From IMG/VR virus record IMGVR_UViG_3300027805_000032, positions 1 through 40,920 of that record: 40,920 bases of DNA; one strand, written 5' to 3'. Position numbers and translations under genes: made by a program. Shown piece after piece: positions 1 through 40,920 of the stretch. The notes beneath the pieces are model-generated. The model searched no databases. It was not told where the DNA came from and saw only the letters and a program-made list of their open reading frames with translations. This DNA is from a virus. The first letter of the stretch is position 1, and each line of letters starts with the position of its first letter.

Positions 1-126
1 GGTGAAGGCCGAGGCGATCTGCTTGTGAGTGCCAGACATATAGGCCTGGCTGTACTTCGCACCGTTGGTGAAGCCGGTCACGAGCACGCCCTTGAGGAGC
101 GTTTCCGTGAACGTGCGTTGCGTGCC
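1..126. repeat. Terminal direct repeat marking a circular contig (left copy)
   Basis: Bases 1-126 are identical to 40794-40919. Base 127 (g) differs from 40920 (a). The repeat lies wholly inside the major capsid gene and keeps its frame, so joining the ends restores one gene. A length near 127 is a common assembler k-mer overlap, so this is best read as a closed circular genome, not as a packaged terminal repeat. Confidence 0.93.
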
Positions 127-669
127 GTTCGAAGCAGCAGACACAACACCAGTCGATTGCCAGCCACCGGACGAGCCCGTAGCGCCGAGGCTGTCGTTCG
201 TGGCAACCCACGCCAGAGCGCCAGCGGTCTTCCGGGTCACGGACGCAGGCGTTTCAGCAACGGACGCTTTGTTGCCGATGAAGCGGGCTTCCATGTCGCG
301 GCGCAGTTCGATGCCGCGGATCATCTTCTGGTAGTCGAGTTCATCTGCACGGCCGGCGCGGTCCGAAGACATCACAGTGCCGGAGATAGACCCGTCCTTG
401 CGGAAGATCTGCGCATAGACGTTGCGGCGCACGGTCGTGTGAGCCGCCGTGTGCGTGCCAATGTCGTCGCCTTCATACTGCGCGTTATCCGCGTCAGGCG
501 AATCCAGCGTTTCGGTCTGCCACTCGTGCAGGATGTTCTTGACCTTCTGCTTCCCGATGTTGGAGCTGAAGGGGGTTTCTTCCGGTGCTACGCGATAGAT
601 GGTATCTTCGAGATCCTCACGCTCGCCAACGACAGCAGAGCGGACGAAAGTATTGGTTGGGACGGCCAT
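1..669 (-). CDS. Major capsid protein, SU10/DUF5309-like (N-terminal 223 codons, continues at the other contig end)
   Basis: The ATG at 667-669 starts an open frame that runs off the left edge. The N-terminus MAVPTNTFVRSAVVGERED, followed by a segment reading APEETPFSSNIGK, resembles the SU10-like (DUF5309) major capsid family. These proteins have the HK97 fold and build the icosahedral shell. The frame continues without a break at 40793 down to the stop at 40500, giving 223 + 97 = 320 residues, a normal size. It follows a scaffold-like gene (689-1717) and is followed by a hairpin terminator (40434-40457), as expected for the most abundant virion protein. Family assignment is from residue patterns only. 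Confidence 0.88.
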   Translation of the reverse strand, partial: MAVPTNTFVRSAVVGEREDLEDTIYRVAPEETPFSSNIGKQKVKNILHEWQTETLDSPDADNAQYEGDDIGTHTAAHTTVRRNVYAQIFRKDGSISGTVMSSDRAGRADELDYQKMIRGIELRRDMEARFIGNKASVAETPASVTRKTAGALAWVATNDSLGATGSSGGWQSTGVVSAASNGTQRTFTETLLKGVLVTGFTNGAKYSQAYMSGTHKQIASAFT

Positions 670-688
670 GGTCCTGTTTTCCTGATGA

Positions 689-1717
689 TTATCCTCGCTT
701 CAGCCGGCGCAATTCCATAGCCTGCTCGATCGTGAGCGATTTCATGGAGTTGAGCTGCTTGATGCGTGCTTCTGACGATGAAGCCCTGACGCCCTGGCCG
801 CTCGCGGGAGCGGTCGGGCCTGCTGGCTTCGGCTTGGGTTTGAGCGTTTCTTTGGCCTTCGCTTGCGCGCGGTCCCAAAGCATCGCCTTGAAAGCGATAC
901 GCGCTTCAATTGCAGAAATGCCTCGCACCTGCTCGAGCGGGATACCCAGCTCGCTCAGATAATTCGTCGTGTCCCTCATGCGTGCCGGACCCTCTTTCGG
1001 GTCGGCAAGCTCTGGAGCAACTTCCGGCAGGAGCTTGCGCTGTTCCTCCACATACGCATTGAACGTGACTGCGTCAGCCTGGGCCTTGTCGGCCTGGACC
1101 TTCTCGTAATCTCGTTTCTCACGGTCGTATCGGGCGAGTTCAGCGTTGTAGGCAGTCGGGTTGGTCTGCGCGAGCTCTTGTGCTGCGTGACTCCCTAGCC
1201 AGTTGTCCCAATCCTGCATGTAAGTGCTTTGGGCTTCGACGTATTCACCGATCCTCTCAGACGTCTCCATAAGCTGCCTGAGCTTGGCTTCGGAGTGCTT
1301 GGTCGTTTCGGCGGCTTTCTGCATGGCCTTGGCAACAGCGGCGGTTCGCTGCTTCTCGTACTCCACAACCTCTCTTTGTGAGGCGGGCGAGAGCTTGGCG
1401 AAGCGTTCCTTGCCTTCAGCATCCCAAAACTGAGGGGCCGCGATTGCCGTTTCCGGTTCGGGCGGGGCCTCATTGTCGTCTTCTGCGTTGGCCTCTTCAG
1501 GCTCGCCTTCGACGTCCTGATCCGCTTGGGTAAACGGATCGGATTCTGTGTCGGCTTCGACGGGCTCGCGCGCCTCTGTCTCTGCCTGTTCTTCAGGTTC
1601 GGGGTCTGAAACCCTCGTGGCGCCCTTGGCGCGCAATGTCTGCTGGTGCTTGACCGCTGCCTCAATAGACAGGGGGGCGCTTTCCGCCACAGGGGCGGGC
1701 GCTGTATCGAGATCCAT
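689..1717 (-). CDS. Putative scaffolding protein
   Basis: This 342-residue protein has a highly acidic, Pro/Glu/Asp-rich N-terminal third (about residues 37-95). A long charged helical region (about 95-265) rich in Lys, Glu and Ala follows, with a basic Pro/Lys linker and short C-terminal helix after that (KSLTIEQAMELRRLKRG). An acidic disordered head, helical body and basic tail immediately upstream of the capsid gene is the classic layout of a phage scaffold, which organises capsid subunits and leaves the procapsid. No protease motif is visible, so it probably exits intact or is cut by a host enzyme. The role is inferred from position and composition. Confidence 0.72.
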   Translation of the reverse strand: MDLDTAPAPVAESAPLSIEAAVKHQQTLRAKGATRVSDPEPEEQAETEAREPVEADTESDPFTQADQDVEGEPEEANAEDDNEAPPEPETAIAAPQFWDAEGKERFAKLSPASQREVVEYEKQRTAAVAKAMQKAAETTKHSEAKLRQLMETSERIGEYVEAQSTYMQDWDNWLGSHAAQELAQTNPTAYNAELARYDREKRDYEKVQADKAQADAVTFNAYVEEQRKLLPEVAPELADPKEGPARMRDTTNYLSELGIPLEQVRGISAIEARIAFKAMLWDRAQAKAKETLKPKPKPAGPTAPASGQGVRASSSEARIKQLNSMKSLTIEQAMELRRLKRG

Positions 1718-1731
1718 GATGTCCTCTGGGG

Positions 1732-1968
1732 TTAGTCCGCTGCCCGCCGAGTGGCGGCTTCGCGTTCAAGTTTACCAGTGTCTACGTAGCTGTTTAGCTG
1801 CCTGCGAACTTCCATCAGCGCACGGTAGGCAAGCAGCCCGTTCCATGCAGCGTCTGCGCTGGTCGCAGACAGCACCGTCCGCATGAGCTTGTGCTCAACG
1901 TCCTCGAAGGCGTCAGCCGTGACCTTGACGACTTCGTCAGCCCAGAATGCGCGCTCGCCGGGGGTCAT
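1732..1968 (-). CDS. Small helical protein between portal and scaffold genes
   Basis: This protein has 78 residues, is mostly helical by composition, and has no recognised motif. It starts MTPGERAFWADEVVKV. Its start overlaps the portal stop by 4 bases (ATGA), so it is translated as part of the head operon. Small genes at this position in SU10-like phages are usually unannotated. A head-assembly accessory role is only inferred from location. Confidence 0.75.
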   Translation of the reverse strand: MTPGERAFWADEVVKVTADAFEDVEHKLMRTVLSATSADAAWNGLLAYRALMEVRRQLNSYVDTGKLEREAATRRAAD

Positions 1969-4199
1969 TCCGCAAGGCTCCCACCGGGACGGAAGGTCTG
2001 GGCCTCACGTTGAACCTCGATCTTCTTCTCGTTGGAATGCAGCGCCGCCTGATGGTTGAGGTCGGCCTGATAGATCGCAAGCTCCTTCTCCTGCGCCATG
2101 CGGAGGATAGCCAACTCGCGCTCCTGCTGTAGCCGGATGATCCCAAGCTCGCGCTCGGAATCGAGCTTCATCTGCATCGCCTGCATCTCGGTCTGGGCCT
2201 TCTGGGCGTCGGCCTGCTGCTTCATCGCCAGTTCCGCCTGCCTGGCCTGCGTCGAAGCCTGAAGCTCCTGTTGCTTCATCTGGCCATTTGCCTGAAGCTC
2301 GGCTTGCTTAAGTTGGCCGTTCATCTGCATCTCGGCCTGCTTGGCCTGTGCTTCTGCCTGCACCTTCGCCATAGCCGGGTCAGGCTGGGGCTCCTGCGGC
2401 TCTGCTTCAGCCGGATTGCTCCAGAACTGTTCGGGGGCCTTGAACCCTGCCCGCTCGGTAAAGCGTTTGAGCAGGTTGTAGGCATTGTCACCCGTGACCA
2501 GAGGCCCAGACAATCCGCCCTGTATCGCCACGACATTCTGCTGGAACTGGAGCATCTTCTCCATGATCAACAGCTCTTGCTCCTTACCGCCAGAACCGAC
2601 GCCAACCTCAATCACCATGTCGGCGCGGTTGCCGAATGTGCTCGGATCGATGTCCACCGGAGGCTTTCCGTTCAGCCTGATCTTCTCAGAGCGCGTGTTA
2701 TGCGTGCGGCTTAGTGCGTGGATGTTCAGATACCAGTCCTTGACCAGCGTCTCAGCCAGCACGCGGGCAATCATGCGGACGCGCTTCTGGGCCATGCCCA
2801 TCAACGCCAGTGCGCCGCCCTTGGTATCATGCAGCGTGTCTGGATTGAGCCCCTGTGCGTTCCTCACAACGCCAGAGCGCTGTTCAGCCATCGTGGACAC
2901 GTATTCCAGCGCCATCTGGACGTCGAAGCCAAGCTGGCCGGCCGAGATTGGCGACACCGCGCCAGGCTTCTGGACCCGGATCGGCATGCCCGGCTCGTTA
3001 CGAAGCACGTCGTCCATCGTCTCATCAGAGGAGAAGTCTTTAGCCACCTCCACCCGCTGGTTCATGGCGAAATACCCGCTATCCAGCATCATCCGGACCA
3101 GCGCGGTCTTGATCTTCTGGATCTCGATGAGCTTGTCCGCGAGGGACTGGCCATAGAAGCGGTGCGTCTGGATAAAGGGCGTGCCAACCGCCAGTCCGAT
3201 CCGGTTCACCTTCCGCTTGTCGAGGATGATGTTAACCTGCTCATCCGTCTGGATGCGCCAGAGTTCGGTCTTGCCGTCCTGGTTGCCGTCGATCCTGACC
3301 CAGTGCTCAAGCACTTGCACCGTGCGGAGCAGCTTGTTGCTTGCCCCAGCGTTGCTTGTGTCGCTTTCATTGGCAAGGTCGCGTGACTGCTCGGTCTGCT
3401 CGTCGCCGCGGTTGGGATAGTCAGGCAGCTTCTCGACCAGCTTGGGATCGAAGCCCTGATCCATCAGGCTCTGAGCCCTCGGAAACGAGCGGACCACGCA
3501 ATAGGTGGCTTCGGAGATGTCCACCGTATCCGGGGCCACGCTCAGATTGTTGGGGTCGATCGCCGCGCATTTGATGCAGCCATCGTCGTAGCTCATCGAT
3601 GCCTTGACCTTGAACAGCTCCACGCCGTCAGGGCCAGCGCCCAGAGACTGCTTCTCGTCAATGGTGAAGCCATTCTGCTCCAGCATCATCATCTGCGGGG
3701 CGTTGATCCCGTCAAACGATTGCTCGTCGATGGCTTCCTTGTCCTCCCACCACGTTTTGAGGATGCCGGTGTCTACCTGCAACGCGTCCTTGATCGCCGT
3801 GTAGAGCAGACGCCAGCCGCGCAGCTTCCTGAACGCGACATACTTGACGTACTCAATCTCTTGCTTCGCGGCTTCCTCGTCCTCATTGCCTTGCGGATCG
3901 AAGCTGGCGACATCCTCACCGCCCGTGAAGATTTCCATGAGGTCGGGCAGCACCGTCTCGATCGCGTCAGCAACGTCCGTTGACGTGGCCTTCGATCGGT
4001 TGGGCAGGCTCAGGACGTCCTTCATCTCTCCCTTGGAATACTCAAGGGCCTGCCGGCGCTTCTTCTCAAGGTCGGTGCCGTTCTCGAAGCCAACCGAGTT
4101 GAGCTTCTCGGCTTGCAGGATCGAACACAGGTCCGCATCCGACAGCTTCATGTCGTCAGGCTTTTCAGCCTGCTCTGGCATACCTCCCGTGTATGCCAC
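1965..4199 (-). CDS. Portal protein, SU10-like
   Basis: This 744-residue protein matches the size and layout of the portal of SU10-like podoviruses, the dodecameric ring at the capsid vertex through which DNA is packaged and ejected. The N-terminal two thirds include a segment reading VETVLPDLMEIFTGGED-like (as AIETVLPDLMEIFTGGED), typical of these portals, and a conserved GLNPDTLHDTKGGA region. The last 150 residues are a long Gln/Ala/Glu/Lys-rich helix with repeats of the type KQAELQANGQMKQQEL, probably the barrel or an extended coiled coil. It abuts the terminase gene and overlaps the next small gene by 4 bases. Confidence 0.9.
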   Translation of the reverse strand: MAYTGGMPEQAEKPDDMKLSDADLCSILQAEKLNSVGFENGTDLEKKRRQALEYSKGEMKDVLSLPNRSKATSTDVADAIETVLPDLMEIFTGGEDVASFDPQGNEDEEAAKQEIEYVKYVAFRKLRGWRLLYTAIKDALQVDTGILKTWWEDKEAIDEQSFDGINAPQMMMLEQNGFTIDEKQSLGAGPDGVELFKVKASMSYDDGCIKCAAIDPNNLSVAPDTVDISEATYCVVRSFPRAQSLMDQGFDPKLVEKLPDYPNRGDEQTEQSRDLANESDTSNAGASNKLLRTVQVLEHWVRIDGNQDGKTELWRIQTDEQVNIILDKRKVNRIGLAVGTPFIQTHRFYGQSLADKLIEIQKIKTALVRMMLDSGYFAMNQRVEVAKDFSSDETMDDVLRNEPGMPIRVQKPGAVSPISAGQLGFDVQMALEYVSTMAEQRSGVVRNAQGLNPDTLHDTKGGALALMGMAQKRVRMIARVLAETLVKDWYLNIHALSRTHNTRSEKIRLNGKPPVDIDPSTFGNRADMVIEVGVGSGGKEQELLIMEKMLQFQQNVVAIQGGLSGPLVTGDNAYNLLKRFTERAGFKAPEQFWSNPAEAEPQEPQPDPAMAKVQAEAQAKQAEMQMNGQLKQAELQANGQMKQQELQASTQARQAELAMKQQADAQKAQTEMQAMQMKLDSERELGIIRLQQERELAILRMAQEKELAIYQADLNHQAALHSNEKKIEVQREAQTFRPGGSLAE

Positions 4200-5459
4200 C
4201 TAGACCGCTCCGAAGCTGGGAATGACGAGCTTGGGCGTGCTGGCCTTGGTCCGGCTATCCAGGCCCATAGCCAGATAGCGGAACGCATCTGCGGAATGGC
4301 TTGTCCAGTCGTGCAATGGCCGCTCCCTGAACACCTTGGTCTTTTCATCGAACTCGCGCCGGTACTGGCGCAGGCATTCGGTGCCGCGGTGCGTCTTGTC
4401 CTTGTCGAAATAACAACGGGGCAGGATGGTGCGGACAGCGTGGATGCCGTCCTCCACCGTCTGTTGAGGGATCACCTCAACCTTTACGCCCAGCGTCTCA
4501 AGCGTCTTCCTGCGCGTCTCACCCGTACCCAGCTCCCTCGCCTCCACATCGTGAGGCAGCAGGTGCTTGGCGTAACTGTAGGGCTTGGCGTCGAGCTTCT
4601 TGACGATCGACGGCAGCCCCTCGCCCGATATCTCCATATAGTCGATCAGGTGGATTTCACGCCCTGCGATCTGGATGAACCAGATGGCGGTTGCGTCATC
4701 GATACCCAGATCCCATGCCGTCCAGACCTTCTGCGTCGGCTGCCACGGGACATTGCGAACCCGCTTGTCCGCATCGATCAGGCGGAACTCTTCCGCATAG
4801 AACGCGCCTTGGATAGCGGCGTCGAACGAGCACTCGAACTCCTGGTCATACTGGTCGGCAGTCATGATAGCGCGTGCGTCACGCAATTCGGACTCAGGCA
4901 GCAGTTTGGTATCGGAGGCTTTGAACATGAACGCCTCCCACCCTTCAGCGCCTTTGGCGTACTCAAACAGCCGATGAAACTCGTTCCTGCCCTTGGGCGT
5001 GCCTATGAAGATCGCCCAGCCGCCACGGTCAGCCAGCGCCGGCCGGATAACCTCAATCCACGCCCGCGGGTCCATGTCTCCGAACTCATCGAGGATGACC
5101 CCGTCGAGATAGATCCCGCGAAGGGCGTCGTAGTTGTCAGCTCCGAACAATTGTATGCGGGCAGTGTTGGGCAGGTCAGCCCTGAGTTCCGCCTCGTTGA
5201 CTGTCGTGCCCGGTATCTTGAGCGTGTAGTCCTTGACGTAATCCCAGCTCGTCTGCTTGGCCTGCCTCAGGAGCGGAGCAATGTAGGCATAACGAGGCCT
5301 TGGCTTGTCGCACCGGAGCGCAGCGTCCACCGTGTCGGCAATGGCGCCTACGGTCTTGCCACCCCGTCTGTGAATGACAGCGACCCGGAAACGCGCTTTG
5401 GATTTGTGGAAGGTCTGTTGCCAGGGCCTCGGTCGATAGCCGAGGTCAACTGTCGTCAC
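4200..5459 (-). CDS. terL: Terminase large subunit (packaging ATPase-nuclease)
   Basis: This is a 419-residue terminase motor. The N-terminal ATPase has a Walker A of the phage type HRRGGKT (30-36), a Walker B ILDEF (D124, E125) and a coupling motif GTPKG (153-157). The C-terminal RNase H-like nuclease shows AWDLGIDDAT (D250), LPHD (D304) and HSADAFRYLAMG (D391), giving three acidic metal ligands. It translocates DNA into the procapsid through the portal and cuts the concatemer. Its start overlaps the end of the putative small terminase by 14 bases and its stop directly abuts the portal start. At 419 residues it is compact but complete. Confidence 0.95.
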   Translation of the reverse strand: MTTVDLGYRPRPWQQTFHKSKARFRVAVIHRRGGKTVGAIADTVDAALRCDKPRPRYAYIAPLLRQAKQTSWDYVKDYTLKIPGTTVNEAELRADLPNTARIQLFGADNYDALRGIYLDGVILDEFGDMDPRAWIEVIRPALADRGGWAIFIGTPKGRNEFHRLFEYAKGAEGWEAFMFKASDTKLLPESELRDARAIMTADQYDQEFECSFDAAIQGAFYAEEFRLIDADKRVRNVPWQPTQKVWTAWDLGIDDATAIWFIQIAGREIHLIDYMEISGEGLPSIVKKLDAKPYSYAKHLLPHDVEARELGTGETRRKTLETLGVKVEVIPQQTVEDGIHAVRTILPRCYFDKDKTHRGTECLRQYRREFDEKTKVFRERPLHDWTSHSADAFRYLAMGLDSRTKASTPKLVIPSFGAV

Positions 5460-5763
5460 GAGGCACCCCGGTAATCACCTGAATGCGGAGGTCGCCTCCA
5501 CCTTCACCCGTTACCTGCATCGGAAGCACCTTGCCCAACAGGCTTAGAAACGGACCGGGGTTTGCTACGGCCTGCTCTTGAAGGTATCCAGCCATCCCGC
5601 CTTTGCCCCCTGCCTTGGTAGCAGCAATGAGAATGGCGTCCTTCAGCAGCGCGGTCGTTTTATTGACTGCGCCGGGAGGACGACCCTTCCCCGCATTGGT
5701 CAGGTTCTCGGTTTTGCCAGTGCGTCTAGACGGTTTCTTTTTTACAGGATCAGCGTCGGCCAT
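5446..5763 (-). CDS. terS: Putative terminase small subunit
   Basis: This 105-residue protein lies directly upstream of, and overlaps, the large terminase gene. It has a basic N-terminus (KKKPSRRTGKTENLTNAGKGR) suitable for DNA contact. A conserved-looking core follows, with KGRPPGAVNKTTALLKDAI, then GGMAGYL and NPGPFLSLLGKVLP, a pattern seen in many small proteins preceding TerL. Small terminases recognise the packaging site. The function is inferred from position and pattern. A perfect 17-bp palindrome (5787-5803) lies 24 bases upstream of its start. Confidence 0.62.
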   Translation of the reverse strand: MADADPVKKKPSRRTGKTENLTNAGKGRPPGAVNKTTALLKDAILIAATKAGGKGGMAGYLQEQAVANPGPFLSLLGKVLPMQVTGEGGGDLRIQVITGVPRDDS

Positions 5764-5786
5764 GTTCGGCCCTCAGTTCATGCGAT

Positions 5787-5803
5787 CCTTACGTTACGTA
5801 AGG
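5787..5803. promoter_or_regulatory. Perfect 17-bp palindrome upstream of terS
   Basis: The sequence is CCTTACGT-T-ACGTAAGG, an 8-bp perfect inverted repeat around one base, in the 55-base gap between 5819 and 5763. The one-base centre makes an RNA hairpin unlikely, so a dimeric DNA-binding protein site is the natural reading: an operator or a terminase recognition element. No protein is assigned. Confidence 0.55.
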
Positions 5804-5818
5804 TTGTCGCGGTTTAGT

Positions 5819-6340
5819 CTAGCGCCACCAGATCGTAGCGGTTCCACTGAAGCCGAGAGCCGCGTCTCCCGATGCTGCCCAGCCGTCTGCGATGTTGAGG
5901 TAGATCGTGTGAGCAGCGGCGGCTTCGATTGCGAGGTTGGTTGTGACCGTCGCGTTCTCGACCGTGCCGTCGCAGTCGTTCATGGTCTGGCCGGTCATGA
6001 TGTTCTCGAACGTTGCGGTGCCGTCGAGGGTGGCGACAACTCCCGAGGCAATGACCGTGCCGAGGCCCATGTCAGGGGTGTCAGCCGTGACGTTGCCCTG
6101 CGTTTGCTTCACGGCGACCGAGATGTTGGAGCCCGTTACGATGCGAGGCCCGGCGGGAAGGGTCAGCAGCAGCTTGCCCACGCCAAGGGATGCGCCGCCA
6201 GCGATCACAGGGAACGCACCGTTGAGGGTAAGGACGGTCTTGTAGCCTTCCGGCGAGCCGGTCGTTTGGGACGTGACCCAAGAGCCAGGCAGGATGATGC
6301 CCGACTGGTCGTCGCGAAGCATTACGTTTTGACGTGCCAC
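5819..6340 (-). CDS. Predicted beta-rich virion protein
   Basis: This 173-residue protein is rich in Thr, Val, Ala and Gly with alternating hydrophobic patterns, and has no signal peptide or membrane segment. The composition (TLNGAFPVIAGGASLGVGK, then VTTNLAIEAAAAH) suggests a beta-sandwich such as a capsid decoration or fibre domain. It lies in a run of similar small genes between the late leader and the terminase. The exact role is unknown. It could equally be a head fibre or a tail accessory protein. Confidence 0.72.
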   Translation of the reverse strand: MARQNVMLRDDQSGIILPGSWVTSQTTGSPEGYKTVLTLNGAFPVIAGGASLGVGKLLLTLPAGPRIVTGSNISVAVKQTQGNVTADTPDMGLGTVIASGVVATLDGTATFENIMTGQTMNDCDGTVENATVTTNLAIEAAAAHTIYLNIADGWAASGDAALGFSGTATIWWR

Positions 6341-6369
6341 GTTGGATTCTCCTGATGGCTGTTGTTGGA

Positions 6370-6948
6370 TTACGTGGCTGAGAATGGATCTGCGACGTTC
6401 GAGCCGGTCGGGACGACAAGCGCGCCCTTGACCGCAAACACCGCCGAAGCAATGTCCACGAACTCGAGCCAGTCGCCAATCTGACCGCCCGTGGTCGTGC
6501 CGTTGAGCGTGATCTTGTCGTCCGTGCCAGAAGCGGCATAGGCGGTCGCGGCGTTGCTGTCGTTGTCCAGCATCATCACAACGCCCTTGATGGTATCGGT
6601 GCCGGCAGCCGCAACCACATGGTTGGACGTGTTCACAGCGCCCACCACGAACCGATAGACAGCGCCTGTGCCGGTTGCCGCGGGAAGCGTAACCGTAGAG
6701 GCTGCGCCCGTGTGGTTGAGGACGACAACCCGGCTCTCATGCAGGGCCGAGGTCACCGACAGGGACGTCGCTGCGAGCGATACAGGCCGCGCAGCAATGG
6801 CCGCGTTGCGGATCGCAATCTCGAGTTCCGCCCGCGTCATCTTCTTCGTGCCGGACGTGCCGGCCGATACGTCAACAACGGGGAAGACATCCCCCGTCGC
6901 ACTGTCCGCGCCCGTCAGGGCCGTTAGATCACTAATCTTCGTGCCCAT
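6370..6948 (-). CDS. Predicted fibre-like virion protein
   Basis: This protein has 192 residues. The N-terminus MGTKISDLTALTGADSATG followed by VVDVSAGTSGTKKMT is a short adhesion or trimerisation motif that recurs at the start of many phage tail- and head-fibre proteins. The rest (about residues 60-190) is Thr/Gly/Ala/Val-rich beta structure. It directly abuts the gene at 6949. It is probably a surface fibre or decoration protein, inferred from composition and the N-terminal motif. Confidence 0.72.
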   Translation of the reverse strand: MGTKISDLTALTGADSATGDVFPVVDVSAGTSGTKKMTRAELEIAIRNAAIAARPVSLAATSLSVTSALHESRVVVLNHTGAASTVTLPAATGTGAVYRFVVGAVNTSNHVVAAAGTDTIKGVVMMLDNDSNAATAYAASGTDDKITLNGTTTGGQIGDWLEFVDIASAVFAVKGALVVPTGSNVADPFSAT

Positions 6949-7329
6949 TTAGGCCTCCTGGAGAATGTATTCGTTGTTTTCAGTCACTAGGTCTTCTTCG
7001 GTTTCAGTCAGGAGGGAGAACGCTCCCTCAAAGACTGAGAACTCGTCTGCGAGGAAATCGCCTTCGAGGTAGGCGACCACGTCGCCGCTATCCTTGGTGC
7101 CGAGATTGAGCCGCAGCCTGAGAGGGGGCGCGTAATCATTTCCAGCGGTCCTGTGCGTGACACCGGCTGCCGTGATGGCGCTGCCCCATGTCACCCATGT
7201 CCCTTTGACAACCTCACGTTCAAGGGTGAGCGAGTTGCTGCCGCTCATGGACAGGATGACGTCGAAGCCCCCACGCAGGGCGTAGAATGGCTGCGACACG
7301 CCAGTCGCGCCGAAGGTCTTGAACAGCAT
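6949..7329 (-). CDS. Small virion-type protein, unknown function
   Basis: This 126-residue protein starts MLFKTFGATGVSQPFYALRG. It is beta-rich, with Trp and Gly turns (VKGTWVTWGSAITAAG) and an acidic C-terminus (TETEEDLVTENNEYILQEA). No family is recognised. It lies between two beta-rich virion candidates and behind a long GC-rich hairpin at 7351-7380. A structural or decoration role is plausible from context only. Confidence 0.68.
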   Translation of the reverse strand: MLFKTFGATGVSQPFYALRGGFDVILSMSGSNSLTLEREVVKGTWVTWGSAITAAGVTHRTAGNDYAPPLRLRLNLGTKDSGDVVAYLEGDFLADEFSVFEGAFSLLTETEEDLVTENNEYILQEA

Positions 7330-7350
7330 TTTGGGTCACCGTTTCAGTGA

Positions 7351-7380
7351 GGAGGCGCTGGTCTCAGCCAGCCGCCCTCC
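7351..7380 (-). terminator. GC-rich intergenic hairpin in the late operon
   Basis: The segment reading ggaggcgctgg...ccagccgccctcc folds into paired blocks of 3, 4 and 4 bp with two one-base bulges and a 6-base loop. It sits in the 55-base gap between the genes at 7385 and 7329. No T-tract follows on the minus strand, so it may be an attenuator, a processing site or a weak terminator. Confidence 0.4.
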
Positions 7381-7384
7381 CAGT

Positions 7385-7720
7385 TTAACTGGTTGCCGTT
7401 TCCGGCTGTCCGATCGTCACGGGCGCGGGCTTCACGGGCTGTTTCAGCTCGCCCATCGCCTGCCTTAGCTCGACCCATTCAACGCCAGGCATCAGCGGGA
7501 TAACCGGGAGCGGGCCTACGCGAGCGACAGGAACGTCGTAGATGGTCGCCAAAGCCTCGTAGCGCGCGATCTGGCGCTGTAGGGCCTTCATGGCGTCGGC
7601 GACCTGCGCGCGTGCGTAGGCGACCCTCTTGCGGCGTGCGAGACGCCATGCGCGCAGTACGGGATTGGCACGGGGTTGCCGTCCCCGGTTGGGGTTTTTG
7701 AAGCTGAGACGCTGGATCAT
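7385..7720 (-). CDS. Small basic protein, unknown function
   Basis: This 111-residue protein has a strongly basic N-terminal half (Arg/Lys/Gln-rich, RLSFKNPNRGRQPRANP, then a helix of RRKRVAYARAQVADAMK) and a Pro/Val-rich C-terminal half. The basic helix suggests nucleic acid or membrane-surface contact. Its start lies 3 bases from the stop of the upstream gene. No family is recognised. Confidence 0.68.
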   Translation of the reverse strand: MIQRLSFKNPNRGRQPRANPVLRAWRLARRKRVAYARAQVADAMKALQRQIARYEALATIYDVPVARVGPLPVIPLMPGVEWVELRQAMGELKQPVKPAPVTIGQPETATS

Positions 7721-7723
7721 GAC

Positions 7724-8308
7724 CTACCGCTTCAGTGTCGCCTTGCGCGGGGCAGCGCGGGGCGGCGGGGTTGTGGATGGCGCGGGCGCTGCGGACGCTA
7801 CCTTCAGACGGGGCGCAACTGCTTCGGTGCGCTTGGGCGGGCTGGTAATGTCGGACCACGCTTCCTTGATAGGGCGGCGGGCGTCCAGCTTGAGCGTTGG
7901 CTGGCGGTTGACCTCGACAATGACCTCGCGAATACCGCTCTCCCCGGCAATGCGGTGTCCCACCCACGGGCGGATTACAACCGTATTGCCAGTGATCAGG
8001 GCCTTTGCGTCAGGCCAGTGATCTGTGACCTGGATTTGCAGGCCGGGGTGGATTTCTGCGTATTCGCGGGCGATGGCGTGGCGGGCCAGTTCCTCCAGAT
8101 GCGCCTCGGCTTCCTCGACGGGCATGGAAGCGACGTTCACGCCTTTGACCGCTTTGATGACGGCCTGACGGACCTTCTCGTCCGTCCACTCATTAGCCCT
8201 GACGATGCCGATCGGCTCAAGGCGCGTCTTGCTGAAGAACCATGCGCCGATCGCGACCGCAAAGGCCAAAGCAATGAGAATTAGGGCGTAGTCGCCTACG
8301 TTGAGCAT
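7724..8308 (-). CDS. Membrane-anchored protein, first gene of the late operon
   Basis: This protein has 194 residues. One N-terminal membrane segment (about residues 8-25, YALILIALAFAVAIGAWFF) is followed by a soluble alpha/beta domain (about 30-140) with mixed charge, and then an Ala/Pro/Lys/Arg-rich tail. It would face one side of the inner membrane, with topology unclear. It is the first gene after the structured leader behind the NusG-like gene, and its ribosome-binding region lies inside a perfect hairpin (8309-8324). No family is recognised. Confidence 0.72.
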   Translation of the reverse strand: MLNVGDYALILIALAFAVAIGAWFFSKTRLEPIGIVRANEWTDEKVRQAVIKAVKGVNVASMPVEEAEAHLEELARHAIAREYAEIHPGLQIQVTDHWPDAKALITGNTVVIRPWVGHRIAGESGIREVIVEVNRQPTLKLDARRPIKEAWSDITSPPKRTEAVAPRLKVASAAPAPSTTPPPRAAPRKATLKR

Positions 8309-8324
8309 GGAGAGCCCCCTCTCC
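8309..8324 (-). promoter_or_regulatory. Hairpin directly before the first late start codon, containing the Shine-Dalgarno
   Basis: In the transcript sense this reads GGAGAG-GGGG-CTCTCC and is followed immediately by ATG (8306-8308). The purine-rich arm and loop are the only Shine-Dalgarno-like sequence, so a folded stem would hide it. This could be translational control or a target for a regulatory factor. Confidence 0.55.
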
Positions 8325-8499
8325 GATTTCGGGCAAGACTTAGGATAAGGTCATTCTGCATGACCTGCTCGCAGGACGCTCGGCCTTAGCCTACTCGCAG
8401 GGAAACACCTGCGTATGTCCCGGTCGCCATTGACGGATTCCAGCCCCATCGAACAGCCCGCGCATATTGTGGTGCTTTGCGGGAAGACACAACCCCTAG
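8325..8499 (-). promoter_or_regulatory. Structured late-operon leader (gene-free 190-base gap, 8309-8499)
   Basis: No gene is seen here. There are three further perfect stems: GGTCAT/ATGACC (8349-8365, loop 5), CCTGC/GCAGG (8364-8375, loop 2) and CGCAGG/CCTGCG (8396-8413, loop 6). The octamer CTCGCAGG occurs twice (8368-8375 and 8394-8401). A weak promoter-like pair (TTGTGT, 17 bases, CAATAT, minus strand, about 8464-8493) lies upstream. It sits between the NusG-like gene and the late genes, where lambda has Q and its target. A promoter plus antitermination leader is therefore inferred. Confidence 0.5.
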
Positions 8500-9018
8500 C
8501 TATGCCGCTTCAGACTTGTAGCACTTGCTCACGGGGAACCTGACCTCGGCTGATACCGAGTTGAACATGACGAGGTCGAAGATGGCCTCGTGTTTTTGGA
8601 TATCACGGACCCGAAGCTCAAACCCCTCAAATGCCGGGTCGTCGATGCGGACCATGTCCCCGATCTCGAAAGGCGTGCCGCGGAAGAACCGGAAATAGTC
8701 GGGCAGGTTCTCCTCGGGAAGGTCCAGAAACGCGCCTAGCGCCTCTGGATTGAGCCGCACGGGGCGTCCCTCTAGGGATACTACGCTTCGGATCATGTGG
8801 CAGCGGTGAACCTCCCTCCACGGACTGCCGTCAGTGCCGACAAAAACGTACCCAGGCGCTGCAACGGCTTCCCGCTCCTTTCGCTTGCCGTTTGTCCACC
8901 TGCCAAACTTGCGCTCGGTCTTCGTGAACGCCTTCAAGCCGCGATAGATCAGGTGCTTGCGAACCATCGCCTCCCGTTGCGGGAGCGTGCGAAGGGCATA
9001 CCATGCCAGTTCTGTCAT
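8500..9018 (-). CDS. NusG/RfaH-family transcription elongation (antitermination) protein
   Basis: This protein has 172 residues. The NGN domain (about 4-95) shows the family marks WYALRTLPQREAMVRKHL, a PGYVFVG strand and IRSVVSLEGRPVRL. A KOW-like C-terminal domain (about 116-165) starts FEIGDMVRIDDPAFEGFELR. NusG paralogues bind the RNA polymerase clamp and suppress pausing or termination. It is the last gene of the leftward early operon, overlapping the preceding microprotein by 4 bases (ATGA). A hairpin-rich leader and the 29-kb late operon follow. That is the position of a Q-type late antiterminator, and this role is inferred from context. It is too divergent and too well embedded to be a stray host nusG. 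Confidence 0.85.
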   Translation of the reverse strand: MTELAWYALRTLPQREAMVRKHLIYRGLKAFTKTERKFGRWTNGKRKEREAVAAPGYVFVGTDGSPWREVHRCHMIRSVVSLEGRPVRLNPEALGAFLDLPEENLPDYFRFFRGTPFEIGDMVRIDDPAFEGFELRVRDIQKHEAIFDLVMFNSVSAEVRFPVSKCYKSEAA

Positions 9019-9164
9019 CGCCGTCCCCTATCGTGTCCAATTGATCCGATTGCGAGAAGCACCACGCCCAGCAGGCCGAAGGTCGCCAGCGTAAAATTCA
9101 TGGTTTGCGGCAGGGCGAGAGACGCCCCAACGAGGCCCAACACGGCCAATCCGGCGATCCTCAT
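9015..9164 (-). CDS. 49-residue membrane microprotein
   Basis: The start is the ATG at 9162-9164, which overlaps the stop of the upstream microprotein (ATGA). Its own stop overlaps the NusG-like start. Two hydrophobic segments are visible (IAGLAVLGLVGASLAL and FTLATFGLLGVVLLAIG) with a basic C-terminus (HDRGRR). A longer in-frame extension upstream exists but would cross the microprotein at 9161-9265, so the coupled start is preferred. No family is recognised. Confidence 0.68.
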   Translation of the reverse strand: MRIAGLAVLGLVGASLALPQTMNFTLATFGLLGVVLLAIGSIGHDRGRR

Positions 9165-9265
9165 TCCGCCCTCCCACTTCCCGGTCCCCAGCGGGTCCAT
9201 GCGACGATGCCTCCCACCAGCCCAGCGGCCAGCAGGATCAGCATCAGGATGCCCTCCCAAGTCAT
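9161..9265 (-). CDS. 34-residue single-pass membrane microprotein
   Basis: This protein starts MTWEGILMLILLAAGLVGG, with one membrane segment and then a short Trp/Gly/Arg tail. The start ATG (9263-9265) overlaps the stop of the preceding 30-residue gene, and its own stop overlaps the next start, both as ATGA. A GGAGGGA ribosome-binding site lies just upstream (about 9269-9275 on the opposite strand). The function is unknown. Confidence 0.62.
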   Translation of the reverse strand: MTWEGILMLILLAAGLVGGIVAWTRWGPGSGRAE

Positions 9266-9354
9266 ACGTCCCTCCTTGGCCAGACCCACGCGAGGACGAG
9301 GCACAGGCAGAGCATTGCGGCGCATGCCCAGAAGCCCCATTGAACGAAATCCAT
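9262..9354 (-). CDS. 30-residue single-pass membrane microprotein
   Basis: This protein reads MDFVQWGFWACAAMLCLCLV then a Trp-rich segment and a basic RRDV end: one membrane segment with three cysteines. The start ATG (9352-9354) overlaps the stop of the 170-residue gene by one base (TGATG), and GGAGG lies just before it. It is part of a chain of four coupled starts leading to the NusG-like gene. The function is unknown. Confidence 0.6.
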   Translation of the reverse strand: MDFVQWGFWACAAMLCLCLVLAWVWPRRDV

Positions 9355-9866
9355 CACGCCTCCTCTTTTTCGCGGCGGAAAATGCTGGCCAAGCGGAACG
9401 GCTCAGGCTTGGGCTGTTCAGTCAGCGTTTGAGCCCAGAAATCCGCCTCCGGGTTGGTCACGGGTGCGTAGCCCTCTTCCCGTTCGTCCTGCATGGCTTC
9501 GTTGAGTGCGGGGGCTTCTTCGACCGTCTGCGGTGCTTCTTCCACCACCACGTCGTCCGCGCTTGGCGGGAGTGCGTGGTCTGTTTCGAGTTGTTCGAGC
9601 GCTTCAACTTTTTCGTCTTCGAACAGCTCTGGCTGCTCGTCTGGGATCGCTTCGAGCTCGCGGGCGATGGCGATATCCAAGTCCACCTGATACAGTTCCG
9701 CGTCTGTCGGAAATGGCGTCAGGGCGGCGATGGCGATGTCCAAATCCCAGCGTTGCCGCTCAAGGTCTTCGACGGCGGCGCCATGCTCGCGGATCTGGGA
9801 ATGTCGGGCGTCGATGTATTCTTGGACGGCCTTCAGCTTCTCTTTCAGTTCATCGATAAGTGCCAT
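9354..9866 (-). CDS. Acidic coiled-coil protein, unknown function
   Basis: This protein has 170 residues. The N-terminal coiled coil (about 1-70) starts MALIDELKEKLKAVQEYI. A very acidic, Pro/Glu/Asp-rich middle region follows, then a C-terminal segment with aromatic residues (EADFWAQTL) and a charged end. No catalytic motif is visible. It begins the translationally coupled chain of microproteins and the NusG-like gene. It could be a partner-binding early protein, and no function is assigned. Confidence 0.72.
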   Translation of the reverse strand: MALIDELKEKLKAVQEYIDARHSQIREHGAAVEDLERQRWDLDIAIAALTPFPTDAELYQVDLDIAIARELEAIPDEQPELFEDEKVEALEQLETDHALPPSADDVVVEEAPQTVEEAPALNEAMQDEREEGYAPVTNPEADFWAQTLTEQPKPEPFRLASIFRREKEEA

Positions 9867-9896
9867 GTGTGGTCCCTCTGATTGGTGTGTGAAACT

Positions 9897-10157
9897 CTAC
9901 GCCCGCTTGCGCGGAAAGATCTGGTCCTGCGTCCATGCGTATGCCTTGGGCGCGGGCTGCTCTGGTGACTGGCGATCAGTGAGCGTCAGGAGCTTGTGAG
10001 CGCATGACGGGCAATAGACTTTGCCCTCGGTCGCTGCTCCGCATTCGTATGCGTCACCATCGCGATAGCTGATCTTCTTGCAGAACTCGTTGGGTTCCTT
10101 GGGCTTGCCGGTCCAATGCTGTGTAGTGCGGGGCTTGCTGTAATAAATGGAACTCAT
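9897..10157 (-). CDS. Small zinc-binding-like protein with GcrA-like cysteine cluster
   Basis: This 86-residue protein has cysteines arranged as CKKISYRDGDAYECGAAT followed by VYCPSCAHKL (about residues 26-56), enough for one zinc site. The spacing and the CG...YC pattern resemble the C-terminal element of GcrA, the alphaproteobacterial cell-cycle regulator. The N-terminal HTH of GcrA is missing. Its start overlaps the stop of the upstream gene by 4 bases. It may act as an adaptor to host transcription. The resemblance is weak and the function is not established. Confidence 0.62.
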   Translation of the reverse strand: MSSIYYSKPRTTQHWTGKPKEPNEFCKKISYRDGDAYECGAATEGKVYCPSCAHKLLTLTDRQSPEQPAPKAYAWTQDQIFPRKRA

Positions 10158-10756
10158 GCGGCCCCCCTGATCATCTCGACCGTGTGCTGATTAGTGTCAG
10201 GCGCGCTCTCGCAGGACCAGACTTCGCTTTGGCGTTGTATGTCGGTTGGCCAGGATGATGGCTCGGTGAAGCTGCGCTCGATGAACAAAACCCTGTTCGT
10301 TGGCTGGGCGGCGTAGCGGCCATTCCGAAGCGCGAAGAACTTGAACTCCTTGCTTTGCTCTGGCTCGGCGCTGAAGCCGTCGCCAAGCGGGCAAGCCGTG
10401 AAAAGATACTCGCCCAGATGCTCGTCGCGAGCGCACCGCACGCGCGCTTCTAAGCCGCTCAAATAGGTGTAGCGGACGAGGCTGAATTGGTCGCCGTAGC
10501 AGTCCCAATGCTGCGCCATTTCTAAATGCCAGTATTCAGCCTCTGGCGTTGCGCTGAGAGCGTGGAGCGGTAGGTCACGCACGACTGCGCCGCATTCCAG
10601 AAGCACATGGCAACCCCACGCACGGCCGGCAAAGGCGCGAAGGCCAAACCAGACGCAGGGCTCTGTGCCAACTTGCTCGCCAGTGCGGACGAAGCTGCGC
10701 TCTACGTGGCAGTAGATGTGTTGGGGGAGGGAGCCAGAGCCTGTGCAGAGGGTCAT
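10154..10756 (-). CDS. Unknown early protein, Cys- and Trp-rich
   Basis: This protein has 200 residues from the ATG at 10754-10756, which overlaps the RusA stop by 4 bases. A longer in-frame extension would lie inside rusA and is less likely. The sequence (MTLCTGSGSLPQHIYCHVER, then WFGLRAFAGRAWGCHVLLECGA) has scattered Cys, Trp and His without clear zinc-finger spacing. No membrane segment is present. No family is recognised. It lies between the resolvase and the GcrA-like protein. Confidence 0.7.
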   Translation of the reverse strand: MTLCTGSGSLPQHIYCHVERSFVRTGEQVGTEPCVWFGLRAFAGRAWGCHVLLECGAVVRDLPLHALSATPEAEYWHLEMAQHWDCYGDQFSLVRYTYLSGLEARVRCARDEHLGEYLFTACPLGDGFSAEPEQSKEFKFFALRNGRYAAQPTNRVLFIERSFTEPSSWPTDIQRQSEVWSCESAPDTNQHTVEMIRGAA

Positions 10757-11178
10757 GCGGCCCTCCGTATTTCGACCACGACACGCCCGCTTTCGATGGT
10801 GTCCGACCAGCCCGCAGAGACACGCTCGCACATGCTGTCGTCTTCAATCACGTCGCCCTTCAACAGGTCGAGGATTGGCTTGATCCGGTTGTCGATATCG
10901 CAGCGGCGGTTTACTCGGCCAATGCTGATGAGCGCCGCGAACTTGCCGACAACGCGGCCCGGCTTCTGAAGCATCAGCTCGTCGTATGCGAGCTTGTGCC
11001 AGCGGCGATACTCAGGGCTGCGGACGCGGCCTTTGCCAGGAACGTTCTGCCAAGCCATGTTGACGGATGGCGGGAGCGGGACTTCCACACGGACCACGTC
11101 AGCGGCAGGCTTCACGCCGCCATTAGCGCGGATGGTGAGGCCCTTGCTGCGGATGGCGTCTTCGGTCCAGGCGGTCAT
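10753..11178 (-). CDS. rusA: RusA-family Holliday junction resolvase
   Basis: This 141-residue protein carries the RusA signature: RRCDIDNRIKPILDLL (D94, D96, N97, K100, D104) followed by VIEDDS (D113, D114). These acidic residues bind the metal ions that cut branched DNA symmetrically. An N-terminal segment PLPPSVNMAWQNV also fits the family. It resolves junctions from replication or recombination before packaging. Its start overlaps the methyltransferase stop by 4 bases. Length is normal or slightly long for RusA (about 120). Confidence 0.92.
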   Translation of the reverse strand: MTAWTEDAIRSKGLTIRANGGVKPAADVVRVEVPLPPSVNMAWQNVPGKGRVRSPEYRRWHKLAYDELMLQKPGRVVGKFAALISIGRVNRRCDIDNRIKPILDLLKGDVIEDDSMCERVSAGWSDTIESGRVVVEIRRAA

Positions 11179-11903
11179 GCCGGTTCTCCTGCGAGAAGCG
11201 AAAGCTGTTCGGCTTTGGGCTTGGGTTCTTCAAACAGGCGGGGCTGACGATGCGCTTGTTCGATGCGGCGGCAAGCGGCTTCGAAGTATTGCGGCTCGCG
11301 CTCAATGCCGATGAAACGCATCCCCGCCTTGGCGCACGCAACGCCCGTTGTGCCGCTTCCCATGAAGGGGTCGATGACTGACTTTGTGCCGTCAGGGAGT
11401 TGCTGTAGACACCACGACATGACGCCTAGCGGCTTCTGTGTCGGATGATCGCCGCGCGTCTCGCCGGGCGCTTTCAGCATCCCGCTCCAAAGGTATTGGA
11501 GGCGACGAACGGCTTTCGGTAGGTTGGTCCACGCCATTTCACAGTCAGCGAAGTCGTTGTCGCCGTTCAGCTTGTCCCAGACGAGCCAGCAGCGGGTCGG
11601 CGGCAATGGGTAATAGTTGCCGCCAAAAATGACGTTCCAGCGCGCCGATAGCATCACAAGGCGCAGCAGGTCGTTATCTATGGGCTGGTCATCCCATGAG
11701 GCGGTTCCGTAGTCTCTCGGTTTGCCATTTTGCCACCGCGATTTGTCTACGCGCCGCGTTTTGGCTTTCCCCGCAGCCTCACCAATCCCGTAGGGTGGGT
11801 CAGTGACGAGCGCGTCAACCTTACCCAGCGTCGGAAGGATTTCCCGGCAGTCGCCAAGGTACAGCGTCGCGTCCCCGATTGTTTCGATTGCGTGGCGGGT
11901 CAT
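11175..11903 (-). CDS. Beta-class adenine/cytosine-N4 DNA methyltransferase
   Basis: This 242-residue enzyme has the catalytic motif DPPY (35-38) before the AdoMet-binding motif DPFMGSGTTGVA (from 178), the order typical of the beta class. A conserved HPTQKP (153-158) links them. It transfers a methyl group from AdoMet to the exocyclic amino group of A or C in DNA. CcrM, the GANTC enzyme of alphaproteobacteria, is also beta class but is about 358 residues, with an extra C-terminal domain absent here. The recognition site cannot be read from sequence. No cognate restriction enzyme is adjacent, so self-protection or host-pattern mimicry is likely. Confidence 0.9.
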   Translation of the reverse strand: MTRHAIETIGDATLYLGDCREILPTLGKVDALVTDPPYGIGEAAGKAKTRRVDKSRWQNGKPRDYGTASWDDQPIDNDLLRLVMLSARWNVIFGGNYYPLPPTRCWLVWDKLNGDNDFADCEMAWTNLPKAVRRLQYLWSGMLKAPGETRGDHPTQKPLGVMSWCLQQLPDGTKSVIDPFMGSGTTGVACAKAGMRFIGIEREPQYFEAACRRIEQAHRQPRLFEEPKPKAEQLSLLAGEPA

Positions 11904-12274
11904 GCTGCCACCGCAAACCGCCTGATCTGCGCATCGATGCGAAACGTGCGGGCTCGCCGGCCCCTCTCGGACTTGATCGGGTCAGGCTCTAAGCCGAATT
12001 TCTGGCAGGCGAAGATGACCGTCGAATGATGCATCCCGCCGAACTGACGGCCCACGCTTTCGTAGCTCAGACGATGGCGGAAATGCAAATAGCAAAGGGC
12101 CATCGCAATCTGTCGATTGTGCGAGATGTGCCAGCGCCGCGACTTGATCAGCAGCGTGCCAGGATCAAGTTGAAAGTGCCGCTCCACATGGCGACGAATT
12201 TCGTTGCACGTAAACATCTCAGCGGTTTCAGCCGCGAGGATGTCGAACTCAGTTAGCCCCTGCCCGTCGAACAT
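11900..12274 (-). CDS. DnaA domain IV-like DNA-binding protein
   Basis: This protein has 124 residues. Residues 53-92 match the C-terminal DNA-binding domain of DnaA: NRQIAMALCYLHFRHRLSYE, then VGRQFGGMHHSTVIFACQKF. In DnaA the signature reads GGRDHSTV. Here Arg-Asp is replaced by Met-His, which should change contacts with the DnaA box. The ATPase domain is absent. It lies next to the putative replication genes and overlaps the methyltransferase by 4 bases. It may recognise a phage origin or compete at host oriC. This is inference. Confidence 0.78.
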   Translation of the reverse strand: MFDGQGLTEFDILAAETAEMFTCNEIRRHVERHFQLDPGTLLIKSRRWHISHNRQIAMALCYLHFRHRLSYESVGRQFGGMHHSTVIFACQKFGLEPDPIKSERGRRARTFRIDAQIRRFAVAA

Positions 12275-12871
12275 TCACGCCCCCTTTTCTAGCTGTTGGA
12301 TTTCGGCTTTGACCAACGCCGCTTCGCTCGCGAGATAGTGCTGGATTTCGTCGTAGCCCTTGGCGTGGACGTCATAGGGAACCATGCCCATCTCGAGCTC
12401 GTACTGGCGGTGATGCAGGTGGGCGATGCGCTCACGAGGCGACATGCGCTCCTCGCGATCCTCGACATCCAGCGCGAACTCCAGGCGATCCCTGACCGGC
12501 GCCTCAAGGCGTTCGATGGTTGACAGAAGCTGGCCGGGGCTCGGACGAAATGCGTTCGCTCCCTTGCGCCACTCGGTCACGGCAGCACGGAACGCCACCG
12601 CGCTCACCTGCCCCATGTCCTCGATCCAGTCCTGCGCAACGGTCATGGTGTTACCGGACTGCGGCGACGGGTAATGCGAGAACAATCTGGCTATCGAAGC
12701 CGCGATTTCCTCCGGCGTGGGCGGCATCAGCGCCTCGCGCATCTCCGTTATCGATGACTTCAAGGCGGGGAGATCTGCTCGGTGCGCGAGGACCATTGCC
12801 GTGATCCGGCTCCCATCCTGCGCCACACTCAGCGCCACTTGCCTGAGCTGCGGCAACTGCGAAGGCATCAT
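12275..12871 (-). CDS. Putative replication accessory or helicase-loader-like protein
   Basis: The likely start is the ATG at 12869-12871 (MMPSQLPQLRQVALSVAQDG), giving 198 residues. The frame stays open upstream to 13069, but that part is low-complexity and antiparallel to the better DUF1376 frame. A central region reads SIARLFSHYP ... VTEWRKGANAFRPSPGQLL, reminiscent of phage proteins found next to helicases and loaders in alphaproteobacterial prophages. The C-terminal half is charged helix. It abuts the DnaA-like gene. A role in replication initiation is suggested by neighbours, not by a motif. Confidence 0.62.
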   Translation of the reverse strand: MMPSQLPQLRQVALSVAQDGSRITAMVLAHRADLPALKSSITEMREALMPPTPEEIAASIARLFSHYPSPQSGNTMTVAQDWIEDMGQVSAVAFRAAVTEWRKGANAFRPSPGQLLSTIERLEAPVRDRLEFALDVEDREERMSPRERIAHLHHRQYELEMGMVPYDVHAKGYDEIQHYLASEAALVKAEIQQLEKGA

Positions 12872-13625
12872 GCTGGCTGATCTTCGGGGCAAAACGGGTT
12901 TCGACACGCGCGCCGGCACGGACGGGGGTTCCGTTGGTTCGTGGTCTAGCCCGTATGATCGCGGCGGCCTGCTCGCGTATCCTTGCCCGGAATGTCCCGT
13001 CCCATCCGGGGCGCTTGCCTTTGGCATCCCGCCGGCCAGTCCAGTAATCGACGAAGCTATCGGCTTCATTTCTGATCTCCGCTTCGGTGAGTTGTTCGTT
13101 GTTTGGGGTTCGGAACTCGTGGACAGCCCAGGCGATGAGGGCTTCCGAAGGTTTCCAGTCAGCCGGGATGAAATGCGGCTTCACGCGTGATGATGCGTCA
13201 GCATCATCTTCTTTCTTATCTGGTTGTGGTTCTGATCTGCTAGGCCGTTTGCTAGGCATTTGCTTAGCAATTGCTACATCGGGCTCTTGTGTTTTCAGGG
13301 CCTTAGCGCGTCCACCTGCTGATCCGGCAAGCTTCCGTTTCTGCGATATCTGATCCGCTTTTTGGAGCTCCAGATCGACCCGCTTGTGGCGCAGGAAATC
13401 GCCGTCATGGACAAACATTGAGCCGATAGACGCCCACACGGACGGCCACCGCTTCGGGGATATCCCGGTGATGCGCGCCAGCACTTTGGGATTGTTCGGA
13501 AGCGCGCCGTTGCGGTTCCACATATCCATCAGCAGCAGCAAATAGGCGCCGTGCTGTTCAGCCGTCAGGTCGCGGGTGTCCTTGAGATAGTCACCGACAT
13601 ACAGGGGCATGTAGGGCAGGCTCAT
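12651..13625 (-). CDS. DUF1376-domain replication protein
   Basis: This protein has 324 residues as read. The N-terminal 60 or so match DUF1376: YMPLYVGDYLKDTRDLTAEQ, then GAYLLLLMDMWN and LARITGISPKRW, a winged-helix-like domain found at the start of phage replication initiators. A Lys/Ser-rich linker and a second folded region (PADWKPSEALIAWAVHEF ... YWTGRRDAKGKR, about 150-225) follow. From about residue 250 the sequence becomes Ala/Gly/Arg-rich and overlaps the next gene by 221 bases. The true C-terminus may therefore be shorter, or a frameshift may lie near 12870. Its stop-start with the nuclease gene overlaps by 4 bases. Confidence 0.78.
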   Translation of the reverse strand: MSLPYMPLYVGDYLKDTRDLTAEQHGAYLLLLMDMWNRNGALPNNPKVLARITGISPKRWPSVWASIGSMFVHDGDFLRHKRVDLELQKADQISQKRKLAGSAGGRAKALKTQEPDVAIAKQMPSKRPSRSEPQPDKKEDDADASSRVKPHFIPADWKPSEALIAWAVHEFRTPNNEQLTEAEIRNEADSFVDYWTGRRDAKGKRPGWDGTFRARIREQAAAIIRARPRTNGTPVRAGARVETRFAPKISQHDAFAVAAAQASGAECGAGWEPDHGNGPRAPSRSPRLEVIDNGDARGADAAHAGGNRGFDSQIVLALPVAAVR

Positions 13626-14116
13626 GACGCCTCACCGCACAGGTAAGCGGCAACGTCAGCCGCGCACGCGGTCGGGTCGCGCATGAGTTCCGCGCCCGTG
13701 AAGCGCATCACAGGCCAGCCCAAAATGAGGATGTCCCGTTCGCGCTGGCGCTCGGCAATGAATTGCTGGTTCGTCCGGTCGTGCCATTCGATGCCGTCGC
13801 ACTCAATGACGACCTTGCGCCCGCCCGCCATAATGAGCGCAAAGTCTGCCCGAAAGCGGCCCCCCAGACCGTGCTGGGAGACAATGACAAGCTTGCCGGG
13901 GCCTTTGATCGTTGCCCTAGGCGTCAGCACCGTAGGGGCTCCGGTGGCGCACAGATCGGCATTGTCGATCAGCGCCTGCGCCATGTCCTTTTCGATGACA
14001 GAGTCACACGAAGCGCAAAGCGCCTGAAGCCTGCGCATCCGTTCGGTCTGCGCAGGTCCACCCATGAGGACGTCAGCAAGCCCAAACTTCAACGGATTGA
14101 ATTTATCCACGCTCAT
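13622..14116 (-). CDS. DUF559/Vsr-like PD-(D/E)XK nuclease
   Basis: This protein has 164 residues. The C-terminal half shows the fold pattern FRADFALIMAGGRKVVIECD (D91, E105, D107), then GIEWHDR and RERDILILGWPVMRFTGAEL, typical of DUF559 and very-short-patch-repair-like endonucleases. The N-terminal part has a Cys pair and helices. It probably nicks or cuts DNA; the substrate is unknown. It could process phage DNA or act on host or rival DNA. It overlaps both neighbours by 4 bases in the leftward early operon. Confidence 0.8.
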   Translation of the reverse strand: MSVDKFNPLKFGLADVLMGGPAQTERMRRLQALCASCDSVIEKDMAQALIDNADLCATGAPTVLTPRATIKGPGKLVIVSQHGLGGRFRADFALIMAGGRKVVIECDGIEWHDRTNQQFIAERQRERDILILGWPVMRFTGAELMRDPTACAADVAAYLCGEAS

Positions 14117-14313
14117 GGCAGGAACTCCCGCAGCTCGCCGGTCACGGCGTCATAGACGGGGATTGCAGCGCGATAGGTGGGTTCCAGCGTCTCGCCAGTG
14201 AGCGGATCGCGCTCAAGCCAAAACGTCTCCCCTGGCTTCGCAGCGGGTGCCGTGGAACCGTCAAACTTCTGAGCGATTATGTTGAGGTCGTCGGTCACGT
14301 TGCGGAGTTCCAT
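14113..14313 (-). CDS. Small early protein, unknown function
   Basis: This 66-residue protein starts MELRNVTDDLNIIAQKFDGS and has a Pro/Thr/Glu-rich second half (PLTGETLEPTYRAAIPVYD). It has no membrane segment or motif. It is the first gene after the hairpin at 14342-14361 and overlaps the nuclease start by 4 bases. The function is unknown. Confidence 0.65.
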   Translation of the reverse strand: MELRNVTDDLNIIAQKFDGSTAPAAKPGETFWLERDPLTGETLEPTYRAAIPVYDAVTGELREFLP

Positions 14314-14341
14314 TCCGTAAAGGCGGCGATGTATTCGCGAG

Positions 14342-14361
14342 CCCGGCGCTTCAACGCCGGG
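14342..14361 (-). terminator. Hairpin after the leftward HTH gene (tR1-like)
   Basis: This is a perfect 7-bp stem CCCGGCG/CGCCGGG with a 6-base loop in the 88-base gap between 14402 and 14313. There is no T-tract on the minus strand and a weak one on the plus strand. It could be a leaky terminator between the small HTH gene and the rest of the leftward operon, like lambda tR1. Confidence 0.42.
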
Positions 14362-14401
14362 TTCGTTCGTTAGGGGTCTTGCGAATGGGGATGGGGGTGG
14401 G

Positions 14402-14602
14402 TCATGCGGCCCTCTCGATGAAACCGAGAAGCTCAGCCGCTTTTAGCCTGCCCCGTGTTTTAGCCTCGACCTTGCGCGCGGCCTTGAGGGTCCACGGGCG
14501 AACGCCGTTTTCCAGCTCTGAAAGGTAGGATTTAGACAGCCCGAGCTTTGTCTCGGCCTGCTCCAGCGTCCAACCCATCGATTTGCGATAATCTCTAAGC
14601 AT
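14402..14602 (-). CDS. Cro-like or repressor HTH protein (XRE family)
   Basis: This protein has 66 residues from the ATG at 14600-14602 (MLRDYRKSMGWTLEQAETKL). The HTH is about residues 7-40, with LGLSKSYLSELENGVRPWTL as turn and recognition helix. It is one HTH with a short C-terminal tail and no oligomerisation domain, a size typical of Cro. It is divergent from the larger HTH gene at 14706 and begins the operon leading to the replication genes, as cro does in lambda. An operator (14612-14628) overlaps its likely promoter (minus-strand TTGACG at 14632-14637). The -10 would lie so close to the ATG that the message may be leaderless. Confidence 0.8.
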   Translation of the reverse strand: MLRDYRKSMGWTLEQAETKLGLSKSYLSELENGVRPWTLKAARKVEAKTRGRLKAAELLGFIERAA

Positions 14603-14611
14603 GCCGCATAT

Positions 14612-14628
14612 GTTCGGGAAATCCGAAC
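14612..14628. promoter_or_regulatory. Operator-like inverted repeat 1
   Basis: GTTCGG-GAAAT-CCGAAC, a perfect 6-bp inverted repeat fitting GTTCG-N7-CGAAC. It lies 10 bases upstream of the 14602 start codon and just inside the likely leftward promoter, so bound repressor would block that promoter. Confidence 0.75.
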
Positions 14629-14655
14629 TCGCGTCAAGCCCCCTGAGGGTGCTAA

Positions 14656-14673
14656 GTTCGGAAATAGCGGAAC
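14656..14673. promoter_or_regulatory. Operator-like inverted repeat 2 (imperfect)
   Basis: GTTCGGAAATAGCGGAAC, 18 bases, with outer GTTC/GAAC arms and imperfect inner bases. It is the middle site of three between the divergent HTH genes, probably the weakest. Confidence 0.55.
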
Positions 14674-14678
14674 GACGG

Positions 14679-14695
14679 GTTCGCAAATTGCGAAT
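14679..14695. promoter_or_regulatory. Operator-like inverted repeat 3
   Basis: GTTCG-CAAATTG-CGAAT, with a perfect TTCGCAA/TTGCGAA core. It ends 10 bases before the rightward HTH start at 14706 and so would control that gene. Confidence 0.7.
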
Positions 14696-14705
14696 ATGTG
14701 TGATT

Positions 14706-15041
14706 ATGGCTATCCGCGAGCGTCAGCGTTGGTTCCTGAAAGAGTGGCGCACACATCGTGGGCTTACTCAGCAGCAACTTGCGGACCGCCTCGACACGAC
14801 CAAGTCCGTGATATCGGCGCTGGAAAACGGCAAGCAGCGCTGGAACCAGGACATAGTCGAACTGGCCGCAGAGGCTCTGAATTGCGAGCCAGCAGACCTT
14901 ATCGTCCGCGATCCGACCGCGCCGGACGCGATATGGTCGATTTGGGAACGGGTGCCGCCACAGAACCGCGACCTAGCTGCAAAGACGCTTGAGGCGTTCA
15001 CCGCGCCGCGCGCCAGCAAGCCCTCGAAAAAAGCCGGATAA
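14706..15041 (+). CDS. HTH repressor candidate (XRE family)
   Basis: This protein has 111 residues from the ATG at 14706. A longer in-frame reading from 14601 crosses the operators and is rejected. The HTH (about 18-52) reads THRGLTQQQLADRLDTTKSV then ISALENGKQRW. A C-terminal region (LAAKTLEAFTAPRASKPSKKAG) is basic. There is no LexA-type protease domain, so SOS self-cleavage induction is not expected. It reads toward the recombination and integrase genes, as the lambda cI side does, and is the better repressor candidate of the pair. Which of the two is the lysogenic repressor is not settled. Confidence 0.82.
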   Translation: MAIRERQRWFLKEWRTHRGLTQQQLADRLDTTKSVISALENGKQRWNQDIVELAAEALNCEPADLIVRDPTAPDAIWSIWERVPPQNRDLAAKTLEAFTAPRASKPSKKAG

Positions 15042-15083
15042 TCAGACTTAACCCGCTGCAATTCCAAACCTTGCGAAAGCGGG

Positions 15084-15106
15084 GTTCGTTTTTTACGAAC
15101 TTTTTT
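15084..15106 (+). terminator. Operator-like repeat 4 doubling as an intrinsic terminator
   Basis: GTTCGT-TTTTT-ACGAAC (15084-15100) is a perfect 6-bp inverted repeat matching the operator consensus, followed at once by TTTTTT (15101-15106). The stem plus T-tract directly after the HTH stop at 15041 also makes a rho-independent terminator. Repressor binding and termination may share this site. Confidence 0.6.
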
Positions 15107-15127
15107 GCGCCGCCTACTTGCCAACGT

Positions 15128-15144
15128 GTTCGGATTTTGCGAAC
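15128..15144. promoter_or_regulatory. Operator-like inverted repeat 5
   Basis: GTTCG-GATTTTG-CGAAC, a perfect 5-bp inverted repeat on the 17-base consensus, 28 bases before the start at 15173. A weak -35-like TTGCCA (15118-15123) overlaps its edge. It probably controls the rightward early operon. Confidence 0.7.
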
Positions 15145-15172
15145 CTGCTCTCACACCACTTGGGAGCAACAC

Positions 15173-15547
15173 ATGATCACGGAAATCGAGACACAAGCCG
15201 AAGTTATCAGCCTCAGCGGAGCGGAAGCTGGCCGCGCGATCTGGCTGGCAATTGACTGCGCCATTGAGGCCGGTCTGTCGGCCAAGCACGCCCGCTACAT
15301 GTTCGACGCGATGCTTGAAACCATCGTGGACGAGATGTCAGGCACAGAAGCCGCGCTGTTTTCGGCAAGCGCATACGAGACGCTGCCGATGTCCGCCACA
15401 TCGACTGCGGATCGGGCGAAGATCGATAGCGACGCATGGCGCGCTTACGAAGTGTTCGTTGGCGATGCGCGCGAGGCCGCTGCTGAGGACCGCGCCGACT
15501 ATTACAACGATCTGGCCCGCGACGAGCGCCTGCTGGGGGCTCTGTGA
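15173..15547 (+). CDS. First gene of the rightward early operon, unknown function
   Basis: This protein has 124 residues from the ATG at 15173, with a GGGAG ribosome-binding site 7-11 bases upstream. A longer reading through the operators is rejected. It is acidic, helical and Ala/Glu/Asp-rich (AEVISLSGAEAGRAIWLAID, then YMFDAMLETIVDEMSGTE). It could be an N- or cIII-position regulator or anti-host protein. No family is recognised. Confidence 0.72.
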   Translation: MITEIETQAEVISLSGAEAGRAIWLAIDCAIEAGLSAKHARYMFDAMLETIVDEMSGTEAALFSASAYETLPMSATSTADRAKIDSDAWRAYEVFVGDAREAAAEDRADYYNDLARDERLLGAL

Positions 15548-15819
15548 TGACCATCTATCCCGAAACATCATGCAGCCAGTGCGGCGCAGAATTCGGTCCC
15601 GGCACGCACGGCTTCTCGCATTGCGCTGACCACACCCTTGCTTCAACTGAGACAGCATCTCTCAAACAGGCTCGTCTGCGGACGATCAAGCTTCACCGTG
15701 AAGCGTTCGATGCGGACCTCATCCTCGGCGCTTCGCGCATTGCACAGGCAATCGACAAGATCGACGCCGAACTAGCGCGTCGTGGCGAGTACCTCGCAGC
15801 GATCAAAGGTGCAGCATGA
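15547..15819 (+). CDS. Small protein with a zinc-binding-like N-terminus
   Basis: This protein has 90 residues from the ATG at 15547 (the GTG one codon earlier is also possible), overlapping the upstream stop. The N-terminus has CSQCGAEFGPGTHGFSHCAD followed by H, a plausible Cys/His zinc site. The rest is a charged helix (LKQARLRTIKLHREAFDADL). No family is recognised. It overlaps the next gene by 4 bases. Confidence 0.7.
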   Translation: MTIYPETSCSQCGAEFGPGTHGFSHCADHTLASTETASLKQARLRTIKLHREAFDADLILGASRIAQAIDKIDAELARRGEYLAAIKGAA

Positions 15820-16049
15820 GCAACGTTCAAGTCATCGAAGAGCATATCACTCAGCTTCACAGCATGCTTGACGATGCTGCCAAACACGTAGGTCGGCAGC
15901 GCCTGCGCATCAAGAAGCTAGAAGCCCTGCTCGTCGCCTGCGCCGAATATCTGGAGCCCTACAGCGACGTTGTTGACGGCAGCTACGGAGAGCCCGTCCC
16001 GAACGCTGCGATGGCTTTGCTTTCAGAGATCAATGAGGAAATCACATGA
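15816..16049 (+). CDS. Small coiled-coil early protein, unknown
   Basis: This protein has 77 residues. A helical heptad-like region (VQVIEEHITQLHSMLDDAAK, then RQRLRIKKLEALLVACAEYL) is followed by a short acidic end. It overlaps both neighbours by 4 bases (ATGA). It has no catalytic motif or membrane segment. Confidence 0.68.
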   Translation: MSNVQVIEEHITQLHSMLDDAAKHVGRQRLRIKKLEALLVACAEYLEPYSDVVDGSYGEPVPNAAMALLSEINEEIT

Positions 16050-16309
16050 TCGCCCACGTTGAAATGCTGCTCGCCAACCGCCTGCCGCACGAAGAGAAAG
16101 CTGGCGTCCGCTACACAACGCTGGAAGGCGTCGTCGCTGAGTTCACCCGCAAGATGCAGGCGCTGGAAGACGCACAGGACAAGCTGTTCCGCTGCACCTG
16201 CGACCACGATGAGACTTTCGATCTGGACGAGTGGCTGTCTGCGCCGAGCCGGATCAACCCGCTTGCAGCCGCCGCTGCTGTGAACATGCGCAAGGAATGG
16301 AACTCATGA
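16046..16309 (+). CDS. Small early protein, unknown
   Basis: This protein has 87 residues, is helical, and has an acidic segment containing CTCDHDETFDLDEW. That could bind a metal, but the spacing fits no known finger. It directly precedes and overlaps the ERF gene by 4 bases, so it may belong to the recombination module. Confidence 0.66.
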   Translation: MIAHVEMLLANRLPHEEKAGVRYTTLEGVVAEFTRKMQALEDAQDKLFRCTCDHDETFDLDEWLSAPSRINPLAAAAAVNMRKEWNS

Positions 16310-17052
16310 CCGCCGTTACAAAGCACGAACTACGGGGCCAGGTTGAGCCCATCGTCTCAGAGAACGCCGCAGTCATGGCAATCATCGAGCGGGCCGCTCT
16401 GAACCCCGACGTTGACGCCGCGAAGATGGATCAGCTCTTTGCGTTGCAGGAGAAGGTTCTCGCGCGCAATGCACGCACCGCCTACTTCCGCGCGCTGGCG
16501 CAGATGGCTGCTGCGATGCCCGCCATCGAGGAAAAGGGCAGAGGCCACAACTCGGCCAAGTACGCCAAGTGGGAAGACATTCAGGCCAAGGTGACGCCGG
16601 TTCTCGGTGCCAATGGCTTTGCCCTGTCCTTCCGCACGAAGGTCGAGGAAAAGGCTATCCGCATCACCGCCATTCTGGCGCATCGCGAGGGCCACACGGA
16701 AGAGAACGAGCTGGTCCTGCCCGCTGACAACAGCGGCAGCAAGAATGCTGTCCAGGCGGTTGGGTCATCAATCACTTACGGTATGCGCTACACGGCCTGC
16801 GCCCTGTTGAACATCCAGACAGGCACGACTGACGATGACGGTCAGGCTGCTGGTGGTGAGCCAGAGGTGGAGTTCGTTACTGACGATCAACTAATCGAAC
16901 TGCGGGAACTGATGAAGCAGACCGCGACCAACGAAAAGAAATTTGCCGCCTACCTCAAGGAAGACCGCCTCGACGCCATGACGGTCCAGAAGTTTGAGCA
17001 GGCCCGCGCCGCACTGAAGGCCAAAGCCGACGCAATGGTAGGTGCGAAATGA
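16306..17052 (+). CDS. erf: ERF-family single-strand annealing protein
   Basis: This protein has 248 residues from the ATG at 16306, coupled to the upstream stop. A longer reading from 16231 would overlap the previous gene by 79 bases. ERF marks are present: KGRGHNSAKYAKWEDIQAKV (about 77-97) and GSSITYGMRYTACALLNI (about 150-167), with a Lys/Ala-rich C-terminal helix. ERF proteins form rings on single-stranded DNA and anneal complementary strands. The exonuclease that feeds it is the next gene, so the two form a Red-like recombination pair. It may also circularise the genome on entry. Confidence 0.9.
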   Translation: MTAVTKHELRGQVEPIVSENAAVMAIIERAALNPDVDAAKMDQLFALQEKVLARNARTAYFRALAQMAAAMPAIEEKGRGHNSAKYAKWEDIQAKVTPVLGANGFALSFRTKVEEKAIRITAILAHREGHTEENELVLPADNSGSKNAVQAVGSSITYGMRYTACALLNIQTGTTDDDGQAAGGEPEVEFVTDDQLIELRELMKQTATNEKKFAAYLKEDRLDAMTVQKFEQARAALKAKADAMVGAK

Positions 17053-17672
17053 TCGAACAAGGCACACCCGAATGGAAGGCCCAGCGTCTCGGCAAGGTCA
17101 CGGCGTCCCGCGTCTCTGACGTGATTGCCAAAACGAAAACCGGCTACAGCACGTCGCGCACCAACTACGCTGCTCAACTAGTCTGTGAGCGCCTGACTGG
17201 CACAGCGGCAGAGAACTACACCAACGCAGCAATGGCTTGGGGCACGGAGAAAGAGCCAGAAGCCCGCGCGGCCTATGAGTTCATGCGCAACGTGGACGTG
17301 GTCGCGGCAGGCTTCGTAGATCACCCGAACATCAAGGAAAGCGGCGCCAGCCCTGACGGCTATGTGGGCGAGGACGGGCTTATCGAGATCAAATGCCCGA
17401 TCTCAGCAACGCACATTGAGACGCTGCTGAGCGGCAAGATCCCCGACAAGTACGTGGTGCAGATGCTCTGGCAAATGGCCTGCACAGGTCGCCAGTGGTG
17501 CGACTATGTCAGCTTCGACCCGCGTCTGCCGGCGCACCTGCAACTGTTCGTGAAACGGCTGCACCGCAACGGCCCAAGGATCGAGGAACTGGAAAGCGAA
17601 GTGAAGGGCTTTCTGGTCGAGGTCGCGGACACTCTCGATAAGCTGGGCAAGCTGGAGAGGCTGGCAGCATGA
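17049..17672 (+). CDS. YqaJ / lambda-exonuclease-like 5'-3' exonuclease
   Basis: This 207-residue enzyme has the YqaJ/lambda Exo pattern: R21 in KVTASRVSDVIAK, WGTEKEPEARAAYE (64-77), SPDGYV (101-106, D103) and IEIKCP (112-117, E113 and K115), the PD-(D/E)XK metal site. It resects double-stranded ends to give the single strands bound by the upstream ERF protein. Length is close to lambda Exo (226). It is coupled to erf by a 4-base overlap. Confidence 0.92.
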   Translation: MIEQGTPEWKAQRLGKVTASRVSDVIAKTKTGYSTSRTNYAAQLVCERLTGTAAENYTNAAMAWGTEKEPEARAAYEFMRNVDVVAAGFVDHPNIKESGASPDGYVGEDGLIEIKCPISATHIETLLSGKIPDKYVVQMLWQMACTGRQWCDYVSFDPRLPAHLQLFVKRLHRNGPRIEELESEVKGFLVEVADTLDKLGKLERLAA

Positions 17673-18001
17673 GCCGCGACGGGGAGAACCGCCCTCACTC
17701 CGAAATCTACCGCGAAGCAGCGGAAGACTGGTGCGACAAGGACGCAGCGGCCCGGATGCTTGAGGAGTGCAAAACGGCGTTCCTCGAAAAGCGGAAGAAC
17801 GATCTGGACCCGGATCTTCCGGATTCGCACCGCGAACGCATCGTCAAGGCGTCGGAGGAATGGCGCGACTATCTCAAGAAGATGGTCAACGCCAAGACGG
17901 CTGCGAACCGGGCGAAGATCAACCTGAATTACATTGAAATGCGGGGCTGGGAGCAGCGCTCTACCGAGGCCAACCGTCGTGCTGAGATGAGGCTGACGTG
18001 A
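17669..18001 (+). CDS. Small charged protein of the recombination operon, unknown
   Basis: This protein has 110 residues and is very rich in Glu, Lys, Arg and Ala, probably all helix (AAARMLEECKTAFLEKRKND, then EWRDYLKKMVNAKTAANRAK). Similar small genes accompany exonucleases in alphaproteobacterial prophages, but no function is known to me. It overlaps both neighbours by 4 bases. Confidence 0.72.
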   Translation: MSRDGENRPHSEIYREAAEDWCDKDAAARMLEECKTAFLEKRKNDLDPDLPDSHRERIVKASEEWRDYLKKMVNAKTAANRAKINLNYIEMRGWEQRSTEANRRAEMRLT

Positions 18002-18432
18002 CGACTGACACGCTCCCGTATGACCCGACCGCACCGAAGCAGCTTCCGAAACCGGGACCGCGCAAGCCGCTCAGCAAGTTCGACTTCGCCACGAAGTTTC
18101 TAGAGCAGGCTGGCAAGTGCTACCTGTGCGGACAACGTCTCGTGCGCGGCCAAATCATCGACGAGCATGATCCGCCACGCGAGACGATGCCTGCCGACAT
18201 CTGCGACGATCTGCGGTTTCGCAAGCTGGCGTGCAAGCCGTGCGCGAAGGTCAAGACGGTCGGGGACCAGGCGCTCATCGGACACATGCGCCGCGTCAGA
18301 GGCGAGAGCGGCCAAGTCAAGCGCCGGAAGGAACGCGGCGGATCAATGATTAAGAGCGCCAGCGAGATTCAATCGCGCGGATTCAACAAGTCCCTGCGCA
18401 AACGGATGAACCAAAAGGTCGAAGCACGATGA
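17998..18432 (+). CDS. HNH-like endonuclease or zinc-knuckle protein
   Basis: This protein has 144 residues from a GTG at 17998 that overlaps the previous stop (GTGA). A Cys4 knuckle (CYLCG at 41-45 and CKPC at 79-82) frames a central IIDEHDPP (H57), followed by KVKT. The order C-C, DEH, C-C, KT fits an HNH core. The middle Asn is not obvious, so activity is uncertain. The C-terminal third is basic and probably binds DNA. In this operon it could be a recombination or anti-host nuclease. Confidence 0.76.
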   Translation: MTTDTLPYDPTAPKQLPKPGPRKPLSKFDFATKFLEQAGKCYLCGQRLVRGQIIDEHDPPRETMPADICDDLRFRKLACKPCAKVKTVGDQALIGHMRRVRGESGQVKRRKERGGSMIKSASEIQSRGFNKSLRKRMNQKVEAR

Positions 18433-18548
18433 CCCCCGTCGAAATCGACCGCCTCTATGAAAGCGTCATGCTCGCCGCGCCGATGGCGGGGCTGGGAATT
18501 GTTCTGCTGGTGCTGGTGTGGCGCTGGCCAACAGGGAGAGGACCATGA
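18429..18548 (+). CDS. 39-residue single-pass membrane microprotein
   Basis: This protein reads MTPVEIDRLYESVMLAAPMA followed by a hydrophobic stretch GLGIVLLVLVW and a short basic end. The ATG at 18429 overlaps the previous stop, and its own stop overlaps the next start at 18545, both ATGA. One membrane segment is visible. The function is unknown. It resembles in design the microproteins of the leftward operon (9015-9354). Confidence 0.62.
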   Translation: MTPVEIDRLYESVMLAAPMAGLGIVLLVLVWRWPTGRGP

Positions 18549-18715
18549 ACTACCTAGAACGAGCCGACAACCTTCGCGCCTACGCCCAGCGCGCGTGGGC
18601 AGACCGCAATTCCGCGACGGCGATGATCTTGAATGAAGCCGCCGCGACCATTGAGACAATGGCAAAAAGACTGAGCGAGTTGGAGGCGGCGCTCGCAAAG
18701 AAGGTGGAGCCGTGA
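18545..18715 (+). CDS. Small helical protein, unknown
   Basis: This protein has 56 residues from the ATG at 18545, which overlaps the microprotein stop. It is a helical sequence starting MNYLERADNLRAYAQRAWAD with a heptad-like C-terminal half (TMAKRLSELEAALAKK). A GGGAGAGG ribosome-binding site lies just upstream. It ends in a GTGA overlap with the excisionase-like gene. Confidence 0.65.
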   Translation: MNYLERADNLRAYAQRAWADRNSATAMILNEAAATIETMAKRLSELEAALAKKVEP

Positions 18716-19044
18716 GCCCGCTACTTACCACGGAGCAGGTTGCAGAGCTTCTCAGCGTGGACGCTAAGACCGTCCGCACGCTTGCGGACAATGGCGACAT
18801 GCGCGTGGTAAGGATCGGGAAACGTTGTCTCCGCTTTGATCCCCGCGACGTTCAGGCATTCATAGAAGGGGCAAAGGCATGTCCGTCTACCCCAAGGGCA
18901 GATACTGGCACTATGACTTCGTCTACCGGGGGAGGCGTTACTATGGCTCGACCGGCCAGGAGACGCGCCGCAGCGCTGAAGCCGTGGAGCGAGCGAAGCG
19001 ACTTGAAGCCGCGACCGGCACGGGTCAGGACGCCGGAGATTTAA
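18712..19044 (+). CDS. xis: Excisionase-like HTH protein
   Basis: This protein has 110 residues from a GTG at 18712. The first 60 residues form a MerR/HTH_17-type winged helix: LLTTEQVAELLSVDAKTVRT, then RVVRIGKRCLRFDPRDVQAF. This is the common design of recombination directionality factors, which bend attachment-site DNA to favour excision. It lies directly before the integrase. The last 55 residues overlap the integrase by 166 bases in another frame and are low-complexity (Arg/Ala/Pro/Thr), so only the N-terminal domain is probably functional. Confidence 0.72.
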   Translation: MSPLLTTEQVAELLSVDAKTVRTLADNGDMRVVRIGKRCLRFDPRDVQAFIEGAKACPSTPRADTGTMTSSTGGGVTMARPARRRAAALKPWSERSDLKPRPARVRTPEI

Positions 19045-19880
19045 CGCTCGACATAGCGGTGAGCCGCTATTTCGATGAGGTAAACCACACGCTGGCGGAG
19101 GCCGTGGACCTTCAACGCCGCATCAATGTCGTGCTGGATTGTGTGGGCAAAGGCAAGCTGCTGCGGGAAATTGACACCGCGACGATTGCCGACGCGATCC
19201 GCAGGCGCCGCAAGTATCCCGGTCGCACCCCTGCCCCAGCCACGATCAACCGCGACCTGATCGACCACACGCTAAGGCCGCTGCTCAACCGCGCGCGGAA
19301 GGTCTGGGGAGCCCGCAGCCTGCCCGCGATCGACTGGCGGGCCGTGCGGCTGAAGGAGCCCAAGGGCATCGTGCGGGAGTTCACTGACGCGGAAATCAAC
19401 GCGTGGCGCGACGGGCTGGAGCCTGTGCCCCGCCTCGCGCTTGATCTGATGCTGACTTACGGGCTTCGGTTCGGGGAGCTGTTTTTCCTGCCGGCCGATG
19501 TGGACGGCGTCGGCGCCCGCCTCACCCTGCGCAACCGCAAGGCGGGCGATACGCTCACCATCCCGCTAGTGTCGGAACACGCCCGCACGCTGGCCGCGAT
19601 GGCATCGACGCGCCAGGCTGACGCCTACGTGTTCCCGTACACCTATTGGGGGCTGATGAGCCGCCTGCGCACGGCAGCGGCCAAGGCAGAGCTAGGGGCG
19701 CGTGCAATCCACGGGGCACGCCACCATGCGGCGACCACGCTCCTGCGCACCACGGGCAATCTGAGGCTCACCCAGCGCATGCTGGGGCACGCCTCGATAC
19801 AGTCCACCATGCGCTATGCCCACGCCACGGAAAGCGATCTGCGAGACGCCTTGAACACCATGCACCGGGCGCGGAAATGA
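18879..19880 (+). CDS. int: Tyrosine-family integrase
   Basis: This 333-residue protein has an N-terminal arm-binding part (MSVYPKGRYWHYDFVYRGRR, beta-rich), a core-binding helical domain (about 55-140) and a catalytic domain. All catalytic residues are visible: R197 (TYGLRFGEL), K221 (RNRKAGDT), H278 and R281 (IHGARHH), H304 (LGHASIQ) and the nucleophile Y313 (MRYAHAT). It integrates and excises the phage at attP, which lies directly downstream (19897-20145). It is transcribed toward attP as the last gene of the rightward operon. Confidence 0.95.
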   Translation: MSVYPKGRYWHYDFVYRGRRYYGSTGQETRRSAEAVERAKRLEAATGTGQDAGDLTLDIAVSRYFDEVNHTLAEAVDLQRRINVVLDCVGKGKLLREIDTATIADAIRRRRKYPGRTPAPATINRDLIDHTLRPLLNRARKVWGARSLPAIDWRAVRLKEPKGIVREFTDAEINAWRDGLEPVPRLALDLMLTYGLRFGELFFLPADVDGVGARLTLRNRKAGDTLTIPLVSEHARTLAAMASTRQADAYVFPYTYWGLMSRLRTAAAKAELGARAIHGARHHAATTLLRTTGNLRLTQRMLGHASIQSTMRYAHATESDLRDALNTMHRARK

Positions 19881-19896
19881 ACGCCTTGGCAACACG

Positions 19897-20145
19897 CTTC
19901 GGGACTATGTCGGGACTTTCCACGGTACTTGGGGGTTCCGTATTCCCTCTGTTCCCCGAACGCGCCTCATGCGTCACGCGAAGGACTGGCGGAAAAGCGT
20001 TGAATTTGCGACAGTTCTGGAAATGCGGGCGTGGCGGAACTGGTAGACGCACCAGACTTAAAAACCGTTGCCGCAGCGTCACTTTCGCCTTTGTTTGCAG
20101 GCGTTTTGAGCGTTTCGAGTTTTCGACTTCGGGACTATGTCGGGA
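19897..20145. other. attP: attP: tRNA-Leu 5' half flanked by 19-bp arm repeats
   Basis: CTTCGGGACTATGTCGGGA occurs at 19897-19915 and again, identical, at 20127-20145. The unit GGGACT(A/T)T is also repeated inside the first copy. These look like integrase arm sites. Between them, 20025-20063 reads as the first 39 bases of a tRNA-Leu(UAA): acceptor strand GCGGGCG, D arm, anticodon 5' stem CCAGA and loop CTTAAAA. The 3' anticodon stem and all later tRNA parts are missing. The region (254 bases from 19881 to 20134) has no gene. Confidence 0.78.
20025..20063 (+). other. Partial tRNA-Leu(UAA), 5' half, probable att core
   Basis: Base pairing in the D stem (GCG/CGC) and an intact anticodon loop with UAA are visible. 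After the loop, ACCGT cannot pair with CCAGA, so it is not a functional tRNA. Identity with the host gene probably ends in or near the anticodon loop, a common crossover place for tyrosine integrases. Confidence 0.75.
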
Positions 20146-20431
20146 GATGGGCGCATTGTGCGGGGGCCACAATCTTCACGGCTCGCTCTGGAAGCCAGCG
20201 GGAGCCAGCAAGCACGAGGCACGAGCCCTGACGGTATTCAGCCGCAAAGCCTGACCGCTCCCATCGCGCCTTGCAGTCGTGCTCCAGCCCAAGCAGCCAG
20301 ATGCCAGCGCCAACAGCCCCGGCGATCAGGACAGCCGTAGCCATCAAGAGCGCCGGGGATAGCGGTATGCGGATGATCCTAGACGTTCCAGCGCTTGGCA
20401 AAGTAGGGCCATGCGACAACGCCGACAGCAA
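20135..20431 (-). CDS. Small single-pass membrane protein at the end of the late operon
   Basis: This protein has 98 residues. One membrane segment (about 29-48, LLMATAVLIAGAVGAGIWLL) is followed by a soluble tail with four cysteines (CKARWERSG, CLVLAG, CAHL). The N-terminus overlaps the 73-residue gene by 53 bases. Its stop lies inside the downstream arm repeat of attP. It may be part of the lysis cassette, for example an antiholin or accessory holin, or a lysogenic conversion gene. The start is uncertain. Confidence 0.6.
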   Translation of the reverse strand: MLSALSHGPTLPSAGTSRIIRIPLSPALLMATAVLIAGAVGAGIWLLGLEHDCKARWERSGFAAEYRQGSCLVLAGSRWLPERAVKIVAPAQCAHLPT

Positions 20432-20600
20432 GCAGGATCAGCCAGTTACGGACCGGGGTCAGGAACGGGATCGGCTCGAAATCAGGCACAATGATCGCGG
20501 TAACCGCAAGCGCGATCAGGACGCTCCAGAGGATAGCCCGGAACCGACGCCAGAAGATTTTCATATCGATATCGGGAACAGAGATTTGAGTGGTGGCCAC
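20379..20600 (-). CDS. Holin candidate, two membrane segments
   Basis: This protein has 73 residues from a GTG at 20598-20600 with AAGGAG nine bases upstream. A basic N-terminal segment (FWRRFRAILW) precedes two hydrophobic stretches (about 23-39 LWSVLIALAVTAIIVP and 51-67 WLILLAVGVVAWPYF) and a basic end. A small two-segment membrane protein next to the spanins and endolysin is a good holin candidate. The endolysin also has its own membrane domain, so the pore-former is not proven. Confidence 0.62.
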   Translation of the reverse strand: MATTQISVPDIDMKIFWRRFRAILWSVLIALAVTAIIVPDFEPIPFLTPVRNWLILLAVGVVAWPYFAKRWNV

Positions 20601-20649
20601 GGCTTTAGTCTCCTTGAGTAAATGCCGCTAGGCGGCGGGGGTAAACGGA

Positions 20650-20928
20650 TCAGACGCGGCAAATGCCAGCGTCAAAGGTTGTCGGGCGCAGATGATCGCA
20701 AGCGCACCACAGCGCATGGTTGTGGTCGCCAATCTGCTCCGCTGTTTCCAGCGTCAGGATGTCATTGCGCGAGATCAGGATCGCCTTGCCGGTCGAGCAC
20801 AGAGCCTCGCGCCATATCGCCTTGTCAGTCGCGGTAATGAGGGTCGCTGAGGGTTGCGCCGGTTTGGTTTGGCAGGACGCTAGCAGAGGGATGGCTGCGC
20901 ACAGCGTCAGCTTCGCGGACAACTTCAT
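20650..20928 (-). CDS. o-spanin (outer membrane lipoprotein)
   Basis: This protein has 92 residues from the ATG at 20926-20928. The lipoprotein signal MKLSAKLTLCAAIPLLASCQ has the lipobox LASC and C19 as the lipidated residue. The mature part is short (74 residues) with several Cys. The gene overlaps the i-spanin gene by 104 bases in a different frame, the classic Rz/Rz1 arrangement. It would sit in the outer membrane and join the i-spanin to disrupt it after peptidoglycan is cut. Confidence 0.8.
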   Translation of the reverse strand: MKLSAKLTLCAAIPLLASCQTKPAQPSATLITATDKAIWREALCSTGKAILISRNDILTLETAEQIGDHNHALWCACDHLRPTTFDAGICRV

Positions 20929-21124
20929 CGGTATTCTCCGAAATGTTTGAGATGACTTCACGCTCGACCTCCGCGGCTTCCTTGTCGCGCCGATCGTTCA
21001 CTTCCTTCCGCGCCCTTGCCTTCTCCTGCTGGACATAGGTGAAGCCCACGAGCACGCCGGCCACCACGAGCCAGACCCAGCCTGGAACCTTCTTGAGAAA
21101 TTCCCAGATTGTTGCGAGGATCAA
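20825..21124 (-). CDS. i-spanin (inner membrane component)
   Basis: This protein has 99 residues from a TTG at 21122-21124 that overlaps the endolysin stop (TTGA). A longer upstream reading lies inside the endolysin gene and is rejected. One membrane segment (about 13-30, VPGWVWLVVAGVLVGFTY) is followed by a charged coiled-coil periplasmic domain (QQEKARARKEVNDRRDKEA and on). This is the Rz-like partner of the o-spanin encoded within its 3' end. Confidence 0.8.
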   Translation of the reverse strand: MILATIWEFLKKVPGWVWLVVAGVLVGFTYVQQEKARARKEVNDRRDKEAAEVEREVISNISENTDEVVREADAVRSHPSASVLPNQTGATLSDPHYRD

Positions 21125-22293
21125 TGCAGCGCCCTCTTTGCTTTCGCCCTGCCCCAGCTCTGGACAAGTTCGCCGGCAATCATGACGCCAAAGCCGCCGA
21201 TGAATTCCATCACGAGCGGATCTGACACCGCGCCGAGGAATGCGTTGGAGCCCGTCTTGAGCATCCACAGACGCCCCGCCATGATGAGCACGAGGCCGTA
21301 GAAGCGCCTGCTCTGCCACATCGCTTTCGTGCCGTTGCTCCACTCCTCAGAGCGCTTTGCGCCATCCACCGCGCTCGTCTGCTGGCCGATTGGCACGGGC
21401 GGATCAGGCAGGCGCGGAAGCTTTGGAGCCTGAGAGGGAAGAACAACGGGAGCAGGCGCCGGTCCAACCGCAGAAGGCTGGGGAGCCACAGGTTTCGTTG
21501 GCTGGACCGGCACCGCTTCCGCTTGACCACTCACAGTGGCGGAAGGCTTTTCGATAACGGAGGCAGCGCCAGCGGCAGGCGTCCGGGCAGGGTCGGCCTG
21601 CCGCTGTGCCGCCTCGTCCGCTTGGGGCGGCGAAGGCGCGGGGGTGTCGAGCGAAAGCAGCGGATAGCGCTGGGCGATGACCAGCACGTCCTTGAAGGGC
21701 GTCTTGAACAGCACCTTGTCCGTGCCGATCAGATCAACGGGACGCTCAACCTTGATGCGGATAAAGTCGTCATCGCACGCGTCTTCGAACTGGTAGCCCA
21801 TCCACAAGCAAGCTTCGGCGTACCTGCGTCTCAGCAATCCTCTGAGCGCACGCTTGTGCTGGCCCGACGTCGCGTAAATCCACATACCGAAAGAGTCGGC
21901 AGCGTCATCGTAGAGGCGGGCGTTGACGTACTTGAGAAGCGTCGATCCAGCTAGGCCTTTGATCCCGCAGTTGAACGCGAAACACGTCAACGCCGAGAAC
22001 TGGTTCGAGTTCAGCTCGACCGTTACCAGTTCACGGACGGCAACCTCGTACTCGACAAGCTGCTCTGTCAGTAGCTCGCGCGCCTGGACTTCATCACGCA
22101 GGCGATCGGTCGGCGCGATGTCGCGGCCATCGAACCACTTCGTGCAGCCGTAACCGATGGTCAGTTTGTCGCCGGGGCAGACGTAGGGCTCAAGCGCTGC
22201 GCCGTTTTCCGAGAGCGCGACAGACGGATCGCCCTTCTCGAAATACGTGAGCAGATCGAGGCCGTGAACGTTCAGCCGGTGATGATCGTTCAC
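21121..22293 (-). CDS. GH24 endolysin with C-terminal membrane domain
   Basis: This protein has 390 residues from a GTG at 22291-22293 that overlaps the Hsp70 stop (GTGA). A GTG 12 bases upstream is possible. The GH24 lysozyme domain (about 10-160) shows E19 (LLTYFEKGD) and PYVCPGDKLTIGYGC (C39, T45). The E-to-Cys distance is about 11 residues longer than in lambdoid lysozymes. A Pro/Ala-rich linker (about 215-320) leads to two hydrophobic segments (about 328-375, FYGLVLIMAGRLWML and EFIGGFGVMIAGELV). It cuts the peptidoglycan backbone. The membrane end may tether it or act as a pinholin-like element. Confidence 0.88.
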   Translation of the reverse strand: MNDHHRLNVHGLDLLTYFEKGDPSVALSENGAALEPYVCPGDKLTIGYGCTKWFDGRDIAPTDRLRDEVQARELLTEQLVEYEVAVRELVTVELNSNQFSALTCFAFNCGIKGLAGSTLLKYVNARLYDDAADSFGMWIYATSGQHKRALRGLLRRRYAEACLWMGYQFEDACDDDFIRIKVERPVDLIGTDKVLFKTPFKDVLVIAQRYPLLSLDTPAPSPPQADEAAQRQADPARTPAAGAASVIEKPSATVSGQAEAVPVQPTKPVAPQPSAVGPAPAPVVLPSQAPKLPRLPDPPVPIGQQTSAVDGAKRSEEWSNGTKAMWQSRRFYGLVLIMAGRLWMLKTGSNAFLGAVSDPLVMEFIGGFGVMIAGELVQSWGRAKAKRALH

Positions 22294-23813
22294 GCTGAGC
22301 CCCACTCGATTTCGCCGACACGACCATACGCCTCGCCGCGGCTGTTGAGGCCGACCGTGAACGGCACACGCGCTGCGCGCGGTTCGCCTGGCTCAAGCGG
22401 CACGTTGATGCTGTGAAGCAGCTCACAGGAAGCGGCGCGGTCATGGTCGCCTGCCACGATGCGTACAGGCATGACGCTCTGGCCCGGCTCGCGGTTCGTG
22501 AGGAAGAACGCCGCTTCCTTCTCACTCGGATATGGCGTGCCACGGGGGATGATGACGGACGCCACGCCCTCGACCTTGTCGTATACCTCGATGGCGACGT
22601 TGTAGGCAAGGATGTCCTGTACCGTCAGATCGGACTTCCGGCCCTCAAGCACAGCGGCACGGATCGCAGCGCCAAGCGCCACGGCAATCTCGCAGTCGAT
22701 GTCGGTTTTTGCCTCTTGCCCGAACACATCGCGCGCCATCGCTTGCACGGCCGGCATCCGGCTTCCACCCCCGACGAGGACCACGTCGTTCAGGTCACGC
22801 CTAGCTGAGAAATTGGCGTCCTTCCGCGTAGCCTCCGCGATGGCGACGAGGCAGGCAGCGCGCATCCGCTTGAGCAGGTCTTGCGAGAGATGTTCAAGCA
22901 GCGGACGATCTACAATGTAGTCCATGTGGAGGTCCGTCCCGCCCGGCGAGCGGTCGAAATCCTTGATGCGGAACTCCGATTTGACTTTGCGAGAGAGGCG
23001 CTTCTTCACGTCCTCTGCTTCCTGAAGAACAAGGCTCATTGCGGTGTCATCGACGGCAAGGTCGCTGCCCTCGTGATCCGTCGCCCACTTGTTGACGATG
23101 TATCGGCCTAGAATGGCATCCACATCAGACCCGCCCGTGATGGACGAGCCGCCTGTACCGAGCACAGTGACGAGGCCAGAGCCTGTCTGGATGATCGACA
23201 CATCCGTCGTGCCGCCACCCACATCGAGGACGGCAATCCGACGGACCTTTTTGAAATCGTAGCCATAGGCCAAAGCCGCCGCAGTCGGCTCGTCCATCAG
23301 TTCGACATAGGCAAGACCAGCCGTGCGGCCTGCTTCCTCGACGGCTTTGCGCTGTGACGGGGAGAACGTCGCCGGCACGCAGATCACCGCGCCATCCGGC
23401 TTTTCGCCCTTGAACTTCGCCGTTGCTGCATCAAGCAGTTTAGCAATGAGCATCGAGCAAATTTCGACGGGGCTATAGGTGTGGCCGTCTGGCCCCTGAT
23501 AGTGCAGGCTGCCATCAGGACCGGCGACCGTCTGGTAGCCCTGATCCTCGTCCGGGTGGAACATCTCGCCCAGCTTGCGCTTCGCCAGCCTGAAGCAGAA
23601 ATCGGGGAAACGCTTGCCCGCCTCAATGCCGTCAAGGCCCACGAATATCTGGCTCTCGCCCGCTGCCACTGCATCGGCAGGGACGATGGTGACAACGCTG
23701 GGCATGAGCGGCGAGCCATCGACGGAGATGACTTCCGACACGCGCCCGTTGTACCAGGCGATGCTGCTGTTGCTTGATCCGAGATCGATTCCGGCCACGC
23801 GAGAAAGTTTCAT
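22290..23813 (-). CDS. Phage-encoded Hsp70 (DnaK-like) chaperone, lidless
   Basis: This protein has 507 residues, against about 610-640 for DnaK. The nucleotide-binding domain (1-390) is intact: GIDLGSSNSS (phosphate 1, DnaK DLGTTNS), LAKRKLGE (catalytic Lys region, about 77-83), VPATFSPSQRKAVEEAG (146-162), DEPTAAALAYG (174-184), DVGGGTTDVSI (197-207) and VLVGGGSRMP (345-354). The interdomain linker is degenerate (DLTVQDILAYNVAIEV against VLLLDVTPLSLG), the substrate-binding beta domain is short (about 110 residues) and the helical lid is absent. It is coupled by 4-base overlaps to a multi-pass membrane protein upstream and to the endolysin downstream. It is probably an ATP-driven assembly or lysis factor. 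No DnaJ or GrpE partner is encoded. Confidence 0.93.
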   Translation of the reverse strand: MKLSRVAGIDLGSSNSSIAWYNGRVSEVISVDGSPLMPSVVTIVPADAVAAGESQIFVGLDGIEAGKRFPDFCFRLAKRKLGEMFHPDEDQGYQTVAGPDGSLHYQGPDGHTYSPVEICSMLIAKLLDAATAKFKGEKPDGAVICVPATFSPSQRKAVEEAGRTAGLAYVELMDEPTAAALAYGYDFKKVRRIAVLDVGGGTTDVSIIQTGSGLVTVLGTGGSSITGGSDVDAILGRYIVNKWATDHEGSDLAVDDTAMSLVLQEAEDVKKRLSRKVKSEFRIKDFDRSPGGTDLHMDYIVDRPLLEHLSQDLLKRMRAACLVAIAEATRKDANFSARRDLNDVVLVGGGSRMPAVQAMARDVFGQEAKTDIDCEIAVALGAAIRAAVLEGRKSDLTVQDILAYNVAIEVYDKVEGVASVIIPRGTPYPSEKEAAFFLTNREPGQSVMPVRIVAGDHDRAASCELLHSINVPLEPGEPRAARVPFTVGLNSRGEAYGRVGEIEWGSA

Positions 23814-25069
23814 TCTGCGGCAACTTTCGCGGCAAGAGTTGCATCAAGGGTTGCATCGAGGGTTGAGACAGGACCAATCACGAGCAGGCGCTCGGCTTTG
23901 TCCGCACGACGCTGATGCTGGGCTGCAAGACCGCCCTGACGCGCCGCGCGCTGCTGGTCCGTCATCTCAACCGGCTCGACCAGCACCAGCGGTTCTGGCT
24001 CTTGCAAGGCCACTGGTGCGGGTTCTGGCTCTGGGGCGGGGATGGGAGCCGGGGAAGGCTCAACCGCTACAGGCGCAGCAGCTACAGGCTCAGGCGGGGC
24101 TGAGTAAGCAGCAACCGTCGCGTTCGTCTCAGCGATGATCCGCGCCCGCTCCTGCTGGTGACGCAACGCTGCGAGTTCATCGGTCCAGTCCCGATCACGT
24201 TGCGCCTCGGTCGAGCTGATGTCTGTGATGTAGGCCCAGAGCGAAAGCGACCGCGCGCCCTCGAGCACGCACAGCATAAGGATCAGCCAGATGCCTGCCC
24301 AGAACGCCGCGTTAGCCGCATCGGCCTGCTGGATCTGAAGCAAGCGCCGGTCAGATGTAGCCTGCTGAACCGGGCTCGCCTGCCCCTGCATCAGCCCGTC
24401 TTCACGCGCTCTGAGGGTCGCCAGTTCGCCTTGGATAGCCTCGCCGCGCGCACGCATGGCGCTCTCGGTCTTGTCTTGCCTGATGCCGTCCACGCTGCCG
24501 AAATAGAGCCCTTGGGCAAGCAGGAGGCTTTGAGCCTTGCTGATACCCTCTGGCGACATCGATGCCATTACGGTCTGTTCGGTGCGAAGCTCTGCGATCT
24601 GCGTCCTGACGCGCTCCAGTTCTGCGCCGGTCCCGCTGATCGCCGCCTGCTGCGCTACACCCAACGTTGCTGCCTCCTCGCCGGCTAGTGCTGCCTTGGC
24701 TTCAAGCGAGGACGAGCTCTCGGCAAAGCGTTCCGGCCAGACCACCTTTGCGCCGTTTTCGGCGTTGTGGACGCCCACGGCTGCGAGGCCCAAGAAGATG
24801 AAAGCGCCCGCCACTTTGCGCGCCATCGTCGATGCGGTCAGCATCCGGATAAATGCCACCGTCGCGAGCAGTTCAGCGCCGAGGACCGCGAAAACCAGCG
24901 CGATGATGGGCAGCGCGGAAAGCAATGACCAGTTGGCAGTCGCCACAACGCCGGTGACGCTCAGAGATGCGAGGCCAAGCGTGATGATGACGACAGCGAA
25001 CAGCGCAAACTTGCGCGTGGCGTCGGCTTCGTTCTTGAACTCCAAGAACGAGTTGAGAAACTTGTTCAT
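23810..25069 (-). CDS. Multi-pass membrane protein with peptidoglycan-binding-like motif
   Basis: This protein has 419 residues. Three hydrophobic segments lie in the first 100 (about 21-43, 50-75, 86-100) and a fourth at about 256-272. Between segments 3 and 4 is a coiled-coil loop holding SKAQSLLLAQGLYFGSVDGI (about 177-196), then TESAM. This resembles the PG_binding_1 repeat (L..GYY.G.vDG...T..A). The C-terminal third is Pro/Glu/Val-rich (PEPEPAPVALQEPEPLVL). It is coupled to the Hsp70 gene. It could be an inner-membrane assembly or lysis-timing protein whose tail recruits the Hsp70. This is inference. Confidence 0.8.
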   Translation of the reverse strand: MNKFLNSFLEFKNEADATRKFALFAVVIITLGLASLSVTGVVATANWSLLSALPIIALVFAVLGAELLATVAFIRMLTASTMARKVAGAFIFLGLAAVGVHNAENGAKVVWPERFAESSSSLEAKAALAGEEAATLGVAQQAAISGTGAELERVRTQIAELRTEQTVMASMSPEGISKAQSLLLAQGLYFGSVDGIRQDKTESAMRARGEAIQGELATLRAREDGLMQGQASPVQQATSDRRLLQIQQADAANAAFWAGIWLILMLCVLEGARSLSLWAYITDISSTEAQRDRDWTDELAALRHQQERARIIAETNATVAAYSAPPEPVAAAPVAVEPSPAPIPAPEPEPAPVALQEPEPLVLVEPVEMTDQQRAARQGGLAAQHQRRADKAERLLVIGPVSTLDATLDATLAAKVAAE

Positions 25070-25088
25070 GCCCTGCCCCTGTGTTGCG

Positions 25089-25517
25089 CTAAGCGCGTTC
25101 AGTGATCCAGAAGATCAGCAGCGCACTCAGGATGGTCAGCGCAAAGCCGACAACGTAGCGGATGAACTCCTGCCGTGTGCGCTTGCCTTCCTCCGCCGCG
25201 CGCTCGTGCTGATGCAGAAGCATCATCTCGACACGGGCAATGATGGCCGCTGACTGCTGATCGTTCGCAGTCTTCACCAGGTCAGAAACGCCGTTCATTG
25301 CGTCACGCAATGCCTTCTCCCATTCTCGCTTCAGTTCTTTCAGGTCTTCGCCCGAAACCGATCGCGCAAGCTCTTTCAGGAACGTGTCGAACGCCGCCTC
25401 AAAGCGCGTCCTCAGAACCGCCAGATCGCGCTCCGCGTTGCCGATGCGATCAAGGCGCGCAAACGCATCGCGCTGCCGCTCGATCTCTGCGATCTCGCGA
25501 TGAGATATCTCGGTCAT
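25089..25517 (-). CDS. Coiled-coil protein with C-terminal membrane anchor
   Basis: This protein has 142 residues. A long charged coiled coil (about 5-110, EIERQRDAFARLDRI ... ELKREWEKALRDAMNGV) precedes one C-terminal membrane segment (about 121-138, YVVGFALTILSALLIFW). A tail-anchored layout would place the coiled coil in the cytoplasm, where it could contact the neighbouring membrane protein or Hsp70. It lies 19 bases upstream of the 419-residue gene. No family is recognised. Confidence 0.75.
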   Translation of the reverse strand: MTEISHREIAEIERQRDAFARLDRIGNAERDLAVLRTRFEAAFDTFLKELARSVSGEDLKELKREWEKALRDAMNGVSDLVKTANDQQSAAIIARVEMMLLHQHERAAEEGKRTRQEFIRYVVGFALTILSALLIFWITERA

Positions 25518-25540
25518 TGCCCGCCCCGTAGCTCAGTCCC

Positions 25541-25954
25541 TCAGTCGCCACGACGCGTCAGCAGCCCCAGCAGACGGTCGATCGATGCCTCACGCGGATT
25601 GGCCTGGTCTGTCAGCATGTGCTCGCGACGAAGTCGTGCCTTCTCGACGTTCAGTTGCTCGCTGAGATGACGCTGGCGTGTCGATGACAGAACCTGGATG
25701 ACCGCTGTGGCCTCCGCCTCGTCCTGCTCGAAAGCGTCAAGCAGATCGTCGCCAGTTATGTCGTCATAGCCATCGCCGATTTGCCCGTAGTCCGCCATCA
25801 GCGCATCAGGCGCGGGGAGGAGCGGAGCGGGTTCAGGCTCTGGAACATCGCCCCAGAGCGCGTGCTCGACCATGTCCGTGAGCTGCGCATTGGTCAGCCC
25901 GCGGCGTCGGCTCAGGAGCCATTCGCGAGGCGACAAGTTGAGCTGTGTTTTCAT
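25541..25954 (-). CDS. Acidic soluble protein heading the Hsp70/lysis block
   Basis: This protein has 137 residues. The N-terminus MKTQLNLSPREWLLSRRRGL is followed by NAQLTDMVEHALWGD. An acidic Pro-rich middle and a basic helical C-terminal third (RQRHLSEQLNVEKARLRREH) follow. There is no membrane segment. It is the first gene after the divergent gap with the plus-strand membrane gene. It could be a cytoplasmic partner of the membrane proteins downstream; the function is unknown. Confidence 0.72.
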   Translation of the reverse strand: MKTQLNLSPREWLLSRRRGLTNAQLTDMVEHALWGDVPEPEPAPLLPAPDALMADYGQIGDGYDDITGDDLLDAFEQDEAEATAVIQVLSSTRQRHLSEQLNVEKARLRREHMLTDQANPREASIDRLLGLLTRRGD

Positions 25955-25998
25955 GATGTTCTGAAACTCCCGGCTTGCGCGAGGGCTGTTGGGTCGCG

Positions 25999-26014
25999 TT
26001 AACGAATGTGTTAA
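25999..26014. promoter_or_regulatory. Inverted repeat in the divergent gap before the moron-like gene
   Basis: TTAAC-GAATGT-GTTAA, a perfect 5-bp inverted repeat in the 87-base gap (25955-26041) between divergent start codons. It looks like an operator for the plus-strand membrane gene or for the block starting at 25954. GGAG lies 11 bases before the ATG at 26042. Confidence 0.5.
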
Positions 26015-26041
26015 GGTCTGCGCCTGATTTGGAGACGCGGG

Positions 26042-26239
26042 ATGCTGAGAATACTCAGAAGCGAGCTGTTTATCTCACTCATGCAGGCTGTGCTTCTGGC
26101 GGGCCTTTTCGAGACGTTCTTCGGCAATAACTACGTGAACCCAACCGTGGTGTCGGTTGCGCTTGTAATCAGCTCGGTCGGCCTGATGTCAGGGCTTCTT
26201 CTTGCCGCCGCCTATAAGCGGGAGCGGAAGCTGCGCTGA
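26042..26239 (+). CDS. Plus-strand two-segment membrane protein, moron candidate
   Basis: This protein has 65 residues. It starts MLRILRSELFISLMQAVLLA and has two hydrophobic segments (about 10-27 and 36-57) with a basic end (KRERKLR). It is the only plus-strand gene inside the 29-kb minus-strand late operon. It has its own upstream gap with an inverted repeat and converges on the 1343-residue gene with a 51-base overlap. That is the layout of a moron expressed in the lysogen, such as a superinfection-exclusion membrane protein. The function is inferred from layout only. Confidence 0.68.
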   Translation: MLRILRSELFISLMQAVLLAGLFETFFGNNYVNPTVVSVALVISSVGLMSGLLLAAAYKRERKLR

Positions 26240-29200
26240 AGGTGGCGCTGGCGGTGCGGCAGGCGGTGCGGGCGGCGGTGCGGGCGGCGGACCACGCGGA
26301 GTGCGAGGCTGTGGCGGGGGCCTCCTGCCAGCGATGAACTGCTTAAGCTTTGCCTGCTCTGAAGCCGCAGCCGGAATGTTTGGCATTGGCTTGGCGTATG
26401 CGCCGCCGAACTTTCCGAGCACACGTCCAGCCGCAACGCCCATGCCGATGCGCTGCAACAGCGTATAAGCGGCAACTTCGTTCTTGGCATCTTCCAGCGC
26501 TTTGGCTGTTTCATCGCTTGGGGTGTCGTTCCATGCAGCTTCAGCTTTGGTCAGGTTCTCGTTGGCCTTCTCGATGAATGGCTGAGCGATGGCGACATCC
26601 AGGCCACCGCCTAGAATGATAGCCACGTCCTTGCCCTTCACGTACTTGGTGACGGTCTGCCAGACACCGCTATCAGCAAACAGTTCTTCAGGCAGTTTCG
26701 CCTTGCCGTTCGGCTTGTAGTTACCAACGCTGTCCTGTTTGAACGGAAGCTCTTCCTTGCTTGCCCCGCCCTTTTGCCAGAGCTTGTTGAGGTTCGAGAA
26801 CCTGTTCTCATCTCTCTTGTTGAGAGCGCCAGTAACCGGACCTTTAGTAATCAGCCTGTTGAGCTTTTTGGATTCCGCCTCTGCGGTCTTGACCGAGGCT
26901 TTTGCCGCCCCTCCGCGCATGTATTTCATGCCAAACAGAGCGCCGATGCCAAGCACCGCAGGGCCATACTCACGCAGGGCCATCATCAACGGATCGGGCC
27001 GGTTGCTCTGCAAAGCGTCACGCCGCACGAGATCCTTGCGCTCGGATTCTGCCTTTTTCAGATCGGCCTCTTTCTTGCCCTTCCAGCGCTCTATGCCTTC
27101 GGTCGTCTTGCCCATGATGCTGCCGTCGATCTTGCCAGCATAGTAGCCCTGAGCCTTGAGAAAGCGCTGCTTCTCAAACGGGTCGGTAATCTTATCCAGA
27201 TCAGCCATTGCTTTCTTGAGATCAGCAATGGTCTGCTCTGTCTCGGTGATCTTGCCTGTGAGGTCTTCCTGCCCAACAGCCTCACCAGCTACGCCGCCAG
27301 CGATACCGCCAGCCGCCCCGCCTGCGGCCACTCGGGAGAGCATCCTCGGAGGCCCCTTCGGCATGGAGCCCTGAGCGAACTTGGCCGCGCCGCCAGCTAT
27401 GCCTCCTCCAACGCCTGCCCCGAAGAGCGCGTTTATCAACTGCTGGTTCTCATCATCAGCGGGAGCCATCGCCCCGAGGACGCCGCCCGCAACTATGCCT
27501 GTGCCAGTCGCAGACGCGGGCGAAGTCGAGCCGGGCGGATTGCCTCCGGGGCCTCGCGTGCGCCTTGTAGGCGGTCCAGCAGCCGCAGCAGGCTGAGCCG
27601 GAGGGATCTTTCCCTTCTCGACCAGTCGCGCTTCAACGCGGCGGATGACCTCGTTGAGATTGGCTTCGGTCATCGGCTTCCCGATGAGCGGGATCAGTGC
27701 GCGGTTCACTTCCTCATCGTAAACGCCAGGATAGCGGAGACGCTGGTAGATGTCCTTGGCCGTGCGCGCGATCGGCTTGACCGCAACGTCGTTGACAAGA
27801 CCCGGAAGCGAAAACTGGTTGCCCGATGTTTCGATACGGTCCAGCGTGCGCGTGACAGCGTCCTCGCCTTCCATGCCAGCGTCACGGATAGCCGCCTGAC
27901 GCATCGCCGTGTCGGAGCCACCAGCAACGCGACGGCCCCACTCACGGTTTGCGCCAAGCCTGCGGATAGTCTCCTCAAACATGTCAGCAGCTTTCTGACT
28001 GCCAAGCGCCGTCGCCACGTTCTTGAGCGCCTTGTCCTTTAGAAGTTTGGTCAGCGCGCTCTGGTTGTTAGCCTCGATCAGATCCTCGATGTTGCGGGCA
28101 ACGCCCATAGCAAGGGCTTCGACCTCGCCAGCGGTCCAAGGCGATCCTGACCGGCCCTTCGCAATGTCGCGCTCAAGCTGCCACGTTTTCTTGTTCAGCG
28201 CGTCAGTGCCAACCTCGAAAGCATCTTCTAGGCGTTTGACATCCTCGAACACGCCAAGCGCATTGCCGTAATTGCCGCCCGTGGCCTGGCTGACGCTGTC
28301 GGCAAAGTTGCGCTTCGTTCCGCCGACAATGCGGGCCGTGTCCGAACCAAATCCAGCATTTGCGATGACATCGTCAAAGGCGCGCTTCGTGTAGTCAAGC
28401 GCCATCGTCGTCGGAATAGCCGTCCCGCGAACCGGATCGGCCATGTAGTCGTCGATCGATTTGACCGCTGCCTGAGCGCGCTGCGATTCCATCATCGCAC
28501 GCTCAGATGCCCCGCGCGCTGCACGCGCCTGAAGGTCAGCCGCTACTGACGCGAGGTTGTTGCGGGCAGACTGAAGGGCCTTCTGCCCACTCGGCGTATT
28601 CAGGACCGGCACGAGTTCGTTCGCAAAGACCTTCGGATCGACAGGGGTGGCGTATGCTGCGTCATAAGCCGGGGCTGCTTCAGTGCGAAGACGGGTTTCC
28701 AGTTCGTTCAGCGTGGCGACGGCATTGTCTGCCTTTTGGCCCGTCGCGCGCGTTGCGCCACGGCTCAGCCGAGACGAGAGCTTGTCAGTGTTCTGGTTGA
28801 CAATGCCAACAAGCGCTTCCTGCAATGGCCCCGGAGCGGCCCCGCCCGCCATCTGGAGGCCACGCAGGTTCGCGCCTGACGACTTGTCCGTCATTGCAGC
28901 GATTTCGCCGGATGTCTCATAGACGCCACTGTCGCCACGGCGGGCAAGCCTCGCTTGGATCTTGCTGAGGTCTTCCACCGTCACGCCGTCCGCTTCCATC
29001 TTCTTGATGAAGATGTCATCGGCGCGCTGTTCGGCGCGGGAGCGGGAAGGAACGGGAGGCCCTGGCGCTGCTGGAGCGGCAGGAGGAGGACCGCCAGCGC
29101 CGGCCGCAGCCATAGGTGGCACAGCCCGCGGTGCAGACGTCGGCACGCGCCCACTGGCGGGAAGCGGCTGAATGCGGGCGATCTGCTCAGCCAGCGCGCG

Positions 29201-30220
29201 TTGAGGCGCGCGGACGGCAGTACGCATTGCATTGGCTGTAATTGACATGGCGGGAAGCACGCCCGTACCGCCAATGAGGTCAGGCACCGCCTGCGCCATC
29301 AGATTGCCTGAGCGTCCGAAATTTCCACCCATAGCCGCGTCAAAAGCATCGCCGGTCGTGTTTACGCCACGAGCAAGCTGGCTGGTCGGTTCCAGCGCCG
29401 TCACGATCTGCGTTGATGCATCCTGCGGGTCGCGAGCCATTGTCGCGCCAAGTTCTGAAACTCCGCCCATTATCGCCCCAGCAGCAGGGCCAGCCATGCC
29501 GCCGAAGCGTCCCGATGGGCCTTCGATGAAGCCGCCAACGCTTCGACCCAACTGCTCGGCGGCAGGCGTGACGTTCTGGGTGATGAACTGCGAGGCTTTG
29601 CGGCGAGGATCGACAGCATCAAGACCAGCATTAACTGCACCGAATGCAGCATTCTCGGTCGCTGCAAAGCCTCCCCGGATGGCGTCGCTCGTCTGGTTCA
29701 TCCAGTCGGGGCGCGAATTGCGGAAGCCGTCGTATTCGGCTTGCGCCTGATCGCCTGTCGCCTTGGCAGCTTCTCGCGCCCTGAACTGAGCATTTGCGTC
29801 TGCAACCTGCTTTGCAGGATCGGGGCGCCAGTAAGTCTCACCCGTTGGCGCGTGAGTGTACGGAACAAGGCCGCGCGCCCGCTGCTGAGCGTCCACATTG
29901 GCCGCTGCCGCTTGCGGATTGGCAGGAGCCAGTGGATCGCCCTGTCCTGGTGGTCTGCGCGGTGCATAGCGTTCGTTCCCCGGCCCGAGCGGGGACATGG
30001 GAAGGTTGCGCCTCGGCTGGTTCGCCGCAACCTGCGCACGCGCTGCTGGCTTGACCATGTGCAGCGGGTCCATTGCGGGCCGCGCGGGAGCCCGCACGGT
30101 TGGCTTGACCGATGATCCCGCATCAAGCTGACGGATTGCGCCCGCCAGACGCCGCGCATCATCCGCGTTCCCTGCCGCGTCAGCTTTGCGGAGGGCTGCT
30201 GCTAATTCTTCTCTGGTCAT
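26189..30220 (-). CDS. Giant internal virion / DNA ejection protein candidate
   Basis: This protein has 1343 residues. The N-terminus MTREELAAALRKADAAGNAD ... ARRLAGAIRQLD is a short helical motif seen at the start of many large phage virion proteins. Long Ala/Arg/Glu helical regions follow. Gly/Ala zipper-like hydrophobic stretches (GVLGAMAPADD, GAGVGGGIAGGAAKF, about 900-990) suggest membrane insertion. A peptidoglycan-binding-like motif sits at about 1018-1040 (FLKAQGYYAGKIDGSIMGKT). The tail is Pro-rich and basic (APPPAPPAAPPAPP, GGGKKKP). In podoviruses such proteins leave the head to form the trans-envelope channel. No lysozyme catalytic motif was recognised. Confidence 0.8.
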   Translation of the reverse strand: MTREELAAALRKADAAGNADDARRLAGAIRQLDAGSSVKPTVRAPARPAMDPLHMVKPAARAQVAANQPRRNLPMSPLGPGNERYAPRRPPGQGDPLAPANPQAAAANVDAQQRARGLVPYTHAPTGETYWRPDPAKQVADANAQFRAREAAKATGDQAQAEYDGFRNSRPDWMNQTSDAIRGGFAATENAAFGAVNAGLDAVDPRRKASQFITQNVTPAAEQLGRSVGGFIEGPSGRFGGMAGPAAGAIMGGVSELGATMARDPQDASTQIVTALEPTSQLARGVNTTGDAFDAAMGGNFGRSGNLMAQAVPDLIGGTGVLPAMSITANAMRTAVRAPQRALAEQIARIQPLPASGRVPTSAPRAVPPMAAAGAGGPPPAAPAAPGPPVPSRSRAEQRADDIFIKKMEADGVTVEDLSKIQARLARRGDSGVYETSGEIAAMTDKSSGANLRGLQMAGGAAPGPLQEALVGIVNQNTDKLSSRLSRGATRATGQKADNAVATLNELETRLRTEAAPAYDAAYATPVDPKVFANELVPVLNTPSGQKALQSARNNLASVAADLQARAARGASERAMMESQRAQAAVKSIDDYMADPVRGTAIPTTMALDYTKRAFDDVIANAGFGSDTARIVGGTKRNFADSVSQATGGNYGNALGVFEDVKRLEDAFEVGTDALNKKTWQLERDIAKGRSGSPWTAGEVEALAMGVARNIEDLIEANNQSALTKLLKDKALKNVATALGSQKAADMFEETIRRLGANREWGRRVAGGSDTAMRQAAIRDAGMEGEDAVTRTLDRIETSGNQFSLPGLVNDVAVKPIARTAKDIYQRLRYPGVYDEEVNRALIPLIGKPMTEANLNEVIRRVEARLVEKGKIPPAQPAAAAGPPTRRTRGPGGNPPGSTSPASATGTGIVAGGVLGAMAPADDENQQLINALFGAGVGGGIAGGAAKFAQGSMPKGPPRMLSRVAAGGAAGGIAGGVAGEAVGQEDLTGKITETEQTIADLKKAMADLDKITDPFEKQRFLKAQGYYAGKIDGSIMGKTTEGIERWKGKKEADLKKAESERKDLVRRDALQSNRPDPLMMALREYGPAVLGIGALFGMKYMRGGAAKASVKTAEAESKKLNRLITKGPVTGALNKRDENRFSNLNKLWQKGGASKEELPFKQDSVGNYKPNGKAKLPEELFADSGVWQTVTKYVKGKDVAIILGGGLDVAIAQPFIEKANENLTKAEAAWNDTPSDETAKALEDAKNEVAAYTLLQRIGMGVAAGRVLGKFGGAYAKPMPNIPAAASEQAKLKQFIAGRRPPPQPRTPRGPPPAPPPAPPAAPPAPPSAQLPLPLIGGGKKKP

Positions 30221-31716
30221 TGGAGATACTTTTCCAGAAGGTCAGAGACATCGTCTTGCGGCGGGGCGATGGCGGAAACAGCCGACTGAACACGCTTGCC
30301 TAGGAATGAATTGGCCGGGGGAGCCTTGCCCATCTTGACGTTTAGCCAATCATCAAAGGTCGGAACTGTCTTCACCTTGCCTGACTGCGAGTCGAACAAA
30401 TTGTTCTCCTGCTTGTAGAGGTTCCACATCGCGTCGGCTTTCTGCTTCGACTGCGGGTCGCGCGGGTCAATAGTCCGCGTCAGGAAATTGACGTACTGCT
30501 GGCCACGCTGCTGCAACGCTACGGCCTGCTCTGTCGCCAGCTTGTTGGACTGCGGCGTGTTGTTCACGCTCACAACCGAATTCTTGAACATCGTGACGTC
30601 AGCGTCCGAGTTACCACCCGAACCCGGCCTGCGAATGAGCGGGGCAATCGTGTCGGTCAGCTTTTTGGCTTCCGAAGTTCTGGTGCTGCCCGCCTGCATC
30701 AAGTCATTGAAGATGCCTGCGCCTTGCAGCCAATCGTCTCCTTTGACGACATCCATGAATTGCGTGGAAGCGCCGGCGATCGTGTCCAGATCGCCCTGAC
30801 GCGCTTTGTCTTCTTCAAGGTCGGCCATGCTCTTGTTGTAGATCGTCGCGAGCTGCGAGCCTTCGAATACAGCCCCACCGTCTGCTTCTTGTGCGGCTTT
30901 GCGCGTCGCCTCGCCCTGATCAAACGTCAGACGGTCGCGATCAACACCGAGACGGTCGCGACCAAGCGAGTTGGTCATGTTGTTGTTGCGGATGGTTTCA
31001 GCAGTTACGGCAGCGTCATTGTCCTCGGCGTAATTCTGGCCGCGCTGGTCCTGCCACTCAATACCTTCCGGCGTCTGCGTGTAGCCATATCCGCCATCAA
31101 CGCCGAATTTGGGAGCCGTGTAGACATCGCCAAAGCCACTGACCCGCGAATCGCCCGCGTTTACATTTGCCGCAGCGAAGTTGGTGGCGAGATTTTCGCC
31201 AAGTTTGGAATCGCCCATCATGTAGGCAAGCCGCATCCGGTCCTGCGGGTCTTTGGACCCCATGAGACGGGTGATTTCCGCCTCCTGCTGAACCTTCCGC
31301 CGTTCCGCCGCGTCTGCCTCTTGTCGCGCTAGTTGCTCGGCCTTCGCGTTTTGCACAGCCTGACGGTCGGAGAACATCCACTCTCCGAGTTCCTGACCCG
31401 TCTCGTCCGGCTTGTAGCCAAAGAAACGGAAGACACCGCCGTCATTGACAGGCCCAGCCACAGGCGCAGGAAGCGCCATGCCCTGTTTTGAGAGCTTGGT
31501 GGCTTCTCGTGAGACTGTCGGCATACGGTCCATGCCGCGTCTACCGACGTCTTGAGCTAATGGCGACATGCCGCCGATCATCCCGCGCCGTGTCTGGGCT
31601 GGCGGTACAGCGGTGTCCACGGGCGCCACAACAGGCGCCTGCTGGGCGAGTAGCGCCTGCTGGACAGCGCGCTGCTTCAGTTTCCGGGCTTCCGATCCAA
31701 TCAGTCCGAAGGGCAT
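30217..31716 (-). CDS. Internal virion / ejection protein candidate
   Basis: This 499-residue protein is Gln/Ala/Asp/Arg-rich and mostly helical, with a disordered N-terminus (RKLKQRAVQQALLAQQAP) and a C-terminal segment SFLGKRVQSAVSAIAPPQ. No enzyme motif or membrane segment is visible. It lies between the repeat protein and the 1343-residue protein and overlaps the latter by 4 bases. This is the position and size of T7 gp14/gp15-type ejection proteins, though sequence similarity is not evident. Confidence 0.74.
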   Translation of the reverse strand: MPFGLIGSEARKLKQRAVQQALLAQQAPVVAPVDTAVPPAQTRRGMIGGMSPLAQDVGRRGMDRMPTVSREATKLSKQGMALPAPVAGPVNDGGVFRFFGYKPDETGQELGEWMFSDRQAVQNAKAEQLARQEADAAERRKVQQEAEITRLMGSKDPQDRMRLAYMMGDSKLGENLATNFAAANVNAGDSRVSGFGDVYTAPKFGVDGGYGYTQTPEGIEWQDQRGQNYAEDNDAAVTAETIRNNNMTNSLGRDRLGVDRDRLTFDQGEATRKAAQEADGGAVFEGSQLATIYNKSMADLEEDKARQGDLDTIAGASTQFMDVVKGDDWLQGAGIFNDLMQAGSTRTSEAKKLTDTIAPLIRRPGSGGNSDADVTMFKNSVVSVNNTPQSNKLATEQAVALQQRGQQYVNFLTRTIDPRDPQSKQKADAMWNLYKQENNLFDSQSGKVKTVPTFDDWLNVKMGKAPPANSFLGKRVQSAVSAIAPPQDDVSDLLEKYLQ

Positions 31717-31732
31717 GGCGATTAGTCCTTGC

Positions 31733-31748
31733 GCGGCTTATGAGCCGC
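31733..31748 (-). other. Hairpin before the ribosome-binding site of the 499-residue gene
   Basis: GCGGCT-TATG-AGCCGC is a perfect 6-bp stem with a 4-base loop in the 86-base gap between 31803 and 31716. In the transcript it precedes AAGGACTAATCGCC-ATG. It is one of few true gaps in the late operon and may be a processing or attenuation site. Confidence 0.4.
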
Positions 31749-31802
31749 TACGAAAAGGGATATGCTGCGATGAATCAGTTGGGAGGCTACAGCGCGGTCT
31801 GC

Positions 31803-33800
31803 TTATGTGACGGTGGCGGGTGTAGACGGACCCATGCCAAACATTTTGCCGAAATCAAGGCCCCACTCCATGCCGCTCGTCTTGCTCGTCGAGCTGCCCG
31901 TCCCGCTCTGCGTGCCGCTCATCGTCCCATCGGTCGTCTGCCTTGAGTCCGTGAGCATCGGAGCCGCGCCGAGAAGGCCGAACTGAGCCTGAAGCTGCAT
32001 CTGGACACGCTGGAGCTGGTCCGCCGCCTGTCTGTCGTATTGCGCCATCTCGCGGAGGATCTGGAGGTCTGCGATCTGGCGCTCGTCCATGCCCATCTGA
32101 CGGAGTGAATCCGCAACCTGCATGTCCTGGCCGAACTGCTGGCCTTGCACATTGGCAAGCAAGCCACCGCCCTGCATCTGGCGTGAGAGCGCCTGCTCGC
32201 GCGCCTGCGCGTTCGTGAGGTTCGCCTGCTGCTGATAGCCAGCGTTCGCCAGGAGGCCCTGATTGTTGACGTCTGCGCCGAAGCGTGACGCATCGTTGGC
32301 AGCGCCAGCATTGAACAAGCCAGTCTGCTGCTGCATCTGCGCACGCTCGCTCTCGCGCTGGTTCTGCGAAGCGGCGTTGAATTGCTCGTTCTGTGTCCGC
32401 GAAGCTGCGAGTTCGCGCGAACGCTGGTTCTGCGCGTCCATGTTCGCCATGTCGGCGGTCTGGCCAAATTGAGCCTGCTGAAGCGCAAACTGGTTCTGCG
32501 CCCCGGCGTTGTCCCGGCTCGCGTTGAAGTCGTAGCCTGCCCGTTCCGATGCACGCTGATTTGCAGCACCAGCATTGAATGTGTTGGCGTTGAAATCATA
32601 TCCGGCCCGCTCGGAATCCCTCTGGTTCTGAGCCGCCATGTTTTGTGAAGCAGCGTTGAAGTCGAAGCCTGCGCGTTCGCTATCGCGAGCGTTTGCAGCG
32701 CCAGTGTTGGTTCGGTCAGCCTCAAATCCGAGGAGGCCCTGCTGCATGAGGAACTGGTTTTGAGCCGCCGTGTTCGACGCACGCGCTGCATTCTGGGCAG
32801 CCGCGTTGGCCATGTTAGCCTGCTGATCCATCCCAGCCTGCGCAATACGTCCCTGATTGACCGTGCCAACGTCAGAGCCAAGAAGACCAGTTGCGCGGTC
32901 ATACGCATTCGAGCGCAATCCAGCCTCGACCCCTGCACGGTTGCGCGCGACATCTGCGCCGAACACACCCTGCTCAACGCCAAAACGCGAGCCGCCGAAC
33001 TTGCCGGCCGCTGCGCCCTGCGCCTGCATTCGAGCGCGTTGGCGAGCAGCGTCCTCATCGTAGCTCGCGAGCGTCGTATCCACGACACGCGACAATTCCG
33101 GGTTCTGGTACTTGTCGATCTCGCCAAGCCGGTTGCCGATCTGATCCATCGCACCGATCTGTGCCGAACCAGCCATAGCAGCCTCAAACGTGTTGGCCTT
33201 GCCAAGATTCGGAGCTGTGACCTGACGAACCTGGCCGAGGTTTGGAGCGTTCACTGACTGAGCGGCGCCGAGGTTTGGAGCGTTCACCGACGACAGGGCG
33301 CCCATGTTGGGAGCGTTCACCTGCGAGGCCTGACCCAACTGTTGCGCCCTGACCGTCGCCAGGGGATCGTAGGTCGGCGCGTTGGCCGTGATGGCGTTGT
33401 TGACGGATGTCCCGCCATACTGCTGGGGATTATAGCCCATCAGCCCATCAACTCTCGCCGCCTCCGTGAGATTTGGCCCCGCGTTCGATGCGCGGGAGAT
33501 CATGTCAGTAGATTGGCCCAGAAGGCCGCTCTGGCCCTGCCTGGCGCTGATCAATGCACGCGCCTGCCTCTCCGCGTCCGTGAGCCCTGCTGTCAGTGGG
33601 CCGCTGTAAGCCTTGTACGGGCTGTTCTGGTTGTAGTTGTCGAGCGTGCCGAGGATGCCGGTGCGGCCAGTATTGTATTGCTCAAGCGACCACGGGTTAA
33701 GGCTCTGCGACGAAGTCTGAACGCCAGACGTGGTCTGGTTTTCCTGCTTCTTGAAGGTTTCGGAGGCTTTGGTCTTCGACTTTGAACCCGACAAACTCAT
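31803..33800 (-). CDS. Long Gln/Asn/Ala-rich repeat protein (tail or ejection fibre)
   Basis: This protein has 665 residues from the ATG at 33798-33800, which overlaps the upstream stop. A start 60 bases earlier lies inside the upstream gene. Four 11-residue repeats of the type VNAPNLGxxxx occupy residues 161-204. Eight 22-residue repeats (two hendecads) with N[AT]xAxNQ and SERAGYDFN cores fill residues 337-512. The rest is Gln-rich helix, with a Ser/Thr/Gly end. An 11-residue period points to a right-handed coiled coil or rod. Its neighbours suggest a tail needle, fibre or ejected rod. Confidence 0.8.
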   Translation of the reverse strand: MSLSGSKSKTKASETFKKQENQTTSGVQTSSQSLNPWSLEQYNTGRTGILGTLDNYNQNSPYKAYSGPLTAGLTDAERQARALISARQGQSGLLGQSTDMISRASNAGPNLTEAARVDGLMGYNPQQYGGTSVNNAITANAPTYDPLATVRAQQLGQASQVNAPNMGALSSVNAPNLGAAQSVNAPNLGQVRQVTAPNLGKANTFEAAMAGSAQIGAMDQIGNRLGEIDKYQNPELSRVVDTTLASYDEDAARQRARMQAQGAAAGKFGGSRFGVEQGVFGADVARNRAGVEAGLRSNAYDRATGLLGSDVGTVNQGRIAQAGMDQQANMANAAAQNAARASNTAAQNQFLMQQGLLGFEADRTNTGAANARDSERAGFDFNAASQNMAAQNQRDSERAGYDFNANTFNAGAANQRASERAGYDFNASRDNAGAQNQFALQQAQFGQTADMANMDAQNQRSRELAASRTQNEQFNAASQNQRESERAQMQQQTGLFNAGAANDASRFGADVNNQGLLANAGYQQQANLTNAQAREQALSRQMQGGGLLANVQGQQFGQDMQVADSLRQMGMDERQIADLQILREMAQYDRQAADQLQRVQMQLQAQFGLLGAAPMLTDSRQTTDGTMSGTQSGTGSSTSKTSGMEWGLDFGKMFGMGPSTPATVT
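32265..32792 (-). repeat. Eight tandem 66-bp (22-residue) coding repeats
   Basis: There are eight consecutive 22-residue units with no insertion or deletion. Examples are FNAASQNMAAQNQRDSERAG + YD and FNANTFNAGAANQRASERAG + YD. The AxNQ core is the most conserved part. The DNA identity between units is moderate, so this is an old, selected repeat. Confidence 0.85.
33189..33320 (-). repeat. Four tandem 33-bp (11-residue) coding repeats
   Basis: The units are VNAPNMGALSS, VNAPNLGAAQS, VNAPNLGQVRQ and VTAPNLGKANT, in register. The period is half that of the 22-residue repeats in the same protein, supporting a common hendecad geometry. Confidence 0.85.
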
Positions 33801-34141
33801 TGGCCCAATTCCTTCATTGCGTAGCTTTGCCAACCGGTTGCGCGCAGCGCCCTTGCCCAACCATCACGTCCGCCGGCCATGATAGCGTCACAGCCAAGCC
33901 TGACTGACAGCGCTTCAGCCGCCTTCGCCATCTCACGAAGCTCGCCCAGATCGCCGCCGGCCGCCCACACATGCATCGCCTTCATCGGGCGCACGTAAGT
34001 CACCGCAGCAGAGTTGAGCCCCGGCCAGAGAATAGCCTGACCGCTTGCAACTTCGCGCGCGATGTCGTCCATCGTGAAGCCCTCGTCCGCGCGAGCCAGC
34101 GCGGCTTCAAGAAATGGTGCGCAGCGATCCAGCATTTTCAC
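33797..34141 (-). CDS. GNAT-fold protein, T7 gp13-like internal virion protein candidate
   Basis: This protein has 114 residues. The C-terminal half carries GRDGWARALRATGWQSYAMK, and the middle has VRPMKAMHVWAAGGDLGELR, AKAAEALSVRLGC and DAIMAGGR. This pattern is that of the small acetyltransferase-fold phage proteins related to T7 gp13. In T7 that protein is needed to build the internal core. Acetyltransferase chemistry is not implied. It is coupled at both ends by 4-base overlaps and precedes the repeat protein. Confidence 0.7.
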   Translation of the reverse strand: MKMLDRCAPFLEAALARADEGFTMDDIAREVASGQAILWPGLNSAAVTYVRPMKAMHVWAAGGDLGELREMAKAAEALSVRLGCDAIMAGGRDGWARALRATGWQSYAMKELGQ

Positions 34142-34830
34142 GCGGCTTTCCTAGCGCCAGTGAGCCATGCCCACGTTTCGCCGTTGCGGATATTGAGAAC
34201 CGCATTCTTGTGGACACCATACTGCGGCGCGATTACCCGAGCGGCGCGAGTATCTGCATAAATCTCTAGAACTTGCGCTTCGGTCAGCTTGGCGTTCGTG
34301 TGGCCCTCGCCATACGGGACGTCCTTGATACGCTTGCCTCTCGGCAAATCCTTGGTAAGCCAGCCCCACTGTCGCCCGGAGCGTATGTTGGCGATCGTCC
34401 GCGTGGGGCAGCCGTAATGCGCGGCGATCTCCCTGAACGGTCGAGTGTCGCCAATAATATTAAGCACTTCCGCACGAGTGAAACGAGCCACAGCAATGCG
34501 CTCACCGCGCGGCATGGTCCCGTGTGTGTACTTGTCATCTGAGTTCTGCTTGGGCGTTTTCCACTCTATGTGATTTGGATTCACACATGAGCGGTTGCCA
34601 CAGTTGTGCGCGGCTTGAGCTTCAGGGAATGGCTTGCTGCCATGTTTTAAACGGCAGATCACACGAGAAGCTACGTCCGCTTTAGCCCCATAATAACAAA
34701 CTGCGTAACCTTTTTTGTTGAACTTGTAAGGCCACACGATGCAATCAGTTGCCCGAGAGGACACGAGACCGTCAAGAAAATCACCCTGCCGTTCAGTGCA
34801 GCCCGTCTTCGCGCAACCAGGTTTTTTCAT
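34138..34830 (-). CDS. HNH homing endonuclease with two HTH repeats
   Basis: This protein has 230 residues. The HNH_3-type core is AAHNCGNRSCVNPNHIEWKT (about 93-112), followed by PKQNSDDKYTHGTMPRGE. Two similar DNA-binding repeats follow: VARFTRAEVLNIIGD ... SGRQWGWLTK and AKLTEAQVLEIYADT ... NGETWAWLTG, each with a short HTH. This is a free-standing homing-type nuclease. The 5' half of the gene is visibly more AT-rich than its neighbours, suggesting transfer. Even so, it overlaps both neighbours by 4 bases, so it is fully built into the operon. Confidence 0.88.
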   Translation of the reverse strand: MKKPGCAKTGCTERQGDFLDGLVSSRATDCIVWPYKFNKKGYAVCYYGAKADVASRVICRLKHGSKPFPEAQAAHNCGNRSCVNPNHIEWKTPKQNSDDKYTHGTMPRGERIAVARFTRAEVLNIIGDTRPFREIAAHYGCPTRTIANIRSGRQWGWLTKDLPRGKRIKDVPYGEGHTNAKLTEAQVLEIYADTRAARVIAPQYGVHKNAVLNIRNGETWAWLTGARKAA

Positions 34831-36425
34831 CTCTCACCCCTGACTGTGCCCTCAACGTTAAAGGGCGAAATTCTCCAAAAGGTGGGGGCAGTATTGCTCT
34901 CAATTCTCAAAGAAATGAACCGCCCAGAGGCCATAAAATCTATTTTGTCAGAGCTAACCGCAAGCGAATACGGGCCGAACGTCTGATAGTCCGACTGCGG
35001 GAACAATTTCGTTTTCACACTAAGCGATAGACTTCCGACCTGATCGTCCACGTCAGGCCACATCCCGCGCATCAGCATGACGGATGCACCCTCGGACATC
35101 TGGATATCGCCCGTCTCGGCAAAGGCGTTCATTACCCCGCCATTCGCAGACGTACCCTTCTCGTGCCAGTAAATGTAGCCACTCGGATCACACGCAGCAG
35201 CATATTCCATCGGGTTTGAATCGATGTACGCCGTGCGCGCCAGTTGATGCTTCATCCACCCATTGCCGACCGTGGACACACACACAGCACGCGAGCACTC
35301 AAGCCCGTCGCCGTCTCTCACATCGGGATAGAACCACCAGACCTCGTTGAACCGGCTCAGCGTGGCAGCGTAAATCTTCTCTTGCTGCACCGGGGCGAGA
35401 TTGTCGAACAGTTCGCGCCGAAGCGGGCTCTGCAATCCCTGCGGCTCAGCGCCAATGCCAGCAGTCAAAAACTCAACGCCGGGCGTCACCCAGTACGCGG
35501 TCGATCCCGATACGGTCGCAGCATTCGGCCCGATCAGGCCGCAGCCCGTACCCTGGCGCTGGAACAGGAAGGTCTGAGACGGATCGCCTAGAAACGTCTG
35601 GAAGAACAGTTCTGCCTCAGTCCAGACGAAGAAGCCCTGCGCCGTTTTGCGCGCCGAGACAATGCGACCCGCGCTCTCAAGGATGTATTCGCCAGCGTTG
35701 TTCGTGGCCGTCGTCGTCCATGTCGTCGTTGTCTCGAAATCGCTCCAGCGGATGCAGCGCGGATTGTATGCCCCGGAAATCTCTTCCAGCGTGCCGTAGC
35801 AGATGATCTGGCGCTCCTTGGTCACCGCCACCCACGTATTTCGCGTCGGCGCTCCAGACACCCTCACAGCGGGCGCAGCGGTGTTATTCTCCCAGATGTA
35901 AACAGCCTGTCCGCGCGGACATGCGATCAGCGCCTCCCCGAAGCTGTCGAAGCTCCACGTCAGCGGGAATGCATCAACCTCTGTTGGCGAGCCATAATCG
36001 CCCGTGCCATACGCACCAGTTCCGTATCCTGCGCCGCCATATCCGTCCACATTGCCCGCGGTGAATGTCGATTCCAGCAGGAAGGCCGTGCCGTCCTCAA
36101 GCAGCAAATCGTCGCCATCTTCCTCAAGGAGCGCCTCGTCAGCCGGCGTGATGTTGTAGATTGTCCCGTCGTTCCAGACATAAAGCCCGGTGTGCGTCCC
36201 GATTGCGATGTTGAGCAAGCCCGCATTGTCACGCCATGCGAACATGCCCCGGCAGATGCCGCTGAACGTGTCGGTGGTGTTGGTCTCCCAACCGTTGATG
36301 GTCTGCGCTAGGCCACGCCAGAAGCGCACTAGCGAAGCATCAGCCCAATTGCCCGTATTGATCGCCGTGACGGTATCGTCATCAACGATGCCAGGGCCTA
36401 TCGTCAGGGGAAAACGCCTGTTCAC
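34827..36425 (-). CDS. Tail nozzle / head-tail connector beta-propeller-like protein
   Basis: This 532-residue protein is rich in Trp, Tyr, Gly and Thr, with repeated beta blades (GNWADASLVRFWRGLAQTIN, AIGTHTGLYVWNDGTIYNIT, TSFG-type turns). Residues 130-150 hold a Tyr/Gly repeat (YGGAGYGTGAYGTGDYGSP). The size and pattern match the structural proteins that follow adaptor and fibre genes in SU10-like and P22-like phages, where they close the tail channel. The starting segment MNRRFPLTIGPGIVDDDTVT has no signal peptide. Assignment is by pattern and position. Confidence 0.72.
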   Translation of the reverse strand: MNRRFPLTIGPGIVDDDTVTAINTGNWADASLVRFWRGLAQTINGWETNTTDTFSGICRGMFAWRDNAGLLNIAIGTHTGLYVWNDGTIYNITPADEALLEEDGDDLLLEDGTAFLLESTFTAGNVDGYGGAGYGTGAYGTGDYGSPTEVDAFPLTWSFDSFGEALIACPRGQAVYIWENNTAAPAVRVSGAPTRNTWVAVTKERQIICYGTLEEISGAYNPRCIRWSDFETTTTWTTTATNNAGEYILESAGRIVSARKTAQGFFVWTEAELFFQTFLGDPSQTFLFQRQGTGCGLIGPNAATVSGSTAYWVTPGVEFLTAGIGAEPQGLQSPLRRELFDNLAPVQQEKIYAATLSRFNEVWWFYPDVRDGDGLECSRAVCVSTVGNGWMKHQLARTAYIDSNPMEYAAACDPSGYIYWHEKGTSANGGVMNAFAETGDIQMSEGASVMLMRGMWPDVDDQVGSLSLSVKTKLFPQSDYQTFGPYSLAVSSDKIDFMASGRFISLRIESNTAPTFWRISPFNVEGTVRGER

Positions 36426-36898
36426 GGTGCCGTGTCGGACTTGATGCGATCAACGTCCGACTGGCTCGCGTAAACGCCAAGCGTCAAACCAGCCTGATAA
36501 ATGGCATCGTCCGCAAGCGTGACCTCGCCAGTGACCTGCGCGACCATGAACCACTCGCCAACCGTCTCAAGCGCTGCAAGCGTCTCCGCTGTCTCGCCAT
36601 CAAGGTCAGGCGATCCCATCGCGAGCTGACGCGACATTTCCTGCGCGCGGCTCCACGCAACGCGCTGCGGGCTGGTGTGAAGAGCAGACAGCCAGCGGCT
36701 CAACGTGACCTTTTCAGGTGGAGGCGGTGGCGGTGGCGGAACAAACCCTTCGCCATCAACAATCCATCCGGGGCCAATGTTGTCGGGCGCTTCAACAACC
36801 TCGGTGCCCGCATTCGGCGTCCACGGCGTAACACCGTCCCAGAGGCAGATGTTATCAACTTTGCCGTTTGCAATAATGGCGTATCTTTTGATCATCAT
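36422..36898 (-). CDS. Tail fibre accessory / chaperone-like protein
   Basis: This protein has 158 residues. The N-terminal domain (IKRYAIIANGKVDNICLWDG ... VDGEGFV) is the short beta module common in tail-fibre assembly proteins. An eight-proline run (residues 54-61) joins it to a helical C-terminal domain. It lies directly behind the polyglycine adhesin-like gene, the usual position of a dedicated chaperone. It overlaps neighbours by 4 bases. Confidence 0.68.
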   Translation of the reverse strand: MMIKRYAIIANGKVDNICLWDGVTPWTPNAGTEVVEAPDNIGPGWIVDGEGFVPPPPPPPPEKVTLSRWLSALHTSPQRVAWSRAQEMSRQLAMGSPDLDGETAETLAALETVGEWFMVAQVTGEVTLADDAIYQAGLTLGVYASQSDVDRIKSDTAP

Positions 36899-37788
36899 CC
36901 AAACTCCGCGACATAAATTTCACCGCGTCCACCTGCACCACCAGCTCCTGAAGTTGCTGTGCCGCTGTTGTGGGTGCCGCCGCCGCCGCCGCCGCCGCCG
37001 CCTCCTGCCGCACCGCCAGCGCCGCCTGTACCAGAAGTCGTATTAGCTGCGCTAGAAATTGCTCCACCACCGCCACCGCCACCGCCTATCCCGCTGGCAG
37101 CAGAACCAGCGACACCGGCTGCACCCGGATTACCCGGGTTTGCTCCGGCTGCACCAGCAGCAGCGGCACTTGCTATGCCATTGTATCCCCTGCCGCCATT
37201 GCGAGCCGCGAAGTTTGTTCCACCACCACCACCTGCTCCAGCAGCAATAAAATAAATGCTGCCGTCGCCACCTGCGCTCGAAGTTACTTCAGCTCCTCCA
37301 TCACCTCCGCTGCCCGTCTGGGACGTTGCGCCTGTGAATTGCATTATAGCGTTTAAAGCAGCGGCTCCTCCGGGAGCAGCGTTACCATTAATAGTTCCAG
37401 CGCCACCGCTATTACCGCCAACCGCTCTAAGAATATCGAAAATAGCTGTTCCACCTGCGGTTCCATTATTGCCAGCCGTATTGGAAGACGCGCTGACAGC
37501 GGCTCCTCCCGCTCCACCAGCAGGAATCGTCACAGAGGGGGACGCAGCAAATGCTGATCTAGGTCCGTAATAATTTAGAATTGACCCCCCCGCACCGCCG
37601 CCGCCGCCGCCCGATGCGGTACCAGTCGCCCGTACTCCACCACTGCCACCGCCACCACCAGCGCCTACCAGAACAACCATCACCATTTTGGTTTTTGCGT
37701 TCCACGTGTGCGTGCCATTGGCCGTGTATGTCGTTTCAGCAAGCACTTTCATGCCGCCGCCAGAAATGAGATCGGTATAGTTCGTCAC
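36895..37788 (-). CDS. Polyglycine-rich adhesin-like receptor-binding protein
   Basis: This protein has 297 residues from a GTG at 37786-37788 that overlaps the fibre stop (GTGA). Later ATG starts are possible. A short N-terminal strand domain (KVLAETTYTANGTHTWNAK) is followed by many Gly/Ala/Ser-rich blocks, including runs of 6-10 glycines, broken by loops such as FDILRAVGGNSG and IYFIAAGAGGG. In T-even-like phage S16, glycine-rich motifs of the gp38 adhesin form polyglycine II helices with loops that bind receptors. The layout here is the same, at the tip of the tail fibre cluster. It could otherwise be a generic glycine-rich tail protein. Confidence 0.78.
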   Translation of the reverse strand: MTNYTDLISGGGMKVLAETTYTANGTHTWNAKTKMVMVVLVGAGGGGGSGGVRATGTASGGGGGGAGGSILNYYGPRSAFAASPSVTIPAGGAGGAAVSASSNTAGNNGTAGGTAIFDILRAVGGNSGGAGTINGNAAPGGAAALNAIMQFTGATSQTGSGGDGGAEVTSSAGGDGSIYFIAAGAGGGGGTNFAARNGGRGYNGIASAAAAGAAGANPGNPGAAGVAGSAASGIGGGGGGGGAISSAANTTSGTGGAGGAAGGGGGGGGGGTHNSGTATSGAGGAGGRGEIYVAEFG

Positions 37789-38780
37789 AGGACCATGAAC
37801 TCCCAATCAGTTGTCGCCGTTCGATAGCGAAGACGGCAGGCTGCGTAATTTGTATTGATGACGAGATCCGATGCATCGCTCGCAATCTCTTTGCCGTTGC
37901 GCGCTATCGTTATGTTGTTCGTCCCGGCGTTGCCGTCCTTGTCGATGAAGATGATCTCATCGCCATCCGAAGGCGCGGCAGGCAGGGTCAGCGTCCGCGC
38001 AGCCGTGCCAGTGTCCACATAGTACCGCGTCCGCACCACGCACGGATTGACGTTGCCGCTCGTGGTCGCCTCTGCCCATGTGAGAGTGTTGCGGCCATAG
38101 GCGGCTGTGGTGAGGGCCGCAATCGCAGTCAGATCAGCGTCGAGGGGCTGATAGGTCGAGAGATCAACCGCAGCCCACTCAATCGCCGTCTCGCCCGCGT
38201 TGACCCGCAGATACTTTAGCGAATTGCTCGGAAGCGCCGGATAACCAAGCGTTGCCGACAGCGCCGCATCATCAACATACTTCTTCGTTGAAGCGTGCAG
38301 ATCGACTGTCGGCGCGGCGTTGAGCGTCAGCGCCCCCGTCAGCGTACCTCCCGCGAGAGGAAGGAAGGTTGCGTTTACATATGCCAGAGACGCGCCGTCG
38401 TCCGAGACGTAACAGTCCGTGCCGTCTGTTATGACAGCCCTAAGCTGCCCAGCCGGGACGCTTGCAGTCGTGCCGCCGGCTGAGAAGATAACCGCCGCAG
38501 AACAGGCATTCCGGACCCAATAAAACTTGGAGACGCCCGGAACGGTAATGGTGAACCCACCCGCGCCGGACAGGAGCAGCATCGCCTTCCGCGCCTCATC
38601 CGTCACATAGTTTGTCGAAGAGAGCGTGACGTTTCCGTTGACGGTGATTGCAACGGAGCCGGCGATGGCCTCGTCAAGCATGTCGAAGACGTTGGCGTTG
38701 AGAGAAGTGCCCCAGGTGTTAGTTTTATCGCCAGTCCCGATTTTTTCGAGACGGAGCCGGGTCGTCGGTGTGGAAACCAT
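37785..38780 (-). CDS. Tail fibre protein
   Basis: This protein has 331 residues. An N-terminal virion-binding part (RLEKIGTGDKTNTWGTSLNA) is followed by a beta-rich shaft and the fibre motif LPLAGGTLTGALTLNAAPTV with STKKYVDD (about 137-168), very common in phage tail fibres. The C-terminal domain (about 240-331) is a Thr/Ala/Asn beta fold. It probably attaches through the N-terminus and presents the downstream polyglycine adhesin or its own tip. It is coupled to both neighbours. Confidence 0.85.
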   Translation of the reverse strand: MVSTPTTRLRLEKIGTGDKTNTWGTSLNANVFDMLDEAIAGSVAITVNGNVTLSSTNYVTDEARKAMLLLSGAGGFTITVPGVSKFYWVRNACSAAVIFSAGGTTASVPAGQLRAVITDGTDCYVSDDGASLAYVNATFLPLAGGTLTGALTLNAAPTVDLHASTKKYVDDAALSATLGYPALPSNSLKYLRVNAGETAIEWAAVDLSTYQPLDADLTAIAALTTAAYGRNTLTWAEATTSGNVNPCVVRTRYYVDTGTAARTLTLPAAPSDGDEIIFIDKDGNAGTNNITIARNGKEIASDASDLVINTNYAACRLRYRTATTDWEFMVL

Positions 38781-39037
38781 TAGAGCGCCGCTCCCGTTGT
38801 AACAGCGAACCAGTTCGTGCCGTCAGACCACACGAGCGCCTTGACGCTCCCGCCGACATCAAGACACGTCGCAATGCTGTTGGGCCACTGCGCCGGATCA
38901 GGCAGGGCCGCCACGTTCGCATAGGACGTCGTCCTCACAGGCGATTGAGGACGCACCACGCGGTTGATCTCATCGTCCAGCGACAGCTTGAAGGTCTTCG
39001 CCCATTGAGGCGCGGCAGGATCGAGGACGACCGCCAT
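38780..39037 (-). CDS. Small virion protein, unknown
   Basis: This protein has 85 residues, starts MAVVLDPAAPQWAKTFKLSL, and has a C-terminal beta hairpin VKALVWSDGTNWFAVTTGAA. That ending is typical of small fibre-associated or receptor-binding structural proteins. It overlaps the adaptor stop and fibre start by one base each. Confidence 0.7.
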   Translation of the reverse strand: MAVVLDPAAPQWAKTFKLSLDDEINRVVRPQSPVRTTSYANVAALPDPAQWPNSIATCLDVGGSVKALVWSDGTNWFAVTTGAAL

Positions 39038-39645
39038 CAGATCACCGTGCTGGTCAGGACGGGACGCAAGCCCATCTGGTTCTGGTCGCGGTCAAGCTCG
39101 TTCACAGCCCTGATCATCGCTGAAACCTGACGCTCCCAGAGCGGGATACGGTCGTCATCAACGAAGTATTCCGACGCCCCAAGCAGCGACGCCTTGAGGT
39201 AAAGGTCTGGATGGTCTGCCAGTATCCAGTTCGATGTGTTCGTCCCGTCCAGTGGCGTGATCTTGCCGCGATACCTGATCCGTGACGCCGCACTCGTTGC
39301 CGGCCACATCACGAAGCTTGACCCCACCTCGCAAAAACGCTCTGGCGGTGTCGTGACTGTCGGGTCAAGCTGCTCCATCACATCGATCGGCGTGTATTCC
39401 AGCACCGTGTAGGGATACGCCGTGAGCACGATTGAGCGCACCTTCAGCAATCCCGTGGGAATGGTCGCAGCCCCGCTTGTGATGGTGAGCGTGGTTGACG
39501 TGTCCATCCTGCGCGAGACGATTTCCCGGTTGAAGCGGGCTTCTGCGAGGTCGATCAGGTCGTCTGCGATGTTCGCGACGTCTGAGCGGTCGTGGAACCA
39601 GCTCGTGAGCGACGTCTTGAGTTCGGCGTAAGTCGTAAGGCCCAC
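39037..39645 (-). CDS. Head-tail adaptor protein, SU10/gp4-like
   Basis: This 202-residue protein starts MGLTTYAELKTSLTSWFHDR and has the adaptor pattern: an N-terminal helical bundle (LIDLAEARFNREIVSRRMDT), then a beta insert, then a helical C-terminus with YLKASLLGASEYFVDDDRIP. These proteins form the ring below the portal and close the head. It lies two genes after the capsid gene, as in related phages. Confidence 0.82.
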   Translation of the reverse strand: MGLTTYAELKTSLTSWFHDRSDVANIADDLIDLAEARFNREIVSRRMDTSTTLTITSGAATIPTGLLKVRSIVLTAYPYTVLEYTPIDVMEQLDPTVTTPPERFCEVGSSFVMWPATSAASRIRYRGKITPLDGTNTSNWILADHPDLYLKASLLGASEYFVDDDRIPLWERQVSAMIRAVNELDRDQNQMGLRPVLTSTVI

Positions 39646-40026
39646 CTACACCCTCCAGTCGGCTGTTCTTAATTTTCTATAGTCTATATCGTTCAGCTTT
39701 TGCTTCGCCTTGTCGGCGTGGTCAGGGTTGAGATAATCCCAGCCCTCTTCATTCTTCCACTTGTTGATGAGCGCGAAGGGCACAGACGCAGCGCGGCGCA
39801 TGAACTTGTCCTTGCCCTCGACGCTCCACCCATCATTGTGGTTCGCCATCCGCCCGTTCTGGTCGAGGATCGGCTGGACATCAGCGAACATCGCGAACTC
39901 ACGCCCGGTGATGTTGCCATGCGCGTCATGCTCATAACGCACGAACCAGTGACAGCCGGCCGTCGTGGTCATGAAGTGCCGGAAGCCGGATGGGATCGCC
40001 TGAGCGACAGCGTTAGGCAGTTGCAT
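39646..40026 (-). CDS. Head protein of unknown role
   Basis: This protein has 126 residues from the ATG at 40024-40026, which overlaps the previous gene by 14 bases. A longer reading would cover more of that gene. It starts MQLPNAVAQAIPSGFRHFMT. Aromatic/charged segments (TTAGCHWFVRYEHDAHG, NKWKNEEGWDYLNPDH) suggest a compact mixed fold. It directly abuts the adaptor gene. It could be a head-completion or decoration protein. Confidence 0.7.
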   Translation of the reverse strand: MQLPNAVAQAIPSGFRHFMTTTAGCHWFVRYEHDAHGNITGREFAMFADVQPILDQNGRMANHNDGWSVEGKDKFMRRAASVPFALINKWKNEEGWDYLNPDHADKAKQKLNDIDYRKLRTADWRV

Positions 40027-40411
40027 CTTCGATCTCGACGAAACCACGCTCCTCAAGGTCGTGAGCGGCCTTGCGATCAATGCTCACCTCGTCCTTCCAT
40101 CCGTAGCGAAGGTCGCCCTTGCCGGGGATGTGGATGCCCTTGGAGAGCTTCTGGTCGCCCTTCTTGGTAATGCGGCACATCACCTCGTTCTTAGGAATGG
40201 CAGCGGTCATCTTGGCCTGTTCAGCCAGGATCGCGTCAGCCTGCTTCTTCGCGTCCTTGTGGCGCTGGATCAGCTCTCCCAGCGCAGCGGTTGACACGTT
40301 CTTGCGAAATCCGGTCAGGCCCAGCGCGCCGGCTTCCGCCAGCAGCTTGTTGCGTTCAGCAGTCGCGACGGCTTCAACCTCTTCTGCTGTTTCCAGCATC
40401 GGTTCGGTCAT
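40013..40411 (-). CDS. Small protein downstream of the capsid gene, unknown
   Basis: This protein has 132 residues. The helical N-terminal half (ETAEEVEAVATAERNKLLAE ... LGELIQRHKDAKKQADAILA) is followed by a short beta domain with lysines (GDQKLSKGIHIPGKGDLRYG). It is the first gene after the capsid terminator hairpins. Similar small proteins occur next to SU10-like capsid genes without known function. Confidence 0.7.
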   Translation of the reverse strand: MTEPMLETAEEVEAVATAERNKLLAEAGALGLTGFRKNVSTAALGELIQRHKDAKKQADAILAEQAKMTAAIPKNEVMCRITKKGDQKLSKGIHIPGKGDLRYGWKDEVSIDRKAAHDLEERGFVEIEDATA

Positions 40412-40433
40412 GGTGGCTCCATTGAAAAGATAA

Positions 40434-40457
40434 CGGGCGACCCGGATGGATCGCCCG
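40434..40457 (-). terminator. Intrinsic terminator after the major capsid gene
   Basis: This is a perfect 7-bp stem CGGGCGA/TCGCCCG with a 10-base loop, followed on the minus strand by TTATCTTTTC. A second stem, CTCTCC/GGAGAG (40466-40484, loop 7), lies just before it. Tandem hairpins after the capsid gene would lower expression of later genes relative to the capsid. Confidence 0.65.
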
Positions 40458-40499
40458 CTTAGTCACTCTCCCGGAGACGGAGAGGTTAGTTTACCTATG

Positions 40500-40920
40500 T
40501 CAAGTGAGGTCTCTTATCGCCGCGCCCTTAAGCTCGTTTTTGCAAACGAGCATCTTTTCAGCGATGGTCATCCAGCGTTCGTTGTCGCCGTTCTTCGCGA
40601 GCGTCGTGGTCGAGACGCCGCGATAGGTGCCAACTGCCCAGCCGCTCGGATCGATCAGCAGGACGTCGCGGGTCAGGCCGTAAGCATGCGGGATGAACGA
40701 GACAGAGCCGAAATCGGACACGTAGGTGTCAGCAGCGCCGTAGATCGTCGCCTGAGACGAGCCAGCGACGGTTGCACGGATGTCCGCGATGCCGGTGAAG
40801 GCCGAGGCGATCTGCTTGTGAGTGCCAGACATATAGGCCTGGCTGTACTTCGCACCGTTGGTGAAGCCGGTCACGAGCACGCCCTTGAGGAGCGTTTCCG
40901 TGAACGTGCGTTGCGTGCCA
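40500..40920 (-). CDS. Major capsid protein, C-terminal part (joined to 1-669)
   Basis: Codons from 40793 down to the stop at 40500 supply the last 97 residues of the capsid protein; 40794-40920 repeats the start of the window. An internal ATG at 40878-40880 could make this look like a separate 126-residue gene, but it is an in-frame methionine inside the capsid protein. The segment has the beta-rich HK97-fold character (TVAGSSQATIYGAADTYVSD, then FIPHAYGLTRDVLLIDPSGW). Confidence 0.88.
   Translation of the reverse strand, partial: GTQRTFTETLLKGVLVTGFTNGAKYSQAYMSGTHKQIASAFTGIADIRATVAGSSQATIYGAADTYVSDFGSVSFIPHAYGLTRDVLLIDPSGWAVGTYRGVSTTTLAKNGDNERWMTIAEKMLVCKNELKGAAIRDLT
40794..40919. repeat. 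Terminal direct repeat (right copy)
   Basis: This is identical to bases 1-126. The next base (40920, a) differs from base 127 (g), a synonymous third-position change in an Asn codon of the capsid gene (AAC to AAT on the coding strand). Confidence 0.93.

What the first reader, a model, noticed from the sequence alone, without database searches (positions are those of the whole stretch)
8309..9018. NusG-like protein as a Q-type late regulator with a hairpin-rich target leader
The last early gene is a NusG/RfaH homologue (NGN plus KOW). The next 190 bases hold no gene but four perfect stems and a repeated CTCGCAGG octamer, and then a 29-kb late operon begins. RfaH-type paralogues are recruited by specific DNA/RNA elements, so the phage may encode both factor and target. 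This would be a lambda-Q analogue built from a NusG paralogue.
Basis: partly seen in the sequence, partly recalled or inferred. Interest (0 to 1): 0.68.

Follow-up and report, generated by a model that had tools for sequence, protein, structure and literature searches.

The report
Phage NusG paralogue with cognate leader RNA
This phage appears to switch on its late genes with its own version of the bacterial transcription factor NusG plus a matching folded RNA at the start of the late operon; the same gene-plus-RNA arrangement recurs in about a hundred other phages, usually just before a transcription stop signal, and I found no published description of it.

Summary
In detail: a NusG-family gene (8500-9018, minus strand) is the last early gene. 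A 191-base gap with hairpins and two CTCGCAGG octamers follows, then a ~28-kb late operon that crosses the record's joined ends. In this sequence alone the hairpins and octamer are near chance. Comparison makes the case. The leader is conserved in eight related contigs with compensatory changes in three helices (three-way junction plus hairpin). It recombines together with nusG, not with the first late gene or the terminase/portal. More distant nusG phages (41-47% identity) carry a different structured leader in the same place. Three unrelated isolates (Agrobacterium Rivra, Sinorhizobium phi3LM21, Nostoc Nsp-JY10) and ~100 prophages have nusG, then another conserved RNA, then usually an intrinsic terminator, then terminase. 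Searching by that RNA found nusG directly upstream in 75 of 75 testable cases. Best explanation: a phage NusG paralogue recruited by a nascent-RNA element as processive antiterminator of the late operon. It works like LoaP and sits where lambda Q sits. Not shown: any biochemistry, RNA binding, or the promoter; the window's own leader has no intrinsic terminator. The octamer itself is not conserved. Neither RNA class is in Rfam.

The parts
8500..9018 (-). nusG-like gene (NGN + KOW), last gene of the early/replication operon; proposed antitermination factor
8487..8492 (-). putative -35 element TTGTGT (TTG kept in all 13 leaders; TTGACG in L004, L036, L038)
   Evidence: not significant in any one sequence
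8464..8469 (-). putative -10 element CAATAT, 17 bases after the -35
   Evidence: weak
8335..8465 (-). class A leader RNA element; the only copy in the genome
   Evidence: covariance model R2, 139 bits
8372..8422 (-). three-way junction: closing helix 8417-8422/8372-8377, helix 2 8409-8413/8396-8400, helix 3 8389-8391/8382-8384
   Evidence: compensatory changes in helices 2 and 3
8348..8366 (-). third hairpin, arms AGGTCAT/ATGACCT around a 5-base loop; its stem is re-paired in L028 and L029/L030/L033
8368..8375 (+). octamer CTCGCAGG, copy 1 (on the RNA: 3' arm of the closing helix plus GCGAG)
   Evidence: only the GCGAG core is conserved
8394..8401 (+). octamer CTCGCAGG, copy 2 (on the RNA: 3' arm of helix 2 plus AG)
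8309..8324 (-). GGAGAG/CTCTCC hairpin at the ribosome-binding site of the first late gene
   Evidence: similar GGGAG...CTCCC motif before the start codon in relatives
1..8308 (-). first part of the late operon: small genes, TerL 4200-5459, SU10-type portal 1965-4199, scaffold-like 689-1717, capsid
21121..40920 (-). rest of the late operon across the joined ends, ending with endolysin 21121-22305
40432..40459 (-). 12-bp stem then ATCTTTTC just after the capsid gene: possible intra-operon terminator
   Evidence: relatives keep a strong hairpin here but mostly without the T-run

Best explanation
The phage encodes a specialised NusG paralogue as its last early gene. Transcription entering the late operon, probably from a promoter just after nusG, first makes a ~130-nt structured leader RNA. 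The paralogue is loaded onto the elongating RNA polymerase at this nascent RNA and stays bound, making it resistant to termination so that it can cross the ~28-kb late operon. Shown by sequence: the gene's family, its position, the conserved and covarying RNA, and the joint inheritance of RNA and gene. Inferred: that this protein binds this RNA, that the effect is antitermination, and that host RNA polymerase is the machine.
For: (1) NusG-family protein at the early/late boundary. (2) Leader conserved in eight relatives (73-90% identical for those read in full); 98.8% of cells paired over 19 pairs, covariation score 0.234 against 0.143 shuffled (0/500) and at most 0.102 when slid. (3) Cassette behaviour: L029 and L030 share nusG 98% and leader 91% but first late gene only 37%; window and L029 share nusG 62%, leader 73%, late gene 83%. 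The L003 contig (nusG 88%, leader 90%) has no similar TerL or portal, while L013 (portal 82%) has a different leader and nusG 47%. (4) The leader stays next to the late operon even where an ORF is inserted between nusG and leader (L004, L013). (5) The arrangement nusG - structured RNA - terminase recurs with nusG of 24-36% identity in isolates Rivra, phi3LM21, Nsp-JY10 and ~100 prophages. RNA-first search: nusG upstream 75/75; intrinsic terminator within 130 nt 59/77 against 4/363 random; TerL 1-2 kb downstream 58/67. (6) LoaP, a NusG paralogue, is known to need a leader RNA hairpin for read-through (PMC12691694). (7) L015, a relative without nusG, has at the same place an unrelated ORF, a promoter-like TTGACG...CAATTT and its best terminator.
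Against: No experiment. The window's own leader lacks an intrinsic terminator, so its target would have to be Rho, pausing or terminators inside the operon (candidate at 40459). Promoter matches are weak. Only nine class A sequences, not independent; most paired positions do not vary. Joint inheritance could partly be physical linkage. The class A, B and R RNAs do not detect each other, so extension from class R, which has terminators, to this phage rests on shared arrangement. The structural model is of moderate confidence (pLDDT 72, pTM 0.50).
Confidence: 0.63

Rival explanations
1. The leader is a cis-acting RNA (like HK022 put) that modifies RNA polymerase by itself; the nusG-like gene is a neighbour with some other role.
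For: Structured RNA close behind a promoter-like site; put RNA needs no phage protein (PMC9378689, abstract).
Against: 75/75 class R elements have nusG directly upstream. RNA class changes together with the nusG clade. Unrelated phages keep the pair.
Confidence: 0.12
2. The leader regulates translation or stability of the first late gene (riboswitch-like or protein-bound 5' UTR), or autoregulates nusG as a 3' element.
For: The ribosome-binding site lies in a small hairpin (8309-8324).
Against: The first late gene is replaced (30-37% identity) while leader and nusG stay. In class R a terminator lies between element and first late gene.
Confidence: 0.1
3. The gap is a DNA packaging site (cos/pac) or origin whose hairpins are DNA features.
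For: Lies upstream of the terminase genes.
Against: The leader is kept with a quite different TerL and portal (L003) and not kept with an 82% identical portal (L013). TerL is about 2.8 kb away. Helices tolerate compensatory changes including G-U.
Confidence: 0.04
4. RfaH-type DNA recruitment: the protein reads a DNA element in the non-template strand and the RNA folds are incidental.
For: NusG-family relative RfaH works this way; some single-stranded leader stretches are highly conserved (ACCGGGACAT, GAGTAGG).
Against: Compensatory base changes show selection on pairing. RfaH itself recognises a small hairpin in the non-template DNA (PMC5995543, abstract), so this cannot be fully excluded.
Confidence: 0.15

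Closest known systems
LoaP (Bacillus velezensis) with the dfn/mln leader hairpin
   Same: NusG paralogue encoded next to its target; needs a leader RNA hairpin; promotes read-through across a long operon (PMC12691694).
   Different: Here phage-encoded; target is a three-way junction plus hairpin, not one UNCG hairpin; the protein scores far below the LoaP cut-off (17 against 125 bits).
RfaH / ops
   Same: Specialised NusG paralogue for long operons.
   Different: CTD predicted as beta-barrel; far below the RfaH cut-off; no ops element tested or seen.
Lambda Q at pR'-tR'
   Same: Factor is the last early gene; target at the start of the late operon; class R has a terminator just after the target.
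   Different: Protein unrelated to Q; RNA rather than DNA target proposed; window leader has no intrinsic terminator.
Lambda N / nut and HK022 put
   Same: Promoter-proximal RNA element for processive antitermination.
   Different: N is a small disordered protein acting on early operons; put acts without a phage protein.
NusG-annotated genes of Agrobacterium phage Rivra (gp65), Sinorhizobium phi3LM21 (p27), Nostoc phage Nsp-JY10
   Same: Same position before the terminase operon; followed by a conserved RNA element.
   Different: 24-36% identity; class R RNA with intrinsic terminator; annotated only as antitermination protein, with no RNA noted.

Membership tests
NusG/Spt5 family | NGN domain plus KOW domain | tested here: met
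   Pfam NusG E 1.6e-10; profile over full length to 2lq8; Foldseek hits to NusG/RfaH
Housekeeping NusG (TIGR00922) | Score above equivalog cut-off 135.7 bits | tested here: not met
   31.9 bits
RfaH (TIGR01955) | Score above cut-off 144.5 bits | tested here: not met
   21.3 bits
RfaH (TIGR01955) | CTD as alpha-helical hairpin in the free state | tested here: inconclusive
   Model shows a beta-barrel CTD, moderate confidence
LoaP (NF033641) | Score above cut-off 125 bits | tested here: not met
   17.4 bits; Rivra homologue 38.3
LoaP (NF033641) | Structured RNA in the leader of the target operon | tested here: met
LoaP (NF033641) | Direct binding of the protein to the leader RNA | not testable with these tools
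   needs biochemistry
UpxY (NF033644) | Score above cut-off 100 bits | tested here: not met
   45 bits, the best of the named subfamilies
Lambda Q-type late antitermination | Regulator gene directly before the late operon | tested here: met
   window, Rivra, phi3LM21, Nsp-JY10, ~100 prophages
Lambda Q-type late antitermination | Late promoter followed by a terminator | tested here: inconclusive
   promoter weak; terminator absent from the window leader but present in class R and in L015
Lambda Q-type late antitermination | Q protein family | tested here: not met
   the only Pfam hit is NusG
Known RNA families (Rfam 15) | Match to any family | tested here: not met

The most novel reading that the evidence does not exclude
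A widespread, undescribed kind of phage late-gene switch in which a phage NusG paralogue and one of several unrelated structured leader RNAs (at least classes A, B and R) form cognate pairs that replace lambda Q and its target.
Probability: 0.58. Interest if true: 0.78.

Novelty: new variant of a known kind. Interest (0 to 1): 0.68.

Why it matters
Phage late switches are known from only a few systems (Q, N/nut, put, p7, phage sigma factors). Here a universal elongation factor family appears to have been turned into a late-gene switch, with RNA targets not in Rfam, across many phages. It gives ~100 natural factor-RNA pairs in which to study how NusG paralogues choose RNA targets, and a candidate function for PHROG 6386.

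Tried and rejected
Single-sequence statistics on the leader (stems, octamer, folding energy) were weak and are not used as evidence. The octamer as a recruitment signal was rejected: not conserved in L028-L033. Rfam: nothing. Consensus promoter scan: none found; the constrained -35/-10 reading is not significant alone. Genome collection scans with the window's NusG: no relatives. INPHARED with the window's protein: nothing at E 1e-5, only Rivra and two weak hits at E 1. Covariance models of class A and class R do not find each other, so a common RNA ancestor is not claimed. A capsid-gene terminator as the universal target was not upheld: relatives keep the hairpin, mostly without the T-run. 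Literature searches found no description of a phage NusG with a leader RNA; subscription papers are mostly not held.

Full report
OBSERVATION. The window is a 40,920-base virus record. Its two ends repeat the same ~126 bases apart from the last base, and relatives run across the joint, so it can be read as circular. On the minus strand the replication-type genes (a primosomal-like protein, a methyltransferase, RusA) end with ORF 8500-9018. This is a 172-aa NusG-family protein. A 191-base gap follows, then a late operon that runs from 8308 to 1 and on from 40920 to the endolysin gene at 21121, about 28 kb. An integrase, an Erf-like annealing protein and a YqaJ exonuclease lie on the plus strand, so the phage is probably temperate. 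The stems and the repeated octamer are present, but in this sequence alone they are close to chance.

THE LEADER IS A REAL RNA ELEMENT. Profile scans found contigs whose nusG is 41-89% identical. Relatives with nusG 61-89% identical, plus a ninth leader at a contig end (L006), carry the same leader (class A). The nine sequences support a three-way junction and a following hairpin: 98.8% of cells are paired, 11 cells are changed on both sides, and the covariation score is 0.234 against 0.143 in shuffles (0/500) and at most 0.102 in slid controls. A covariance model finds exactly one copy in the window, at 8335-8465. Relatives with nusG at 41-47% have other leaders in the same place: a four-helix class B in L034, L036, L037 and L038 (its third and fourth helices are poor in L038), and another sequence in L013. 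No relative that keeps the gene, and whose downstream DNA is present, lacks a leader; L031 ends at the gene.

LEADER AND GENE TRAVEL TOGETHER. L029 and L030 share nusG at 98% and leader at 91%, but their first late genes at only 37%. The window and L029 share nusG at 62%, leader at 73% and the late gene at 83%. L034 and L029 share the late gene at 80% but nusG at only 42%, and their leaders are of different class. The L003 contig, with nusG at 88% and leader at 90%, has no similar TerL or portal, whereas L013, with portal at 82%, has a different leader. In L004 and L013 an extra ORF lies between nusG and leader, and the leader stays with the late operon. This argues against a packaging site and against regulation of the first late gene.

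THE ARRANGEMENT IS GENERAL. Three sequenced isolates carry a nusG-like gene at the same place: Agrobacterium phage Rivra, Sinorhizobium phage phi3LM21 and Nostoc phage Nsp-JY10. Behind each lies another conserved RNA element (class R), followed by a terminator-like hairpin. A profile of these three proteins found 34 loci in viral contigs, all with class R elements behind the gene. A search started from the RNA instead gave 79 further loci, partly from the same contigs: nusG directly upstream in 75 of the 75 that hold enough sequence (motif 90-153 bases after the stop codon), and an intrinsic terminator within 130 bases in 59 of 77, against 4 of 363 random places. TerL follows 1-2 kb downstream in 58 of 67 loci with 4 kb or more of downstream sequence. 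Class R helices covary strongly (score 0.250 against 0.122 shuffled, 0/500). Neither class is in Rfam 15. Class A and class R models do not detect each other, so the arrangement is shared but common ancestry of the RNAs is not shown.

MECHANISM. The best reading is processive antitermination: the phage NusG paralogue is loaded on the elongation complex at the nascent leader RNA and stays on through the late operon. Class R, with a terminator 9-27 bases beyond the element in most cases, is the clearest form. In the window the leader holds no intrinsic terminator, so the barrier there may be Rho, pausing, or a terminator inside the operon such as the 12-bp stem with ATCTTTTC at 40459 after the capsid gene. 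A late promoter (TTG, 17-18 bases, then an A+T-rich hexamer) is plausible in all 13 leaders but weak statistically. AlphaFold2 gives NGN plus a five-stranded KOW barrel (pLDDT 72, pTM 0.50), closest to NusG in Foldseek. The protein scores well below the NCBI cut-offs for NusG, RfaH, LoaP and UpxY, so it belongs to none of these named subfamilies.

A NATURAL REPLACEMENT. L015 has a portal 75% identical to the window's but no NusG match. At the same place it has a 188-aa ORF without any family match, then TTGACG-17-CAATTT, then the strongest terminator of the contig. This looks like a different late antiterminator in the slot where the window has nusG. It supports the slot's function without proving it.

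KNOWN AND NEW. LoaP needs a leader RNA hairpin and promotes read-through (PMC12691694). RfaH reads an ops hairpin in the non-template DNA (PMC5995543). Reviews of NusG paralogues that I searched do not mention phage-encoded ones with leader RNAs, and other literature searches found none. I therefore rate it a new variant of a known kind: RNA-recruited NusG paralogues, here used as phage late-gene switches.

LIMITS. All functional claims are inferred from sequence. Class A rests on nine related sequences. Several numbers come from my own scripts, in which the terminator definition is strict and misses some hairpins with interrupted T-runs.

Noticed in passing
L015:1590-2220: 188-aa ORF without Pfam, PHROG or NCBIfam match, followed by TTGACG-17-CAATTT and a 10-bp stem with TTTTGCTTTT, at the place where the window has nusG: a candidate unknown Q-type antiterminator with promoter and terminator.
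   Followed up: partly
L046:9628-9717, L044:15574-15669 and ~100 prophage loci (L048-L190): Class R RNA (CCCUGACAG..CAYCGAYUCAGGGYCAGUGCnnnAGCUAUG) between phage nusG and an intrinsic terminator; not in Rfam. Further hairpins appear to lie between nusG and this core.
   Followed up: partly
window 8309-8329; L013:2726 and 3205; L002:691; L034: A repeated start-site motif CAAAATCGGGGAG-(C)-GCCCC-ATG or similar: Shine-Dalgarno inside a small palindrome, twice in L013. Possible shared translational control of late genes.
   Followed up: no
L004:1227-1840 and L013:1960-2543: Different ORFs (methyltransferase-like; HNH-like, judged by eye only) inserted between nusG and leader, leaving both intact.
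   Followed up: no
window 1-126 and 40795-40919: The record's ends repeat apart from the final base, although IMG/VR lists no end repeats; the capsid gene is split by the record ends.
   Followed up: partly
L034, L036, L037, L038 (class B leaders): Class B leaders share an almost invariant loop GCCGACUYUG, a possible protein-binding site.
   Followed up: no
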